Origin: Leptothermofonsia sichuanensis E412
Lineage (GTDB): Bacteria; Cyanobacteriota; Cyanobacteriia; Leptolyngbyales; Leptolyngbyaceae
Direction of reading: 5' to 3'
Length of the DNA stretch: 64,000 nucleotides
Assembly: GCF_019891175.1 (NCBI RefSeq)
Contig: NZ_CP072600.1
Coordinates: 2,046,001 to 2,110,000, forward strand
Position numbers and translations under genes: made by a program. Under the pieces are notes generated by a model. That model saw only the letters and a program-made list of their open reading frames with translations. It was not told the DNA's origin and searched no databases. Shown one piece after another: positions 1 through 64,000 of the stretch (its first letter is position 1; each line of letters starts with the position of its first letter).

Positions 1-1
1 A

Positions 2-373
2 GGATTTATGAAGGGCTATCCAGAGGGGGTGTTTCAGCCCGAACAGCCCATTCCCAGAGTCCAGGCACTGGTTTCTCTGGTGGCTGGACTCGGTTTCAGT
101 GGGGGAAGTCATGATGTTCTGGCTCGCTACCAGGATGGAGGGCAAGTTCCATCCTGGGCAACCGGGGCGATCGCCGCTGCGACCGAGCGCAAAATTGTAG
201 TCAACTACCCCAGCCTGAGTTTGTTAAACCCCAACCGCAACGCCAGTCGAGCAGACGTAGCTGCGTTTGTCTATCAGGCACTGGTCAATGCAGGCAAAGT
301 AGAAGCGATTTCGTCCCCTTATATTGTGAGCGATAGAGGGGTGGGGACACTGCTGAATAGCCCTATGAATTGA
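2..373 (+). CDS. S-layer homology (SLH) domain protein, 3' end only
   Basis: Only the C-terminal part is in the window. The reading frame is open to the left edge (GGA TTT before the first ATG), so that ATG is internal. The visible 123 residues hold the end of one SLH repeat (GFMKGYPEGVFQPEQPIPR, close to the family pattern GYPDGTFxPxxPxTR) and a second SLH-like stretch ending in SPYIV, a common terminus of cyanobacterial SLH proteins. SLH domains bind cell-wall polymers, so the protein is probably anchored at the envelope. What precedes the SLH region cannot be seen. The last seven codons and the stop lie inside a palindromic dispersed repeat, so the tail after SPYIV (about 14 residues) may be a repeat-derived extension. 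Confidence 0.85.
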   Translation, partial: GFMKGYPEGVFQPEQPIPRVQALVSLVAGLGFSGGSHDVLARYQDGGQVPSWATGAIAAATERKIVVNYPSLSLLNPNRNASRADVAAFVYQALVNAGKVEAISSPYIVSDRGVGTLLNSPMN

Positions 374-423
374 AAGTCTTTAATTCATACAACGCTCAAT
401 TCATACCCGACATTACCAGCGCC
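351..423 (-). repeat. MITE-like palindromic repeat, family 1 (copy A)
   Basis: On the minus strand this begins GGCGCTGGTAATG, contains TATGAATTGAGCGTTG and ends GGCTATTCAGCA. It matches copies at 18448-18528, 42285-42365 and 62098-62170, and more loosely 41720-41793 and 13893-13945. The best copies have ends close to GGCGTTGCTGA and a central AATTGAA/TTCAATT palindrome. No transposase gene is present, so it is non-autonomous if mobile. This copy contains the stop codon of the SLH gene. Confidence 0.7.
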
Positions 424-493
424 GGGAAGGGGGGAGGGACAGCGTGAAGAAACGAAGGAGTGAAAGGGTTTTAATGCTTCACTCTTCACCTGT

Positions 494-535
494 AAAAAGA
501 AGCCAGGGATCAACTACCACTTGACTCCTGGCTTC
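494..535 (-). terminator. Rho-independent terminator of the 177-residue secreted protein gene
   Basis: Read on the minus strand, a 9-bp GAAGCCAGG/CCTGGCTTC stem is extended inward by TCAA/TTGA and followed at once by TTTTTACA. It lies about 65 bases after the stop of the leftward gene at 599-1132. On the plus strand there is no T-run after the stem, so it mainly serves the minus strand. Confidence 0.75.
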
Positions 536-598
536 TGCTCCCGCATCATGTGCAATGCACCCTGGGAGACGCACCTAAACTTTCCTGATCTGGTAATC

Positions 599-1132
599 TT
601 ACTTCTGCAAATCAGCCTTGCAGGTATTCAACATCCGGTAGTCGTTTGCGCTGATTTCAGCAATCCGATGGAAGCCCTGTAAACTCACTTTTTCAGCGCC
701 ACCTTCAGTTGATGCGACTGTAGAGCCTGTTTCCAGCGCAATGTCAAAGGGGTTGGTGCTACGGTCATAGCTGTTGACGACGGTCAGCGCAAGCTGGTTT
801 TGCTTGAACGAACCGGAAGCGCAGTCAAAGGATGAGCGGGGCATGTACAGAGCACCCACCACCTTGCCCTGGTTCACTTCAAATACAAAATAGCCCTGAC
901 CTATTTGCTCTGGCTGAGGCGATTGTCCGTAGAGGTAAACTCCATTGGGCAGGTTGGCGACGGGAGCAGAAAACGCGGAGACCTGCACAGATGACCGGGC
1001 AGGAGATTCTGCGATCGCCGGTAAGTTGACCGCTGCAATACCAACTGCCAGCGTGCTGATTAAGAGCCTGGCATAACGGTTCAGAAAAGAACCTGGTCGA
1101 AAATTTTGATCTAATCGCAGGTTTCGCATCAT
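599..1132 (-). CDS. Secreted hypothetical protein, 177 residues
   Basis: I do not recognise the family. The N-terminus has basic residues, then a hydrophobic stretch (LLISTLAVGIAAVNLPAIA, about residues 23-41) ending in an AxA-like site, so it is probably exported. The mature part includes PNGVYLYGQSPQPEQIG, GYFVFEVNQGKVVGALYMP and two Cys residues (in FDCASG and NTCKAD) that could form a disulfide. The start may be the first or second Met. The gene stands alone with its own terminator, and upstream lies a 40-bp inverted repeat. No function is proposed. Confidence 0.7.
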   Translation of the reverse strand: MMRNLRLDQNFRPGSFLNRYARLLISTLAVGIAAVNLPAIAESPARSSVQVSAFSAPVANLPNGVYLYGQSPQPEQIGQGYFVFEVNQGKVVGALYMPRSSFDCASGSFKQNQLALTVVNSYDRSTNPFDIALETGSTVASTEGGAEKVSLQGFHRIAEISANDYRMLNTCKADLQK

Positions 1133-1849
1133 AATTCTCAGGGGCTTTTTGAAATAGAGGATTCAAATAAGACGTTCGAGATGAACAAACTTTCCAGCAG
1201 TGAGAAAACAGAAATTTAGAGAATGCAGATTACAAGAACGATCAGCCTGTGCAATCGTCACCTTTCTTAGTCAGGAGAAACCAGGTTTTGCAGTGCAAAA
1301 CCTTTCCTGATGCTGCCTCAGGGAAGAAAGGAAGCTTAACCGCTCAGGGATGGAACCAGCGAGGACTGAAGTAAATTCAGCATCTGGCTAACGCTGGCTA
1401 CAAGTCCCTCGTGCCCAATTCCGGGAACAATAACAAAATAAAATGTTTCCGAAATCCTTGCCTCGTCCACCTGACTCATCTGATCGGGTGAGTCGCCATC
1501 CCCTTTGACAGATGTTTTGATAAATACGCCGATTACAAAAGCTGTCTTGTATTCCTATCTATAATCAAATCATTAAGCAGAAGTCCGTGCAATTACGTTT
1601 AGTGACAGTTTTGAGAGTGGGAGTTACTTCTGGAGGCGCACAGGTGTTCCAGAGCCATTGTGTGCTTCTTTTCTACGATGGGTACTATTCAATTAGGATG
1701 GAAACGAGTTGAGTGGGTAGGGGCATCTACCATCAGGGCAATTGTTCACGTTTTGTCGGAGAATAATAATCCTTACCTGACCTCTGCTTGATCCTGCGTT
1801 TGAAGCTTACATGACGGAATTCCGATTCACCCCCATAGGAATAGTCAGG
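1133..1849. other. Spacer between divergent genes
   Basis: About 0.7 kb between the leftward secreted-protein gene and the rightward CHASE2 gene. It should hold both promoters. The one strong element I see is the inverted repeat at 1271-1310. Open frames here have no recognisable protein content. Confidence 0.5.
1271..1310. repeat. 40-bp interrupted inverted repeat, possible operator
   Basis: The core AGGTTTTGCA and its complement TGCAAAACCT are separated by one G, and the outer arms TCAGGA/TCCTGA also pair. It lies about 140 bp upstream of the secreted-protein gene. No T-run follows on either strand, so an operator or other protein site is as likely as a terminator. Confidence 0.45.
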
Positions 1850-4351
1850 ATGAGCCGCCAACTGGTGTCTCGAATCCTGAAACATCCTGTTGTTGTGGCC
1901 AGTATTTTGATCACAGGACTGACGCTTGCTGTGAGGCAGGCAGGTGGACTGCAAACGCTGGAACTGATGGCGTTTGACCAGATGATGCGGCAGTGCCCTG
2001 ATGCCGGGCGTGACCAGCGGTTGTTGATTGTATCTATTACGGAAGAGGATATTCGGACTCAAAAGCGCTGGCCCATTTCAGATGAAGTGGTCGCTCAATT
2101 ACTGGAAAACCTTCAGCAATACCAGCCCAGAGTGATTGGGTTGGATCTTTATCGGGACTTGCCCCAATTACCGGGGGAGGGGGCATTACGAAAGCAGCTT
2201 CAAGCCCCGAATGTGATAACCGTCAAGCTGTTAGGCGATCACGATAGCATTGGAGTGCCGCCGCCACCGGACATCCCTGAGCATCGGGTCGGGTTCAGTG
2301 ATATTCTGCTGGATCCAGACGCAGTGGTACGGCGAAATTTGCTCTATGCCGAATCAGAGACCGAAAAGCTTTATTCGTTTTCCCTCAGGCTGAGCCTTGC
2401 CTACCTGAAACCATTGAACCAATCCATGCAGGTAATGACTGACTATCTGCAAATTGGTAATACCCGTTTTTTCCCGTTAAACCATAACTCTGGGGGCTAT
2501 CAGAGACTGGATGATCTGGGCTATCAAGTTTTGCTGAACTACCGGACTCCCAGTGATATCGCCCGCAAGGTAACCCTGACCCAGGTTTTGAGTGGGGCGA
2601 TCAGACCTGACTGGGTAAAAGACAAGTTGGTATTAATTGGTACAACGGCTCCCAGTGCGAAAGATTTATTCCTCACCCCCTTTAACCTCACAGGGGCTGA
2701 AAGTCCCAAGACGTCTGGAGTCGTGGTCCACGCGCAGATGGTTAGTCAGATTTTGGGGACGGTGCTGGATGGGCGATCGCTCTTCTGGTACTGGCCGGAC
2801 CCGGTTGAAATGCTCTGGATCTGGGGCTGGTCTCTGGTGGGTGGCGCTCTAGGTTGGCGCTTCCGCCACCCCTTTGCTCTGGCGGGTGGGATAGCCGCCG
2901 TAGGACTGGGATTGGTCGTGATTTGCCAGGGTGCATTTATGGGCGCGGGATGGTTACCCTTTGTACCGGCTGTCATCACACTGGTTAGCACCGGAACAGG
3001 GGTGGTCGTCTACCGGATGCTCCATGACACGTTTCATGATGACTTAACGGGCTTGCCGAATCGTGCTCTGTTCATGAAGCAACTGCGGTCGGCGATCGCT
3101 CGCTACAAAAACATGCCCCATTCCCCATCCGATCCAGAATCCCCAACTGTGGCTGTTCTGTTCCTGGGACTGGATGGATTCAAGGTCATTAACGATAGTT
3201 TTGGGCATCGCCTGGGTGATCAATTACTGGTTGTGACGACTCAACGGTTAAAAAGCTGCCTGAAACCGATAGATAAGCTTGCCAGGGTGGGGGGGGATGA
3301 GTTTGCCATCCTGCGGCCAGATATCAAGACAACGGATGAAGTCACCTATCTGGCAGACCAGCTCCAGCAGCGCGTTACGTTGCCTTACAGACTCAATGGG
3401 CAGGAGGTGTTTACCACTGCCAGTGTGGGGATTGTTTTGGGTCAAGCCAATTCTGACTATGAGCCAGAGGACATTTTACGAGATGCGCACACGGCCATGC
3501 ACCGGGCAAAGGAGTCTGGTAAAGCCCGCCATAAGGTGTTTGTCACCGGGATGCGGGATCAGGTAATGACCCGCTTGCAGCTTGAAACTGATTTGCGTCG
3601 TGCAATTGAACGTCAGGAATTTCAACTCCACTATCAGCCCATTGTTTGCCTGGAAACCGGCAAAGTCGCTGGCTTTGAAGCGCTGGTGCGCTGGCACCAC
3701 CCCCAACGGGGACTGGTTTCTCCGATTGAGTTCATCCCGGTGGCGGAAGAAACCGACCTCATTCTTCCCCTCAGCCGATGGATTATCCAGGAAGCCTGTA
3801 ACCAGATCAGATGCTGGCAAAAACAGTTTCCGAAAGATCCTCCTTTACTGGTCAGTGTGAATTTTTCGGGGAGACAGTTTTCCCAGACCAATCTGGTGGA
3901 ACAGATTGAGCAGACGCTTCAGGAAACAGACATTGATGGGCGCACACTAAAACTAGAAATTACTGAAACCACAGCCATGACGGATGTGGAATCCACCATA
4001 GCCCTGCTGCAACGGTTAAAGTCTCTGAACCTGCAACTCAGTATTGATGACTTCGGGACGGGTTACTCTTCCCTCAGTTACCTGCACCGCTTTCCCACGA
4101 ACACCATTAAAGTGGATCGGTCTTTTGTTAGCCGGATGGGTGACGGTAGCGAAGATGCTCAAATTGTCCAGACCATCATTATGCTGGGACACAACCTGGG
4201 TATGGATATTGTGGCAGAAGGGGTGGAAACCGCTGAACAACTGGCTCAGTTGAGATCGCTCCAGTGCGAATTTGGTCAGGGTTATTTCTTTTCCAAACCG
4301 CTGACGGCGGCTCAAGCAGAAGCCTTGCTGAAGCGTGATCCCCAGTGGTAA
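1850..4351 (+). CDS. CHASE2 - GGDEF - EAL membrane protein (c-di-GMP turnover)
   Basis: A sensor protein that probably makes and/or degrades cyclic di-GMP. An N-terminal membrane segment is followed by an extracytoplasmic CHASE2 domain (about residues 20-320), two or three membrane helices (WIWGWSLVGGALGW onward), a GGDEF domain with intact RVGGDEFAIL, and an EAL domain with FEALVRWHH, EITETTAM, DDFGTGYSSLSYL, KVDRSFV and VAEGVET. Both catalytic signatures look intact. The inhibitory RxxD site before GGDEF reads KPID, so classical product inhibition may be absent. I place the start at 1850, where AGGA sits 9 bases upstream; an in-frame ATG at 1811 has no such site. It converges on opcA. Confidence 0.9.
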   Translation: MSRQLVSRILKHPVVVASILITGLTLAVRQAGGLQTLELMAFDQMMRQCPDAGRDQRLLIVSITEEDIRTQKRWPISDEVVAQLLENLQQYQPRVIGLDLYRDLPQLPGEGALRKQLQAPNVITVKLLGDHDSIGVPPPPDIPEHRVGFSDILLDPDAVVRRNLLYAESETEKLYSFSLRLSLAYLKPLNQSMQVMTDYLQIGNTRFFPLNHNSGGYQRLDDLGYQVLLNYRTPSDIARKVTLTQVLSGAIRPDWVKDKLVLIGTTAPSAKDLFLTPFNLTGAESPKTSGVVVHAQMVSQILGTVLDGRSLFWYWPDPVEMLWIWGWSLVGGALGWRFRHPFALAGGIAAVGLGLVVICQGAFMGAGWLPFVPAVITLVSTGTGVVVYRMLHDTFHDDLTGLPNRALFMKQLRSAIARYKNMPHSPSDPESPTVAVLFLGLDGFKVINDSFGHRLGDQLLVVTTQRLKSCLKPIDKLARVGGDEFAILRPDIKTTDEVTYLADQLQQRVTLPYRLNGQEVFTTASVGIVLGQANSDYEPEDILRDAHTAMHRAKESGKARHKVFVTGMRDQVMTRLQLETDLRRAIERQEFQLHYQPIVCLETGKVAGFEALVRWHHPQRGLVSPIEFIPVAEETDLILPLSRWIIQEACNQIRCWQKQFPKDPPLLVSVNFSGRQFSQTNLVEQIEQTLQETDIDGRTLKLEITETTAMTDVESTIALLQRLKSLNLQLSIDDFGTGYSSLSYLHRFPTNTIKVDRSFVSRMGDGSEDAQIVQTIIMLGHNLGMDIVAEGVETAEQLAQLRSLQCEFGQGYFFSKPLTAAQAEALLKRDPQW

Positions 4352-4383
4352 AAGCTACCCATTACTTTTGCGTAATGGATAGC
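4350..4383 (-). terminator. Hairpin terminator between CHASE2 gene and opcA
   Basis: The 12-base arms GCTACCCATTAC and GTAATGGATAGC pair with one mismatch around a 6-base loop. On the minus strand the stem is followed by TTTT, fitting the end of the leftward opcA transcript. It starts immediately after the stop codon of the CHASE2 gene. Confidence 0.6.
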
Positions 4384-4420
4384 CGATATTGCTGCCTAAA
4401 AGAACATGGAGCAGTTTCCC

Positions 4421-4485
4421 GGTGCCCTCTGTGTCTCTGTGGTAGAACCCTAAGCTTTTCGGTTTATTTAATCCTCAATCCTAAG
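4421..4485 (+). repeat. Dispersed repeat, CTCTGTGTCTCTGTGG family, copy 1
   Basis: GGTGCCCTCTGTGTCTCTG, then TTTTCGGTTTATTTAATCC and CCTAAG. A close copy is at 41642-41705, a reverse copy at 11493-11557 and a partial copy at 40141-40172. It overlaps the last bases of opcA. Confidence 0.75.
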
Positions 4486-5812
4486 TTTTCAGCTTGAGGA
4501 TTTTGACAGCAACGGCAAGGCTTTCCTCATACAGCACTTCCCGTCCCCAGCGTTGCAACTGCTGACTGAGTAAAAATTCGGCTTTTTGATCGTTGATGGC
4601 AGTCACCATCTCGGTTCGAGCAGCCTGGGCACTGCCACCCGCTTCCAGGCGCATACAGCCTGTGGTTTCAGAACACAGAATGGTGTTGCAATTTGCCTGG
4701 GGATTGGTCGATGCCAGCCGTAAACCAATCAAATCTCCCACAATTTCGCCCGCATCAGCAGTGGGAATCGCTGCCAGCTCAGCTTCAATCTCGCGCTGAT
4801 GGGGTCCGGTAAACTTGACGTGCCTCAGGTCATAGTCACCGCCAGTTTCCAGGTATGCCACAGGTTCCCACTGGAGACGGCTGGCCAGCCAGCCCAGAAA
4901 CATCAGTGCCTGGGCGTCATTCCCTTTCTCATAGTCAATCATGACGCGGTCTATTTCGCCAATGTCGGCTCTCCGCTCTGGCGGGTCAAAACTTTCAGCG
5001 GTCAATTCCTGCCAGGGTAGCAGGCGGTGCCAGTTGAGGTCAGCCACGGAAATGCCACGCTCAATTAACTCCTGAATCTTGAGGAATTCTGACTCTGGAT
5101 CGCTGAAGTAGCTGGAGTCCATGATGATGCAGTGGCAAGCTTCAACTACTTTTTTAAATAATTCTTGCTCTGGGTTAGGGGTTGCCTTCCACCAGACAAA
5201 CTTGGGCAGGTTTTGGATAAACAGGGAAGCAGTCAGATCACCAACCCGGTTGAGGGCTTCCTTTGTGCCCCTGAGCGTGATGTACTCAGAACAGATCAGA
5301 TGATCACCCGATACTTTCTGTACCGGACAATAAGCAGACACCTCCGCCGTCACTCCCTGATCTTCCCCCAGCGTGGGACAGAGAGTAATAATCCGACGGG
5401 GGTTGAGAGCCGCGATCGCATCATTTACACTGAACCCCCGTAGATTGGGATTGGAAATTTGCATCTTTTCAGGCGGCAGCTTGGCCACTTCCTGTCTTAA
5501 GCGAGCCAGTGTTTCAGGATCTACCCGGCCAGTGATGGGCAGTCCATAAGTCCTCTGCGCTTCATGAACCGCTGCCTTCGTTAACGGTCCATGAATCCCA
5601 TCCACGGGTCCATCATAAAAGCCCAGGATTGCCAGGAGTTGCTGGAACTCCTCTGGCTCATAGATGACCATACAGAAGGTAGAGGCTCTGGTTGCGACCA
5701 GAGCGGCATCATCGACGCTCTGACTGTTCCAGATAGAATTCAACTCCTCCTCAATTTCATGCAAGGAAATGTCCTTCGGTTTTTGGAGTGCAACGGCAGA
5801 AGTTGTAATCAT
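4481..5812 (-). CDS. opcA: OpcA, glucose-6-phosphate dehydrogenase assembly/activation protein
   Basis: Cytoplasmic allosteric activator of glucose-6-phosphate dehydrogenase, linking the oxidative pentose phosphate pathway to redox state. The 443 residues show the OpcA scaffold (TLCPTLGEDQGVTAEV, LPKFVWWKATPNPE, DSSYFSDPE, WHRLLPWQELTAESFD, DYDLRHVKFTG). After a short N-terminal segment, residues about 52-110 form a peptidoglycan-binding-like module (LLAILGFYDGPVDGIHGP, GLPITGRVDPETLARL). I believe cyanobacterial OpcA proteins usually carry this module; without a signal peptide it is unlikely to touch the wall. It is last in fbp-tal-zwf-opcA and starts 92 bases after zwf. Cysteines such as those in CSEYITL and CNTILCSETTGC are candidates for redox control. 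Confidence 0.93.
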   Translation of the reverse strand: MITTSAVALQKPKDISLHEIEEELNSIWNSQSVDDAALVATRASTFCMVIYEPEEFQQLLAILGFYDGPVDGIHGPLTKAAVHEAQRTYGLPITGRVDPETLARLRQEVAKLPPEKMQISNPNLRGFSVNDAIAALNPRRIITLCPTLGEDQGVTAEVSAYCPVQKVSGDHLICSEYITLRGTKEALNRVGDLTASLFIQNLPKFVWWKATPNPEQELFKKVVEACHCIIMDSSYFSDPESEFLKIQELIERGISVADLNWHRLLPWQELTAESFDPPERRADIGEIDRVMIDYEKGNDAQALMFLGWLASRLQWEPVAYLETGGDYDLRHVKFTGPHQREIEAELAAIPTADAGEIVGDLIGLRLASTNPQANCNTILCSETTGCMRLEAGGSAQAARTEMVTAINDQKAEFLLSQQLQRWGREVLYEESLAVAVKILKLKT

Positions 5813-5904
5813 AGATTCGTTGTCTCAGTTGTTAGTGGTTGAGTTCCGTCACCAATTACTTATTTATCCTTTCAGCCCTGAGCCTGTAGCCTTCAGCCTC
5901 CCAA

Positions 5905-7434
5905 TCACAGCCGACGCCATTTTCGTCCATCCCGATTCAATAATAATTCTGCTTCAACCGGACCCCATGTTCCTGCCTCGTAAAGTGGAATGGCTTCGGG
6001 GGGAGCGGGAGCATCCCATACTTGCAGTAGTGGAGTTAAGATCTTCCAGGATGCCTCGACTTCATCACCACGAGTAAACAGGGTCTGATCCCCCAACATA
6101 CAGTCAACCAGCAGACGGGCATAGGCATCTGTATTGGGTTGACCAAAAGCACTTTCATAGCGAAAGTCCATATCCACCGGACGGGTGCGGAGAGAGTTAC
6201 CCGGTGTCTTCACATCAAATCGGAGAGAGATGCCCTCATCCGGTTGAATTCTGAGCGCCAGAACATTCGGGTTTAGCTGCTGGGCAGCAGACTGGAACAT
6301 CATGAACGGCACTTCTTTGAACTGAATGGCAATCTCCGAAACCTTTTTGGGCATCCGTTTACCCGTTCGCATATAGATGGGAACTCCCTTCCAGCGCCAG
6401 TTGTCTACATACAGCTTGAGCGCGGCGTAGGTCGGTGTGGTTGAGTCGGGAGCAGCGCCCTCTTCTTCCCGATAGCCAGGGATTGCTTTCCCTTTCATCC
6501 AACCCGCCGTGTACTGACCACGAGTGGCAGTTTTCATCAGGTCTTCCACATCTGCCAACCGGGTGGCTTGTAGGACTTTGACCTTTTCACCTCGAATGCT
6601 ATCGGCATCGAGGGAATTAGGGGCTTCCATGGCAGTCAGACAGAACAATTGCATCAGGTGATTTTGTACCATGTCGCGCAGGGCACCCGAAGTTTCGTAA
6701 TAACCGGCCCGCCCCTCTAAACCAACCGTCTCAGCCACTGTAATCTGGATGTGATCGACAAACTGACGGTTCCACAAGGGTTCAAAGATGGCGTTAGCAA
6801 ACCGGAACACCATCAGGTTTTGCACCGTTTCCTTCCCCAGGTAATGATCAATCCGGTAGACTTGCCGCTCGTCGCAGGCTTTACGCACCACCCGGTTCAG
6901 GGCCTGGGCAGAGTTCAAATCTCGACCAAAGGGCTTTTCGATCACCAGACGATGCTTTTTGGGGTTGTCAATCATGCCAGCAGCCCCAAGTTGCAGGATT
7001 GCTTCTGCAAAAAACTTAGGGGCAACGGAGAGATAGAAGACCCGATTTCCACGGGTTCCTCGCTGTTCATCCAGGGTGGCGAGGAAATTTTTCAGTTTCT
7101 GGTAACTGTGGGGATCGTCCATGTCAGCGGAGCAATAGTACAGTCCCCTGGCGAACTCGTTCCAGGTTGCTTCTGAACCCAGGCCACTACCAAACTGTTC
7201 AACACCTTCCCGCATATGTTCACGGAAATAGTCATGGGACCAGTCACGGCGGGCAACCCCCACGATTGTTAACTCTGGAGGCAGGCGTCGTTCTCGCTTC
7301 ATCTGGTAAAGCGCAGGAATTAGCTTGCGCTGGGTCAGATCACCGGATGCGCCAAAAATAACTAGAATCTGCGGTTCTGGGATGCGGTCTTGTTGTAAAC
7401 CAACGCGAAGGGGGTTTTCGAGGAGTGCAACCAT
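5905..7434 (-). CDS. zwf: Glucose-6-phosphate 1-dehydrogenase
   Basis: Oxidises glucose 6-phosphate to 6-phosphogluconolactone with NADP, the first step of the oxidative pentose phosphate pathway and the main source of NADPH in the dark. At 509 residues it has the usual length. The NADP-binding motif [10 protein letters not shown] is at residues 28-37, EKPFG at 166-170, and the substrate and catalytic signature RIDHYLGKE at 194-202. It lies between tal and opcA. The 236-bp gap to tal contains repeats, so an extra promoter before zwf is possible. No clear ribosome binding site precedes the ATG. Confidence 0.97.
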
Positions 7435-7670
7435 AGAGGAGAGAAGAGGTGTATAGGTGTGCAGGGATAAGGAGAGCGGGGGGAAAGAGAGAGACGGGGG
7501 GAAAGGGAGAAGTTGAGAAGTTGAGCATTAAGCCTTGAAAATCGAGTGTTTAAGGTTCGGGAGGGGTGGTCACTGACTTTTGACGCCTGTCCAACAATCC
7601 ACACTCCTTACCCCACCCTGCGGGAACGCCAGAGGCGAACACCCCTCCCCCCCTCCCTGGCACCCACCGA
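7435..7670. other. tal-zwf spacer with repeats
   Basis: A 236-bp spacer. It holds a purine-rich, weakly repetitive stretch (about 7436-7525) and a 35-bp dispersed repeat at 7613-7647. No coding content seen. Confidence 0.6.
7613..7647 (+). repeat. 35-bp dispersed repeat, copy 1
   Basis: CCACCCTGCGGGAACGCC followed by AGAGGCGAACACCCCTC. Near-identical copies lie at 33740-33774 (plus) and 50078-50112 (minus). All three are in spacers. GGCGTTC and its complement GAACGCC occur in every copy. Confidence 0.85.
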
Positions 7671-8813
7671 CTAAACAGGGGTGAGTTGATTTGCTTTGGT
7701 TTCCAGAGACTTCATCAGGGAATTGAAGGGCTGGATGAATTTATCGATGCCTTCAACCAGGAGCTTATCCATCACCTGATCCAGATCAATAGCAATGTCA
7801 GGATCTTTCAGACTCTCAATCAGTTGATAGGCAGAGTCGATGTTGGTTTCGATTCGATTGGCTACATCGCAATGATCAAAGCACGCTTCAATCGTAGATG
7901 GTGGCAGCGTATTGACTGTATCAGGACCTACCAATTCATCCACATACATGACATCGCTGTAGGCAGGATTTTTGGTGCTGGTGCTTGCCCACAGAAGGCG
8001 TTGAACCTTGGCTCCTTTTGCTGCCAGCGCTTTCCAGCGATCGCTCTGGATGATCTTTTTATACTCCTGATAGGCAATTTTGGCGTTGGCGATCGCCACT
8101 TTCCCTTTAATGGCTTTCAGCTTTTCAGCAATTTCCGGCGAGTCAACTCCTTTGATCTTTGCCTCAAGCTGATCGTCAATCATGCTGTCAATTCGGCTCA
8201 GGAAGAAGCTGGCAACAGAAGCAATGTTGCTGATATCTTCACCTTGAGCAACCCGTTTCTCGAGGCCGCGAATATATGCCCAGGCGGTTTCAATGTAACT
8301 TTGGACAGAGAACAACAGGGTAATGTTGACGTTGATCCCCTCACTGATTGCCTGTTCAACCGCGGGTAAGCCCTCTGGGGTACCAGGGATCTTGATCATC
8401 ACATTCGGGCGACCAATTTCCCGAAAGTAGCGCCGGGCTTCATGAATGGTGGACTCAGTATCGCGGGCAATCGTTGGCGGCACCTCAATACTGATATAGC
8501 CATCCAGTCCGTTTGATGCTTCATAGACTGGACGAAAGACATCGCACGCATTCCGAATGTCATCAAAAATCAGAGATTCATAGATCTCTAACAGGGGCTT
8601 ATGGGCTTTAATCCCGGCTTCGATATCCGCATCGTAGGTCTTGTTGCCGGCGATCGCTTTCTCGAAAATTGCCGGGTTCGAGGTAATCCCTTTCAGTCCG
8701 CGTGTTTCAATCATCTGCTTCAGTTCACCGGACTGAAGCAGATCACGGGTTAGATTATCCATCCAGATACTCTGACCCAGGGTTGCAATTTCCTGTAGGT
8801 GATTTGCAGTCAT
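7671..8813 (-). CDS. tal: Transaldolase
   Basis: Transfers a dihydroxyacetone unit between sedoheptulose 7-phosphate and glyceraldehyde 3-phosphate in the non-oxidative pentose phosphate branch. The 380-residue length fits the longer transaldolase type common in cyanobacteria. Recognisable elements are SIWMDNLTRDL, GITSNPAIFEKAI and the Schiff-base lysine K141 in NVMIKIPGTPEG, followed by GINVNITLLFS. It starts 29 bases after fbp and is surely co-transcribed with it. Confidence 0.96.
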   Translation of the reverse strand: MTANHLQEIATLGQSIWMDNLTRDLLQSGELKQMIETRGLKGITSNPAIFEKAIAGNKTYDADIEAGIKAHKPLLEIYESLIFDDIRNACDVFRPVYEASNGLDGYISIEVPPTIARDTESTIHEARRYFREIGRPNVMIKIPGTPEGLPAVEQAISEGINVNITLLFSVQSYIETAWAYIRGLEKRVAQGEDISNIASVASFFLSRIDSMIDDQLEAKIKGVDSPEIAEKLKAIKGKVAIANAKIAYQEYKKIIQSDRWKALAAKGAKVQRLLWASTSTKNPAYSDVMYVDELVGPDTVNTLPPSTIEACFDHCDVANRIETNIDSAYQLIESLKDPDIAIDLDQVMDKLLVEGIDKFIQPFNSLMKSLETKANQLTPV

Positions 8814-8842
8814 TACGTATACTCCAAACGGTTATTTGAAAA

Positions 8843-9907
8843 CTAACGGGGTGCTGGGACTTTTTCCTCCCGCTCCCGCACTCGGTCTTGAATAAAAGAC
8901 TCAACCAGGGCAACATCTTCCCGACTGCCGATGATTAAAGGAGTGCGGGCATGGAGTTTATCGGGGATCGCATCTAAAATCGCCTGGGTTCCAGTACTGG
9001 CACGTCCACCTGCCTGCTCAATCAAGAAAGCCAGTGGCGCAGTTTCATAAAGCAGGCGTAGTTTACCTTCTGGTTTTTTCAAGGTACCGGGATAAAGGAA
9101 CACGCCCCCCTGGTACAGGATGCGATGGATATCACCAACCAGCGCACCACTGTATCGAGCCGTGTAACCCTCATGGCGGTGAACATAGCGGATGTAATCG
9201 CGAATGGATTCATCCCACTGCCAGAAGTTTCCTTCGTTGACGCTGTAGATTGGTCCATGTTCAGGTATCTGAACGTTTTCATCGGAGAGAATAAACTCAC
9301 CCAGACTGGGGTCGAGGGTAAACGCATGGACTCCTCGACCGATGGAGTAGACCAGCATGGTGCTGGGACCGTAAAGGATGTACCCTGCTGCAATTTGCTT
9401 GCGACCACTTTGTAGCAGATCACGGGCAGTACCATCCGTATCTTCCCCTTCCTGCTGGCGGATAGAAAAGATAGACCCCACATTGATGTTGATATCTACA
9501 TTGGAGGAGCCATCGATCGGATCGTAGAGCAGGGTGTAGCGTCCAATGGGGCAGTTCTCAGGGATGTAGTAGGGCTTTTCCATTTCTTCGGAAGCAAGGC
9601 GGCAAACTAAACCACTTTGCTTGAAGACAGAAATAAAGACCTCATTGGCGTATATGTCCATTTTTTTAACGGACTCGCCCTGGACATTGGTTTCGCCAGT
9701 AAATCCCAATGCCCCTTCCATGAGTCCAGCACGGCTGAGGCGGCGAGAAATTAATTTGCCTGCCAGAGCAATCCGGTTCATCAGAGCGCTCAGGTCCTGG
9801 GCGTCTGGACCAAAGTTTTGCAACTGCTGGAGTACATGCCGGGACAGCGTTGTACAGTCCCGATCAAGCGTAAACTCGTGATCTAAAGGTTGGTAGGCAT
9901 CAACCAT
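8843..9907 (-). CDS. fbp: Fructose-1,6-bisphosphatase class 1
   Basis: Hydrolyses fructose 1,6-bisphosphate to fructose 6-phosphate, feeding gluconeogenesis and sugar-phosphate cycling. The 354 residues include the metal and substrate signature DPIDGSSN at 129-136, [14 protein letters not shown] (about 71-84), the GKLRLLYE active-site segment and EQAGGRAS. It is the first gene of fbp-tal-zwf-opcA, with GGGGAGG about 10 bases before the ATG. In some cyanobacteria this cluster is under NtcA control, but I found no clear GTA-N8-TAC site in the 167-bp upstream gap. Confidence 0.96.
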
Positions 9908-10074
9908 TGCTTTATCCTCCCCGTTGGTATAGGGCTTTCCTGCTTGATTCCAGGTTACTGATGCCTGAATTAGCTACTTCCTATCTTAGGGAGGCAATTT
10001 AGAAATGGAGCTTAACTTTAGGTGAACTAAAGAAACAGAAACCTTTCTTGCTTTATCGCCCCTCCAGCCGTTTT

Positions 10075-10833
10075 TTATAACCCTGTAATCATGATGGGGG
10101 AACCCCTGTGCTTCTGAGGTTCACGGGCGTCTTCAACCGTAATCGCAACCTTTGTGACCAGTTCCTGGGAGCGGAAAGCTCTGGGGACTGCAATCACCTG
10201 AGAAAAATTTCCCTGTTCATCTACCTGGAACACTTCTGTCAAAATGGCAGACTTTTCATCGGTGGTGAAAGGGGCATTGGGTTTGAGCACCGTCCAGAGG
10301 GCATAGACCTTACCCGGTGAAAGGGGTGGCAGATTTTTCACTTCTAACCGGGCTTTTAATATGTTTGGATCAACCTCCACGATCGCCGACGCATCGCTGT
10401 TCCCTCTGGTGGCTGCCAGGGCATAGCTAAGTGTGGCATACTTCTGAGTTTCAATCCGGGCAGTCTTCACTGCCTGCCAGAGGCGATAGTTATTGACTCC
10501 CAGAGCAATGATAATGACAGCGGCGGCCACTTCCAGCAGACTGCGCCACGGCAGTTTTCTCTGCCCTGCCGGGCGAACCATTGGTGTCCCGTTGGGAACT
10601 TCGGCCTGAACCTGGTTCAGAATGGCTGATCGCAGATGTTCCGGTGGGGCAACCTCTGGCGGTGCATAGGCTGCTTCCAGTGCCCGCTGCATCTGGGTAA
10701 CTTCGGCAGCGATCGCCGGGTTTTCTGCCACAAGGTGCTCAAATTCTGCTGCCTCCTCTGGACTCAGATCTCCGAGGACGTATCCTGCCACCAATAGCTG
10801 TAACTCTTCCGAGGGCATCGACATAGCCATCAC
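10075..10833 (-). CDS. Anti-sigma factor, membrane-anchored (RskA-like)
   Basis: Probably holds the ECF sigma factor encoded 5 bases upstream in an inactive complex at the membrane. Residues 1-75 are a helical cytoplasmic domain (LQLLVAGYVLGDLSPEEAAEF, then VAPPEHLRSAIL) typical of anti-sigma domains. A single membrane helix spans about 97-118 (SLLEVAAAVIIIALGVNNY). The C-terminal part resembles the RskA extracytoplasmic domain (LEVKNLPPLSPGKVYALW, VAITVEDAREP). No Cys-rich zinc motif is present, so it is not a ZAS-type redox sensor. What triggers release of the sigma factor cannot be read from the sequence. Confidence 0.88.
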   Translation of the reverse strand: MMAMSMPSEELQLLVAGYVLGDLSPEEAAEFEHLVAENPAIAAEVTQMQRALEAAYAPPEVAPPEHLRSAILNQVQAEVPNGTPMVRPAGQRKLPWRSLLEVAAAVIIIALGVNNYRLWQAVKTARIETQKYATLSYALAATRGNSDASAIVEVDPNILKARLEVKNLPPLSPGKVYALWTVLKPNAPFTTDEKSAILTEVFQVDEQGNFSQVIAVPRAFRSQELVTKVAITVEDAREPQKHRGSPIMITGL

Positions 10834-10838
10834 CGTAA

Positions 10839-11438
10839 CTATCCAGTAAAACTTGTAAGGGTTTGGCGCAATTTGAGCAGTCCCCTTCTGGCTCTTGCCT
10901 TTACAGTTCCGAGGGGAATCTCTAATTGTTGGGCAATTTCTGACTGACTCAGCCCGTCGTAATAAGCCAGTTTCAGAATTTGTTGCTGACTATCCGATAA
11001 TTGAGCCAGTGCCGCCTGCACTTCCTGAGACTGTTCTGTTTCAGCCGCGTACTCCAGGGGGGTAGGAGATGAAATAGTGTGAGATTCACCGGGCATCCAG
11101 CGATTGAGCCGTTCGCGGGCACTGAGGCGCGATCGCAGTCGATCAATTGCCCGCGATCGGGTCAAAACCGCCAGGTAGGTTCTCAGGCTGCCGCGCTTCG
11201 GATCATAAGAACACCCTCTGGCGATGGTGAGAAAAATATCCTGGGTCAGGTCCTCGGCTTCCTGGGAATTGCCAAGTGCTTTGAGTGCTAACCCATACAC
11301 CAACCCGGCATGGCGATCGTAGATAAGACCAAGCGCGCTGGTTTGACCATGCCTCAATGCAACCAATAAATCTGCATCTGTCTGGTCAGGTTGTGGAGCG
11401 TTTTGATTGCCTGATGGCTCAGAATGCATCATGCACAC
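10839..11438 (-). CDS. ECF-type RNA polymerase sigma factor
   Basis: Directs RNA polymerase to a stress or envelope regulon. The 199 residues show sigma region 2 (LIYDRHAGLVYGLALKAL, NSQEAEDLTQDIFL, TRSRAIDRLRSRL) and region 4 (LSDSQQQILKLAYYDGLSQ, SEIAQQLEIPLGTVKARARR). There is no region 1 or 3, as expected for the ECF group. It is first in a two-gene operon with its anti-sigma factor, so it may autoregulate. The start is one of several close Met codons (11438, 11432, 11429). Confidence 0.92.
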   Translation of the reverse strand: MCMMHSEPSGNQNAPQPDQTDADLLVALRHGQTSALGLIYDRHAGLVYGLALKALGNSQEAEDLTQDIFLTIARGCSYDPKRGSLRTYLAVLTRSRAIDRLRSRLSARERLNRWMPGESHTISSPTPLEYAAETEQSQEVQAALAQLSDSQQQILKLAYYDGLSQSEIAQQLEIPLGTVKARARRGLLKLRQTLTSFTG

Positions 11439-11492
11439 ATACCGAGAACAGTTTGCAAACGTGAAGACTTAGATTAGACTCACCCCTAAAGG

Positions 11493-11557
11493 TTATGGAT
11501 TCAATAAACCGAAAGACTTAGGACTTTACTACAGAGGCACAGAGAACATAGAGGATG
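11493..11557 (-). repeat. CTCTGTG dispersed repeat, reverse copy
   Basis: On the minus strand it reads CTCTGTGCCTCTGTAGTAAA, then TCGGTTTATTGAATCC. It matches the copies at 4421-4485 and 41642-41705. Confidence 0.7.
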
Positions 11558-11794
11558 TTTCTGGTGATTGTGGTGTCTTAATACTTCCGTTTCAGCAAGA
11601 CATCTCATATTAATCCACTATGAATCCACAGTCTTTACTCTTATACGGATGATTGAATTCTTTGGATGCCTGCTTTGACAGGCAACAGCAGATTGCCAGA
11701 GGAAGAAGTGTCGCCCTAACCTTAGGGATTGAGGGGTCAGCGAGTAAACCCTGTCCCAGGAATACTCGTGGGCAAGCAGCTTTTTGAAAAGAAA

Positions 11795-11879
11795 TATAGC
11801 AGGGGACAGGGAAAGAAGGATGACAAAGATCAGGTTTTGGAGGTTCTAGGTTGTCCTGACCTGAATGGCTCCTGCTATA
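11795..11879 (+). repeat. MITE-like element, family 2 (TATAGCAGG ends)
   Basis: An 85-bp element with perfect 9-bp terminal inverted repeats TATAGCAGG/CCTGCTATA and internal GATCAGGTTTT and TTCTAGGTTGTCCTGACCTG. A diverged copy is at 56224-56327, a right-end fragment at 62171-62200, and left-end fragments at 13946, 18175 and 58291. Confidence 0.7.
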
Positions 11880-11936
11880 AAGAGAATCCGTCTACTTATG
11901 GGATAAATGGCACTGAATTCAGCCAGGTGCTCGCCC

Positions 11937-11969
11937 AGATCTCCAACTTCTTCGAGAAGTTGGAGATCT
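11937..11969 (+). repeat. 33-bp hairpin repeat, copy 1
   Basis: A 15-bp perfect stem AGATCTCCAACTTCT/AGAAGTTGGAGATCT closed by a 3-base loop. An exact reverse-complement copy is at 50209-50241. Only TT follows the stem, so termination is uncertain. Confidence 0.85.
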
Positions 11970-12107
11970 TTAGCCGCTTTAATCCACGATCCTTAATTGG
12001 CGATCGCTGGTGGGTAGTTAATTCAACTATCGCCAGTCCTCTGGCTTAAACATTCTCCAGCGTTCAATGGAGATCGCTCGTTTTCTGAAGTTCTCTCCCA
12101 ATCTGTT

Positions 12108-13886
12108 ATGACTTTTCTGCCTCTGACTAAACATTTTTCAATCACGCTGATTCTTTGTAGCCTGTCGGTTCTATTACCGCTGAACCAGAGATCCCAGGCA
12201 ACCTTCCCCGATCGCGGCAAACGAGGAATGGTCACTTCTGCCCATCCGGCTGCCAGTGAAGCCGGGTTGACTATTTTGCAAAAAGGTGGCAACGCCATTG
12301 ATGCGGCGGTGGCGACCGCCCTGGGAATTTCGGTAGTTGAGCCGTTTTCTGCTGGCATTGGTGGAGGTGGCTTTCTGTTGCTGCGAGTGGGCAAAACTGG
12401 AGAAATTCGGGCACTGGACTTTCGAGAGCGGGCACCGTTAAAAGCCACCCCAGATCTTTATCTGGATGCCCAGGGAAAGGTCCGCCCAAATGCCAGCGTG
12501 GATGGTTATCTGGCTGTCGCAGTGCCGGGAACGATCGCCGGCCTGTATGAGGTGCACCAGCACTATGGCAACCTTGCCTGGCAGGAAGTGGTGGCTCCAT
12601 CGATCCGACTGGCAAAGGAAGGAATTCCGGTGAGCACCCGATTATCCACAGCGATCGCCCGCCAGAAAACCCTGCGGCAAAATCGGGCTGCCCGTCAAAT
12701 CTTTACCCGCAATGGGCATCCACTACAACCAGGGGAACTCCTGGTACAGAAGGATTTAGCTCAAACGCTCCAGGCAGTTGCCCAAAACCCCCAAAGTTTT
12801 TATACCGGCACCGTGGGAGCTGCGATCGCCCGCGACATGGCAACCAATGGCGGGTTGATTACCCTGGAAGATCTGAAACGCTATCGCCCGATCTGGCGTG
12901 AGCCAGTTTGTGGCAGTTTTCGGATCTACCAGATCTGTTCCATGCCCCCCCCGTCTTCGGGGGGAGTGCACCTGCTCCAGATGCTGAACCTGATTGGAGA
13001 CATGGACCTGAAACGAATGGGCTGGCATCATCCAGATGCCCTGCACTGGATCGTAGAAGGGATGAAAATTGCCTATGCCGATCGCGCGACCCACCTGGGG
13101 GATCCTGATTTTGTGCAGGTTCCCGTTAAAGCCCTGATCAGCCCTGCCTATGCCCAATTACGTCGCCAGGAAATTCATCCCCAGAAAGCTCGTCCTGCCA
13201 GTCTCGTCAAGCCAGGAGATCCAGCATTACTGCAAACACTGTCCAACGGGAGAATTGGCACAAAGTTCACCGCTTCTATGCGCTCTCAGGGGGGAACCAG
13301 GGTGTCTGCCGATACCAGCCATCTGAATGTGGTGGATGCTGCTGGTAATGCGGTTAGCCTCACGTTTACGGTTAATTTGGGATTTGGGGCAGGGGTGGTA
13401 GTGCCCGGCACCGGCATTGTGCTGAACAATGAGATGGATGATTTTGTGGTGGCCCCCGGTGTGCCCAATGCGTTTGGGTTGGTCGGCGGGGATGCAAATG
13501 CCATTGCCCCTGGCAAAACCCCCCTCTCCAGCATGACCCCCACGATTGTGACCGAGGGCGACAATTTGCGCCTGGTGGTGGGCGCTCCCGGTGGCAGCAC
13601 AATTATCACCACTGTGCTCCAGGTGATCTTGAATGTGCTGGTCTACGAAATGGATATAAGAAGAGCGATCGCGGCTCCCCGCTTGCATCATCAGTGGTTG
13701 CCGGACCGTCTGCGGATGGAGCAGTGGGGGTTTGATCGACTAACTCTGGCGGATCTTCGGCGTCGAGGGCACCTGATTCAAGAAGGGGGAACCTGGGGCA
13801 ACGCAAATGGGATTAACCGCACACCTGATGGCTGGTTGGAGGGAGCTGCTGACCCACGCGGCGAAGGTTCAGCCTATGGATTTTGA
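12108..13886 (+). CDS. ggt: Gamma-glutamyltransferase
   Basis: Cleaves or transfers the gamma-glutamyl group of glutathione; an N-terminal nucleophile hydrolase that self-cleaves into two subunits. A hydrophobic N-terminus (ITLILCSLSVLLPL, about residues 11-24) suggests export to the periplasm. Family motifs are GMVTSAHPAASEAG, GGNAIDAAVATALG, EPFSAGIGGGGF and SVDGYLAVAVPGT. The expected self-cleavage site and catalytic threonine is Thr403 in DTSHLNVVD, followed by GAGVVVPGTGIVLNNEMDDF. At 592 residues it is full length. It is monocistronic and convergent with the 76-residue hypothetical gene. Confidence 0.95.
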   Translation: MTFLPLTKHFSITLILCSLSVLLPLNQRSQATFPDRGKRGMVTSAHPAASEAGLTILQKGGNAIDAAVATALGISVVEPFSAGIGGGGFLLLRVGKTGEIRALDFRERAPLKATPDLYLDAQGKVRPNASVDGYLAVAVPGTIAGLYEVHQHYGNLAWQEVVAPSIRLAKEGIPVSTRLSTAIARQKTLRQNRAARQIFTRNGHPLQPGELLVQKDLAQTLQAVAQNPQSFYTGTVGAAIARDMATNGGLITLEDLKRYRPIWREPVCGSFRIYQICSMPPPSSGGVHLLQMLNLIGDMDLKRMGWHHPDALHWIVEGMKIAYADRATHLGDPDFVQVPVKALISPAYAQLRRQEIHPQKARPASLVKPGDPALLQTLSNGRIGTKFTASMRSQGGTRVSADTSHLNVVDAAGNAVSLTFTVNLGFGAGVVVPGTGIVLNNEMDDFVVAPGVPNAFGLVGGDANAIAPGKTPLSSMTPTIVTEGDNLRLVVGAPGGSTIITTVLQVILNVLVYEMDIRRAIAAPRLHHQWLPDRLRMEQWGFDRLTLADLRRRGHLIQEGGTWGNANGINRTPDGWLEGAADPRGEGSAYGF

Positions 13887-13892
13887 TCCCTG

Positions 13893-13980
13893 ATTGGGGG
13901 ACTGAATAGCCGGATGAGTTGAAACTCGTCAATTCATTCAACTTCTATAGCAGGGGACAGGGGACAGGAGAGAGCCTGAC
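13893..13980. repeat. Composite of family 1 and family 2 repeat fragments
   Basis: An AATTCATTCAACTT segment with ACTGAATAGC resembles the family 1 palindrome (reverse orientation). It is directly followed by TATAGCAGGGGACAGGGG, the left end of family 2. The two families also adjoin at 62098-62200. Confidence 0.5.
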
Positions 13981-14009
13981 GGCAAGGGAATGTCCCCATT
14001 TCTGTTCTG

Positions 14010-14240
14010 TCAATCGACTTTCAGTAAACCTCGATGCAGGCGATCGAACACCTGGTTGATGAGCATTTGTTCTTCTGCATTCAGGTTGGGCATTGACAAA
14101 AACAATCGCTGATCGGCACGGGTGATTCTACGAGAGGCAAAAATTCGATCAACGGCTTCCATGAAGCAGGCGGAAGGAGTTTGGGGGGCTTGCATTGGTT
14201 TTAAGGGAAACTCAACTGTTATCAGTATGCGGCTATTCAC
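14010..14240 (-). CDS. Small hypothetical protein, 76 residues
   Basis: I cannot name the family, though small cyanobacterial proteins with a similar pattern (RITRADQ, then EEQMLINQVFDRLHRGLLKV) are familiar to me. The C-terminal 50 residues look compact and helical. The furthest start is a GTG at 14238-14240 without a convincing ribosome binding site; an ATG at 14195 would give 61 residues and fits the conserved part better. No signal peptide or membrane segment. It sits between ggt and the STAND gene. Confidence 0.6.
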   Translation of the reverse strand: MNSRILITVEFPLKPMQAPQTPSACFMEAVDRIFASRRITRADQRLFLSMPNLNAEEQMLINQVFDRLHRGLLKVD

Positions 14241-14319
14241 TCCACTGGCAGGTGATGGCAGGGGTGGCTTGATGTGACAATTCCAGCCCTTCTCTGTGAT
14301 CTGAAGCCTGATCGCCGGG

Positions 14320-17300
14320 TTACAGGCGGAGTGGGTTTTCGAACGCTCCCAAAGCTTTGAGGCTCGCTCTTTGAGCTTCGCTGATACCTGTGGTTCCGGT
14401 GATGTTAGTTTCCTGGTAAGGTCTGGGTCCTCTCAAAATTTTGAGGCATTCACGGGTAGAAATATCCCAAAAGCGAATCGTTTCATCTTCACTACCACTG
14501 ATCAAAACAGGTTGTAGCGAAGGGGGAGAGGAGGAAGAGGACCCATGGATCCAGCCGAAAGTGAGAGACCAGATGTGGCTGGTGTGTCCCTCCAGGGAAG
14601 TCAGTAGTTCTCCGGTGCGGCTATCCCAGAGTTTAATGATCGAGTCTTCGCCACCACTGGCAATTACTGTGCCGTCTGGACTGAAGGCAACCGTCTGGAC
14701 ACGGGTATGGTGCCCATGCAGGACATGTAAGCACCTGCCGGTAGACACCTCCCAGATCCTGACGGTGCGATCGCGGCTGGCACTGGCAAGTAGATGACCA
14801 TCGGGGCTGAAGGTTAAATCCCAGATTCGTTCTGTATGGCCATCAAACTCCTGAATCTGTTTGCCTGACTTGGGTTCCCAGAGCTGAATTACCGGGTTAT
14901 CTCCGGCGCTGGCAAGGATTTGACCATCGGGGCTGAAAGCCGTTGAGAAAACCCGCCCTGTAGATCCCTGTAAAACCTTGAGGCATTCTCCAGTGGCAAC
15001 GTCCCACAGTCGGACAGTACAGTCAAAACTGCCACTGGCAAGGGTAAAACCATCCGGACTGAACTGGACTGAGCAAATCCAGTGGGTATGCCCTTTCAGC
15101 ACCTGAAGGCAATGACCACTGGAAACATCCCATAACCGGATGGTGTGGTCAAACCCACCGCTGGCAAGCATCGCAGTTGTTTTCTTCGATGGCGGGATTG
15201 GGGAGAAAGCGACCGCCAGAATCCAGTTGGTATGTCCATGCAGAGTTTTCAGGCACTCGCCAGAGTCAATCTGCCATAGTCTGATGAGGTTATTGGAGCT
15301 ACTGCTTGCCAGAATAAGGGGGAAAGCACAGGTTGCCGGTTGCTGGCTGAAGTGCTCTTGCGGGGGAGCGCTCTGGGATTTTCCTGCCGATGATAGGGAT
15401 GCGTTACCTGCCAGGATGGGGTTCTGCAATGCCTGAGAGGGTGGCACAGCAACTGCCAGAATGGCATCACTGTATCCCCTCAGAGTTGTTAAGCACTGGC
15501 CAGTGCGGATGTCCCAGAGCTTGATTTGCTGATCCAGACTACCGCTGGCGAGGAGGTGGTGGTGGGAGCAGGCGATCGCCCAAACATCATTGGTATGTCC
15601 CCGCAGAATCCGGATGCACTCTCCAGTGCGGCTATCCCAGAGGCGCAGTGTGTAATCTTCGCTGCCGCTGGCAATCCTGTATCCATCGGGACTGTAGACT
15701 ACAGAACGGATGCAGGCAGTGTGTCCCTCCAGTTGTTTCAGGCAGCTCCCATCAGCCAGTCGCCACAGTTTGACGTGACCATTCGCTCCCCCCGTAGCAA
15801 CGCTCTGACCGTCAGGGCTGACGGCGATCGCCCAAACTCCCTGGCTCTGGGCATTGAACGTTTGCAGACATTCACCCGTGTGGGCATTCCAGACCCTGAC
15901 CCAATCGTCCCCACAGCCACTGACCAGAATTGATGAGTTCATACCTGGTTTGCCCGCCTGTAAAGCTGGTTTCGGTCCAGGCACAAAGGCAAGTCCCCGC
16001 ACCCAGTTGTGGTGCCCCGTTAGCGTCCGCAGGCATTTCCCGGTCGTCGGTTCCCAAAGTTTGACCGTGCCATCAGCGCCACTACTTGCCAGCAGGGTGC
16101 CGTCCGAGTTAAACACAACCGCCAATGTCCAATCACAATGATCCTCCAGGGTTTGCAGACATTGCCCGGTTTCGGTATCCCAGAGTCGGATACGGGCATC
16201 TTCGCTACTACTTGCCAGGATTTTGCCGTCAGGGCTGAGGGCAACACAGCTACACCAACTGACTCTGCTGCGAAACTTAAGCTGGTGTTCGCCATCGGCA
16301 ATCTGCCACAGATAGATGCCACTCATGTCAGTAGCTGCCAGAAGCCTGCCATCCTGGCTCAGATCAACGGCCCAGACATTGCCCAGGGTTTCTGTAAACA
16401 CGGATTTAGCCAGATCGGCATGGGCAAAATTCACCCTGTACAGAGGCACCCCCTGAAGATAAGCCTGCCATACCACCAGATTTGAGAAGTCTGAGCCAGT
16501 CAGGTCGATGTCCAGATAATGCATCAAATTGAGCAGATTGCCAGCCGCATATCCAGGGATATGGGCAAACTCTGTCCGTAATTTCTGAAGCAGTTGCCTG
16601 AGTTTGAGTTCCACAGCTCTGGGGGTATGGAACTGTTCACGGAGGCGATCGCCAATGCGTTGCAAACTAATCCGTACCTGACTTTCTCGGATATAGCTTT
16701 TGGTCTGTGCCTTGATAAAGGCATGGCTCATCAGCAAATGGATATCGTCCGCGCAAATTTCCTGGCAGACCTGCTCCACAAATACCTCAATCATGTACTC
16801 CATAACCACAGGTTGTTGGGTAAACCCATGGGGGCTAAGCTCAATTACAAACCGTCGTCCCAGGGATTGGAGAACTTCGGGTAACTGGCGCTTGAGCGAT
16901 GGAGACAGGATGTCATCTCGCAGTTCGGACAGGGAAACCACTTCCCGGTTGATGGCCAGCCAGTACATCACGTCTTTTTCTGCCTCAGACAGGCGATCCA
17001 ACTGACGATGCAGCAGGTCACGAATGTCATCAAAGACCAGGGCACCCTGGCTCACAGAATCCAGAAACCGGGAGATGTTGCTGCTGAACAAGTCCTTGAT
17101 CACTGAAGCCACCATCTTGAGGGCAAGGGGATTGCCCGCATAGTGATCAATCAGGCATTCCCACTCTACAGCTGAGGCAGAAAAGTGCCCTCGAATTTTG
17201 AACAGTTCCTGACCATCCTGACTGGTCAATCCTTGCAGATGAAATGACCGAACGGGTGTCTGCTCTCCTTTCTGAATAGCCACTTCCATCGGCTCTTCCC

Positions 17301-18093
17301 GACTGGTTAGCACCAGGCAACTCTGGTGAGGCACTTCTCCCAGTCGCTTCAGAAGTTCACCATAATCTTCATAACCCTGACGGTAATGGCCGGCAGAATG
17401 ACTATTTCCTGGAGAAGACATGCCATTTTGCAAGATCATTTCGGCATTGTCCAGGATTAGTAAGCAGCGACGCTGCTTCAAATACTCCATCAACTGAGAC
17501 AACTTCCCATCGATCGCCTCAGGGATCTCAGCACCCGCTCCATTGGCAAAAAATTGGAGCAGACTGGTCAATAGCTCTTTCAGGGGTGGAGCATTTCGCA
17601 GCGATCGCCAGATCAGCCAGTCAAACTCTTCCTGCACCTGGTGGGCCAGTTTAACGGACAGCGTGGTTTTGCCAATGCCGCCCGTGCCCAGGAGGGCAAT
17701 CAGCCGGCAACGGTCATGCACAATCCACCGGGACAAGGTTGCCAGTTCTTCTGTACGGCCAAAAAAGGTTGAAACATCCACCGCTTCACCCCAGTCCCGG
17801 TGTTTGGTGTCTGGAGCAGGGGAAAAAGGACCGCCAGGACGATGACGCACCCACCGCCCAATCACCGCCTTAAAATTTTGTCGAGTCACCCGTTCGGCAA
17901 AAGCATCCGACAACAACCGCCACATCTGGGCACCCACTGCACGAATATACTCAGTCGTGAAATTCCAGTCTTCTGCAATTTCAGGATAGGTTTTGCCTGC
18001 CCAGGCCTGACGAAATACCAGCTCTTGAGTGTCGTTCAACCGTACAGGTTGCAAAACCTCATCAATAACTGTCAGGGCTTCTTCAAGTGTCAT
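14320..18093 (-). CDS. NB-ARC/WD40 STAND protein (vMAP-type HTH, ATPase, 14 WD repeats)
   Basis: A 1257-residue signal-transduction ATPase. Residues 1-85 resemble the vMAP N-terminal helix-turn-helix (LNDTQELVFRQAWAGKTYPE). The NB-ARC ATPase has Walker A GTGGIGKTT (136-144), Walker B LLILDN (211-216) and LVLTSREEP. A helical and pentapeptide-like linker follows (IDLTGSDF, VNFAHADLAKSVF), then 14 WD repeats, enough for two seven-bladed propellers, many ending in GH and RLWD or KLWD. Blades 4, 8, 9 and 14 carry long Ser/Pro-rich insertions. Such STAND proteins act as ligand-triggered oligomers; some relatives defend against phage. No effector domain other than the HTH region is visible. Confidence 0.9.
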   Translation of the reverse strand: MTLEEALTVIDEVLQPVRLNDTQELVFRQAWAGKTYPEIAEDWNFTTEYIRAVGAQMWRLLSDAFAERVTRQNFKAVIGRWVRHRPGGPFSPAPDTKHRDWGEAVDVSTFFGRTEELATLSRWIVHDRCRLIALLGTGGIGKTTLSVKLAHQVQEEFDWLIWRSLRNAPPLKELLTSLLQFFANGAGAEIPEAIDGKLSQLMEYLKQRRCLLILDNAEMILQNGMSSPGNSHSAGHYRQGYEDYGELLKRLGEVPHQSCLVLTSREEPMEVAIQKGEQTPVRSFHLQGLTSQDGQELFKIRGHFSASAVEWECLIDHYAGNPLALKMVASVIKDLFSSNISRFLDSVSQGALVFDDIRDLLHRQLDRLSEAEKDVMYWLAINREVVSLSELRDDILSPSLKRQLPEVLQSLGRRFVIELSPHGFTQQPVVMEYMIEVFVEQVCQEICADDIHLLMSHAFIKAQTKSYIRESQVRISLQRIGDRLREQFHTPRAVELKLRQLLQKLRTEFAHIPGYAAGNLLNLMHYLDIDLTGSDFSNLVVWQAYLQGVPLYRVNFAHADLAKSVFTETLGNVWAVDLSQDGRLLAATDMSGIYLWQIADGEHQLKFRSRVSWCSCVALSPDGKILASSSEDARIRLWDTETGQCLQTLEDHCDWTLAVVFNSDGTLLASSGADGTVKLWEPTTGKCLRTLTGHHNWVRGLAFVPGPKPALQAGKPGMNSSILVSGCGDDWVRVWNAHTGECLQTFNAQSQGVWAIAVSPDGQSVATGGANGHVKLWRLADGSCLKQLEGHTACIRSVVYSPDGYRIASGSEDYTLRLWDSRTGECIRILRGHTNDVWAIACSHHHLLASGSLDQQIKLWDIRTGQCLTTLRGYSDAILAVAVPPSQALQNPILAGNASLSSAGKSQSAPPQEHFSQQPATCAFPLILASSSSNNLIRLWQIDSGECLKTLHGHTNWILAVAFSPIPPSKKTTAMLASGGFDHTIRLWDVSSGHCLQVLKGHTHWICSVQFSPDGFTLASGSFDCTVRLWDVATGECLKVLQGSTGRVFSTAFSPDGQILASAGDNPVIQLWEPKSGKQIQEFDGHTERIWDLTFSPDGHLLASASRDRTVRIWEVSTGRCLHVLHGHHTRVQTVAFSPDGTVIASGGEDSIIKLWDSRTGELLTSLEGHTSHIWSLTFGWIHGSSSSSPPSLQPVLISGSEDETIRFWDISTRECLKILRGPRPYQETNITGTTGISEAQRASLKALGAFENPLRL

Positions 18094-18191
18094 CTTCAGA
18101 GCACATACATATATGCACCATACTCTAATTAAACGAAAGGTTATTCGTCAGTTAGCTCACCCATTTTGATGAGGTATGGCAGGAGACAGGG

Positions 18192-18275
18192 GATAGGAGA
18201 TAGGAGATAGAAGATAGAAGATAGAAGATAGAAGATAGAAGATAGAAGACAGAAGATAGGAGATAGGGGACAGGG
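18192..18275 (+). repeat. Heptanucleotide tandem array, 12 units of GATAGAA/GATAGGA
   Basis: Twelve consecutive 7-bp units: two GATAGGA, six GATAGAA, then GACAGAA, GATAGGA, GATAGGG and GACAGGG. It resembles the short tandemly repeated repetitive (STRR) sequences of cyanobacteria. It is preceded by TATGGCAGGAGACAGGGG, a family 2 end, and its last unit GACAGGG echoes that sequence. Confidence 0.95.
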
Positions 18276-18339
18276 CTAAAAGGACACCATGCATGGGTTT
18301 GCGATCTCCAGCCTGTCCTGCCCCCAGGCGAAGACTGTT

Positions 18340-18435
18340 CTCGTTCCCATGCTCTGCGTGGGAATGGGTTCTGGAGGCTCTGCCTCCCGTATCAGCGGTA
18401 GAGCCTGGACACCAGGGCTATCCTTCTGATGAATT
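18340..18435 (+). repeat. GGAGGCTCTGCCTCC dispersed repeat, copy 1
   Basis: CTCGTTCCCATGCTCTGCGT, GGAGGCTCTGCCTCC and CCAGGGCTATCCTTCTGATG. The second copy (36078-36268) is interrupted by a 67-bp element. Related GAGGCTCTGCC pieces lie at 62266-62345. Confidence 0.85.
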
Positions 18436-18447
18436 CCCATATTTTCT

Positions 18448-18528
18448 GGCATTGCTGAATCTGGGGATGAAAAAGAGGCAGGATGAATTGAAACTTCGTT
18501 TCAATTCATCCTGCCTTTCAGCAACGCC
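18448..18528 (+). repeat. Family 1 MITE-like palindrome, copy C (most complete)
   Basis: Ends GGCATTGCTGAA and TTCAGCAACGCC form terminal inverted repeats with one mismatch. The inside has a strong palindrome GATGAATTGAAA/TTTCAATTCATC. Length 81 bp. Confidence 0.8.
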
Positions 18529-18548
18529 TACTTTCTTAACTCCTGATT

Positions 18549-19208
18549 TCAACCATTTCTCCGCAACCAAATTCCCCGCATTCCAGCCCTACATGCTCCC
18601 TGATAGTCTTCTTCAAGACTGTCACCAATATGCCAGGCAAACTCAGGCAGACAATTGTGTTTTTGAAGGGCGATCGCAAAGATTTTCGAATCCGGTTTTG
18701 CCGCCCCTGCCTCCGTCGAGATGGTGATGGATGAAAAAAACGTGCTCAGATCAAGCGCCTGCAATACGGAATAAAGACGCGAATCAAAGTTAGACAACAC
18801 CCCCAGTTGGATTCCTGACCTCTGCCACCGCTCCAGGGCAGGACAGACATCGGGGTAAAGAACCCAGGGGTCAGCCGTTGCGAAATGGGCGTAGAGATGG
18901 GCAAAGAAGTCATCAAAGTTGGGGAATAAATCAAAAGCACCAGCTTGCTTAAAGGTGTCCGCTGCGATCGCCCGCCACCAGGCAAACTCCTTTGCCCGCA
19001 ACTCAACCGGATCAGTTTCTGTGAACACAGATGGGGCAGAGGCTTTGAATACCTGAAAAAAAAACTGGTTGAGCACTGGAGCAGATACTTCGACGCCAAA
19101 CTGACGCGCCACTGCCCCATAGATATCTCCCACACTACCCCGAACCCCAAACAGCGTCCCAACCGCATCCAGGAAAATCACCTCTGGGAACTGTTGATCT
19201 TTGCTCAT
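18549..19208 (-). CDS. HAD-superfamily hydrolase (HDHD3/REG-2-like)
   Basis: A probable phosphatase of the haloacid dehalogenase superfamily; substrate unknown. The 219 residues carry motif I FLDAVGTLF, motif II LSNFD, motif III lysine in AAKPDSKIF and motif IV HIGDSLEEDYQGA. In motif I the second Asp of the usual DxD is Val; DAVGT is, to my knowledge, normal for the REG-2-like subgroup. The cap is helical (about residues 20-115). It lies 65 bases downstream of sds on the same strand and may be co-transcribed. Confidence 0.88.
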   Translation of the reverse strand: MSKDQQFPEVIFLDAVGTLFGVRGSVGDIYGAVARQFGVEVSAPVLNQFFFQVFKASAPSVFTETDPVELRAKEFAWWRAIAADTFKQAGAFDLFPNFDDFFAHLYAHFATADPWVLYPDVCPALERWQRSGIQLGVLSNFDSRLYSVLQALDLSTFFSSITISTEAGAAKPDSKIFAIALQKHNCLPEFAWHIGDSLEEDYQGACRAGMRGIWLRRNG

Positions 19209-19273
19209 ACCATTTTGGATTTGGGATTTGGAATCTTAGCCTGACGGCTCAATTATCTTCCGCTAAAGCCTGA

Positions 19274-20245
19274 CTAATAAAGTCGGCTCAAGACATAATC
19301 AGCCAGTTTCACCAACGCCTGACGTGAAGCAGAAGAGGGCAAATCCTCCAGGTGTTTAACGGCCAGGTGAGTATGATGAGTTGCCAGTTCCCGCGATCGC
19401 TCAATGCCACCACTATCCCGGACCAGCGCCACGGCCTGCTCCAGATCGCCAGGCTGGGCAAACTCCCGCTCAATCAACACTTCCAGATAGGGCTTGTTTT
19501 CCAGGGCATAGAGAACCGGGGCAGTCAGGTTGCCACTCTTTAAATCGGAGCCAGCAGGCTTGCCCAGCGCCTCGGTTGAGCCAGTAAAGTCAAGAATATC
19601 ATCAATAATCTGGAATGCCAGCCCCAGATGACGACCATAGTTGAACATGTCCTCTATCAGGTTGATGGAAGACTCGCTCAAAACGGCTGCGGCTTTAGAA
19701 CTATTGGCAATCAGGCTGGCCGTTTTGTAATAGCTCTTTTGCAGGTATTCCTCAATCGAAAGATGGGTGACAAAGCGGTTCAGCCCCTGCTGAATTTCTC
19801 CTTCCGCCAGATCCATAATTACCTGGGACAGCAGTTTCACCACTTCCAGATTGTCCAAATTGGCCAGATACCAGGAGGACTGAGCAAACAGAAAATCTCC
19901 CGCCAGAACCGCAATGCGATTGCCAAAACTGCTGTGAACCGTGGGAACCCCTCGTCGTAATTCTGCTTCATCCACCACATCATCATGAACCAGACTGGCA
20001 GTGTGAATCATTTCTGTGATTTCTGCCAGCCTCCGATGACGGGTAGTGATGTCCTGCCCCATCATCGTGGCTCTTGAAACCAGGAGCACGATCGCAGGTC
20101 TGACACGTTTTCCCTTTGCCCCAAACAGGTGCTCTGCCGCTGCATACAGAACCGGATGGCGAGCACCAATCAAGTTCTTAAGATTCTCTGTCAGAATGCT
20201 CAGATCGGCTTCGACAGGAGAGAAAAGGGAAGTAGCTGAAGTCAT
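19274..20245 (-). CDS. sds: Solanesyl (all-trans polyprenyl) diphosphate synthase
   Basis: Condenses isopentenyl units into the long prenyl chain of plastoquinone. The 323 residues have both aspartate-rich motifs: DDVVD at 88-92 with ELRRGVPTVH after it, and DDILD at 215-219 with FTGSTEALGKPAGSDL. KGKRVRP (about 44-50) binds pyrophosphate. Length and motifs fit the cyanobacterial C45-type enzyme, but chain length cannot be proved from sequence. It lies in the same direction as murI and the amidase, 833 bases downstream. Confidence 0.9.
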   Translation of the reverse strand: MTSATSLFSPVEADLSILTENLKNLIGARHPVLYAAAEHLFGAKGKRVRPAIVLLVSRATMMGQDITTRHRRLAEITEMIHTASLVHDDVVDEAELRRGVPTVHSSFGNRIAVLAGDFLFAQSSWYLANLDNLEVVKLLSQVIMDLAEGEIQQGLNRFVTHLSIEEYLQKSYYKTASLIANSSKAAAVLSESSINLIEDMFNYGRHLGLAFQIIDDILDFTGSTEALGKPAGSDLKSGNLTAPVLYALENKPYLEVLIEREFAQPGDLEQAVALVRDSGGIERSRELATHHTHLAVKHLEDLPSSASRQALVKLADYVLSRLY

Positions 20246-20898
20246 GGATTTCCGACTCAGACAGAGTAAAGTAACAAAATTTTAAATAATCTCCATCTAT
20301 TTTAAGATAACCCCCCGCCTGTAGACATAAAACTTCTTGAGTTGAGAATCAATAATCGCTGTCACGATCTATTGTCTTCGTGTTAGCTTTTAAGTAAGGA
20401 TTGCAACAACTTACATCTCTGGATAACCCGGATCTGAGCCATCATCAGATTTGAGTATCCAGTTCATTAGAGCAACGCAGGCTATCGCTGAGGACTTGGC
20501 GCTTAGGTCAGCCTTTGTTATTCGGGGTATTGGATGTTGAGATGTTCCATTTCAGGAATGTGCTTCAGCTAAGTACCCATGGGAAGGTTTGAGTAAAGCG
20601 CAGGGCGATAGGCTACAGGTTCAGTTCTGAAATCCTTTACTGGTTGGAATCTGGCTTTACCCGGATTCTGGTTCAGATCTGTCAAATTTAGCCAGATCTG
20701 AAGGAAAGGATCAGGCAAAAACCTGAAATTAGTTCAACCTGGTTATCTGAGACAAGCAGACTTTCTGAGAGCAAATCTTAGAGCCGTTTGCTATGTAAGC
20801 GCTGCTGTGACGAACTGCACCCTGTCCAGTTCGTTGCTGGTGATTAACACGAATCTTTTATCTGCCCATCCCACCCTGGCTTTGCCCGTCTCCGCGCC
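20246..20898. other. Long unexplained spacer between sds and a small ORF
   Basis: About 650 bp without a recognisable protein. It has stem-loop potential on the plus strand: GGATA...TATCC enclosing ATCTGA/TCAGAT (about 20421-20460), and a 10-bp perfect hairpin at 20672-20702. A structured RNA or long 5' leader is possible. I could not match it to tmRNA, SRP RNA, RNase P RNA or a known riboswitch by eye. Confidence 0.4.
20672..20702 (+). repeat. Perfect 10-bp hairpin in long spacer
   Basis: TTCAGATCTG and CAGATCTGAA pair perfectly around an 11-base loop. No T-run follows. Role unknown. Confidence 0.6.
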
Positions 20899-21018
20899 AT
20901 GATCAGCTCTCATATTCCATTACTCATTCCAATTTCTGCAGCGGCTTACCTCCTAGTGATTTATCTATTGCTGGCTCTGGCCCAGCGCGTCAGTCGCCTG
21001 CCGCGAGCAAGGGAGTAG
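20899..21018 (+). CDS. Possible 39-residue single-helix membrane peptide
   Basis: ATG to TAG encodes MISSHIPLLIPISAAAY, then LLVIYLLLALAQRV and a basic tail ending RLPRARE. This gives one membrane helix (about residues 7-29) with a positively charged C-terminus that would stay in the cytoplasm. Size and layout recall the small single-helix subunits of photosynthetic and NDH complexes, but I cannot match it to one. It lies opposite to the flanking murI and sds genes. A G-rich/C-rich imperfect hairpin (about 21021-21070) followed by CTCTTTT could be its terminator. There is no clear ribosome binding site. Confidence 0.4.
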   Translation: MISSHIPLLIPISAAAYLLVIYLLLALAQRVSRLPRARE

Positions 21019-21078
21019 AAAAGGGGGCACAGGTCACGGATGCTCCATGCCCCGGCTGCCCCTTCTTTCTCTACTCTT

Positions 21079-21951
21079 TTATTCAACCGCTTCTAGCTGA
21101 GCTGGTTGGGGAACCAGGGCTGGCAGGGTGATTGTTTCCACAATTGGAGCATAGCCCAGCCATTGGGCAGCAAGCTGGATAAAAGGTTGGGGATTGCCAC
21201 TGACACAAAAGCGCGTAGGAACAGGGGGACGTAGATTTTTCAGCCCCAGCAAGTCTAGTTCTTGAGCCGCCGCGGCAACAACATGAATGGCTGGATCGAT
21301 GCGTTTGACCGATTGCGGCAGGATTCGCTGCAAAATCGGAGCCAGATAGGGATAATGGGTGCACCCATAAATCAGGGTATCGATCTGGCGTTGCAAGAGG
21401 GGTTCCAGATATTCCTGTGCCACGGAAACGGTATAGGGGTCATCCAGTCGATTTTGTTCAATTAATGGGACAAATTCTGGACATCCTACCTGCCAGACCC
21501 GGGCACTGGGGGCAACTTCTAAAATTGCCTGCCGGTAAGCGTTGCTGGCAGCCGTTGCTGGCGTTGCAATAACTCCAATCCGCTGTCCCTGCTGGACAGC
21601 CGCCCGTGCTCCGGGCAAGATTAGCCCCAGAATGGGGATATTAAATTCGCTCCGGACAACTTCCAACGCCAGGGCAGAACTGGTGTTGCACGCCATAATG
21701 ACCATCTTTGCGCCCTGCTGTACCATCCAGTTCAAGATCTCACGGACAAATTGCAGGATTTGGGCTTGCGATCGCGTCCCATAGGGTAACCGTGCCGTAT
21801 CTCCAAAGTAGATGACAGACTCGTAGGGAAGCTGGCGATAAAGCTCCCGAAGCACAGTCAACCCACCGACTCCACTGTCAAACACCCCAATCGGAGCCGA
21901 ATTCTGGCTCATGATTGGCAGATGATTGTCTGCAAAGCGATTTCCCACCAC
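21079..21951 (-). CDS. murI: Glutamate racemase
   Basis: Makes D-glutamate for peptidoglycan. The 290 residues contain FDSGVGGLTVLREL, the two catalytic cysteines Cys88 (MACNTSS) and Cys196 (YGCTHYPY), and YFGDTARLPYG. The start is a GTG at 21949-21951: GGAGG lies 8 bases upstream and a stop lies just before it in frame. An internal ATG at 21912 would also give a working enzyme. It follows the amidase gene by 59 bases, forming a cell-wall operon. Confidence 0.94.
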   Translation of the reverse strand: MVGNRFADNHLPIMSQNSAPIGVFDSGVGGLTVLRELYRQLPYESVIYFGDTARLPYGTRSQAQILQFVREILNWMVQQGAKMVIMACNTSSALALEVVRSEFNIPILGLILPGARAAVQQGQRIGVIATPATAASNAYRQAILEVAPSARVWQVGCPEFVPLIEQNRLDDPYTVSVAQEYLEPLLQRQIDTLIYGCTHYPYLAPILQRILPQSVKRIDPAIHVVAAAAQELDLLGLKNLRPPVPTRFCVSGNPQPFIQLAAQWLGYAPIVETITLPALVPQPAQLEAVE

Positions 21952-22010
21952 TCCTCACACCTCCAGGTAAATTACGAACATTGAACATTGAAAATTCCAC
22001 CACACAGCGT

Positions 22011-23627
22011 CTAGGATCGAGCCATCCTCTGAATGTACTGTAAGATACCGCGAGCAATTGCGGCAGCCATCTGACTCCGGTAAGACGGGTTGGATAGGCG
22101 GGCAGCATCGTCGCGCCCGGTCACAAACCCGACTTCCACCAGCACCGAAGGCATTGAGGTTCTCCGCAGAACGTAGAACCTGGCTGTTCTGACACCGCGA
22201 TCGTTAATGCCGGTTCCTTCCAGGACACTGTTGTGAATCGCTCGTGCCAGATCGGCACCACTGTTGTAATAATACGTTTCTAACCCATTCACATCTGGAC
22301 GACTCATATCAATCGAATTGGCATGGATACTCACAAATACCGTTGCCCGTGCCTGTTCCGCCATTTGTACGCGGGGTTCCAAATCCAGGTCAACATCGTT
22401 GCTGCGCGTTAATACGGCCTGTACCCCCTGTCTCTCCAGGAGGCTGGCAACCTGGGTGCTAATATCCAGCACAATGTCCTTCTCCCGCAAGCCCCCAATG
22501 CCAACGGCACCGGGATCAGGTCCTCCATGCCCAGGATCGACGACCACGACAATCCGCCCATTTGGAATTTGAGCGACTGTTGGCAACGGTGTATTGGGAC
22601 GGGGTACCATTACAGAACTGGTTGGACCTGACTGCTGGGGTGCTCTGGTAAGCTGAGGACGCTGTAGCTGCAAAGCCAGGGTTTGCAGCGTGGGTTGATT
22701 CAAGTCCCCAATTTGAACTCCGGCAGATGGTTGCACCAGAACCACAACTGTATTGGCATCCTCCTGGCGCAGGCGCACCTGTAAAATGGGACTTCTGGCA
22801 TCCAGTTGCGGCCCTTTCACCTGGTTTGCGAGCCGCGCTGACCGAATCGTAATTCGGTAGGCATTGGTTCTTCGATCCCAACCAGACTCATATTTCAACG
22901 CCTGGTTTGCCCGAATCACAAGCTGGCTGCCACCAGCTTCAATTTGCACTGATTCCACAACAGCCATCTGGTTTTGAGCCAGGGATGGAGATTTTGGGGC
23001 GATCGCAGAACGGGGACTTTCACTGGCAATTTTAGATGGTTGCCGATTGATCAATCCGCCTGCGGTGATTGGGGGCAGGGTCGGGACAACCACATCCCCT
23101 CCACCTGGGGCACTGGTTCCAGGAATTGAGTCTGTTTGAGTGGGGGACAAACGACCGGCGGATGGAACCAGTTGGGGAGTGAATGGTTGGGGTTGGGGAA
23201 TCTGGACTTCCCACTGACGAGCCGTGGTTCCCCGAAAACGCACCTGAGCAGGATCGAGAGTATAACCCGGTGCCAGTTCCACCACAATCCGGGCAGTTTC
23301 CTGGTTAAATTGACCAAAGCGAACCGAGCGAATCGGGCTATTGCCAACCGGATGGTTGAAGGAAGGTCGCCCCAGGGTAATTCCAGGCAGGTCAATCACT
23401 AAGCGGGTTGGGTCAGCAAGGAGTTGGGCAGTCGGCTGCACATCTTGATCGGTTGTGAATTCCAGCCTGTTCTGGACGTTATCAAATCGCCAGGATGCGA
23501 GCCGGGATGCCAAAGCGGGGGCTGGAAGCAAGCACAGGGAAGCCGCAACCAGTAGGGCAGAAGAGTAATGTTTCACAATGGCGTGCAGGGAACGGAAACC
23601 AGTAAACAGCAACCAGAGGCATTTCAT
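22011..23627 (-). CDS. amiC: N-acetylmuramoyl-L-alanine amidase with AMIN domains
   Basis: Periplasmic zinc hydrolase that cuts peptide stems from peptidoglycan; in filamentous cyanobacteria such enzymes shape septa and cell-cell channels. The 538 residues have a signal peptide (SSALLVAASLCLLPAPALAS), an AMIN domain (about 45-135; FTTDQDVQPTAQLLADPTRL), a proline-rich linker, a second AMIN-like domain (about 217-320; GGSQLVIRANQALKYE) and a C-terminal Amidase_3 domain (about 355-535) with VDPGHGG, LREKDIVLD, VSIHANS and LVEVGFVTGRDD. The zinc-binding and catalytic residues look intact. It is first in the operon with murI. Confidence 0.94.
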   Translation of the reverse strand: MKCLWLLFTGFRSLHAIVKHYSSALLVAASLCLLPAPALASRLASWRFDNVQNRLEFTTDQDVQPTAQLLADPTRLVIDLPGITLGRPSFNHPVGNSPIRSVRFGQFNQETARIVVELAPGYTLDPAQVRFRGTTARQWEVQIPQPQPFTPQLVPSAGRLSPTQTDSIPGTSAPGGGDVVVPTLPPITAGGLINRQPSKIASESPRSAIAPKSPSLAQNQMAVVESVQIEAGGSQLVIRANQALKYESGWDRRTNAYRITIRSARLANQVKGPQLDARSPILQVRLRQEDANTVVVLVQPSAGVQIGDLNQPTLQTLALQLQRPQLTRAPQQSGPTSSVMVPRPNTPLPTVAQIPNGRIVVVVDPGHGGPDPGAVGIGGLREKDIVLDISTQVASLLERQGVQAVLTRSNDVDLDLEPRVQMAEQARATVFVSIHANSIDMSRPDVNGLETYYYNSGADLARAIHNSVLEGTGINDRGVRTARFYVLRRTSMPSVLVEVGFVTGRDDAARLSNPSYRSQMAAAIARGILQYIQRMARS

Positions 23628-23864
23628 AGCCAGCTCTCCCTATCAACCATGACTGGATGCATCGGGGGGAGAAAAAACCTGACTGTAGAAGTTAAGTGTC
23701 ATAAGCGATCGCTCCTGGTTCTGCTGCGACAAACTTCGAGCATCTCCAGCGGTTAGTAAGGGTTATTAACGAAAACTGCTGTAAGAATATACTCGATGTC
23801 TGGTTTGAGCGATCGGGAAATTCATGTTTCCTGCTAATTTGCCGTTCCTACTTTGTTGCCGTCC

Positions 23865-25346
23865 CTACTTTGCCTCTGGTTCAGCCTGCTCCAGTTCCAC
23901 CAGGTCAGAGGGGGGGACTAACGAAACGGCTTCGGTTCTGGCATCCTGTAGCGCAGGCGCTTCTGAGGTTCCACTCAATTCCCTGGAAAACACAACTCTC
24001 AGCAATGGAGGAGCCAGAAACGTGGTCAGAATCACCATCACAATAATGGCTGCTTCCAGCGATTTACTGAGCACACCACTGGAAGAACCGACCGCCGCAA
24101 ACACCAGCCCAACCTCGCCTCGCGGCACCATGCCCACCCCAATTGCCAGCCGATTAATCCCCGGCTGGCCAAACACAGCCAGTCCAGTAACCACTTTGCC
24201 CACAAATGCCACCACAATCAAAAAGGCTGCCATAATCAGCCCCTCGCGATTTTCTGGCACCAGCGGATTCAGCACTCCCACATCAGTACGAGCACCGACC
24301 ACGACAAAAAAGATGGGCACCAGCATATCGGCGATCGGAATTACTTGCTCTTCCAGATCCCGTTGCTTCTCAGTTTCTGCCAGGATCAGTCCAGCCGCAA
24401 ATGCTCCCAAAATGGCCTCGAGCTGAATGACGGTCGCGATATAAGACAACGTAAAGGCAAACATCAGCGCCGTCAGGAGGAGTTGCCCCCGCGTTTTCAT
24501 GTTGTTAATCAAGTCCACCAACAAGGGACTGATCAATCGCCCAACCCAGATCGAGCCGATCAGAAAAACAGCCGCGCTGACAATCAGGTAAATGACATTG
24601 CCCACTTCCACTTTGCCGTCCCTGGCGAGGCTGGCAACCACTGCCAGGATGATGATACCCAACACATCATCCATCACCGCCGCCCCAATGATAATTTGTC
24701 CCTCTTTGGAGGAAAGCCGCTGGATCTCTGCCAGTACCTTTGCTGTGATCCCAATGCTGGTGGCGGTCAGGGCCGCTCCGGCAAAAATGGCCGGAACCGC
24801 TGGTACATCAAAAATGACCATCAGTCCAGCGGTGCCCAGCACAAAGGGCGTGACTACCCCGACCACAGCTACAAGGGTCGCCTGCATCCCAACTCGCAGC
24901 AATTCCTTTAAGTCCGACTCTAAGCCGATCTCAAATAACAGAATGATCACCCCAATCTCAGACAGGGTAGAAATTACCTCACTCTGAGCCTGGAACACCT
25001 GGGGAAAAGCCACCGGGCTGAGGTTTGCTGTTGACTGTAAAAACAACATCAGCAGCGAGTGACTGCCATCTTCTCCCCCTTCAGGAAAGATTAGCAGGTG
25101 CATGACGGACACCCCAACGACGACCCCTGCCACCAGTTCTCCCAGAACGGGGGGTAAGTCAATCCGGGCACAAATTTCGCCTCCCACCTTACTTGCCAGA
25201 TAAACAATTACCAGGCTCAACAATACCCCTGCCAGCACCAGCGGGCCGCTCTCAGCTTCAGCGGTTGCCAGCAGAGGAGCAGGAAAACTGAACGACGGGA
25301 TAAACGCAAGGACAGGGTCGGTTACCCAGGTCATGAAATTCACCAT
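23865..25346 (-). CDS. Cation:proton antiporter, CPA2 (NapA/NhaS3-like)
   Basis: Integral membrane Na+(K+)/H+ exchanger. The 493 residues are largely hydrophobic with about 12-13 helices. Family elements are LPPVLGELVAGVVVG, EIGVIILLFEIGLESDL, ALTATSIGITAKVL, the ion-binding AAVMDDVLGI and VPRGEVGLVFA. The MDD pair fits the electrogenic NapA-type subgroup, to which Synechocystis NhaS3 belongs; orthology with it is plausible but unproven. A 40-residue acidic C-terminal tail follows the last helix. It lies 237 bases upstream of the amidase gene on the same strand. Confidence 0.92.
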   Translation of the reverse strand: MVNFMTWVTDPVLAFIPSFSFPAPLLATAEAESGPLVLAGVLLSLVIVYLASKVGGEICARIDLPPVLGELVAGVVVGVSVMHLLIFPEGGEDGSHSLLMLFLQSTANLSPVAFPQVFQAQSEVISTLSEIGVIILLFEIGLESDLKELLRVGMQATLVAVVGVVTPFVLGTAGLMVIFDVPAVPAIFAGAALTATSIGITAKVLAEIQRLSSKEGQIIIGAAVMDDVLGIIILAVVASLARDGKVEVGNVIYLIVSAAVFLIGSIWVGRLISPLLVDLINNMKTRGQLLLTALMFAFTLSYIATVIQLEAILGAFAAGLILAETEKQRDLEEQVIPIADMLVPIFFVVVGARTDVGVLNPLVPENREGLIMAAFLIVVAFVGKVVTGLAVFGQPGINRLAIGVGMVPRGEVGLVFAAVGSSSGVLSKSLEAAIIVMVILTTFLAPPLLRVVFSRELSGTSEAPALQDARTEAVSLVPPSDLVELEQAEPEAK

Positions 25347-25464
25347 TTTGCAACTGACATCTTATCCACTGTACAGGGTTTGTTACAGCAGATTAAGTTC
25401 AGTGTGATAAAACCTGCCCCTGGATGGAAACCTCCAACCGGGCGATTGCTAATCATCTGGTTTC

Positions 25465-25530
25465 AGACCTCCGATTTCGGTTGCCACAATCCGATGAATC
25501 AACTCAGATTCCATGAGACATCGGAGGTCT
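25465..25530 (+). repeat. GACCTCCGAT palindromic repeat, copy 1
   Basis: AGACCTCCGAT and ATCGGAGGTCT form a perfect 11-bp inverted repeat about 44 bases apart. The left arm lies in TTTCAGACCTCCGATTTCGG, which recurs 89 bases later. Confidence 0.8.
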
Positions 25531-25554
25531 TGGCGATGTCAGATCGCTGTTTCA

Positions 25555-25618
25555 GACCTCCGATTTCGGTTGTTATAAGTTGGGAAGATAATTACATCCC
25601 CCAAAGAAATCGGAGGTC
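25555..25618 (+). repeat. GACCTCCGATTTC palindromic repeat, copy 2
   Basis: GACCTCCGATTTC and GAAATCGGAGGTC form a perfect 13-bp inverted repeat separated by 38 bases. It is a tandem partner of the copy at 25465-25530. Together they fill the 296-bp spacer between the antiporter gene and the nitrilase-family gene, and copy 2 ends close to the latter's stop codon. Confidence 0.8.
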
Positions 25619-25642
25619 CTGGTTGAGGGCTTGGCTAAACCT

Positions 25643-26455
25643 CTAGACGAACACACGGTGCTGAAGACAGGGCATCTGGCGACGCACCTGTTCCAAACGA
25701 GAAGGGGCGATCGCCGCGATCGCCACCCCCGGCTGATCACCCGCATCTGCCAGCACAACCCCCCAGGGATCAATAATCATGGCATGTCCGTGGGTGTGAC
25801 GCATGTTATAGTGTCGTCCTGTCTGGGCAGGGGCAATCACATAACAGGTGTTTTCAATGGCGCGGGCTTGTAAAAGTACCTGCCAGTGGTCCTTCCCGGT
25901 GTAAGCTGTGAATGCTGCCGGAATAATCAGCACCTCTGCCCCCATTTGTGACAGATGGCGGTAAAGTTCTGGGAAGCGCACATCATAGCAAACGGACAAC
26001 CCCAGGTTACCCAGATCCTTTGAAGGATAGACTGGTGGCATCCGCATCCCCGCCAGCACGGTGCTCGACTCTTCGTAGGTGTTACCATCCGGCACGTTCA
26101 CATCAAATAGATGGACCTTCTCATAGCGGGCAAGCTCCTCCCCGCTGGGGCCAATTAATAGAGCCGTGTTATAGACCTTGCCATTGCCGACTGGCACCGG
26201 AAACCCGCCCCCCAAAATTGTGATTTGAAATCGCTGTGCCATCGTTTTGAGAAATTTTTCGCTTTCCTGGGCGATCGCATCTGCCTGAGCCAATTTTTCG
26301 TGTTCTTCTCCTAAAAAGGAAAAATTTTCTGGCAGGGTCACCAATTCTGCCCCCTGACGCACCGCCAGGTCAATCAATTCTTCCGCCTGAACCAGGTTCT
26401 TTTGCAGATTGGGCAGGCTTGTCATTTGCACGGCAGCAGCCAGGTAAGACTTCAT
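25643..26455 (-). CDS. Carbon-nitrogen hydrolase (Nit1/Nit2-like amidase)
   Basis: A nitrilase-superfamily amidase. The catalytic triad is visible as Glu43 (LPENFSF), Lys113 (YEKVHLFDV) and Cys156 (SVCYDVRFPELYR). At 270 residues it fits the Nit branch whose members hydrolyse deaminated glutathione; that substrate is inferred from family resemblance (DVNVPDGNTYEES, FTAYTGKDHW). It is cytoplasmic with no signal peptide. It stands alone, 178 bases downstream of the DUF697 GTPase gene on the same strand. Confidence 0.9.
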   Translation of the reverse strand: MKSYLAAAVQMTSLPNLQKNLVQAEELIDLAVRQGAELVTLPENFSFLGEEHEKLAQADAIAQESEKFLKTMAQRFQITILGGGFPVPVGNGKVYNTALLIGPSGEELARYEKVHLFDVNVPDGNTYEESSTVLAGMRMPPVYPSKDLGNLGLSVCYDVRFPELYRHLSQMGAEVLIIPAAFTAYTGKDHWQVLLQARAIENTCYVIAPAQTGRHYNMRHTHGHAMIIDPWGVVLADAGDQPGVAIAAIAPSRLEQVRRQMPCLQHRVFV

Positions 26456-26633
26456 AGATTCAACTCAAACTTAATGCAAGGTGAAGGGCGAAGATGACCA
26501 GGCTTACTGCGACCAGCAAACCTGACTTTGCACACACAGCGTCATGCAGTCATCACTACCTTCTAATTTAAAGCCAGGACATCCCTTGTAGAATGAGAAA
26601 TTTTACGGGCATTCCCTAAAGTAGGGTTACTTC

Positions 26634-27980
26634 CTATCCCTGCCTGTTATCCCGGAATAATGAGGATGATTTTCTGAAGCGCTCTTTGGCAGATTCAAAC
26701 CCCTCTCTCATGGCTATCTGAATTCGTTTCGGGTCAGGCTTCTTGCCTCCCATTAAATCCCCGAAATAGACACAGGCGGCTTCTCCCAGTGCCCAGGTGT
26801 AAGCAAATGCCCAGGATGCGGCAATCACACTGCCAAAGCCAGGAATGAATTTAATTAACTCACGCCCGATCACCTGTGCCAGAAACCCCCCGGCGATCGC
26901 ACTCACCACTCCACCCGCCTGGGATGGGGTCAGCGTTTGCCCATACAATTGCCCCAATAATCCCACCATCGACACCTGCAACGCCGTCAACACAGGCATT
27001 GTGGCGAAGGGCAGGGGCACGGCTGCCAGAGTGGTCGCCATGATTGCAAAGGGAAGGATGTAGCGTCGTCCCGCCTCCCGATAAAGATTGCCAATCTGTT
27101 GACCAAGATCTGCTTCCAGCAGTTGATACATGGCATTCGCTTCCGCTTCTGGCAATAATTCGGCAAGGGTGTTGATAAAAACCTCCAACCCATAAAACAC
27201 GGGCGTAAACCCATCTTCTTCCAGGGTGAAATCAATCATCACTGCCCGGTCATAAAGTCCTTTGAAGCTCTCCTGAAGTGCGGTGAATGCTCGTTGGACA
27301 TCCTCAATGGCAGGCGGGTAAGCCGGATGATCCACAATTAGGGCTGGGTAAATTTCATGCAAACATGTGACTACCAGCAGACAGGGCACCTCTGGATGCT
27401 GTTGCCGAATTTGCCGGGCAATCTGCTTCAAGGTATCTGTAGCAAAATCGTTAATTTTGATCGTGAGAATCAGCACCCGTGCCTGGCGTGCTGTCTCCTG
27501 TTGCAATTCGCCCAGGAGTTCTTGAATGACGGCAGCCGTTTCCTGCCCCAGATCACCCAGACCAACCGTGTCTGTAAAAACAAGCAGGGGCAGATCTTCT
27601 GTTGGGTAGCTGTATCGTTGGGTGTACTGAGTGTGTGGGCGAAACCCCTGACCTATAATTTCAGCCGAAACACCTGTCAGACCCCGCACAATCGAACTTT
27701 TGCCTGCCTGGGGTTTTCCAATCAGTAAGGCTTCTGTCGTGGGCAGTTCTGCCCTGATCTGTTCCAGAATCTCCCTGACCTGCGCTTCACTGACACTGAA
27801 CCAGGAAACCAGGGTTTTGACAACCCATTGAACAGGCCGCGATCGCCGCCATCCACTCACAGCTCCGCTGACCCGCTCCGGCAAATCAGTGACCATTCCA
27901 ACTGGCACTGGAAGCGAAGATGGCGACTCATCTGTTCGCTGAGAAGAGTCTGAAGGACGGGCTTCAGATGGCTCAGGCAT
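26634..27980 (-). CDS. GTPase with DUF697 membrane domain
   Basis: A P-loop GTPase followed by a hydrophobic DUF697 region. The 448 residues have an N-terminal low-complexity segment, then GKPQAGKSSI (G1, about 87-96), FTDTVGLGD (G3) and LLVVTCLHE at the position of the usual NKxD, so base recognition may differ. Residues about 310-420 hold several hydrophobic, Gly/Ala-rich helices (YILPFAIMATTLAAVPLPF, GGVVSAIAGGFLAQVIG, IPGFGSVIAASWAFAYTW) typical of DUF697. It probably acts at a membrane. It starts 13 bases after the DUF2973 gene, so the two are co-transcribed. Confidence 0.85.
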   Translation of the reverse strand: MPEPSEARPSDSSQRTDESPSSLPVPVGMVTDLPERVSGAVSGWRRSRPVQWVVKTLVSWFSVSEAQVREILEQIRAELPTTEALLIGKPQAGKSSIVRGLTGVSAEIIGQGFRPHTQYTQRYSYPTEDLPLLVFTDTVGLGDLGQETAAVIQELLGELQQETARQARVLILTIKINDFATDTLKQIARQIRQQHPEVPCLLVVTCLHEIYPALIVDHPAYPPAIEDVQRAFTALQESFKGLYDRAVMIDFTLEEDGFTPVFYGLEVFINTLAELLPEAEANAMYQLLEADLGQQIGNLYREAGRRYILPFAIMATTLAAVPLPFATMPVLTALQVSMVGLLGQLYGQTLTPSQAGGVVSAIAGGFLAQVIGRELIKFIPGFGSVIAASWAFAYTWALGEAACVYFGDLMGGKKPDPKRIQIAMREGFESAKERFRKSSSLFRDNRQG

Positions 27981-27993
27981 GGGGAGAGGCTAA

Positions 27994-28311
27994 CTAAGCG
28001 TCGTCGCGAGAGTCAATGCTGGAGCCTGGAGAAGACTCATAAAGAGCATCCAGTTGTTCACGAGCATCTTCAACACTCATAGAACGCATCACCAGCAGCG
28101 GCTCATTGATCATGTTGCCAGACGCATCCAGCAATTCAGGATGGGGAGGGGCTACGGAACGGGAAGCATTCGACGATTGCCCACTACCTGACCAACCTCT
28201 TGGGGCATGCTGGGAATCTACTCCCAGGGTCATTAAGTTGCGAATCAAATTACCAACTGCCAGCAATGCAAGAATCGTAAAGGCAATAATGTAAAGTATG
28301 TGTGGTAACAT
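27994..28311 (-). CDS. DUF2973 family protein, 105 residues
   Basis: A cyanobacterial protein of unknown function. One N-terminal membrane helix (ILYIIAFTILALLAVGNLI, residues 5-23) precedes a polar linker and a conserved tail with HPELLDASGNMINEPLLV, MRSMSVEDAREQLDALYES, which I recognise as the DUF2973 pattern. The start is supported by GAGGA 7 bases before the ATG. It lies between the DUF2605 and GTPase genes on the same strand. Confidence 0.8.
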   Translation of the reverse strand: MLPHILYIIAFTILALLAVGNLIRNLMTLGVDSQHAPRGWSGSGQSSNASRSVAPPHPELLDASGNMINEPLLVMRSMSVEDAREQLDALYESSPGSSIDSRDDA

Positions 28312-28500
28312 AACGCTTTCCTCGACTCAGACAGCGTGATGCTGAGAGTATGAAACGGCAGATTCTAAAGTTCAGATGGACACCACTGAAACAAGTATGA
28401 CTTTAACTTGAGTAGCCCAGGATAGATAGTATCTAGTCTCGCAAATTTTTAGGAAATTCTGAATCCCAACTTTAAAGAGATTTTTTTCAGACACATCGGC

Positions 28501-28818
28501 TCAAGCAGATTGCTCCAACCGAAAACGTCTCCCAGTTTGCCAACATTCCATGACAAGTTGATGCCAGGGTGCCAGGATGGAAGGTTCAATCCCAACCTGA
28601 CCATTGGTTTCCTTCAACAGGATACGGGCTGTATTCACTTCCTGCTGGGCACTGATGACCCGCGCTAAGAGATCGGTTTGCTGCTCTTCGCTCAGGAAAG
28701 TAATATTCTCTGTTTCCAGCAACAGACGGGCGCGCTCAAACCAGTACTGAAAATCATCCAGCAATGGCTCTAGCAAGGATTGCAACAGGTTGGTATTGGG
28801 TGAATCAGAGCCAGACAT
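28501..28818 (-). CDS. DUF2605 family protein, 105 residues
   Basis: A cyanobacterial protein of unknown function, apparently soluble and helical. LLQSLLEPLLDDFQYWFERA, ITFLSEEQQTDLLARV, NGQVGIEPSILAPWHQLV and ECWQTGRRFR match the DUF2605 pattern. I place the start at 28818 (MSGSDSPNTN). The frame stays open for 52 more codons, but that extension is encoded by a dispersed repeat and does not look like protein. The gap to DUF2973 is 189 bases. The two DUFs are often neighbours in cyanobacteria as far as I recall, which suggests joint action. Confidence 0.78.
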   Translation of the reverse strand: MSGSDSPNTNLLQSLLEPLLDDFQYWFERARLLLETENITFLSEEQQTDLLARVISAQQEVNTARILLKETNGQVGIEPSILAPWHQLVMECWQTGRRFRLEQSA

Positions 28819-29372
28819 ACGAGGACTGAAACGACACAGCAGTGAGACTAGTGCAGGTTGGCGAAAATAACCCGCCAGGTTCAGGTTTAGGTTGAAGCAC
28901 GAAGACACGAAGCACACTAAGAAATGTTGTGTCCCTTCGTGCCTTTGTGGTGAAAAACTTCTGCCGCAATGCACTAGGTTAAATCTAGTGGGCTTCTGAC
29001 TCTATCTTAGCGTTTTTTAAGGATTGCAAAAAAATTTATGTTTATTCATGATGATAGAGGTGTTCCATTTAGCCTCTCTGCATGAATGCGGAATCAGTAA
29101 GATAGAGGGTGTAGATTCCATGATGGAGTGACTGGAAATTCATGGCTTTTCAGGCGTATCGGATGAGTTTAATGAAAGCGCGTTTATTCAGCGATCGCCT
29201 TCAGCACTTCAACGGTTGGACCACAATGGTAAGAACTGTAACGACAGCGATGGCAATCGGACGAACTGCAACAGCCAATCGGGAACGAACTATCCAGGGG
29301 CGTGCACTCGCCCCGGTGAAGGTTTGATAGTTCACGGCTGGTTGGATTGTTGTTTTTCATTGAGCAAAGTTT
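28819..29372. other. Spacer between DUF2605 gene and thrS
   Basis: A 554-bp spacer between divergent genes. About 28894-28956 is a CACGAAGACACGAAG / CTTCGTGCCTTTGTGGTG inverted repeat of a type widespread in cyanobacteria. CACTAG/CTAGTG (28973-28990) is a short hairpin. The 61-codon open frame at 29142-29327 has no recognisable content and is not called. Confidence 0.55.
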
Positions 29373-31196
29373 ATGCCTGCTGAAAAATTGGTGTCGAATC
29401 AACCTGAAAAGATTTATCTGCCTAAAACCAGTGAATCAGAAACCTTGAAGAAGATCCGCCATACCACCTCCCATGTCATGGCGATGGCGGTTCAAAGGCT
29501 TTTTCCCAAAGCGCAGGTTACCATTGGTCCCTGGATTGAAAATGGATTCTACTATGATTTCGATAGCCCGGAACCTTTTACAGAAAAGGATCTGAAGGCC
29601 ATTAAGAAGGAGATGATTAAGATCATCAACCGCAAGCTGCCGGTGATTCGGGAAGAGGTAAGCCGGGAAGAGGCAGAACGCCGCATTCAGGCGATTAACG
29701 AGCCTTACAAATTAGAGATCCTGAACGATATCAAGGGGGATCCCATCACGATCTATCATCTGGGCGATCAGTGGTGGGATCTGTGTGCCGGTCCCCATGT
29801 TGAGAATACGGCTGACCTGAAGCCTGATGCCTTCGACCTTGAGAGTGTTGCCGGAGCATACTGGCGGGGGGATGAAACCAAAGCACAACTCCAGCGCATC
29901 TATGGCACTGCCTGGGAGTCGCCAGAGCAGTTGGCAGAATACAAACGCCGTAAAGAGGAAGCGCTGCGTCGAGATCACCGCAAGTTAGGAAAGGAACTGG
30001 GGCTGTTTATCTTTGCAGACCCGGTGGGTCCAGGATTGCCCCTGTGGACTCCGAAAGGAACGGTGGTGCGATCGCTTCTGGAAGACTTCCTCAAACGAGA
30101 ACAACTGAAGCGGGGGTATCTACCCGTGGTCACCCCCCACATTGCCCGGGTTGATCTGTTCAAAATCTCCGGGCACTGGCAGAAATATCAGGAAGACATG
30201 TTCCCGCTGATGGCAGAGGATGAGCAGTCGGCTCAACATGAGCAGGGTTTTGTTCTCAAACCGATGAATTGCCCCTTCCATATTCAGATCTATAAGAGTG
30301 AACTGCGGTCTTACCGGGAACTGCCCATGCGGTTGGCAGAGTTTGGGACAGTTTATCGGTTTGAGCAATCGGGAGAATTGGGCGGTTTAACTCGCGTGCG
30401 TGGCTTTACTGTAGATGATTCTCACCTGTTCGTCACACCAGAGCAGTTAGACCAGGAGTTTTTGAACGTAGTCGATCTGATTCTGTCTGTGTTCAAGAGT
30501 CTGCAACTGAAGAACTTTCGCGCACGCCTCAGCTTCCGCGATCCGGAGTCGGACAAGTACATTGGCTCTGATGAAGCCTGGGATAAGGCAGAAAGTGCCA
30601 TCCGACGGGCGGTTGAAACCCTGGGACTGCCCTATTTTGAGGGGATTGGGGAGGCGGCATTTTACGGTCCCAAGCTGGATTTCATTTTTCAGGATGTCCT
30701 GGATCGGGAATGGCAGTTGGGCACGGTTCAGGTAGATTACAACCTGCCAGAACGATTTGGGCTGGAATACGTGGGGGAAGATGGTACACGCCAGCGTCCG
30801 GTGATGATTCACCGTGCCCCCTTTGGCTCTCTGGAGCGATTGATTGGGATCCTGATTGAGGAGTACGCTGGGGATTTTCCGCTCTGGCTGGCTCCAACGC
30901 AGGTTCGTCTGTTGCCAGTTGCAGAGGAGTTTTTGCCCTTTGCCCGCCAGGTAGCGAACCAGATGCAGGCATTGGGACTGCGGGCAGAAGTGGATACCAG
31001 TGGCGATCGCCTCGGTAAGTTAATCCGTAATGCCGAAAAAGACAAGATTCCGGTGATGGCTGTGGTGGGCGCGAAGGAAGTGGAGTCTGACGCCCTCAGT
31101 ATTCGCACCCGCGCCTCTGGGGAACTGGGGTCAATTCCCGTGGCTGAAGTGCTGGAACGGTTGAAAACCGCCAACGAAAATCACAGCACTTTTTAG
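29373..31196 (+). CDS. thrS: Threonine-tRNA ligase
   Basis: Charges tRNA-Thr. The 607 residues lack the N-terminal TGS domain of the E. coli enzyme, which is usual for cyanobacterial ThrRS. The N2 editing domain is intact: HTTSHVMAMA and DLCAGPHVENT hold the His and Cys residues that clear Ser-tRNA. The class II core has MNCPFHIQIY, the zinc ligands in that Cys and in DDSHLF and VMIHRAPFGS, and motif 3 at GSLERLIGIL. The anticodon-binding domain is about residues 510-607. It converges on the methyltransferase-like gene with a 21-base gap. Confidence 0.97.
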   Translation: MPAEKLVSNQPEKIYLPKTSESETLKKIRHTTSHVMAMAVQRLFPKAQVTIGPWIENGFYYDFDSPEPFTEKDLKAIKKEMIKIINRKLPVIREEVSREEAERRIQAINEPYKLEILNDIKGDPITIYHLGDQWWDLCAGPHVENTADLKPDAFDLESVAGAYWRGDETKAQLQRIYGTAWESPEQLAEYKRRKEEALRRDHRKLGKELGLFIFADPVGPGLPLWTPKGTVVRSLLEDFLKREQLKRGYLPVVTPHIARVDLFKISGHWQKYQEDMFPLMAEDEQSAQHEQGFVLKPMNCPFHIQIYKSELRSYRELPMRLAEFGTVYRFEQSGELGGLTRVRGFTVDDSHLFVTPEQLDQEFLNVVDLILSVFKSLQLKNFRARLSFRDPESDKYIGSDEAWDKAESAIRRAVETLGLPYFEGIGEAAFYGPKLDFIFQDVLDREWQLGTVQVDYNLPERFGLEYVGEDGTRQRPVMIHRAPFGSLERLIGILIEEYAGDFPLWLAPTQVRLLPVAEEFLPFARQVANQMQALGLRAEVDTSGDRLGKLIRNAEKDKIPVMAVVGAKEVESDALSIRTRASGELGSIPVAEVLERLKTANENHSTF

Positions 31197-31217
31197 CGGT
31201 GACTGATAACCTATCCC

Positions 31218-32138
31218 TCATCGGCTTGCCTGGGGGCGGCTGCGCCTGGCAATGATGGGAAACTTTCTGGAAAGGATGCCAGCATCCAGGTCAGCAATGC
31301 CCTTGAGCGTGTCACCCTGGACTCGACCATTGAATACGGCGGTCATTCTCTGCCCCTGAATCGTTTCGGAACGACTGAAGGTGAGGCGATCGCCTGCCAG
31401 GGCAACCTGGGGAATGGCATATTTCTGGCCATCGACAATCACATCTCCCCTGACCTTCTGAAACTGCTGCGTGAACCGCAGAGTATAGGGATGCCGCCGT
31501 CCGGGAGCATACTCCAGACTGCCCTGCCAGTCCCCAGCAAGGCTGGCGGGCACAACCCAATGATGAAGCATGGGCCGCGTGGAACGAGACAAAGGAATAG
31601 ATTTATCGGGTTTCCACTCACCCATCTGTGCCCCATCGGAAACAAGGCGGGTGCCCGGTCTGAGTTCTTTGAGCAACCTGGAGCGAAGCGCTTGAGTGGC
31701 TTCAGGCGTCAGATGAAGGAGAATGACGCTGGCGGATTGAAAATTGGTCTGCAACGGATCTTGCTGGAGAAACTGGATGCGATCGCCCATATCAGCTTTT
31801 TCAGCCTTCTCCTGGCTTAACCGGAGAACATCGGCATTACTGTCTACCACCACAATTTTTCTGGGGGAGACCGCTTTCAGTTCCGCGAAGCCCAACTGTC
31901 CCTCCCTGGAACCCAAAATATAAACCACGTCCTGGCTGGAAACCTCTGCCAGCTTGAGCATTCCAGTAGTAACTGGGTCAGGCAGGGCCAGACTGGGGCG
32001 ATCGGACTGGGAAGGAATGGGAATGGTGGCAGGACTGGATTGGGCGTTGCCCGCAGGCGTAGGCCATCCAGTCGCAACCCCCATACTCAGGCTGACTGCA
32101 AGCCCCATTGTTCCAAAACCAATTGCTTTCCATCCCAT
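31218..32138 (-). CDS. Exported methyltransferase-like protein
   Basis: The first about 34 residues look like a signal peptide (IGFGTMGLAVSLSMGVATGW, PAGNAQ). The next part resembles a class I SAM methyltransferase fold: VVYILGSREGQLGFAEL in place of the usual DLGSGDG motif, KIVVVDSN, RIQFLQQDPLQTNF and LRPGTRLVSDGAQMGEWKPD. The C-terminal 100 residues are beta-rich. The loss of the motif I Asp and middle Gly casts doubt on SAM binding. I place the start at the ATG at 32138, with GGGAGG 9 bases upstream, not the TTG at 32162. Function unknown. Confidence 0.78.
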   Translation of the reverse strand: MGWKAIGFGTMGLAVSLSMGVATGWPTPAGNAQSSPATIPIPSQSDRPSLALPDPVTTGMLKLAEVSSQDVVYILGSREGQLGFAELKAVSPRKIVVVDSNADVLRLSQEKAEKADMGDRIQFLQQDPLQTNFQSASVILLHLTPEATQALRSRLLKELRPGTRLVSDGAQMGEWKPDKSIPLSRSTRPMLHHWVVPASLAGDWQGSLEYAPGRRHPYTLRFTQQFQKVRGDVIVDGQKYAIPQVALAGDRLTFSRSETIQGQRMTAVFNGRVQGDTLKGIADLDAGILSRKFPIIARRSRPQASR

Positions 32139-32285
32139 CAAAACTACCCTCCCACTTACCAACTACTTCAGTTCAGGAATACACATTAATTGATTAAGAT
32201 GTCGTCCTGAAGTTTCAGGTTATAAAATCCTCTTTCCTGGGGATCTCATACCATTCTGGATTTTGGATTTGTGATTTTAGATTTT

Positions 32286-32313
32286 GCCCTCTGCCCTCTG
32301 CCCTCTGCCTTCT
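32286..32313 (+). repeat. Heptanucleotide array, four GCCCTCT-type units
   Basis: Three GCCCTCT units and one GCCTTCT. It directly precedes the 32321-32396 repeat. Confidence 0.85.
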
Positions 32314-32320
32314 GGCTTTT

Positions 32321-32396
32321 CAGGCAGAGCCGTGGCAACGAGGTATTCTCAGAATTTATCTTTTTCAAGGGTGATTAAAGAGGATTAGAATAACAG
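32321..32396 (+). repeat. CAGGCAGAGCCGTGG dispersed repeat, copy 1
   Basis: CAGGCAGAGCCGTGGCAACG, AGGTATTCTCAGAATTTATC, GTGATTAAAGAGG. The second copy is at 62340-62412 with about 85 percent identity by eye. Confidence 0.85.
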
Positions 32397-32601
32397 GTCT
32401 GGTGACTCTGGGAATTGTAGAGCGGGTTGCATGGAATCCCTCAGAACTGTGGGACACTTTATCAAGTATAGTCACCATACCCCACTGTACCTCACACTCC
32501 CGTACCTCACTCAATTGAGAAACGCTACAGGATGTAGACGGGCGGTTCTGGCTTGTGTAGCAATTTGTAATTGTCTCGCGCTCAATTCGTGCTTCATATC
32601 T

Positions 32602-33480
32602 ATGCTTTCTTCTGCTGATTTGCTGTTGGCGACTCAATTCAAATCCCCAGGACCAATCATGGTTCAATGGGGTCCCCTTTCGATTCGCTGGTACGGGTTC
32701 CTGATTGCCTCGGCGGTTCTCCTTGGCGTCACCCTGTCCCAAACCCTGGCAAAGCGTCGCCATGTCAACCCTGATCTGATCAGTGACCTGGCGATCTGGC
32801 TGGTGATAGCTGCGATTCCCAGTGCTCGCCTCTACTATGTGCTGTTCCAGTGGCAGGAATATGCCCAACAACCTGACCAGATCTTTGCTATCTGGAGGGG
32901 AGGCATTGCGATTCATGGGGCAGTGATTGGCGGCTTAGTTGCCAGTCTTATTTTCTGCTGGATAAAGCGTATTTCTTTCTGGCAAATCGCCGATCTGATC
33001 GCGCCATCCCTGATCCTGGGGCAGGCGATCGGACGATGGGGTAATTTCTTTAACTCAGAGGCTTTTGGTCGTCCTACCGACTTACCCTGGAAGCTCTATA
33101 TTCCTCTAGACCGTCGTCCACCAGGGTATGAGGGATTTGATTATTTCCATCCCACCTTTCTCTATGAGTCTCTGTGGAATCTCATGGTGTTTGCTATTCT
33201 GATGAGTCTGTTTGTTTGGGGATTGAAACCGAACTCGAAGCTCAAAACCGGAACGCTATTTCTGGTTTATCTGGTGGCTTATAGTTGTGGACGGTTCTGG
33301 ATTGAAGGGTTGAGGATGGACAGTTTGATGCTGGGTCCCCTGCGCATTGCCCAGGTGATCAGCCTGGTCCAAATTACGGTGGGGGTTGCGGGTCTGATCT
33401 GGTTGTATGGACTGAAGCGATCGCTGCCAGATGTGGTGAATGCGCAAACCACAGAGGTTAATTCAGACACCCCTCCCTAG
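32602..33480 (+). CDS. lgt: Prolipoprotein diacylglyceryl transferase
   Basis: Membrane enzyme that attaches diacylglycerol to the lipobox Cys of lipoprotein precursors. The 292 residues have about seven hydrophobic helices and the family motifs [47 protein letters not shown] (with essential Arg and Asn), HPTFLYES and [20 protein letters not shown] chose the ATG at 32602 because [18 protein letters not shown] aligns with the usual Lgt N-terminus. The gene is monocistronic. Confidence 0.93.
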
Positions 33481-33533
33481 CAGGAAAGCCTTTATTGCTC
33501 CGCATCTAAACCACCCATTTCAGGATTTACTGC

Positions 33534-33564
33534 CAAAGAAAAAACCCTGGAGTGTCCTCCAGGG
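33534..33564 (-). terminator. Hairpin with flanking A-tract after lgt
   Basis: CCCTGGAG and CTCCAGGG pair around a 4-base loop. On the minus strand a T-run follows (complement of the A-tract at 33534-33544), so it would stop leftward transcription. With no leftward gene nearby it may guard lgt against antisense reading, or act weakly for lgt itself. Confidence 0.5.
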
Positions 33565-33739
33565 CTAAATCAGGGTGCATCTACCATTCCATTCTTCTGT
33601 GGCTGAGATAACCATCCGGAAAATTTGAGCCAGGTAACAAATTTTTCCACACGAATTGCCTGGGAAGCTGGCTCTAATTTCAGATACCAGGGGACTGAGG
33701 GTTCGGTCTAACAACTAAAACTTAACACCCCTCTTCACT

Positions 33740-33774
33740 CCACCCTGCGGGAACGCCAAAGGCGAACACCCCTC
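33740..33774 (+). repeat. 35-bp dispersed repeat, copy 2
   Basis: One base different from the copy at 7613-7647 (CCAAAGG for CCAGAGG). Confidence 0.85.
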
Positions 33775-33775
33775 A

Positions 33776-33837
33776 CTTCTCACCTCTCACTCCTCACTCC
33801 TCACTCCTGTCACCTGTCACCTCTCACTCCTCACTCC
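33776..33837 (+). repeat. Heptanucleotide array TCACTCC directly before cobM
   Basis: Consecutive 7-bp units of the type TCACTCC, TCACCTC and TCACCTG up to base 33837. The cobM ATG is the next triplet, so the array replaces any ribosome binding site. Confidence 0.85.
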
Positions 33838-34698
33838 ATGCATCATCCAGACCATTCCCGTCCTGAGTCCCCATTGCCTGCTGCCGTTTATATTGTGGGG
33901 GCAGGTCCGGGCGATCCTGAGTTGCTGACCGTTAAGGCTCAGCGGCTGCTGGCGCAGGCAGATGTGGTTCTGTTTGCTGATTCGCTGGTGCCATCGCAGG
34001 TTTTGCAAGGAGTGCGTCCTGAAGCGGAACTGATTCGCACAGCACACAAAACCCTGGAAGAAATTTTGCCGCTGATGATTGAACGGGTGCAGGCGGGTCG
34101 CTCTGTTGTGCGGCTACACTCAGGAGATCCCAGCCTTTATGGGGCGGTGCAGGAGCAGATGCAGGCACTGGTCGAGGCAAATATTCCCTTTGAGGTCGTT
34201 CCAGGGATTAGCGCTTTTCAGGCCGCTGCCGCCCGGTTGCGGGTGGAGTTGACCGTTCCAGAGCTGGTGCAGTCAATTATTTTGAGCCGGATTAGTGGAC
34301 GAACGGAGGTGCCAGACACTGAAGAACTGGAAACCCTGGCAGCCCACCAGGCCAGTCTTTGCCTGTATCTGAGTGCCCGCCATGTTGAACAGGTGCAGAC
34401 TAAACTGCTGCGACACTACCCGCCCACCACCCCCGTTGCCATCTGTTTCCGACTGGGCTGGCAGGATGAAAAGATCTGGCTGGTGAAACTGGAACAAATG
34501 GCAGCAGTGACACGGCAGGAAAATCTGATCCGCACCACACTCTATGTGATCAGCCCGGTGCTGGCAGCCGCAACGGTGCCAGAGGAATTTGCCCATCTGG
34601 ATTCAGGCAACGATTTGCATCAGCGGCGATCGCAACTCTACAACCCAAACCACTCTCACCTTTTCCGCCCATCGGGTCGGCGGAGTGATGAGGGGTGA
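33838..34698 (+). CDS. cobM: Precorrin-4 C(11)-methyltransferase
   Basis: SAM-dependent C-11 methylation of precorrin-4 in cobalamin (or pseudocobalamin) biosynthesis; CbiF in the anaerobic route. The 286 residues match the tetrapyrrole methylase fold: VYIVGAGPGDPELLTVKA, VVLFADSLV, VVRLHSGDPSLYGA, PFEVVPGISAFQAAAA and LCLYLSARHVEQV. The extra about 14 N-terminal residues and the low-complexity tail (QRRSQLYNPNHSHLF) are probably lineage-specific. The start codon follows a heptamer array with no Shine-Dalgarno sequence. Confidence 0.93.
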   Translation: MHHPDHSRPESPLPAAVYIVGAGPGDPELLTVKAQRLLAQADVVLFADSLVPSQVLQGVRPEAELIRTAHKTLEEILPLMIERVQAGRSVVRLHSGDPSLYGAVQEQMQALVEANIPFEVVPGISAFQAAAARLRVELTVPELVQSIILSRISGRTEVPDTEELETLAAHQASLCLYLSARHVEQVQTKLLRHYPPTTPVAICFRLGWQDEKIWLVKLEQMAAVTRQENLIRTTLYVISPVLAAATVPEEFAHLDSGNDLHQRRSQLYNPNHSHLFRPSGRRSDEG

Positions 34699-34835
34699 GG
34701 CGAGTTTTTAGTGGTTAGTTTTTAGTGGTTGAGAGGGGTAAAGGGCAGGGGGTAAGAAGAGCAAAAATTGCTCAAAAATCCGGATTTCATGCCTCTGAAA
34801 GTGTGGTTCTTCTATGAAGCACTCATAGGTACACG

Positions 34836-34866
34836 ACCCGCTGTATGTTTACAGACGGGTTTTTTG
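34836..34866 (+). terminator. Rho-independent terminator of cobM
   Basis: ACCCG/CGGGT and CTGT/ACAG arms with one bulged base around a short loop, followed by TTTTTT. It lies about 140 bases after the cobM stop. Confidence 0.85.
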
Positions 34867-34893
34867 TTGTCCGTTACCCTGCCCCCTGTTTTC

Positions 34894-34915
34894 TATAGCG
34901 TTTTTCAATTGAGTA
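34894..34915 (+). repeat. Left part of a 30-bp TATRGCG palindromic repeat, split by the IS
   Basis: TATAGCGTTTTTCAATTGAG plus TA. The intact relative is at 45709-45738, where CAATTGAGTA is followed by TCGCTATA. The IS630 element starts right at the TA. Confidence 0.65.
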
Positions 34916-34923
34916 ATACCAAT

Positions 34924-35493
34924 TTAAATGGGGTTCAGGGCAGATAGGGCATTCAGGATGAAGGAATATCCTGTGATCGAAGCAATAACTTCTGGAGTCA
35001 ATTGAGCCAGGAGTTGATCGACCTTCGCTTGGAGTTGCTCTAGCGTTTTGAACGAAGCCCACTTCAAATCTGCCTTGAGGTATTCCCACAACCTTTCAAT
35101 CGGATTTAACTCTGGGCAGTAAGCAGGTTGAAACAATAAAATCACATTCTCTGGCACCACTAAATCTTTACTGCTGTGAAAACGCCCGTTATCCACTTGT
35201 AGAATGTTGAGACTATCGGGGTAGGCTTTGGAGAACTCCTCGAGGAACGCTTGATAGCAAGCAGTATCCACATGGGAGAATTGCAAGAAAAACGACTCTC
35301 CGGTTGCTGGTTCGACGGCCCCATAGAGCCAAAACGCTTTGAACAACCATAGCCATTGCCCAATCGGTTTGATACCACAAGCAGTAATCAAGCGCCCAAT
35401 CAGGGTTTTGAGTCCAAAGCGACTTTCATCCTGAGCAAAATAACGGATAGGACGCTCCTCCTGGATGACTTGCCGAGCATACTGGCTCAACAA
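34924..35493 (-). CDS. IS630 transposase, DDE catalytic part (frame B)
   Basis: 189 residues of the DDE nuclease domain. Catalytic acids are in FAQDES, LQVDNGRFH and ELNPIERLWEYLK. The open frame begins at a TTG inside the overlap with frame A, so it is probably made as a continuation of frame A after a -1 slip; the fused protein would be about 350 residues, the normal IS630 length. Confidence 0.9.
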   Translation of the reverse strand: MLSQYARQVIQEERPIRYFAQDESRFGLKTLIGRLITACGIKPIGQWLWLFKAFWLYGAVEPATGESFFLQFSHVDTACYQAFLEEFSKAYPDSLNILQVDNGRFHSSKDLVVPENVILLFQPAYCPELNPIERLWEYLKADLKWASFKTLEQLQAKVDQLLAQLTPEVIASITGYSFILNALSALNPI

Positions 35494-35999
35494 CTCCAGG
35501 TCATCTGCAAGGTTTTTTTAAATGATTCGCGCCGTTCACAATCCTGCTTGATATTTTGCGGACGAGCCACTTTCAGCTTCGCTTGGAGGCGATAGCGCGT
35601 CATTTGGTATACCGCATGATACTCCGCTTCGACACCCAACTCCTCCGCTAACCACTGTTGCACAGCTCCATAACTGGCAAATCCATGTTCCGAGTTCTTT
35701 AATCGCTTAGCCAGTGCCTCTTCCGCCCATTGTGGAATCTTGCGGACACCGCCAGACGACACTTTACGTTCCAGCATGGCACTCACCCCACCTTCCCGAT
35801 ACTGCAATAACCATCTCCCTACTGTATTGCGATGTTTCCCGATCGCCTTGGCAATCGCACCAATGCTGGGTGGCTTTTCCTGTTTGAGCCAGTACAGCAC
35901 TTGCAGGCGTTCCTTGTCCTTTGGTGTTTCCACTTGTTGCAATTGTTGGACTAGCTCATCGAGACTTTCTTTGACTTTAACCGAGGTGACTCCAGCCAT
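35487..35999 (-). CDS. IS630 transposase, N-terminal DNA-binding part (frame A)
   Basis: 170 residues with the helix-turn-helix region (SIGAIAKAIGKHRNTVGRWL) and the winged-helix segment (SYGAVQQWLAEELGVEAEYH, AVYQMTRYRL) that bind the IS ends. It ends in FKKTLQMTWSC just past a TTT AAA AAA ACC sequence. The start at 35999 is an ATG 67 bases inside the right end of the element. Confidence 0.9.
   Translation of the reverse strand: MAGVTSVKVKESLDELVQQLQQVETPKDKERLQVLYWLKQEKPPSIGAIAKAIGKHRNTVGRWLLQYREGGVSAMLERKVSSGGVRKIPQWAEEALAKRLKNSEHGFASYGAVQQWLAEELGVEAEYHAVYQMTRYRLQAKLKVARPQNIKQDCERRESFKKTLQMTWSC
35511..35522 (-). other. Probable programmed -1 frameshift site of the IS transposase
   Basis: Read on the minus strand in frame A the codons are TTT AAA AAA ACC. 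A -1 slip on the seven A residues (35513-35519) leads from SFKK into NLADDLELLSQYARQ, the natural start of frame B. The A-run at the overlap is a classic slippery sequence in insertion elements. Confidence 0.75.
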
Positions 36000-36077
36000 T
36001 GCAGAGGGAATCTAAACTACCCTCTCAGTCTACTCTATTTGCCCTATATCCAATTTAAATCGGTATTAGTTGCTAAT

Positions 36078-36268
36078 CTCGTTCCCCTGCTCTGCGTGGG
36101 AATGGGTTCTGGAGGCTCCGCCTCCGTATAAGCGGCAGAGCCGCATTAAAGCCTATCCGAAAAGCTCCAATGGACAAAACTCAAATCCAGACCGAGGAAG
36201 TTTTCGGATAGGCTTTTAGAACGGTGTCCAGGCAGAGCCTGGACACCAGGGCTATCCTTCTGATGAAT
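36078..36268 (+). repeat. GGAGGCTCCGCCTCC dispersed repeat, copy 2, interrupted
   Basis: Matches 18340-18435 at both ends (CTCGTTCCC, GGAATGGGTTCTGGAGGCTC, CCAGGGCTATCCTTCTGATG) but is about 95 bp longer, including the inserted element at 36149-36215. Confidence 0.8.
36149..36215. mobile_element. 67-bp MITE with perfect 15-bp terminal inverted repeats
   Basis: Ends AAGCCTATCCGAAAA and TTTTCGGATAGGCTT are perfect complements. TTA flanks both sides (36146-36148, 36216-36218), consistent with a 3-bp target duplication as made by some IS5-group elements. It sits inside another repeat, so it inserted after that repeat spread. No coding capacity. Confidence 0.8.
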
Positions 36269-36452
36269 TATTCAGGCTGGAGCATCGGTTCAGAATTCCG
36301 AGAAATCGGATTTCTGGTGAAAAATTCAACAAAACCTGGGTAACCAGTAGAAGAAATCCGATTTCTGTACCAGGGTTCTAGCCGTTGAGCGTTGAGCCTT
36401 CTTCTCTACATTCTTACCCCTTTGCTCTTCCCTCCTCTCTCCTCTCTTTATC

Positions 36453-36501
36453 TCTCTTCTCTCTTCTCTCTTCTCTCTCCCCTCTTCTCTCTTCTCCCCT
36501 C
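36453..36501 (+). repeat. Heptanucleotide array TCTCTTC, seven units
   Basis: Units TCTCTTC (four), TCTCTCC, CCTCTTC and TCCCCTC in register. It ends at the stop codon of the leftward beta-barrel gene. Confidence 0.85.
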
Positions 36502-38003
36502 TAAAACAATCCCAGGCTGGTGCTGAGGCTGATCCCAAACACAAACCCGTTAAAATCTACCAGGGGGTCGTTTGAGCGCCCAAAGCTGTATCCAGCAAAC
36601 AGGTAAAGCTGGGTGTTGCGAATGACCGTGTAAGCCAGATGGACGCCGACTTGCTGAAACTGGTCTTCTCTGGATTGCCGGGTAAAAGTCGCCAGGGCAA
36701 ATTGATAGTCCAGTCCCAGTTGCAGGTTGGGCTGGATGTCGTAATTGAGGGAGGCAATAAACGAGTTGATAATTCGCGATCGGTCCTTCGGGTTGGCAAA
36801 TCCCACCCGGAGCTGGTAGTAAGTATTCAGGTAAAGGCGTTGGGTGATCTGATCCCGCCGGTTCAACTCCAGTCGAATCGCATGGTCATTCAAAAACCGC
36901 CTGCCTTTCGGCAAACCAAAAATATCATCGCTGGCAATATGAAGCCGCTGGTTTACCCAGCCAAGTCTGCCATACATGGCAGGAGACAACACTTGAAAAA
37001 TACTCGCTTCAAGCTGTAGTTCGTTGTAGTTGATTTGTGTTTGTGTGCTATAGCGAACCAGATTGCCGGTTACAGCCGCCGTCAGGAAGGTAGATGGACC
37101 CAGACGGGGAGCGGCATAAAGACTCAGCCCGGGCCTGGCCAACCCATCATTAATGGGGTCGATCGCTGAATAGATATTGGTGCTTCTAAAGTAATCAAAC
37201 CTTGCTATGAGATAAACTGTGGGCTGGCGATCTGGGGCTGGCGAAAGCGGTTTGAGAAAGATGCAGCCAAGTTCAACGTCACGCACACTGCCATCTGGAC
37301 AAAAACCCTGGCTTTGGGTGGTTTGTGGATCCAGTGAATCTGGTGGTGCCTGATTTTGAGAGGAATTGGGTGCAGGTCCAGTGGAATTGGAGGGTAATTG
37401 CAGTTGCAGGGTACCCAACTCCGGGTCTTCAACTGAGCTGGCAAGGCGGGTATCACTGGGATAACCAGGTGCTGACTGGGTTCTGTGAGCCGACTGCAAA
37501 CTGTCCAGGCGGTTAAACGTGACGGAACCTGGCAAATTCCGTGGTGGAGCCAGAAGCGTCTCTGCGCTAAAGGCGTGGTTGGGACGCACCAGATTTGCTT
37601 TATAGCTGACTGGTTGGGGGGCAACCATTTCTTTACTGGAGGCAGCCTCGCGATTGGTGGAAGTGCCGTTTGTAGAAGCGGATCTGGAGCGGCGATACCG
37701 ACTTCTGGATGAACTGGACTGTTCCTGAACCAGACCTTGTTGGGGAGAGCACCCGATGTCCCGGTAGAATTTGGGTGGTTGGGTTGGCGGGCAGGACAAA
37801 GACTGGCTGGAGGTTGGTAAGGGCACCGCGATCGCCCCTGGCAGTGGCGAGTTTGCCCCGGACGGAGGAGCCAGAGCAGAATCAGGGAGTGCTTCCACGG
37901 GACGGCTGAAAACCAAACTTCCCCACGCCAGCAGGTACCACCAGAGACCGAAGCGTGTCAGATAACGAAGTCCAGGAAGAAATGAGGTAGAACGAATCCG
38001 CAA
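36501..38003 (-). CDS. Probable outer-membrane beta-barrel protein, 500 residues
   Basis: No family recognised. A signal peptide (about residues 18-39, ending VEALP) is followed by about 220 residues rich in Ser, Pro, Gln and Arg, including SSSSRSRYRRSRSAS, probably disordered. The C-terminal half (about 260-500) has alternating hydrophobic strands (TVYLIARFDYFRSTN, YLNTYYQLRVGFANP, QLGLDYQFALATFT, TQLYLFAGYSFGRS) and ends SLSTSLGLF. The terminal Phe and strand pattern fit a transmembrane barrel. It is divergent from the FecR-domain gene, and a shared role is possible. The stop codon touches a heptamer array. Confidence 0.75.
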   Translation of the reverse strand: MRIRSTSFLPGLRYLTRFGLWWYLLAWGSLVFSRPVEALPDSALAPPSGANSPLPGAIAVPLPTSSQSLSCPPTQPPKFYRDIGCSPQQGLVQEQSSSSRSRYRRSRSASTNGTSTNREAASSKEMVAPQPVSYKANLVRPNHAFSAETLLAPPRNLPGSVTFNRLDSLQSAHRTQSAPGYPSDTRLASSVEDPELGTLQLQLPSNSTGPAPNSSQNQAPPDSLDPQTTQSQGFCPDGSVRDVELGCIFLKPLSPAPDRQPTVYLIARFDYFRSTNIYSAIDPINDGLARPGLSLYAAPRLGPSTFLTAAVTGNLVRYSTQTQINYNELQLEASIFQVLSPAMYGRLGWVNQRLHIASDDIFGLPKGRRFLNDHAIRLELNRRDQITQRLYLNTYYQLRVGFANPKDRSRIINSFIASLNYDIQPNLQLGLDYQFALATFTRQSREDQFQQVGVHLAYTVIRNTQLYLFAGYSFGRSNDPLVDFNGFVFGISLSTSLGLF

Positions 38004-38460
38004 AGCAAAAACCGTGGAATTACTGAACCAGCCTGATTACCGGATTTACAGATTTGATGAAGCCAGAAAAATGTAGCCCCTGAGTCCAGACTTCTTTCTT
38101 GGATAGCTTAAGCTATTAAGCCTGTTAAGCGTACACACCGCCATCCCCCAAATTTGTGATTCTTAAGCTTCGTAGTGACAATTCAGTCCAGGATAATTAA
38201 ACTGAGTACATCGAAATACTGCTGAATAATTTAGATAGATGGTCTAGATAGGCGGCTGAAAAGATGTGATTACAGCATCTCCAAGTCTCCTTAAGAAAAA
38301 ACACGTAAAGCTCGGAAGACTCCGGATATATCTTGATTCAAGAATTTACCAGAATTTATTGGCTCAAGAATTATTTATCTGAAGTTGATTGAGTTGGGTG
38401 CCAAAGTAGAACCGGACTCTGTGCGATTGCCTCAAGTACCTCCTTTGGAAAAATACCGTT
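38004..38460. other. Divergent promoter region of beta-barrel and FecR genes
   Basis: A 457-bp AT-rich spacer. It includes a TAGCTTAAGCTA palindrome (38105-38116) and TTGATTCAAGAATT/AATTATT-rich sequence. CCTCCTTTGG lies just before the FecR start. No coding content seen. Confidence 0.5.
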
Positions 38461-40131
38461 ATGTCCCGTATGTCCCGCAAATTCCTGCCCATCGTCACAC
38501 TGAGTTTATGGAGTGCCAGTATCCTGGTGTTCTCTGGCATTGCGAGAGCAGAGGTTAAACTTACCAGCGCTACGATTAGAGCGCTCAGCAATCAGGTGGA
38601 GTTTCAGCCATCGGGTCAACGGTGGCGCGGGGCATCTCAGGGGATGGTCATGCAGCCACTGGATGCATTGAGGACATCGGTCCGGTCCTGGGCAGAGTTA
38701 CGTTTCAATGATCGCTCCCTGGCACGGGTTGGCGAGCGGGCACTGTTTCAGTTTTTACCCAATACCCGCAGCTTCAATCTCCAGAATGGGACGGTTTTGC
38801 TTCTGATCCCGCCTGGACAGGGACGTACTCAATTACAAACTCCGAATGCGATCACGGGTATCCGGGGTTCCGCTCTGTTTGTTCGTTACAACCCGGCGAC
38901 TGAGACAACCCTGGTGGGGGCATTGACCAACAGTGAAATTGAGGTCAGTCTGAATCGAGAGGGCACTCAGCCAGTCACCCTGAAGGCAGGACAGATGGCC
39001 GTTCTGGTTCAGGATAAAGGGCTGCAAATTTTTAACTTTGATTTGAAATCCTTCTACGAAACCAGTGAAATCGTTAAAGATCTGGATCTGTCGCGTCAAC
39101 AGGGGGAATCCAGTTCAGATGAGGCGATCGCAGCGGTGCAGGCAGAAACTGCCGAAGCACTCCAGTCTCAAACCCCTGTTACCGGATCTGACGTGACAGT
39201 CAATCCTGCCTGGATCTCTCTCGGTAGTCCGCCAGTCGATACCAGCCCCAGCCCGCTGCCAACCGGCATCAGTGTCTTCAGGCAGGAAACTATAGGTCCT
39301 ATAGTAGATCCAAACATTACTGACTTGGTTAGAACAGGACCTCCATCTGTGCCATCGACTGGTAGCGCGGCTTCCCAAGTGTCGGTTGGGTCTGGCACCT
39401 TCCCGCCTGATCCCGGGCGCGGGCTTGAGCCATCCCGCCCTGAACCAGATCTAGGTATAAATGTCAATTCAGTCCGTCCAACTCCTTCACCTGCTCCAAT
39501 TGCTCCATCCCCTGCACCGGTGGCATCCCCTCAGCCTCCAGCGACTCCCCCAGCTCCAGTTGGCACTCAACCCACTCCTCCACCCCCGGTCACCCCGGTC
39601 ACCCCTCAGCCTCCAGTGACCCCTCAACCTCCAGTCGTCCCTCAACCTGCTCCCGTTGACCCGGTGAGACCCCAGCCTCTACCAATTAATCCAACTCCAG
39701 TGGTTACACCGCCACCAGCGACCACTCCAGTAGTCACACCGGTACCTGTGCTGGCAGCTCCGCCGCCAGCACAGGTACCGGTTCAAATCACGCGCCCCGT
39801 TCCTACCCCAGCCCCCGTGACATCGGCTCCAGTGGTTAATCCCCCCACAACGTCTCCCCCAGTTGTGACCACTCCTCCCACAGTCACACCAACTCCTATT
39901 GGGGCAACCACTCCACCGATCGCTCCCACAACCCCTTCTCCAGCCACACCAGTCCCCCCCACCGTAGAACTGACTCCTCCAGCGACTTCACTTACTGCGC
40001 CGAATCTGACCCCTGCCAATGTGGTTTCGCCCGCCCCTGCTCCGGCCCCTGCTCCAGTTCCAGTGGTCACCCCAACACCAGATCCGGCGGTTTCATCGCC
40101 AGCTACCCAGCCTCCCACGACTCCCCTTTAG
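38461..40131 (+). CDS. FecR-domain protein with proline-rich C-terminal half
   Basis: A probable exported or periplasm-facing protein. Residues 1-30 look like a signal peptide (LPIVTLSLWSASILVFSGIA, RAEV). Residues about 60-150 match a FecR domain (LDALRTSVRSWAELRFNDRS, TPNAITGIRGSALFV). From about 260 to 556 the chain is a Pro/Thr/Val/Ala-rich tail (many TPxP, PQPPV, PAP units), probably extended and wall-spanning. It lacks the cytoplasmic anti-sigma part of true FecR, so a structural or binding role fits better than sigma control. Start at 38461 or the next Met at 38470. Confidence 0.85.
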   Translation: MSRMSRKFLPIVTLSLWSASILVFSGIARAEVKLTSATIRALSNQVEFQPSGQRWRGASQGMVMQPLDALRTSVRSWAELRFNDRSLARVGERALFQFLPNTRSFNLQNGTVLLLIPPGQGRTQLQTPNAITGIRGSALFVRYNPATETTLVGALTNSEIEVSLNREGTQPVTLKAGQMAVLVQDKGLQIFNFDLKSFYETSEIVKDLDLSRQQGESSSDEAIAAVQAETAEALQSQTPVTGSDVTVNPAWISLGSPPVDTSPSPLPTGISVFRQETIGPIVDPNITDLVRTGPPSVPSTGSAASQVSVGSGTFPPDPGRGLEPSRPEPDLGINVNSVRPTPSPAPIAPSPAPVASPQPPATPPAPVGTQPTPPPPVTPVTPQPPVTPQPPVVPQPAPVDPVRPQPLPINPTPVVTPPPATTPVVTPVPVLAAPPPAQVPVQITRPVPTPAPVTSAPVVNPPTTSPPVVTTPPTVTPTPIGATTPPIAPTTPSPATPVPPTVELTPPATSLTAPNLTPANVVSPAPAPAPAPVPVVTPTPDPAVSSPATQPPTTPL

Positions 40132-40140
40132 GGTGTGAGT

Positions 40141-40172
40141 CATCTCTGTGCCTCTGTGGTAAAGTTCTAAGG
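40141..40172 (+). repeat. CTCTGTG dispersed repeat, partial copy
   Basis: TCTCTGTGCCTCTGTGGTAA then GTTCTAAGG, corresponding to the left part of the 4421-4485 repeat. It lies between the convergent FecR and HtrA genes. Confidence 0.6.
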
Positions 40173-40214
40173 TTGGTAAGGTTCTAAGGTTCTCGCTGTA
40201 TTGAATCCACTCCC

Positions 40215-41435
40215 CTAAGCGGCATCACCCAGTTCTGCTGTCTTCACGGAAAGCTGTCTGGACTGTCCCTCGCGCAGGATTTTAATTTGCAGGTTTTGTC
40301 CAAGTTGGCTGTTTTCCACCAGATTCTGGAGTTGGGCAGCGCTGGTAATGGTTTGACCGTCGATTTCCGTAATCACATCTCCCCGACGCAAGCCTCCCGC
40401 CGCCGCTGGAGTGTTGGGCAATACACGAATCACCACTACTCCGGTTACTTCTGGCACCATGAAAGCGGTGTTGGGGTCTGTGTTGTTCTGGCGCGCCATT
40501 TCTGGCGTCAGGGTGGTCATTTGAATACCGAGGTAAGGATGGGCAACCTTTTCACCTCTGGCAAGGGTGTCTTTAATGGCTTTTGCTTTATTAATCGGAA
40601 TGGCAAATCCAATTCCCATTGCGTCAGCCCGGATAGCCGTGTTAATGCCAATCACTTCTCCCCGTTGATTGACCAGGGGACCGCCAGAGTTGCCGGGATT
40701 GATGGCAGCATCCGTCTGGATGAAATCCAAACGTTTGTCGGGAATGCCCACCTGGGCACTCGTCCGCTTCAGCGTACTGACAATTCCCAGGGTTACCGTA
40801 TTGTCTAAGCCAAGCGGGTTGCCCACCGCGATCGCCCAATCGCCTACCTGTACCTGGTCCGAGTCTCCTAACAGGGCGATCGGTAAATCCTTCCCTTCAA
40901 TCTTCACCACCGCCAGGTCAGTGACTTGATCAGCCCCCCTGACCTTACCTTCGAATACCCGCCCGTCCTTAAGTGTCACCGTCACCTTATCTGCTCCATT
41001 CACTACATGGGAGTTGGTCAGGATAACACCACTCTGGTTGACGATAAAGCCAGACCCCTGCCCGCGCAATCGTTCCTCGCGGGGTGCCAGGAACCCATCC
41101 TCTCCAAAAAACTGACGGAAAAGGGGATCGTCAAAGATGGGATCGGGAGCGCCGCGACGAGTGACCGTGCGTTCTGTATCAATCCGAACGACAGCAGGAC
41201 CCACCACCTTCACGGCAGCAGCCACAAAACTGCCCTGCCCCGATGCCTCCAGCGTTTTGATTGGAGTTCCTGTGGCTGCGACTGCTGGCAAATCCTCTAA
41301 ATCCTCTGCATTTGCCGGCAGTATCCATAAGCCACTGATTAGCAGGACAGACCAGGCAATGGTCAGGCTGAAGCGAACTACCAGAGTAAACCTGGCAACC
41401 AGAGACGGGAAAAACCAGATGGGAAGAAACAGCAT
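40215..41435 (-). CDS. HtrA/Deg-family serine protease with PDZ domain
   Basis: Envelope quality-control protease. A signal peptide or anchor (about residues 16-43, ending ANAEDL) is followed by the trypsin-like domain with catalytic His143 (TNSHVV), Asp173 (TDLAVVKI) and Ser250 ([10 protein letters not shown]), and one PDZ domain (about 300-400; [20 protein letters not shown]). It could be HhoA, HhoB or HtrA; one PDZ does not decide among them. The ATG at 41435 is preferred (AGGTCAGGA before it) over a TTG 25 codons upstream. It converges on the FecR gene. Confidence 0.93.
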
Positions 41436-41641
41436 AATCCTGACCTGTGCAGCATTCGTTATTTTATTTTGACAGCAATTCTGCTGCAAAGGGATCTCTG
41501 CGATCGCCAACCCGACCAGGTGGCTTGAAACAGTCGGCTGAACGCTCAGGATGGAGCCTTTGTTTTGAGAAAGTGAAAACTCTAAGGAATGAGGATTTTA
41601 TAATCTGAAATTTCACCACAGAGACCACAGAGCCATTCCCT

Positions 41642-41705
41642 GGTGCCCTCTGTGTCTTTGCGGTAAAACCCTGAGTTTTCGGTTTATTTAATTCACGATC
41701 CTAAG
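41642..41705 (+). repeat. CTCTGTG dispersed repeat, copy 2
   Basis: GGTGCCCTCTGTGTCTTTG, TTTTCGGTTTATTTAATTC, CCTAAG. Nearly the same as 4421-4485. Confidence 0.8.
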
Positions 41706-41719
41706 CGAAAATTCTTGTG

Positions 41720-41793
41720 CTGCTAAACAGCAGAATGAACTGAACGTTTTCAATTCATTCAACCCTATGGTCATCCCTGGAATCAGCAACGCC
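41720..41793 (-). repeat. Family 1 palindrome, diverged copy D
   Basis: On the minus strand it starts GGCGTTGCTGATTCC and contains TTGAATGAATTGAAAACG. It is inverted relative to the copy at 42285-42365, so the two copies flank the metal-regulator gene. Confidence 0.6.
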
Positions 41794-41868
41794 GCAAGAA
41801 TTTTTGTACATAGCACTGGTCTACCAGGCTAGAATCTTGGGTACCTGAACATTTCAAACCCTACCTGC

Positions 41869-42243
41869 ATGGCCGCAACCGAACGTCCCCAACGACGAGA
41901 TCTAGACTACTTTGATGACGACCATGACCATGACCACCGCGGCCATGAGCATGGTACATCCAGTCATCCCCATGTCCATAGTGAAGAGTCGCTGCGGCGA
42001 ATTGTTAATCGCCTTTCCCGGATTGAGGGTCACATCCGGGGCATTAAAACGATGGTTCAAGAAAGCCGCCCCTGCCCGGATGTGCTGGTTCAAGTTGCCG
42101 CTGTGCGAGGTGCCCTGGATCGAGTAGCACGCATTATTTTAGATGAACACCTGACTCAATGCATTGCCCGCGCTGCCGAAGAAGGAGATATTGAAGCAGA
42201 AATTGAAGAGCTGAAGACGGCACTTGATCGGTTTCTATTGTGA
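41869..42243 (+). CDS. Metal-sensing repressor, CsoR/RcnR family (InrS-like)
   Basis: A helical DNA-binding repressor released by metal ions. The 124 residues have a His/Asp-rich N-terminus (DDDHDHDHRGHEHG, HPHVHSEE) and the core SLRRIVNRLSRIEGHIRGIK. Likely metal ligands are Cys69 (RPCPD), His94 and Cys98 (DEHLTQC), the same C-H-C spacing as nickel-sensing InrS; the N-terminal His residues may supply a fourth ligand. Nickel, copper or cobalt specificity cannot be fixed by sequence alone. No efflux gene lies next to it; the flanking genes encode a protease and an SDR protein. Confidence 0.88.
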   Translation: MAATERPQRRDLDYFDDDHDHDHRGHEHGTSSHPHVHSEESLRRIVNRLSRIEGHIRGIKTMVQESRPCPDVLVQVAAVRGALDRVARIILDEHLTQCIARAAEEGDIEAEIEELKTALDRFLL

Positions 42244-42284
42244 ATCTGACCTACCCATTGGTCAGGTTACCTGCTGACTCCTTC

Positions 42285-42365
42285 GGCGTTGCTGATTGCA
42301 GGTATGAATTGAGCGTTGTATGAATTGAAACATTGTTCCAATTCACACTGCTATTCAGCACCACC
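42285..42365 (+). repeat. Family 1 MITE-like palindrome, copy E
   Basis: GGCGTTGCTGATTGCAGG, TATGAATTGAGCGTTG, AATTGAAACATTGTTCC, CTATTCAGCACC. Very similar to the copy at 351-423 in reverse. It fills the gap between the metal regulator and the convergent SDR gene. Confidence 0.8.
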
Positions 42366-42368
42366 CTT

Positions 42369-43034
42369 TTAAGACTCTTTCAGGCTGGCAAACATTTCCT
42401 CAAAGCGTTTGGGCGGAGCATCGGGACTGGCAACAATTTCCACAATCTGATTGCGGGCAGTCGGATGAAACAGGGCTTCCACACAGACCTGGGCTACTTT
42501 GCTGCGGGGGATGCTGCCTTCAAATAAACGATCAGCCCCGGTCATCACAATGGCATCAGAGTTGTCATCATTTCTTAATCCCCCTGGTCGAACAATAGTA
42601 TAAGTCAGGCCACTCTGTTGCAAGTATGTTTCTGCCTGCTTTTTCCAGACCAGGATCAGGAAAAACAGATTCAATGGATGCAGGATGCGCGAAACACAGA
42701 GGGAGGAAACGAGAACAAAGTGCTGAATCCCTTTTGCTTTTGCAGCATCCACTAAATTTTTGGTGCCTTCGTAGTCCACCCGGTAGGGTCCAGTCGGGTC
42801 AAAGCTGGGACTGGCACCCGTGGCACAGAGTAATACCGTGCAATCAGCGATCGCATCCATTAAACTGGCGGGCTGCAACACATCTCCCACCACAATCTCT
42901 GCCTCTGATGGTAGTATTATCCGGGCAGATTCCTGATTTCGCACCAGTGCCCGGACTGGAATTCCCCGGTTTACAAGTTCCTGCACAATTCGCCGCCCGG
43001 TCTGTCCGCTGGCTCCTGCAACCAATGCTTTCAT
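42369..43034 (-). CDS. NAD(P)-binding SDR-family protein (atypical, NmrA/Tic62-like)
   Basis: A Rossmann-fold protein of 221 residues. The cofactor motif is ALVAGASGQTGRRIV at the N-terminus; VRALVRNQESARII suggests NADP. Further family parts are VVGDVLQPASLMDAI, VDYEGTKNLVDAAKAKGIQH, FVLVSSLCV and YTIVRPGGL. The YxxxK pair of classical SDRs is absent, as in the atypical group, so it may be a sensor or chaperone and not a dehydrogenase. I prefer the ATG at 43034, which has GGAG 6 bases before it, over a TTG at 43052. Confidence 0.85.
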   Translation of the reverse strand: MKALVAGASGQTGRRIVQELVNRGIPVRALVRNQESARIILPSEAEIVVGDVLQPASLMDAIADCTVLLCATGASPSFDPTGPYRVDYEGTKNLVDAAKAKGIQHFVLVSSLCVSRILHPLNLFFLILVWKKQAETYLQQSGLTYTIVRPGGLRNDDNSDAIVMTGADRLFEGSIPRSKVAQVCVEALFHPTARNQIVEIVASPDAPPKRFEEMFASLKES

Positions 43035-44185
43035 GCCCCACTCCATAGACAATTGATTTGTAACTATAGCAGTCCCAAATTAAGCAGTCCCAAATCAGTT
43101 GTGAGAGAAGAATTCCCAAAACTCAGGGATACTGCGGATAAACCTACCAGAATCTGGAGAGCATTTTCCTGCCCTTTATAGTCAATGAAGATCTCTTGAT
43201 GAATCCTTTACTCGTGATCTCCGTTGGACTGCTACCATCTACATTAACAGGATTCGGAGATGTTACGATTAGTTGACTTACAACACTTCTCAAGTCATTA
43301 AACCACAGTCAGACAAAACCAGATGTTGGGTTTCCGGTGTGGTGGATGTAAATGAAAGGGGCTGTAGGTTAATGCAAATTCCGATGATTGGAGGTTACGT
43401 TATCCAGTGCATTTGGGCCTAAATTGCAATTTTTGGTTCCATTCTTGCTTGAATTCATGTCCAGACTGTAAACTTCAGGTTATGAATCTGAGGCTGGACA
43501 GGATTTCACTACGCAGGGTTGAGAGGATGCCTTAAAGGCGGCGATTGTGCCCGAACTTTCCCCCTTGCCCCCAAAGATTGTGGGAAATTGTTTGTGTAGC
43601 CTGTGCAAAACATATGTCCCATTGCCTCCCAGAGTTGGGTGATTCAATGGGGAATGTGAGATGCTTGATATTTCTAAAATATTATCTTGCGTCATCTACT
43701 CTTACGTCATCTACCAAATGGCTCGTTATCAACTTAAAGCTGCACTACCTGATAATTGGATGTTTGATAATTGAGTGTTTGGGTTTTCAGTAATCGGTAC
43801 AAATGATACCACCATGACATGAGTGCTGTCTGTGCAGGTTGGAGTCATCCACTATTTAGGATATTTAATTGGTGCCTGCCCAGTGTTACATCAGTAGCCT
43901 TTTGATGGGGCTGTTTTGCTGCAAGAGGTTTTCAGAGTCTTTATCTGCAACCATAAAGAACTGGATCTGCAACGTGGGTTGGGTAGAGCGATGGCGAAAC
44001 CTGACCATTCCAAAGCCTTCATGTTGCAAAATTAAGTGTTTACTCTACTAAAGGTTTACCCAGGGAACTTTGCTGGGTTGCCTGAATCTGGCAAAGTCTG
44101 CCTGGCAAGCTACTGTGCTGTTTTCTGCTGAAGAATTCAACTCAATTCTCTTTGTTTCTCTTGACTGGAGAAGATTTGAACCTAC
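43035..44185. other. 1.15-kb spacer upstream of the chemotaxis operon
   Basis: The longest gene-free stretch in the window. A CTATAGCAGTCCCAAAT repeat lies at 43063-43103 (also at 60195-60220) with AGCAGTCCCAAAT twice. From about 43200 on, the sequence is AT-richer and unique. Open frames of 60-80 codons (43480-43695, 43545-43793, 43869-44051) do not look like proteins. It probably holds promoters and a long leader for the operon starting at 44186. Confidence 0.5.
43063..43103 (+). repeat. CTATAGCAGTCCCAAATCAG repeat, copy 1
   Basis: Shared with 60195-60220, including AATCAGTTGTGAG. Here AGCAGTCCCAAAT is tandemly doubled. Confidence 0.75.
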
Positions 44186-45286
44186 ATGAGCCCCATATCT
44201 ATGGTTAGCTACGGAACCTTCCCTAAATTCTATCCCCGCCATTTGTTAACGCAATTAGCCAGTTGCCTTACTAGCGGTTGTTTGCAGGTATCAGACGGCT
44301 TGACTTCCTGGCTGATTTATCTCGATCAGGGCAAGCTGGTTTATGCGACCAATTCTGTCAAACCGTTTGAGCGGCTCGATCGCCATTTACGCCAGATGAA
44401 TCGTCAGGTACCTACGCTGGAACGGACTATTCGGGTGCAGGCGCGGCTCTTGTTTGAAGCCGTAGCCGACAGCCGTTCTACGGGGGTTAGTGCTGACTAT
44501 CGGGCAATTCGCTGGTTAGTTGAGCAGCAGCATTTGAATGTGACTCAAGCCGCCACGCTGATTGAGACGATCGCCCAAGAAGTGCTGGAGTCCTTTCTGA
44601 CCTTAACAGAAGCAACCCATGAATTAATTGACAAAGAAAAACTGGATGATTATCCCAAACTTTGCCAGATTGATTTGCAGTCAATCATAGGTTCTGATCA
44701 GGAGCTAGTAGAACCACTACCACCAGAGATGAAACCCTGGGCGCGATCGTCTGAGAAACTCAATCTATTTTCGAGGCATGATGCAGAGCTATCCCATGAA
44801 GTAGAGGTATTGCAGGAGCCTTCTTCATCTTCTGAGGATCTGACTGAGGCAATCAATCCTACCTGGGCAATAGAATCTGTCCATCCAACGTTCAGAAATG
44901 CTCTGGCACAATCCTCTAAAAGCCATTACATTATTGCCTGCATTGATGATAGTCCTGTAGTTCTGAAAGCCATCAAATCATTTTTAGATGATGCCAGCTT
45001 TACAGTGATTATGATTAATGACCCAATCAAAGCATTGATGCAGGTGATTCGTAGCAAACCCGATGTCATTCTATTGGATGTAGGAATGCCTAATCTGGAT
45101 GGCTATGAGTTGTGTTCTCTCCTGCGCAGACACCCTAGCTTCAAAAATACACCCATCATTATGGTGACAGGCAATACTGGATTCATCGATCGGGCAAAGG
45201 CGAAATTGGTCGGGGCATCCGGTTATTTGACCAAGCCATTTACACAGCCAGAGCTATTGAAGATGGTATTTAAGCACCTATCGTAA
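44186..45286 (+). CDS. pixG: PATAN-domain response regulator (PixG/TaxP/PilG type)
   Basis: First gene of the operon. Residues about 10-160 form the PATAN (PatA N-terminal, DUF4388-like) domain (LTSGCLQVSDGLTSWLIYLD, QGKLVYATNSVKP). After a variable linker comes a C-terminal receiver domain (about 248-366; IIACIDDSPVVLKAI) with phosphoacceptor Asp298 (LLDVGMPNLDGYE) and TKPF. In related systems PatA-like regulators act on type IV pilus motors and are phosphorylated by the hybrid CheA. The next gene starts 32 bases downstream. Names differ between systems (pixG, taxP1, hmpA); pix is chosen because the MCP in this operon has GAF domains. Confidence 0.85.
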   Translation: MSPISMVSYGTFPKFYPRHLLTQLASCLTSGCLQVSDGLTSWLIYLDQGKLVYATNSVKPFERLDRHLRQMNRQVPTLERTIRVQARLLFEAVADSRSTGVSADYRAIRWLVEQQHLNVTQAATLIETIAQEVLESFLTLTEATHELIDKEKLDDYPKLCQIDLQSIIGSDQELVEPLPPEMKPWARSSEKLNLFSRHDAELSHEVEVLQEPSSSSEDLTEAINPTWAIESVHPTFRNALAQSSKSHYIIACIDDSPVVLKAIKSFLDDASFTVIMINDPIKALMQVIRSKPDVILLDVGMPNLDGYELCSLLRRHPSFKNTPIIMVTGNTGFIDRAKAKLVGASGYLTKPFTQPELLKMVFKHLS

Positions 45287-45318
45287 CCAGATTTGTCATC
45301 CTTTGAGGACAACCAGCA

Positions 45319-45696
45319 ATGAGCGTAACTTTAATGGGCACCATTTTGATTGTTGAGGATACTCCTTCTGAAATGGAGTTGATCAGCTACTATCTGCGCG
45401 AAAGTGGCTACAGTGTGGTTGGTGCGGTCAGTGCAAAGGAAGCGTTGAGTCGAGCAGTGGAATTAAAACCAGAGGTGATTATCACCGATGTGGTCATGCC
45501 TGGCATGAGCGGGTTTGAACTATGTCGCAGTCTGAAAAAACATCCTGCGACTGAAAACATCCCGGTTATTATCTGCACCTCCAAAAGTCAGGAGATTGAT
45601 CGCCTGTGGGGGATGAAGCAGGGTGCCAGTGCTTATCTGACAAAGCCTTTTACCTGTGAACAACTGATTCGGGCTGTTAAATCCGTTTTTGGTTAA
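45319..45696 (+). CDS. pixH: CheY-like response regulator
   Basis: A single receiver domain of 125 residues. The acidic pocket is in ILIVEDTPSEMEL, the phosphoacceptor is Asp57 (IITDVVMPGMSGFE), and the conserved Thr and Lys are in IICTSKS and YLTKPF. No output domain, so it signals by protein contact, probably to the pilus motor. Second in the operon. Confidence 0.9.
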   Translation: MSVTLMGTILIVEDTPSEMELISYYLRESGYSVVGAVSAKEALSRAVELKPEVIITDVVMPGMSGFELCRSLKKHPATENIPVIICTSKSQEIDRLWGMKQGASAYLTKPFTCEQLIRAVKSVFG

Positions 45697-45708
45697 CTTG
45701 ATACCCTT

Positions 45709-45738
45709 TATGGCGTTTTCCAATTGAGTATCGCTATA
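45709..45738 (+). repeat. 30-bp palindromic repeat TATGGCG...CGCTATA, intact
   Basis: TATGGCGTTTTCCAATTGAG then TATCGCTATA. A copy at 34894-34915 is cut by the IS630 element at the same GAGTA point. Confidence 0.7.
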
Positions 45739-45815
45739 TCCCGGTTGGGGCAAGGGGCTTAAACCCGCTGTTGATTTTCTCTCTTGAAATGTCCTGACAT
45801 TATGACCTTTGCCAT

Positions 45816-46313
45816 ATGAATATCTCCACCCTGGTTCCCCACTCGGTCCGTTCGCACAAGATTCTGGGAGATCCTTACCTCAAGGTTCAACTGGAACCCA
45901 CCGTGTATGCGGTTTTGCTGATGAAGCAGGTGCTGGAAGTAATGGAGGTGCCTGCTTCGCGTCTGACGCCCATGCCCAATATGCCTGCCTGTGTTTTGGG
46001 GTTGGTCAACCGCCGCAGTCGAGTTTTCTGGACTGTTGACCTGGCAAAGATGTTGGGGATGGGATGTCTGGATTCCAGCCTGCCGCAGCACACGATCGCA
46101 ATCATTCGGGTTGGGCAAACTCCTCTGGGGGTTTCTGTGCAACACGTTGAAGGTATGTGCTGGCTGGCACCTGAAGCAATTCAGTCCCCTCCCAATTATC
46201 TACCATCGACAATTTCACCCTACTTAAACGGTTGTGTGTTGCAAGACCAGGAAGTACTGCTGGTGCTGAGCGCTGAGAGCATTGTGCGATCGCCAGTCTT
46301 GCACCAGAACTGA
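45816..46313 (+). CDS. pixI: CheW-like coupling protein
   Basis: 165 residues of a CheW domain that would bridge the receptor and the CheA kinase. Recognisable parts are YAVLLMKQVLEVMEVPASRL, CVLGLVNRRSRVFWTVDLAK and VGQTPLGVSVQHVEGMCWLA. Third in the operon, 119 bases after the CheY gene with a 30-bp repeat between. Both spacers around it contain repeats, so transcript stability or internal promoters may vary. Confidence 0.88.
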   Translation: MNISTLVPHSVRSHKILGDPYLKVQLEPTVYAVLLMKQVLEVMEVPASRLTPMPNMPACVLGLVNRRSRVFWTVDLAKMLGMGCLDSSLPQHTIAIIRVGQTPLGVSVQHVEGMCWLAPEAIQSPPNYLPSTISPYLNGCVLQDQEVLLVLSAESIVRSPVLHQN

Positions 46314-46315
46314 AT

Positions 46316-46350
46316 GAGAAGAGAGGAGAGAGAAGAGAGGAGAGAGAAGA
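46316..46350 (+). repeat. GAGAAGAGAGGAGA tandem repeat
   Basis: Two exact 14-bp units (two heptamers each) and half of a third. It begins at the stop codon region of the CheW-like gene. Confidence 0.85.
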
Positions 46351-46487
46351 ACGTTAAGGTTGGTTAACTCTCGTCATCTCGTCATCATCTCGTCTTCTCG
46401 TTACCAGGCAGGAGCTTCGTAACCAGAAACATAAGCCCCTGCCTCCTCCCAATCTTGCCCCTTTCACCTTTCTCTGACAGCTAACTA

Positions 46488-46522
46488 ACAACTAACAACT
46501 AACAACTGACAACTGACAACTA
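46488..46522 (+). repeat. Heptanucleotide array ACAACTA/ACAACTG, five units
   Basis: Units ACAACTA, ACAACTA, ACAACTG, ACAACTG, ACAACTA in register, in the 253-bp spacer before the receptor gene. Confidence 0.9.
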
Positions 46523-46566
46523 CTCCCCCCTTCCCAAAACCTTTACCCCCCTAAGCACTTCCTCCC

Positions 46567-49500
46567 ATGGTCAATCAAACCAACGCTGCCTCTGATATGT
46601 CTCGGTTTCAGCCAATTCAGCCGGTCTGGAATACACCATCTTCCTCTTCTATCAGTACTGAGCTAACCGCTCAACTTCCCATTACGCCCAATCCCAAACA
46701 GAAGGTATCAGTGATTCAAAAATTTTCCGATTTACCGGTTGGACGCAAACAATTCATTGCCCTGTTGGTCTGCCAACTGGTACCCATTCTGGGCTTCAGC
46801 GTAGGGACGATCCTGATGTTGACCAGCCAGTCAAAAACCCAGTTGCTCGACCAGGCAACATCAGAAGTTGCCATTTTAGAAGCTAACTACAACCTTAAAG
46901 TTGACCAACTGGGGTTGAGTGCTCGTGGTTTGGCGAATAATTCTATTCTGATCAATGCCGCAAAAGCTCAGATTGGTTCAGGTGAGTTGCGTCCTGAGTT
47001 ACAGGAACAGGTGCGGGAAATCTTGAGGAAAGAGATGCAAACTCATCAGTTAGAGTACGTGACTCTGGTGAGCAAAGATTTACGAATCATTGGAAATGCC
47101 AATGCCAATCGGCAGGGAGAAACGTTTGACCCGAATGGGTTGGTGAGTGCGGCGATGCGGAATGGACAGCAAATTAAAGCCAGTGCGATCGCTCCCTGGA
47201 GCGAACTGATGAAAGAATCAGTGTCACTTCCTACTGGGTTCACGAACCGGGATGCGCTGATTCGCTATGTGATCACCCCAGTTACTGATCCCAACACACA
47301 AGACGTCATTGGTTCACTGGTGGTTGGAATTTTGGTGAACAATACCTTAGCTGTTTTAGGAGGTACAACGAGCAGTCTGGGCGATGGCTACAGTGGAGTT
47401 TATTTCCGTCAACCGAATGGACAGTTTGGGTTAGCAACGGCACTAAACAATACTGCACTGGACAAAGGCAATGTCACCCAGGAGTCATCCCGGAGCAATA
47501 TTTCCATTTCTGACCCGTTTTTGTTGAAGGCAGCGGCTGCCGCCCCCAAAGGAGAAACAGTAACTGGACAGGTCACAATTGATGGTGTGCCCTACACTGT
47601 GGCTGCCAAAGCCGCTCCTAACAGGATTGTTGAAACAGCCAATGGAGCCTTCCCTGCCTATAGCCGACAGCCTGCGGCAATTCTGGTCAGGGGTATTCCG
47701 AATGAGCGCCTGTATGGTTTACTTCGCGCCAGTCTGGTGCAACAGGGAACAGCTCTTTTCGTGGGACTTGTTATGGTTCTATTCTGTGCCTCGGTTTTGC
47801 GACGGACCGTGACTCGACCCCTCCAGGATTTGGAGCGGGCAACCCTGGCATTTGCCCGGGGCGATCGCACCGCCAGAGCTGAAGTCTCATTTAAAGATGA
47901 AGTTGGACGTCTGGCAACCTTGTTTAACTATCTGACAGACCGTATCGCTGACTCAGAACAGGCGCTGACTTTGGAAGCTGAACGCCAGCGTCATCAGATA
48001 CGGGAAGCCCAGTTGTTGAGTGATGTGATTGTCAATATTCGACGATCTATCAAAATCGAAGATATCATGCGCACTAGCGTCAACGAAATTCGCCAATTTA
48101 TGGGTGTTGAGCGTGTATTACTCTATCGTTTCAATGACGATTACAAAAGTGGTACTATCACGGCTGAATCAGTTGCCCCCGGCTGGGTGAAAGCACTTGG
48201 GCAAACCATCCATGATCCCCTTTCTGAGGATGCCCTTGATCGGTTTAACAGCGGTAGGGTTTCCTTTATCAACAACTGGGAAGAAGCCAAATTGAACAAC
48301 TGCTACTGTGAAATTTTGGAGCGGCTTCAGGTTAAAGCCAATATGGTTGTTCCCATCAAGTCCAACAACAAACTCTTTGGTTTGTTGTGTGCTCACTCCT
48401 GTAGTAGCCCCCGTGAATGGAAAGAATCAGAACTAGATTTTTTGGGGCGCCTCGGTGCTCAAATTGGCTACGCACTTGACCAGGCAGATTTACTTGAACG
48501 CCAGAAAGAGGAGTCCAGGCTTAGTCGCCTGTTGAATGAAATCACTCTTAGCATCCGTGAAAACTTCAGTAAAGAAAGTATTCTCAACACCACTGTAAGG
48601 GAAATGCGCCGAGTATTAAATGCAGACCGGGTGGTTGTGTACCAGTTCAATTCTGATATGACTGGCACCATCATTGCAGAGGCGATCAGTCTGGGTTGGT
48701 TACCCCTGCTTGGTGAAACCGTCACGGATCCCTTCCGTGAGGGGTTAGTTGACCAATACAGAAATGGACGGATTCGAGTTATGAATGATATTTATGCTGA
48801 AGGTCTGACCGAGTGTCACCGCGAATTGCTGGAAGGCTTTCAGATTCGTGCCAGTATCACTGCTCCATTTCTACATGGCAGCCGATTGATGGGGCTGTTG
48901 TGCATCCATCAGTGTTCTGATCCACGCGAATGGAAAGAAGCAGAAATCAACTTTGTCCAACAGCTATCCAATCAGCTTGGTTTCGCTATAGAACAGGCGA
49001 TTCTATTTGAAGAAAAAGAGAAATCGCGTTTGCAAGCGGAAACAATTTTGCAAGAACAGCGCCAGCAGCAAGAAACGTTACAGCGGCAATTGGTGTCCTT
49101 GCTGGGAGATGTGGAAGGGGTAGCAATGGGCGACCTGACCGTCCGGGCAGATGTGACGGCGGGAGACATTGGCACCGTTGCCGACTTTTTTAACTCGATT
49201 GTGGAAAGCTTGCGGCAAATTGTGACTCAGGTTAAACAATCTGCTTTGCATGTCAACATGGCGATCAGTGAACATGAAAGTGCCATTCGGGAACTGGCAA
49301 AAGAAGCGCTGAGACAGGCTCAGGAGACGACCCTGACGCTCGACTCCGTTGAGCAAATGACCCATTCAATTCGGGCAGTTGCCGAGAATGCCCGTCAGGC
49401 TGCTGAAGTAACGCGCACTGCATCCAGCACGGCGGAAGCTGGGGGTGCGGCCATGGATCTGACTGTGCAGAACATTCTGACCCTGCGTGACACGATTGGC

Positions 49501-50064
49501 GAAACGGCGAAGAAGGTGAAACGCCTGGGTGAATCATCCCAGCAAATTTCTAAAGTTGTCTCGCTGATCAATCAGATTGCCTTACAAACCAATCTCCTGG
49601 CAATCAACGCTGGAATTGAAGCCGCTCGCGCTGGAGAAGAAGGCCAGGGATTTGCAGTTGTTGCCGAAGAAGTCGGTGAACTGGCTGCCCGTTCTGCCGC
49701 TGCCACCCGCGAAATTGAGCAAATTGTAGAAACCATTCAACGGGAAACCAGCGAGGTGGTGGAAGCGATGGAGCAGGGCACAACCCAGGTAGTAGAAGGT
49801 ACCTATCTGGTTGGCAACGCCAGGCAAAGTCTGGAGCAAATTATGATGGTTTCTCGCCAGATTGATTCTCTGGTACAGTCCATTTCAGAAGCCACGGTGT
49901 CCCAGGTGCAAACGTCTCAAACCATTTCTTCCTTAATGGAGGAAGTGGCTCAGGTTGCAGAACGAACTTCCAATTCCTCTCTTCAGGTGTCTGATTCCCT
50001 ACGCCAGACTGTAGCGATCGCCAGGGAACTTCAGAAGTCTGTTGAGACGTTTAAGGTTGGATAG
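46567..50064 (+). CDS. pixJ: Methyl-accepting receptor with two Cys-bearing GAF domains (PixJ-like)
   Basis: A 1165-residue membrane receptor. Order: membrane helix (63-86), extracytoplasmic region (about 90-390), second helix (about 394-412), HAMP, GAF1 (about 495-635), GAF2 (about 665-805), HAMP-like segment (about 845-895; [16 protein letters not shown]), MCP signalling domain with the hairpin tip [20 protein letters not shown]. This is the layout of PixJ/TaxD1. GAF1 has Cys579 in [16 protein letters not shown] and GAF2 has Cys750-His751 in [15 protein letters not shown], both at the position used to attach bilins in cyanobacteriochromes. Neither has the second Cys of the DXCF type (GAF2 reads TDPFREGL), so red/green-type chemistry, or no chromophore, is possible. 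Confidence 0.88.
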
Positions 50065-50077
50065 TTGTCAGGGACGT

Positions 50078-50112
50078 GAGGGGTGTTTGCCTCTGGCGTT
50101 CCCGCAGGGTGG
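50078..50112 (-). repeat. 35-bp dispersed repeat, copy 3
   Basis: Reverse complement of the 7613-7647 repeat, with one T for C change in the AACACC part. Lies 14 bases after the receptor stop codon. Confidence 0.85.
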
Positions 50113-50208
50113 GGGGAGGGGTGAGGAGTTGTTAGTTGTTAGAGAAACTGCGGCTTCCGGTGCAGCATCACCAGGCAGGAGCCTGGTAACGAGAAGACAC
50201 CAGCACTC

Positions 50209-50241
50209 AGATCTCCAACTTCTCGAAGAAGTTGGAGATCT
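50209..50241 (+). repeat. 33-bp hairpin repeat, copy 2
   Basis: AGATCTCCAACTTCT, loop CGA, AGAAGTTGGAGATCT. Exact reverse complement of 11937-11969. It lies inside the operon, in the 291-bp spacer before the CheA gene, where a 15-bp stem could attenuate or stabilise the message. Confidence 0.85.
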
Positions 50242-50355
50242 TCACCCCTTAGATCAGTGCCATTCAACTCCAATTTTCTTTCCTCTTTCCTCTCTCCTTT
50301 CTCCTCTCCCCTCTCCCCTTTCTTTTCTTTCCCTCTTCACACTTAAACCACAGTC

Positions 50356-53300
50356 ATGTCACAGGACAAGGAATTTGAAATTCGACGGCAGTTTCTCGAT
50401 GAAGCGCAGGAATACCTGAATACATTGGATTCAGCCATATTAGGTCTGGCACATCATCGAGTTGATGGGCAGAAAATCAATGCGGCTTTGAGGGCTGCCC
50501 ACTCGATTAAGGGTGGTGCAGGCTTGATGGGGTTTGAGGTATTGAGCCATCTGGCGCATCGTCTGGAAGACTCGTTCAAGGCTTTAAAGGTGCAAAAATC
50601 CCTGGAGATTGACACTGACCTGGAAAATCTATTGTTAGCCGCCGTGGGTTGCCTGCGCCGGGTGATCGAGGGCGATCGCCAGGCGACTCCCCCTGACCCG
50701 GACTGGCTGGAAACAGATGGCTATCCTATCTTTGAGCAACTGCATCAGATCCTGGGAGATCCTCAGGATGAAGATGCCCACTCTATCCTGTCCCCTGAAG
50801 AAGGGCAGGATGTTATTCCCATGCTGTTTGAGACAGAAGTAGAGGGCTGTTTGCAGCGGTTGGAGGCGGTACTGGAAGATCCAGATCAGCCCTGTTTACG
50901 GGAAGAAGTAACGATTCTGGCGCAGGAACTGGCCGGATTAGGAGAAATGCTCCAGCTTGCTCCATTCACCCGCCTGTGCGAATCTGTGACCCAGGCTCTG
51001 GATCAGGTACCAGACAGAGAGCGGGATGGGGCGATCGCTCAGGTTGCCCTGAAAGCCTGGCGCAGGACCCAGGCACTGGTTTTAACGGGACAGTTTGACC
51101 TGCTACCAACCGAAATTGAGCTGCCCCAGCGGTTCGATAGCACCCCGTCTGATAGCACCCCGTCTGATAGCACCCCGTCTGATAGCACCCTGTCTGATCG
51201 TGTCTGTGACTTGCAGGAATCAGCGATTGACCCCCAATTTATGACCGTGGTTGCTGAAACCTCTCTGCCAGCGATCGCTGCCCTTGAACAATCCAGTTCA
51301 ACGCCAAAAACGCAACCAGACTCTACCCGGAAACGCTCTACAGTCCGGGAATCTCAAGTTACTGATTTCAAAATTTTGGACACGGGTGCAGATACATCCG
51401 ACACCATTGAAGAAGATCAGGATGCAACGGTGCGGGTTTCTGTACGCCAGCTCAACCAGTTGAATGACCTGTTTGGCGAACTCGCCATCGATCGCAACGG
51501 ATTAGACCTCTATCTGAAGCGCCTGCGAAACCTGACCGTTACCTTGCAACAACGGCTGAAAACCCTGGAGCATCTCAATGCTCAAATGCGAACTGCCTGC
51601 GACAAAATACTTTCGCCTGGGTTAAAGCCTCCAATTCCGCTGCTGACAGGTTCCGCGGTCCACCCACTGGCTGCCTGCACCAGATTAACTGAAGCGGATC
51701 GGGGAATTGACGAGCGAGAAAGCCTCCACAGCAAATTTGATGTCCTGGAAATGGATCGTTACAGTGATCTGCATCTGCTGGCTCAAGAGGTCATGGAAAC
51801 AACGGTTCAAATTCAAGAACTGACCAGTGACCTTGAACTCAGCCTGGATGATGCCGAACAAACCAGTCGTAGCCTCAGTAAAACGGCCAGACAATTGCAA
51901 ACCAACCTGACCCAGATTCGGATGCGACCGCTGTCGGATGTGGTAGACCGCTTTCCCCGTGCCCTGCGGGAACTGGCATTGCAATATGGCAAACCAGTAC
52001 GGCTCAATATTGTTGGTGGCAGCACTCTGATTGATCGCAACATTCTGGAGCAGTTAAACGACCCTCTCATGCATTTGCTGCGGAATGCCTTTGATCATGG
52101 CATTGAAGATCCGGCAACCCGCAAAGCACGAGGCAAACCGGCAGAGGGACAGATTGAAATTCGGGCTAACCATCGGGGCAACCGTACCTACATTACCGTA
52201 AGTGACGATGGGGGTGGCATTCCTCTGGACAAAGTTCGCGATCGCGCCGAGCAAATGGGACTGGATGCCACCCTGCTTGCCAATGCCAGCGATGAAGAAC
52301 TGCTGACTCTCATCTTTGAACCAGGCTTTAGTACCACTGACCAGGTTACCGCCCTATCTGGGCGGGGGATGGGCATGGATGTGGTGCGGCATAACCTGAG
52401 ACGCATTCGGGGTGAAATCACGGTCAATACCCAGGCTGGAACTGGCACCACCTTTATCCTGTCTGTCCCCTTTACCCTGTCCATTGCGCGGGTGCTGCTG
52501 GTCGAAAGCCACGGCATGTTACTGGCGTTTCCCACAGACGTGGTCAAAGAAATGTTGTTGCTGAAGCCAGAGGATGTCATCAATACAGCAGGTAGTGAAG
52601 CCCTCAACTATCAGCAGAGGCTGGTGCAACTTGTGCGCCTGCCTCAGTGGCTTGTGTTTCATTGTCCCCGTCACCCCCACAACCTGGAAGTTCCCCCCGC
52701 CATCAGTGCTCCGGTTGTGTTGATCGTCAACCAGGGCAATCAACCCGTTGGGCTTCAGGTTGATCGCTCCTGGGGTGAGCAGGAAGTGGCTATCCGGCGT
52801 ATTGAGGGCAGTATTCCCATGCCACCTGGGTTCAACCATTGCATCATTATGGGGGATGGGCGCGTGGTGCCCCTGGTCAATGTATCCGACCTGTTGCACT
52901 GGATCAGTCATTATGAACGCCCTTCTGATCCTCCACCGGCTTCACCTCAACCCCTCAACCTGGCCAGTGCCAGCCGGGCAGCACTGCCTCCAGTTGTCCC
53001 TCCCACACCAGTGCAAAAAGCCACTATCCTGATTGTGGATGATTCCATCAATGTCCGCCGCTTTCTGGCACTGATGCTGGAGCGAGCAGGCTATCGAGTT
53101 GAACAAGCTAAAGATGGTCAGGATGCCCTGGAAAAACTACTTTCTGGGTTGTCTGTTGAGGCAATCCTTTGCGATATCGAAATGCCCCGTCTGGATGGCT
53201 ACGGATTCCTATCTAAAGTCAAAGCTATCCCCCAACTGGAATCAATCCCGGTCGCCATGCTCACTTCCCGCAGTGGTGAGAAACACCGTCAACTTGCCAT

Positions 53301-53388
53301 AAATCTGGGTGCTGCCGCTTACTTTGCCAAACCCTACAATGAACAGACCCTGCTACGGGCGATCGCTCAACTGGTGGCGACCAACTGA
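50356..53388 (+). CDS. pixL: Hybrid CheA-type histidine kinase with receiver domain
   Basis: 1010 residues. Hpt domain (about 5-105) with phosphorylatable His49 (AAHSIKGGAGLMGFE); variable region; dimerisation helices; HATPase (about 555-710; LLRNAFDHGIEDP, VSDDGGGIPLDK, GRGMGMDVVRHNL); CheW-like domain (about 715-855); C-terminal receiver with Asp940 (LCDIEMPRLDGYGF) and AKPYNEQTL. It would autophosphorylate under receptor control and pass phosphate to the receiver proteins. Residues about 261-280 are encoded by four 15-bp units (DSTPS), which may vary in number. Last gene of the operon; convergent with treY. Confidence 0.92.
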   Translation: MSQDKEFEIRRQFLDEAQEYLNTLDSAILGLAHHRVDGQKINAALRAAHSIKGGAGLMGFEVLSHLAHRLEDSFKALKVQKSLEIDTDLENLLLAAVGCLRRVIEGDRQATPPDPDWLETDGYPIFEQLHQILGDPQDEDAHSILSPEEGQDVIPMLFETEVEGCLQRLEAVLEDPDQPCLREEVTILAQELAGLGEMLQLAPFTRLCESVTQALDQVPDRERDGAIAQVALKAWRRTQALVLTGQFDLLPTEIELPQRFDSTPSDSTPSDSTPSDSTLSDRVCDLQESAIDPQFMTVVAETSLPAIAALEQSSSTPKTQPDSTRKRSTVRESQVTDFKILDTGADTSDTIEEDQDATVRVSVRQLNQLNDLFGELAIDRNGLDLYLKRLRNLTVTLQQRLKTLEHLNAQMRTACDKILSPGLKPPIPLLTGSAVHPLAACTRLTEADRGIDERESLHSKFDVLEMDRYSDLHLLAQEVMETTVQIQELTSDLELSLDDAEQTSRSLSKTARQLQTNLTQIRMRPLSDVVDRFPRALRELALQYGKPVRLNIVGGSTLIDRNILEQLNDPLMHLLRNAFDHGIEDPATRKARGKPAEGQIEIRANHRGNRTYITVSDDGGGIPLDKVRDRAEQMGLDATLLANASDEELLTLIFEPGFSTTDQVTALSGRGMGMDVVRHNLRRIRGEITVNTQAGTGTTFILSVPFTLSIARVLLVESHGMLLAFPTDVVKEMLLLKPEDVINTAGSEALNYQQRLVQLVRLPQWLVFHCPRHPHNLEVPPAISAPVVLIVNQGNQPVGLQVDRSWGEQEVAIRRIEGSIPMPPGFNHCIIMGDGRVVPLVNVSDLLHWISHYERPSDPPPASPQPLNLASASRAALPPVVPPTPVQKATILIVDDSINVRRFLALMLERAGYRVEQAKDGQDALEKLLSGLSVEAILCDIEMPRLDGYGFLSKVKAIPQLESIPVAMLTSRSGEKHRQLAINLGAAAYFAKPYNEQTLLRAIAQLVATN
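51136..51195 (+). repeat. In-frame 15-bp tandem repeat, four units, within the CheA gene
   Basis: GATAGCACCCCGTCT three times and once with T for C. It encodes DSTPS units in a linker after the Hpt region. Being a multiple of three, unit gain or loss keeps the frame. Confidence 0.95.
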
Positions 53389-53417
53389 GACCTCGGAGGT
53401 TTGGAGCAGATGGGCTT

Positions 53418-56201
53418 TTATTGAGCCAGAAGCAGTGCCACCGGGAAATGGCCCAATGCCTCTGCGATGGGGAGTGTCTGCTGGCACTGCAAGGGTTGAG
53501 CGGTAATCCCATTCGTCCAGGTGGCTGGCATCTTAGCGGGTAAGTGAATCTGGGTATCCTGCCAGACCTGCTCTCCCAGAGGGAGTTCTCCTGATTGAAT
53601 CAGGGACGTGAGAAAACGGGGGACGATCGCGAGCGCAACCTGCCCTTCATGGCTTCTGGCAAAGGCAATGATATAATTTGCCAGTTTGCCGGAGACTGCC
53701 AGCGGTTGGTAATCCCCTGACTGAAGCAGAGCAAGGTTCGCTTTTCTGGCTTGCAAAACCCGGTGAGTCAAAAACAGTTTGATCCGTCCATCCTCCTTTA
53801 CCGCCAGCATTTCATCGATCAGCCCTAAAATATCATGTTGGCTCCGTTCCTGAATTTCATGCAAGAAGGAAATGCGGCGTTCGTAGTCCACGGGACGGCG
53901 ATTATCTGGATCGACCAGGCTCAGGTCCCATAGCTCGTTGCCCTGATACAGATCAGGGACACCTGGGGAAGCATTTTTCAACAGCACCTGAGCCAGGGAG
54001 TTGAACATGCCATATTCAGCCACCCGCTGCTGGAAGGGCCGAAAAGCCTGCAAAAATTCCGCATGATGCAGAATCCCCTCGACAAATTGGAGGTAGCTTT
54101 CTTCATAGGTATTGTCGGGACGCAGCCAGGCGGTATGGACTTTTGCTTCCCGGACTGCCTTCACCACATAGTCCTTAACCCGCTGCACAAACTCAGGAAA
54201 TTCTGCCTCAGTAAAGGGAAATGCCCCAATCAGGGTTTGATATAGAAAATACTCGTCGTTGCGATCGGGAAGTGCCCTGCCGTTCATTTCAGTTTTTTTT
54301 GCCTGGTTCAGTGCACTCCAGCGTTGCACCTGTTCTTCCCATCCAGTCGGGATTTCAGACAGGACATTTAGCCGTGCCCGCACATCTTCTCCCCGTTTGG
54401 TATCATGGGTGGCGGTGGTGTTCATCCCATGAGGCCAGCGATCGCCCTGCTTCCGATTAAAGGTATGGAATCGTTCTGCTGTAATACCAAAATGTCCAGG
54501 ATTGCCCCCCACTTCATTCAGGGAGAGGAGCCGGTTAAAAATATACAGGGCAGTATCTTCCAATCCCTTTGCCATCAGGGGGCCTGTCATCTGCTGAAAC
54601 TTCATAACAAAGTGCAACCGCTCCTCTTTCTGTTCCTCGGTCAGATGCTCTTCATCTTTCCGCAGCAGCAGACACTCAATGTAATGTAACTCGTTCAGCA
54701 ACAGGGGAATATGCCCTTTTGCCTTCTCAATCGCCGCCTGAATATAGGAACAATCTGCCTCGCTGACTGACTGGGAGGCAATGTAGGTGCGGTAGACCGG
54801 GAACACTGCCAGTACCTCAGTCAGTGCCCGTTTTAAGCCATAGGCAGTGAAATCACTCCCCTTACGAGTCTGTCCAGCAATCCGCTTCAACTGTTGAGCC
54901 AGATTATCGACATCACCACCCAGATTTTTTTCGATAATCAGATGTTTCTTTTCGGTAACCAGATCCTCAAACGAAAGGCGAGAACCCGTGAACCGGGTAT
55001 ACACCTCTTGCATTGCCTGTTCGTTCTCAGTCTGGCAGAACACGCCATTCAGATAGTTGAGATACTCATACCCACTTGTTCCCTGAATTGGCCAGTGGGA
55101 AGGTAAGGTTTCATCCAGTTCCAGAATTTTTTCGACTGTGATGTAGGTATCTCCTACTTTCTCACGTAAGCGCTCAAGGTACTGCGTCGGATCGTAAAGA
55201 CCATCAATGTGATCAATCCGCAGTCCGGTGATTTTTCCCTGTTTGACAGCCTGTTCAATCAACGAGTGGGTTTTGTTGAAGACACGCAGTTCTTCCACTT
55301 TGACCGAAATCAGCTCGTTGACGGTAAAGAAGCGTCTGTAATTGATTTCTTCGGCTCCCACCTTCCAGAAGGAGAGGCGATAAAACTGCTCCGACAGGAG
55401 ACTCTCTAATCCATTAAAGCTGTCAGAATTTCCCACCTCACCATTAAAGGCAATTAGATTGGCATCAAAAAAGGCTTGAATTTCCGAATTCTGGTGATAC
55501 AGTTCCCACAGCAGCCCTTTGACAAATGCAATCTGGTCATATCGCTCCCGTCCTTTCGTTTCAGATGGGATGTTTTTGATCAGGTAAAGCACACCCAGCA
55601 GCTTGATGAAATCGGGATGCCTTCGTCCCAGTGATCGCGCCAACTGCCCCAGGTTATGGACAATAAAGTGAACATAGGACTCAATCTTGACCGGCAGTCG
55701 CAGGCTGTAGTAATGGATGCTTAAACCCGCCTCGTCATACTTGAGCTGAATTTCCCCCTTTTCCAGGCACTCCCCATAAAAATTACCCAGTAAAGGAGCC
55801 AGTACTCGACCTCTAAAGCTTTCGTAGGCGTGGTTCCACTCAATGTCAAAAAAATCGAAGAACTCGGAATCAGGACCATGCTCCAGAATGTCCACCAGAA
55901 ACTGATTTTCCGTATCGTATGCCATGTGGTTGGGCACAATATCCTGCAACCAGCCCATCTGGTGCTCCTGAAGCGTTGCAACCAGGGCATCAAATTGTTC
56001 GGGCGTTCCAACTTCTGGATTGAACTGGGTTGGATCGACCACATCATAGCCGTGGGTGCTGCCTGCCCTTGCCTTAAAAATGGGTGAGGCATAGATGTCC
56101 GATATCCCCAGATCTGCCAGATAGGGGACCAGCTTGCGGGCAGCCTCAAACGGGAACCCTCCATAGAACTGGATCCGGTAGGTTGCAGTTGGAATTCTCA
56201 T
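53418..56201 (-). CDS. treY: Maltooligosyl trehalose synthase
   Basis: Converts the reducing end of maltodextrins to a trehalosyl unit, the first step of trehalose formation from glycogen fragments; a GH13-type intramolecular transglucosylase. The 927 residues begin RIPTATYRIQFYGGFPFEAA and include ISDIYASPIFKARAGSTHGY, QDIVPNHMAYD, GLRIDHIDGLYDP (nucleophile region), FDFFDIEWNH, NEVGGNPGHFGI and ATHDTKRGEDVRARL. Length is a little above typical. No treZ or treS lies nearby, so the releasing enzyme must be elsewhere. It ends 29 bases from the CheA gene, convergently. Confidence 0.95.
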   Translation of the reverse strand: MRIPTATYRIQFYGGFPFEAARKLVPYLADLGISDIYASPIFKARAGSTHGYDVVDPTQFNPEVGTPEQFDALVATLQEHQMGWLQDIVPNHMAYDTENQFLVDILEHGPDSEFFDFFDIEWNHAYESFRGRVLAPLLGNFYGECLEKGEIQLKYDEAGLSIHYYSLRLPVKIESYVHFIVHNLGQLARSLGRRHPDFIKLLGVLYLIKNIPSETKGRERYDQIAFVKGLLWELYHQNSEIQAFFDANLIAFNGEVGNSDSFNGLESLLSEQFYRLSFWKVGAEEINYRRFFTVNELISVKVEELRVFNKTHSLIEQAVKQGKITGLRIDHIDGLYDPTQYLERLREKVGDTYITVEKILELDETLPSHWPIQGTSGYEYLNYLNGVFCQTENEQAMQEVYTRFTGSRLSFEDLVTEKKHLIIEKNLGGDVDNLAQQLKRIAGQTRKGSDFTAYGLKRALTEVLAVFPVYRTYIASQSVSEADCSYIQAAIEKAKGHIPLLLNELHYIECLLLRKDEEHLTEEQKEERLHFVMKFQQMTGPLMAKGLEDTALYIFNRLLSLNEVGGNPGHFGITAERFHTFNRKQGDRWPHGMNTTATHDTKRGEDVRARLNVLSEIPTGWEEQVQRWSALNQAKKTEMNGRALPDRNDEYFLYQTLIGAFPFTEAEFPEFVQRVKDYVVKAVREAKVHTAWLRPDNTYEESYLQFVEGILHHAEFLQAFRPFQQRVAEYGMFNSLAQVLLKNASPGVPDLYQGNELWDLSLVDPDNRRPVDYERRISFLHEIQERSQHDILGLIDEMLAVKEDGRIKLFLTHRVLQARKANLALLQSGDYQPLAVSGKLANYIIAFARSHEGQVALAIVPRFLTSLIQSGELPLGEQVWQDTQIHLPAKMPATWTNGITAQPLQCQQTLPIAEALGHFPVALLLAQ

Positions 56202-56575
56202 GATTAGCCAGGACTGGAATTGGTATGGCAGGGAACAGGGGACAGGGGACAGGGAACAGGAAAGAAGGGATGATGGGATCAGGTTTTAGGCGTTCTAATT
56301 TGACCTGGCCTGGGTGGTGACTGTTATATCGAATGGGGAATGAGTGGGAATGGGGTTGGGTTTCGCTGTTCCGGTATCCGTTACCCTGATCCATTCCTTC
56401 CTCAAAATACTTTTCTCACAAAGTTGAGGGAACCTGCCCAAAGAGGGATTCTCTGGAGTCGAGTCGTACTTAACTCCAGCCCAGTAATCTGTCAAGAATT
56501 ATTTTGTGGGTTGAAAACCTCAAAATCATAACTTCTTCGCTATCCCGGACTCACAACGGCAACGTTGAAAGATCA
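56202..56575. other. Spacer with a family 2 repeat
   Basis: 374 bp between treY and the RsbW-like gene, both leftward. A family 2 element occupies 56224-56327. The rest shows no coding or strong structural signal; the treY promoter may lie near 56202-56220 or upstream of the element. Confidence 0.55.
56224..56327 (+). repeat. Family 2 MITE-like element, second copy
   Basis: TATGGCAGGGAACAGGGG, GATCAGGTTTTAGGCGTTCT, ACCTGGCCTGGGTGG and GACTGTTATA. It matches 11795-11879 with extra GGGACAGG units near the left end. It lies just upstream of treY. Confidence 0.65.
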
Positions 56576-57007
56576 CTAGCTGTCCTCTGCGTAGCGCTTT
56601 ACAATCAGCAGACAGTTGCGATTGTCTTCCGTTCGCGTGTAGCTGAGGGAATCCGCAATTCGTTGCATTAACTTCAAACCACGACCACCTTCGGCATCTA
56701 AATCAGTCTGCTGGGGTAAGGCGGTTAGCTTCTGGGTCAGATTAAAGGGTTCTCCATAGTCCCAAACTCGCATCTCCAGCCACTCTGAAAAGAGTGCTAC
56801 CTCAATATCAATCAGTAACTCAATCGGCTGCCCCTGATGGGCATGACGCACCGCATTGGTAAACCCCTCTACCAGTGCAAGCTGACATTCCAACCAGGTT
56901 TGATAAGAAACCGGCGGGCAGTTAAACTGGTCAAACCATGCAAGAACTAACGTCAGGGCATTCAGGTCTGTATTAACTTGAAGGTGGTCTTTATAAATCG
57001 GCTGCAA
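56576..57007 (-). CDS. RsbW-like serine/threonine kinase or anti-sigma/anti-anti-sigma regulator
   Basis: A 143-residue GHKL ATPase domain. The N box is EGFTNAVRHAH, G1 is VWDYGEPFN and G2 is GGRGLKLMQRIAD. Such proteins phosphorylate a STAS partner or bind a sigma factor in partner-switching pathways. It is divergent, 139 bases apart, from an RsbU-like phosphatase gene. No STAS gene is visible next to them. HmpW of the hormogonium regulatory system has this kind of domain; orthology is not shown. Confidence 0.85.
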   Translation of the reverse strand: MQPIYKDHLQVNTDLNALTLVLAWFDQFNCPPVSYQTWLECQLALVEGFTNAVRHAHQGQPIELLIDIEVALFSEWLEMRVWDYGEPFNLTQKLTALPQQTDLDAEGGRGLKLMQRIADSLSYTRTEDNRNCLLIVKRYAEDS

Positions 57008-57146
57008 TGGTTAAAAATCCTCAAACTGAGAACCTGGGAATTAAAGTACATTGGCTGCTTAAACAGGGAATGCTTACTAGATTGAAACGTCTATCAACAT
57101 CTCTGATATCCAAGCTGGTCATTTAATCTAATATATTCTGCTCTCT

Positions 57147-58286
57147 ATGCCCAAGATCCTGGTTATTGATGACGATGTAGCAATTCAAATTGTTCTTAAG
57201 AAATTGCTGGCGGCTCAGGGCTACGAGGTCATTGTCGCAGGCAATGGGCGGGAAGGCACAGGACTGGCCGCAGAACATCAGCCTGCTGTGATCATCTGTG
57301 ACTGGATGATGCCTGGAATGGATGGGTTAGAGGTTTGCCGCCGGATTAAGGCTAATCCACTCCTGGCAGGGATTTATTTCATTCTGTTAACCTCCCGAAA
57401 TACAGTGGAAGACCGGGTGAGGGGATTGGACAACGGAGCCGATGACTTTCTCTGCAAACCGATTGAACTGGATGAGTTGACCGCGCGAGTACGGGCAGGA
57501 TTACGCCTTTATCAGATTAATCAGGACTTGCAGGCCCAAAAGCGGATGCTGGAGTCGGAATTTAATGAAGCCGCGGAATATGTGCGATCGCTCCTGCCCC
57601 CACCCATGACCGGCAAGCTCAAAATCGACTCCCGCTTCATTCCTTCCCGCAGACTGGGGGGAGATTGTTTTGACTACTACTGGCTTGACCCTGACTATCT
57701 GGCCATTTACCTGCTGGATGTGTCTGGGCACGGATTGGGAGCCGCACTGCCCTCGATCTCGGTGCTGAATTTGCTGCGATCGCAGTCCATGGATGGCGTC
57801 AACTTCTACCAGCCTGATTCGGTGTTGCGCGTGTTAAACGAAACCTTTCAGATGGATCACCAGAACGATAAATTCTTCACCATCTGGTACGGCGTTTATA
57901 ACCAGGTTAAACGCCAGTTAATTTACTCCAGCGCAGGTCATCCCCCAGCCATTCTGCTCTCTCAACCGACACGAGGAAAACCCGCGGCAACCCTGCTCAA
58001 AACGTCCAGTATGCCCATCGGCATGTTACCGGACACCCGGTTTGTCAATCAACGCTGTGAAATCGACCCTTCCAGCGTCCTTTACATCTTCAGTGATGGG
58101 GTCTACGAAATCCGGCAACCGGATGGAAATGTCTGGGGTTTAGACGCCTTTGCCAGTCTGCTAATCAAGGATCAGCGTTCTATTCACCAGTTCGGACTAG
58201 ATTACATCCTGGAACAGATCAAAAGGATTCAGCCTAAGGAGTCCCTGGATGATGATCTCTCTTTGCTAAGAATCAGTTTCAGTTAA
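57147..58286 (+). CDS. Response regulator with PP2C (SpoIIE/RsbU-type) phosphatase domain
   Basis: 379 residues. Receiver domain 1-125 with Asp52 (IICDWMMPGMDGLE), LLTSRN and CKPIELDEL; a coiled-coil linker (about 130-150; LQAQKRMLESEFNEAAEYVRS); and a PP2C domain with GGDCFDYYWLD, LLDVSGHGLGAAL, SSAGHPPAIL, FSDGVYEIRQ and DDDLSLL, the metal-binding aspartates intact. It would dephosphorylate an anti-anti-sigma (STAS) protein when its receiver is phosphorylated. The divergent RsbW-like gene next door is the natural opposing enzyme. Confidence 0.92.
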   Translation: MPKILVIDDDVAIQIVLKKLLAAQGYEVIVAGNGREGTGLAAEHQPAVIICDWMMPGMDGLEVCRRIKANPLLAGIYFILLTSRNTVEDRVRGLDNGADDFLCKPIELDELTARVRAGLRLYQINQDLQAQKRMLESEFNEAAEYVRSLLPPPMTGKLKIDSRFIPSRRLGGDCFDYYWLDPDYLAIYLLDVSGHGLGAALPSISVLNLLRSQSMDGVNFYQPDSVLRVLNETFQMDHQNDKFFTIWYGVYNQVKRQLIYSSAGHPPAILLSQPTRGKPAATLLKTSSMPIGMLPDTRFVNQRCEIDPSSVLYIFSDGVYEIRQPDGNVWGLDAFASLLIKDQRSIHQFGLDYILEQIKRIQPKESLDDDLSLLRISFS

Positions 58287-58338
58287 GAGTTATAGCAGGA
58301 GACAGGGGATAAAACGAGCGGGATTAACCCGTATCAAA

Positions 58339-59436
58339 TTATGGAATACCAGGCTTATGGCTGAGAGTTTCAGAAAGATAGTCAGCCGCGGCTTCAACCA
58401 GGGCGATCGCGTTTTCGTAAACCATGCGAGTGGGTCCCAACATGCCAACACTGCCCACGGGAATGGTTCCCCGATGGTAGGTGGACGAGATCAACGTGCA
58501 GGTCTGGATCGGTTCTAAGGGATTTTCAGCACCAATCCGGATGGTTAGCCGTTTACCGCTCTGAGGAGCGTCGGACTGTTCAAACATGAGGGGCAAAAGT
58601 TGATCTTGCTCTTCTTCCAGCAGGTGAACGATGGTTTGAATCTGATGCAGTTCAGAAAATTCGGGCTGACGCAGGACTTCTGCCAGACCACTGACCATGA
58701 TCTGAGTCGGGGCAGAGGTTTGGGAACGACGGGTAACCTCCGCCAGCACAGCCCGCAGAAAGTCGGCATAGCACTTAAACTCACGGTCCAGTTCACCCCA
58801 GTCGAGGGTTGCCAGTTCGGCGATCGCCTTCCCTCGTAACTGCTCATTCAAGAAGTTTGATAGAATCTGGAGTTCTCGTTCCAGTAGTTCACTGTCTGGC
58901 TCAGGTCCCTCCAGTGGACTGGGCAAATCCATCAGTGCAGACTGGGTTTCATAGGAATCGGTAACAAAGATCAGCATCACCCGTTGGGCGTCTACCTGCA
59001 CAAGCTGAACGTGCCGCAGGTAGGTGGTGTTGTTCAGCGGTAAGGTGATCAGCGTAATATAGCCACTGACTGTTGCCAGAATTTGAGCGGCTCCCCGCAG
59101 CAGAGCCTCCAGACTCCAGTCTTCCCGGTTGAGGCGATCGCTCAACAGTTGTTCAACCTGAGAGGTCACCTGATTGGAAGGAGTAATCAACTGATCCACA
59201 TAAATTCGGTAGCCAGAGTCAGAGGGAACTCGCCCGGCAGAGATGTGGGGCTGGTAAAGTAACCCTGTTTTCTCAAGGACAGCCATCGCATTGCGGATAG
59301 TAGCTGAACTGACACTCAGGTTATATTCCTTGACCAGCGCCTCTGAACCGACGGGTTCTGCCGTTGCGATATAATGGCGCACGGTTGCCCAAAGGACTTG
59401 TTGCTGACGGTTTGTAAGGTTGATCTGAAGGGACAT
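58339..59436 (-). CDS. hrcA: Heat-inducible transcription repressor HrcA
   Basis: Represses groEL operons by binding CIRCE elements. The 365 residues have the N-terminal winged helix ([54 protein letters not shown]) with [19 protein letters not shown], and a C-terminal dimerisation and effector domain ending KPGIP, with IGAENPLEP and [20 protein letters not shown]. Full length. No CIRCE (TTAGCACTC-N9-GAGTGCTAA) is seen upstream, so autoregulation through CIRCE is not supported; two sets of direct repeats lie there instead. Confidence 0.95.
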
Positions 59437-59523
59437 TGTTAAACGTGTTGGATACTAAAAGGGTATAGAAATGAGGGCTGGGCTGGTAAAACCCCGGCAA
59501 AACGCCAGTGATTTGTCAACTTT

Positions 59524-59547
59524 GTAGTTGTGAGTGTAGTTGTGAGT
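59524..59547 (+). repeat. 12-bp direct repeat upstream of hrcA
   Basis: GTAGTTGTGAGT occurs twice without a gap, about 90 bp upstream of the leftward hrcA start. It could be a regulatory site or chance slippage. Confidence 0.7.
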
Positions 59548-59615
59548 CTGGGATAGAGAAGGGGTTATTGTCTTGAGGTCTTCAACCTGCAAAATAATTC
59601 TTGAGAGACCACCAG

Positions 59616-59645
59616 ATCGTTAGTTTGAACATCGTTAGTTTGAAC
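59616..59645 (+). repeat. 15-bp direct repeat in the hrcA-rhodanese spacer
   Basis: ATCGTTAGTTTGAAC twice without a gap, in the 284-bp spacer upstream of hrcA. Nothing else is recognised in this spacer. Confidence 0.8.
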
Positions 59646-59720
59646 TAAGATAACAGATGCATTATTTTCTCTTTAGTTTCGATAAAAGTTCAGTAAACTC
59701 TGTGACTGAAACCACACCCA

Positions 59721-60080
59721 TTAGTAGCGAGGCACTGAGGGGTCTATCAGCCTAGAATAGGCATCAATTCCGCCCGCCACGTTCTGTACCTGAACAAATC
59801 CCTGGCTTATTAACCAGTGGCACATTTGGGCAGAGCGCATCCCATGATGGCAAATGACCACCGTTGGCTTCTCTACATCCAGACGGGTGTGAATCTTTCC
59901 AGACCACTCAGCATATTCGCTCAGGGGGAGGTTTTGAAACCCTGGCAGGCTGGCAATTTCCAGCTCAGGAGGTTCTCTCACATCAACAAACTGGATGTCG
60001 TCAGGGGTTTCTTGCAAGAGTTGAGCCAGCTCTTTCACAGTGATTTCGGCGATCGGTTGGGTAGAAAACGGATTAGACAT
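59721..60080 (-). CDS. Rhodanese-like domain protein
   Basis: A single rhodanese domain of 119 residues. The active-site loop is VICHHGMRS with the catalytic Cys (about residue 85); FVDVREPPELEIASLPG and NVAGGIDAYS are also typical. It is probably a cytoplasmic sulfurtransferase or a persulfide-handling protein; substrate unknown. It lies upstream of hrcA on the same strand, 284 bases away. Confidence 0.9.
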   Translation of the reverse strand: MSNPFSTQPIAEITVKELAQLLQETPDDIQFVDVREPPELEIASLPGFQNLPLSEYAEWSGKIHTRLDVEKPTVVICHHGMRSAQMCHWLISQGFVQVQNVAGGIDAYSRLIDPSVPRY

Positions 60081-60194
60081 TGGGAATGCGGTCAGATGGG
60101 TAAAGGGCTGAGTTGTGGGTAGATAGACAGTGGTGGGGATTGAGTAACGTGTTGTGCGTCTCTCACCCTTATCTAAATCCTCCTTATCTAAATC

Positions 60195-60220
60195 CTATAG
60201 CAGTCCTAAATCAGTTGTGA
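60195..60220 (+). repeat. CTATAGCAGTCCTAAATCAG repeat, copy 2
   Basis: Shared with 43063-43103 through AATCAGTTGTGAG. Confidence 0.75.
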
Positions 60221-60329
60221 GGGCACCCCTCAAAGCTGCCTGGAAACCCAAGTTCTCAAAGCCACAAAAGTTCAGCTTCAGATTCCCCGCCCACTCTCTC
60301 CCCCACTAATGCAAAGTGCGACAATCTCC

Positions 60330-60373
60330 AGATCCCCGGTGTCTGAGTGAAGTCTACAAGACAGCGGGGATCT
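60330..60373 (+). repeat. AGATCCCCG palindrome
   Basis: AGATCCCCGGTGTCT and AGACAGCGGGGATCT pair along nearly all of 15 bases with small mismatches around a 14-base loop. It resembles the AGATCTCC hairpin family in length and ends. Confidence 0.65.
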
Positions 60374-60431
60374 TGGCTTCCAAGTTGCACATGGCTTCAC
60401 TAACAACCAACAACTAACAAACTCTGACCCC

Positions 60432-61973
60432 TCACCCCATCCCCGCCACCTTCTTCAATTCTGTCGTCAGATCCTGGGTGGTGTCTAACATGGTGAGGTA
60501 GGGGGTTTCCTGTTCCGTGAAGGGTTCCAACCACTGTTCAGGCAACAGATCAACGGTTGCATCCGAAATATCGCCCTGACGCTGGTGCAGACGTTCTTGC
60601 AGGACTGTTAAGGGAGCATTGCAGTGGATAATTTGGAGGGGAATCTGGTGGGTTTGTGCCTGGGTGATGACGGCCTGCCGGAGTACCTGCCGGTCATATT
60701 TAGCATCCAGAATCACCGAATAGCCCTGAGAGGCCAGAGTGATGCCCAGTTTCAGGAGGCGATCGTAGGTTTTCTGGCTCATCTCTGGAGTGTAGAGGTC
60801 GGAACTGCCGCGGGCTTCCAGGGGAATGCCTGCCAGATGTTTACGAACAGCGTCTGAGCGGATGTGAATCGCACCGATTTGTTGTGCCAGTTCACGGGCA
60901 ATGGTGCTTTTACCAGAGCCAGAGAGTCCTGCCATCAGGATCAGCCTGCCCTGGCTGGGTCGGGTATATTCCCACGCCAGGCGGTAGTAGCGGGCAGCGG
61001 TTTCGGTACACTCTTGCTTAACTGGATCAGGGATGGATGGGTCATCCAGCAGAAAAGAGGTAACTTTTGCTCGCACGTAGGACTGGCGGCTGAGATAGAG
61101 GGGCAGGACCTGTAACCCTTCCCAGTCTCCTGTTTGCTCCAGGTAGGCATTGAGGAACTGGTTGCTGAGGTCGCGGCGATCGCGGGCATCCAGGTCCATG
61201 ATGATGTAAGCAATGTCAAACATGACATCGACAAACCGGAAGGGTTCGTTGAATTCGATGCAGTCAAACAGGAGAATTTCATCGTTCCAGAGGGCAATGT
61301 TCCTCAGATGCACGTCTCCGTGGCATTCACGAATCCAGTTATTTTCAATGCGTTGATTGAACAGAGATGCCTGGGTGGCAAACAGGCGATCGGTGTAGGC
61401 GCGGGTTTCATCAAACTGTTGCCGGGTCTGGGGACCCCCAATGTATTGTTCCGTCTGGTCGTAGTTTTCATCAATCGCCTGCCGGATCTGGGACACCTGC
61501 CCAAAACTCCGGATGTAGTCATTCGTTGCGCCTCTGGCATGAAACTGAGCCAGCACCTGAGCCAGCCGTTCCAGCAGTTCTGGTGTTATTTTTCCCTGCT
61601 CAAACAGATCACTGAAAAGGGTGCCAGCGGGAAACTGCCGCATTTTGACCCCATACTCCACTGCCTCCCCGGTGCCGTCAAGCTGGAAGCGATCGCCCAC
61701 TTGCACAATGGGCAATACCTCCAGGTAGAGGGCAGCAGCACCACGCTGATTTAACCGCAGTTCTTCTTCACAAAAATGCTTTCGTTTTTCCAGGGTTGAG
61801 AAGTCCAGAAAACCGAAATTAACAGGCTTCTTGACTTTGTAGGCATAGTCTCCCGTCAGCAGTACATAGGAAACGTGGGTCTGCACCAGTTGAACTGGCT
61901 CAGTAACCGGGTGGGGATAAAACCCCGGCTGCATCATCTGTTGAATTAACGGCGGAAGGTGAGTCTCAGTCAT
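60432..61973 (-). CDS. Fusion of aminoglycoside-phosphotransferase-like and P-loop kinase domains
   Basis: 513 residues. The N-terminal part (about 1-330) is APH/kinase-like: VSYVLLTGDYAYKVKKPVNF, ECHGDVHLRNIALWN (catalytic loop) and LLFDCIEFNEPFRFVDVMFD (metal-binding Asp). The C-terminal part (about 340-513) has Walker A AGLSGSGKSTIA and HIRSDAVRKHLAG, as in small-molecule kinases of the AAA_33 type. This two-domain arrangement is a known bacterial family, but its substrate is unknown to me. It is cytoplasmic, and monocistronic here. Confidence 0.88.
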   Translation of the reverse strand: MTETHLPPLIQQMMQPGFYPHPVTEPVQLVQTHVSYVLLTGDYAYKVKKPVNFGFLDFSTLEKRKHFCEEELRLNQRGAAALYLEVLPIVQVGDRFQLDGTGEAVEYGVKMRQFPAGTLFSDLFEQGKITPELLERLAQVLAQFHARGATNDYIRSFGQVSQIRQAIDENYDQTEQYIGGPQTRQQFDETRAYTDRLFATQASLFNQRIENNWIRECHGDVHLRNIALWNDEILLFDCIEFNEPFRFVDVMFDIAYIIMDLDARDRRDLSNQFLNAYLEQTGDWEGLQVLPLYLSRQSYVRAKVTSFLLDDPSIPDPVKQECTETAARYYRLAWEYTRPSQGRLILMAGLSGSGKSTIARELAQQIGAIHIRSDAVRKHLAGIPLEARGSSDLYTPEMSQKTYDRLLKLGITLASQGYSVILDAKYDRQVLRQAVITQAQTHQIPLQIIHCNAPLTVLQERLHQRQGDISDATVDLLPEQWLEPFTEQETPYLTMLDTTQDLTTELKKVAGMG

Positions 61974-62097
61974 GGAATAAAGCTCTTGCAGTCATGCCAG
62001 CACCCTTCACAATACCTTAGAGTCGCTGTACTGTCTTCCCTGGGCCGGGGTCCTTGCCAGAGACTTCATGACCAGTTAATTCTCCCTCGCGATTTAT

Positions 62098-62200
62098 GGC
62101 GTTGCTGAATCTGGGTATGAGTTAGAGCGAGTATGAATTGAAACTTCGTTCCAATTCATACTGCTATTCTAATTTGGCCTGATCTGGATGGCTACTGCTA
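62098..62200 (+). repeat. Composite: family 1 palindrome (copy F) fused to family 2 right end
   Basis: GGCGTTGCTGAATCTGGG, AATTGAAACTTCGTTCC and TACTGCTATTC belong to family 1. From there TAATTTGGCCTGATCTGG and GGCTACTGCTA match the right end of family 2. The family 1 right terminus is lost at the junction. Confidence 0.65.
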
Positions 62201-62265
62201 CGGTTTATCCCTCTTCTGTCACTTCTGCTGAAAAAATTTATAACCAACCCTTGTTCCAGGCTTCT

Positions 62266-62327
62266 AGCCTGGAATAGAGGTTCAGAGGCTCTGCCTCAAG
62301 TAAACCTGAAGGAAGGCAGAGCCTCGG
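62266..62327 (+). repeat. GAGGCTCTGCCT hairpin
   Basis: GAGGCTCTGCCT and AGGCAGAGCCTC form a 12-bp perfect stem. It is the same motif as the core of the 18340 and 36078 repeats. Confidence 0.8.
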
Positions 62328-62339
62328 ATTTGCCATTTC

Positions 62340-62412
62340 CAGGCAGAGCCGTGGAAACGAGGTATTTTCAGAATTTATCTGCTTCAAGAGTGATTCAAGA
62401 GGGATAGAAAAG
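62340..62412 (+). repeat. CAGGCAGAGCCGTGG dispersed repeat, copy 2
   Basis: CAGGCAGAGCCGTGGAAACG, AGGTATTTTCAGAATTTATC and GTGATTCAAGAGG, as at 32321-32396. Confidence 0.85.
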
Positions 62413-62475
62413 GAATTCAGGAGACAGGTGAAGGCTGAAGGCTGCCCTGCCCACCATCCCGGTGAACATTCTGCT

Positions 62476-64000
62476 TCAGTTAAAAACTTCCTGGGCAATA
62501 CCTGGCGGTTCTGGCAGGTCAAGGTCGCGTTTATGACTGGCGCGATCGCCGTAATACATCAGTGGAATGACAATCAGGGTCAGGACAGAAGAGGTCAACA
62601 TCCCGCCCAACAATGCCCACGCCAAACCTGACCAGACAGGATCATTGAGGATGGCAAGGGTGCCCAACATGGTGGTTACACTGGTCAGCAAAATTGGGCG
62701 AAAGCGCACGGCTCCAGCTTCCAGAATCGACTCCTTTAAATCTGCCCCTTCCTTCAGTTTGTCCCCAATAAATTCCAGGAGAACGATCGCATTTCGCACG
62801 ACAATTCCTGCCAGGGCAATGACGCCAATCATGGCTGTGGCACTAAAATAGACTCCATTGACGGCAAAGGCAAGCAGAATGCCAATCAATGCTAAGGGAA
62901 TGCTGCCCAGGATAATCAACGGGACTTTGAAACTGCGGAACTGTCCCACCAGGATCAGGTAAATCAGTAGAATGGCTACCAGCATTGCCAGTCCCAGGTC
63001 CCGGAATACATCCAGGGTCAGTTTCCATTCGCCATCCCACTGAATCCAGTAGCCCTGGGGCAGGGGATGCCGGAAAAAGTAAATGAGTTGATCCAGAACC
63101 GCGTAGACTGAGGAGCGATCGCCCATTTCACCCATGACGTAGGCAACAGGACGCTGATCTTTGTGCAAAATGGGCTGATCAACGGTAGTAGGCTGAAAGG
63201 TGACCAGTTCTGTCAGGGGCACCAGGGAACCCTGGGAAGTCGGCAGTTGAATCCGGGTGAGGTCATCAATGCTCTGCCGGTCAGCATCGGCAAAGCGTAC
63301 CTGAATCGCTACTGGAGCCAGTTCACCGGGTACTTTCAGGGTAGAAACCTGGGACCCTGCGATCGCCATACTTAAGGTTTGGGCAATGTCCTGGGTGGTG
63401 AGTCCGGCGCGGCTCACCTTCTCCCGATCCACTATCAGCCGCATCTGGGGCATCTGGTTCTTTACAGAGTCGTCAATGTCCACAACTTCGTCAGTTTGAG
63501 CAAAGACCTGCCTGACCTGTCGGGCAAGTTGCCGCAACCGGGTGTAGTCGGGTCCATAGACCTCTGCCAGCATGGTTGAGCGAACGGGGGGACCGGGCGG
63601 ATCCTCCACCAGTTTGACAATGGCATTGTGCTGCCGGGCAATTTCTGTCAGCCGGGGCCGCAACCGGAAGACGATTCCTTCAGATTGAATGGAACGGGCA
63701 TCCTTGTTGGTCAAATGAACCCGGATGTCAGCAAAGTGTTCACCAATGCGATCAGTAGCGCCGCGCAACATGCCATTAAAGTCAATTGGTGCGCCCAGTC
63801 CCACATAGGTTTCAAAATTAGTAATCTCCGGCTCCTGTTTAAGCACAGCTTCTATATCCTGTACCATGCGATCGGTGGCTACCAGTTTCGTTCCCAGGGG
63901 AGCATCTAACTGCACCAGAAAGGTGTCTTTATTGGCTTTGGGCAGCATCCGAAACCTGACCATCTGGGTCAGGGGCAGAATAAACGAAGCCAGCAGCAAC
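62476..64000 (-). CDS. RND efflux transporter permease, C-terminal part
   Basis: The coding frame runs off the right edge, so the N-terminal part is missing. The visible about 508 residues hold the second large periplasmic domain (MLPKANKDTFLVQLDAPLG, EPITNF-type VGLG segment, LTTQDIAQTLSMAIAGSQVS) and the last membrane bundle (DLGLAMLVAILLIYLILVGQ, PLIILGSIPLALIGIL, ATAMIGVIALAGIVVRNAIV, RFRPILLTSVTTMLGTL, LLGGMLTSSVLTLIVIPLMY). These are standard AcrB/MexB or HME-type signatures. Substrate (metal or drug) cannot be told from this half. Membrane-fusion and channel genes, if linked, lie outside the window. Confidence 0.92.
   Translation of the reverse strand, partial: LLLASFILPLTQMVRFRMLPKANKDTFLVQLDAPLGTKLVATDRMVQDIEAVLKQEPEITNFETYVGLGAPIDFNGMLRGATDRIGEHFADIRVHLTNKDARSIQSEGIVFRLRPRLTEIARQHNAIVKLVEDPPGPPVRSTMLAEVYGPDYTRLRQLARQVRQVFAQTDEVVDIDDSVKNQMPQMRLIVDREKVSRAGLTTQDIAQTLSMAIAGSQVSTLKVPGELAPVAIQVRFADADRQSIDDLTRIQLPTSQGSLVPLTELVTFQPTTVDQPILHKDQRPVAYVMGEMGDRSSVYAVLDQLIYFFRHPLPQGYWIQWDGEWKLTLDVFRDLGLAMLVAILLIYLILVGQFRSFKVPLIILGSIPLALIGILLAFAVNGVYFSATAMIGVIALAGIVVRNAIVLLEFIGDKLKEGADLKESILEAGAVRFRPILLTSVTTMLGTLAILNDPVWSGLAWALLGGMLTSSVLTLIVIPLMYYGDRASHKRDLDLPEPPGIAQEVFN

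Follow-up and report, generated by a model that had tools for sequence, protein, structure and literature searches.

The locus examined here raises the question of whether a taxis receptor with two GAF domains senses light through bilins and, if so, which of its cysteines shape the response. It lies in a window of 64,000 nucleotides from Leptothermofonsia sichuanensis E412, the window being the whole stretch of DNA that was analysed. The colour of cyanobacteriochromes (CBCRs) depends strongly on the placement of extra cysteines, and the taxis receptors of a sizeable cyanobacterial set (75 of 388 sampled genomes) carry cysteines at positions for which the literature searches found no measured role in the parts of the sources that they covered.

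The receptor gene and its operon

The receptor gene is embedded in an operon whose genes follow each other on one strand in the order PATAN-response regulator, CheY, CheW, receptor and CheA hybrid kinase. The features of the operon and of the receptor are as follows:

44186..45286, + strand: PATAN (DUF4388)-response regulator, PixG-like (operon domain content)
45319..45696, + strand: CheY-like response regulator, PixH-like (operon domain content)
45816..46313, + strand: CheW-like protein, PixI-like (operon domain content)
46567..50064, + strand: PixJ-type receptor, membrane/HAMP-GAF1-GAF2-MCP, 1165 aa (ORF, Pfam; membrane helices by inspection only)
47794..47949, + strand: HAMP domain, aa 410-461 (Pfam PF00672)
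48019..48489, + strand: GAF1, aa 485-641, C-x-C type (Pfam, phmmer, tree, model, fold match)
48214..48216, + strand: Asp550 of GAF1, with a one-residue gap (no DXCF Cys) after Pro551 (alignment); the Asp of relatives is reported to contact the bilin pyrrole nitrogens (PMC6336887)
48301..48309, + strand: Cys579-Tyr580-Cys581, canonical bilin Cys position plus +2 Cys (alignment, clade counts, codons)
48388..48402, + strand: Cys608-x-His610-x-Cys612, a Cys at the putative D-ring position (AnPixJg2 350), the pocket His and a Cys that is common in DXCF domains as well (alignment)
48520..49008, + strand: GAF2, aa 652-814, DPFREGL...CHR type (Pfam, phmmer, model, fold match)
48727..48729, + strand: Asp721 of GAF2; as in GAF1, one residue is missing thereafter (DP-F) (alignment; number counted back from Cys750)
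48814..48819, + strand: Cys750-His751 of GAF2, canonical bilin Cys position and stacking His (alignment)
48901..48915, + strand: Cys779-x-His781-x-Cys783 of GAF2, a Cys at the putative D-ring position, the pocket His and the common Cys (alignment)
49405..49956, + strand: MCP signalling domain, aa 947-1130 (Pfam PF00015)
50356..53388, + strand: CheA hybrid kinase (Hpt, HATPase, CheW, receiver), PixL-like (operon domain content)

The gene set is the same as that reported for the tax1 (PixGHIJL) cluster in a review (PMC5812497). Two GAF domains joined to an MCP domain, and an operon with PATAN-response regulator, CheY, CheW and CheA genes, are likewise reported for the PixJ/TaxD1 receptors, Synechocystis PixJ1 and TePixJ among them (PMC5812497), which also share the canonical Cys in a GAF domain. 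The combination of a GAF-MCP receptor with these partner genes is thus that of a PixJ/tax1 photoreceptor. In contrast to PixJ1, which is reported as blue/green with one bilin-binding GAF (PMC5812497), the window receptor has no DXCF GAF at all, and while TePixJ carries DPCF, GAF1 of the window is of the C-x-C type. A DXCF bilin-binding GAF as in TePixJ is, however, not strictly defining for PixJ, since AnPixJ is reported as green/red.

The host genome (one contig, 6.4 Mb) contains three MCPSignal matches. The second (97 kb) is located behind genes for a PATAN-response regulator, CheY and CheW and has no Pfam GAF match; CheA, CheR and CheB genes lie next to the third, whose sensor is a four-helix bundle. 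Consequently, the window receptor is the only GAF-MCP protein found in the host genome. The host also encodes the bilin reductases PcyA, PebA and PebB, all over the NCBIfam cut-off, and two heme oxygenases, which allows the synthesis of both PCB and PEB.

Cysteines at the bilin position and domain fold

In the translated ORF, the first residue of the motif NNCYCEIL is number 577 and that of TECHRELL number 748, with the codons TGC for Cys579, TGT for Cys581 and TGT for Cys750. The preliminary description of this DNA had placed Cys579 and Cys750-His751 at the canonical chromophore position. This is confirmed by phmmer alignments to PDB chains, where both stand opposite the Cys of the C-H/C-Y motif: Cys579 in all five alignments listed (6bhn, 5zoh, 3vv4, 3w2z, 6oap) and Cys750 in all five of its own (6oap, 6mgh, 7lsc, 3vv4, 2m7u). 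Among the structures used here, 3w2z and 5zoh are AnPixJg2, 6oap is PPHK, 6mgh miRFP670nano, 7lsc nano3 and 4glq TePixJ; 6bhn is presumably NpR6012g4, and 3vv4 and 2m7u are presumably TePixJ. Both domains therefore show the CBCR arrangement of a canonical Cys followed by His or Tyr on the pocket helix (C579-Y580, C750-H751).

The structural comparison with AnPixJ and TePixJ GAF domains that had been proposed as a check gives the same result. AlphaFold2 models of GAF1 (pLDDT 85.3) and GAF2 (pLDDT 90.5) match these domains over their full length with Z of about 24. For the whole domain, GAF1 reaches Z 24.4 against 3w2z, its best match, and 24.0 against 4glq, and GAF2 reaches 24.6 and 23.8, respectively, its best value being 25.7. 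Both domains thus have the GAF fold of solved CBCRs; phytochrome GAFs, though, match both models too (Z > 22), so that the fold alone proves neither bilin binding nor CBCR status.

The DXCF Cys had been described as missing from both GAFs, and this stands, as DPLSE of GAF1 and DPFRE of GAF2 align with DPCFRE. Both domains are one residue shorter directly after Asp-Pro, and the second Cys of DXCF CBCRs is absent for this reason.

Pocket residues in the two domains and their relatives

For comparison, 351 distinct GAF domains were collected from 30 loci of a relatives search (58 genomes), 79 named-record loci and 90 loci of a profile search (388 genomes of the class). A GAF1 clade of 84 members (support 0.94) was defined with FastTree after masking of the C-x-C columns. 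Outside this clade, 232 of 267 GAFs have a Cys at the canonical position. The Cys at the bilin position is inherited and does not occur there by chance.

Nine bilin contacts are reported for miRFP670nano: D56, F59, Y67, R71, T84, C86, Y87, L90 and H117 (PMC6336887, PMC10357936). GAF2 carries D F Y R T C H L H and keeps eight of the nine; the only difference from the miRFP670nano pocket at the compared positions is a His in place of the stacking Tyr87, as is the case in AnPixJg2 and TePixJ. GAF1 carries D L F R N C Y I H, keeping Asp, Arg, Cys, Tyr and His and changing F59 to Leu, Y67 to Phe, T84 to Asn and L90 to Ile. Throughout the GAF1 clade, His117 and H/Y87 are invariant (84/84), Asp is found in 82 members, Cys in 80 and Arg71 in 61. 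Two members that lack both cysteines of C-x-C also lack the Asp, while two without the canonical Cys (RHC) retain the +2 Cys and the Asp. The aligned Cys is missing from two of 27 GAF2-type domains. In the 348 of 351 GAFs with five key sites aligned, the Asp is present in 288 of the 312 that have the Cys and in 22 of the 36 that lack it, counts of related, non-independent sequences to which no probability is attached.

Receptor architecture and distribution

A GAF1-type domain was found in 82 receptors, and 72 of these are readable, meaning that an MCP match is present and the first GAF is preceded by 300 aa or more; strongly diverged GAFs may be missed in these counts. At least one DXCF GAF follows the GAF1-type domain in 51 of the 72 (37 CHC-DXCF, eight with two DXCF domains, two CHC-DXCF-GAF2, one CHC-DXCF-DXCF-GAF2, two EYG-DXCF and one RHC-DXCF). 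No GAF besides the GAF1-type domain was found in 19 (18 CHC, one RHC), among them the receptor of locus L048 (Phormidesmis priestleyi), and one receptor is CHC-CHC. The window receptor (CYC-GAF2, without DXCF) is the only GAF1-GAF2 receptor among them. The CHC-DXCF-DXCF-GAF2 receptor belongs to Tildeniella nuda (L038), and the nearest relatives of the window GAF2 are fourth GAFs read from genome G032 (L003, L116; support 0.947). The simplest history would be that the window receptor lost one or more middle DXCF domains.

Matches of at least 204 bits to the GAF1 profile are present in 75 of 388 sampled genomes, all of them of the family codes f1, f13 and f24. The CHC domains of three of the 75 (G096, G256, G262) are those that branch right beside the clade; a further domain (G069, 210 bits) is CHI and also lies outside. 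Named records with a GAF1-type domain include Stenomitos, Tildeniella, Phormidesmis, Nodosilinea, Elainella and Moorena.

A probable photoreceptor with one or two bilin-binding domains

The reading favoured here, with a probability of roughly 0.6, is that the product of this gene serves a PixGHIJL (tax1)-type operon as its photoreceptor, in which GAF2 binds a phycobilin and GAF1 probably does so as well, both domains forming a separate CBCR branch with Cys608 and Cys779 instead of the DXCF Cys. Bilin binding is favoured because the pocket Asp, His and Cys are retained, because the GAF1-type domain is the sole GAF found in 19 of 72 receptors and because of the host bilin genes and the tax1-like operon. 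From sequence, alignment, fold match, conservation and gene context, we infer chromophore binding, light response and output: GAF2 would very probably hold a phycobilin, most likely phycocyanobilin, via Cys750, and GAF1 would probably hold a bilin via Cys579. Light would then isomerise the bilin, the helices would pass the change on to the MCP domain, and type IV pilus motility would be steered by CheW/CheA together with the PATAN and CheY regulators. Among the literature matches listed, from searches that were not by member name, no spectrum or zinc blot for a member of this branch was found in the text covered.

The C-x-C motif of GAF1

The CYC of GAF1 had been called unusual. This holds for its Tyr, which occurs in one of 84 clade members, the window domain itself, and whose codon TAC is one C-to-T change away from His. 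It does not hold for C-x-C, which is the rule of the family: the clade motif is CHC in 79 members, RHC in two, EYG in two and CYC in one. As the orthologues have CHC, the idea that CYC is a freak was rejected. The preliminary description had overlooked both this conservation and the further cysteines (608, 779) at the putative D-ring position. The named-record collection used a pattern containing C[HY]C, which favours C-x-C; the 75 members from pattern-free searches only comprise 70 CHC, two RHC, two EYG and one CYC, where 70/75 may be somewhat high since C-x-C members had gone into the profile itself. Of the 84 members, 82 retain the +2 Cys and 80 the bilin Cys; outside the clade, a +2 Cys is found in three of 267 domains, all of them CHC and branching beside the clade. 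By a helical-wheel guess, the +2 Cys might face away from the pocket. Of 160 DXCF domains, 146 have Leu or Ile at this place, which argues against simple exposure. Among the matches listed in the literature searches, whose coverage included a minority of subscription papers, neither CHC nor C-x-C is named for CBCRs.

These counts bear on a competing explanation, according to which GAF1 is a non-binding coupling module, C-x-C serves a redox, metal or contact role and light is sensed by GAF2 only. The precedent is PixJ1 of Synechocystis, for which the preliminary description had named the second GAF as the only presumed bilin binder; this agrees with the report that PCB is bound by the second GAF alone and not by the first (PMC5812497). 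The pocket changes of GAF1 (F59 to Leu, Y67 to Phe), the variable Arg71 and a +2 Cys that is kept slightly more often than the bilin Cys, even in two members with Arg for the latter, would fit such a module. It is less likely, however, given that the pocket Asp, His and Cys are so widely retained in the clade, that 19 of the readable receptors have no other GAF found and that the two members without C-x-C lost the Asp as well. If the GAF1-type domain is a photosensor, the CBCR rules are extended; if it is not, C-x-C has a conserved non-light function in a phototaxis-type receptor.

Several relatives have lost the motif. Nine such GAFs come from neighbouring single-GAF receptor genes, with Arg, Ser or His at the Cys and Arg at +2; three GAFs of locus L085 (CHR) are further motif-loss relatives. 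Second receptor genes with a single GAF were observed at several Leptolyngbya-type loci (L037, L039, L040, L041, L042, L045, L161 and others). The single GAFs of these second receptors have lost the bilin Cys and often the Asp or the pocket His too (e.g., RYR, LICAQSC); judged by these residues, they are probably natural non-binding relatives of GAF1. L085 itself (1605 aa ORF) encodes a five-GAF MCP protein with two GAF2-type domains, and its other three GAFs keep the bilin Cys and the Asp and lack the +2 Cys and Cys350. In a genome of the same genus as the host (G001), the receptor gene (L026) ends at the contig end before GAF1, and the GAF1 profile gave no match above 8.1e-47 there. A contig scan with the whole receptor protein as query confirmed no relative.

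A cysteine at the putative D-ring position

PMC11284453 speaks of "the Ala residue" only, without the number 350. This residue is probably Ala350 of AnPixJg2, which would face the D ring of the bilin, because the spacing is equal (1015 to 1076, 289 to 350) and Ala350 lies two residues before Tyr352. The window residues at this position are Cys608 in GAF1 and Cys779 in GAF2. Cys350 is found in all 84 members of the GAF1 clade and in 24 of 27 GAF2-type domains (Ser in three), and in five of 160 DXCF domains (Ile 129, Val 26), a set selected for literal DPCF and the canonical Cys. Considering all 351 GAFs, 192 have the DXCF Cys only, 119 Cys350 only, 28 neither and 12 both. Parsimony puts the changes on the tree at 12 and 11; the inverse pattern of the two is clear by counts but based on few events, about a dozen. 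A strict exchange of the DXCF Cys for Cys350 is weakened by the domains with both or neither. Cys350 also persists in related GAFs without the bilin Cys, which may speak for a structural role. The twelve GAFs with a Cys at both positions come from L008, L009, L010, L014, L015, L023, L102, L105, L106 and L109.

Dual-Cys CBCRs (DXCF, insert-Cys and CXDXXL/RB2 types) resemble the window domains in having an extra Cys besides the canonical one. In the window domains, however, the extras are located at +2 and at the putative D-ring position, unlike the sites described in PMC11284453 and PMC5240096. It is conceivable, though doubtful, that these domains represent an undescribed CBCR lineage whose second Cys has shifted from DXCF to the D-ring face (350), with the +2 Cys of GAF1 providing a joint light and thiol-redox response or a second bilin attachment point.

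Lineage and colour

The motif WXDXXL defines the red/green (XRG) domains, and a second non-DXCF line, the NpR3784 lineage, is described as lacking both the DXCF Cys and the Trp and as having typical members that are red/green (PMC11284453). With XRG CBCRs such as AnPixJg2 and NpR6012g4, the window GAFs share the fold, the canonical Cys, the Asp and the lack of the DXCF Cys. They differ in having no WXDXXL Trp, its position being occupied by Ile in GAF1 (I-H-D-P-L) and Val in GAF2 (V-T-D-P-F), in having His instead of Tyr at 352 and Cys instead of Ala at 350, and in forming a separate branch. The NpR3784 lineage and PPHK are alike in lacking DXCF Cys and Trp and include the PDB sequences closest to GAF2, but the window GAFs are one residue shorter after Asp-Pro, branch separately and carry Cys at 350 instead of the Val of PPHK and miRFP670nano.

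An IQ-TREE analysis of a partly random subset (118 sequences, motif unmasked) places GAF1, GAF2 and the motif-loss relatives in a clade of 44 members (UFBoot 96) that is free of XRG, NpR3784/PPHK and TePixJ references. Within it, the GAF2-type clade has UFBoot 100 and GAF1 alone a weak 61, and the motif-loss GAFs are nested inside GAF1 with weak support (54-66). The whole clade falls on the TePixJ/DXCF side and not on the red/green side (UFBoot 80-85).

A red/green photocycle, if the domains bind bilin at all, had been deduced from the missing DXCF Cys, and this deduction is not supported. As neither GAF has the XRG Trp and both fall in a separate clade, red/green does not follow from the lack of the DXCF Cys, and no colour is predicted. 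That both GAFs are ordinary red/green CBCRs is accordingly quite improbable, even though they lack the DXCF Cys and keep the Asp, the best PDB sequence match of GAF2 is PPHK, reported as a Pg/Pr protein (PMC11480761), the next is the NpR3784-derived miRFP670nano (PMC10357936), and the Val at the Trp position of GAF2 resembles the NpR3784 line (PMC11284453). Motif and tree both led to the rejection of the red/green assignment. The placement of GAF2 as an NpR3784-line domain, suggested by its sequence matches and the Val, is not supported by the tree, in which the clade excludes PPHK and miRFP670nano (UFBoot 96). On sequence grounds, both GAFs appear to form a branch separate from the red/green and NpR3784 lines and may sense light in a way for which there has been no measurement so far.

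Other GAF domains of the host

The host genome has 64 Pfam GAF matches, two of which are those of the window; analysis of the stretches holding 60 others yielded 40 alignable domains. A Cys is found in the bilin column of 15 of these 40, followed by Leu or Ile instead of His or Tyr in four of the 15. The Cys alone is therefore weak evidence, and it is the full pocket set that counts. These host domains could be taken to mean that neither window GAF binds bilin and that the cysteines are kept by descent only, which is very improbable, since Asp, His and Cys are retained together, the GAF2 pocket is complete at the compared positions and loss of the Cys more often goes with loss of other pocket residues.

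Other genes in the window

About 4 kb past the taxis operon, positions 57147-58286 encode a response regulator with a SpoIIE-type phosphatase domain. Elsewhere in the window are a CHASE2-GGDEF-EAL protein, probably a c-di-GMP enzyme (1811-4351), an OpcA-like G6PDH assembly protein (4481-5812), which matches a peptidoglycan-binding domain close to the N-terminus, and a WD40-repeat-rich protein of 1257 aa (14320-18093).
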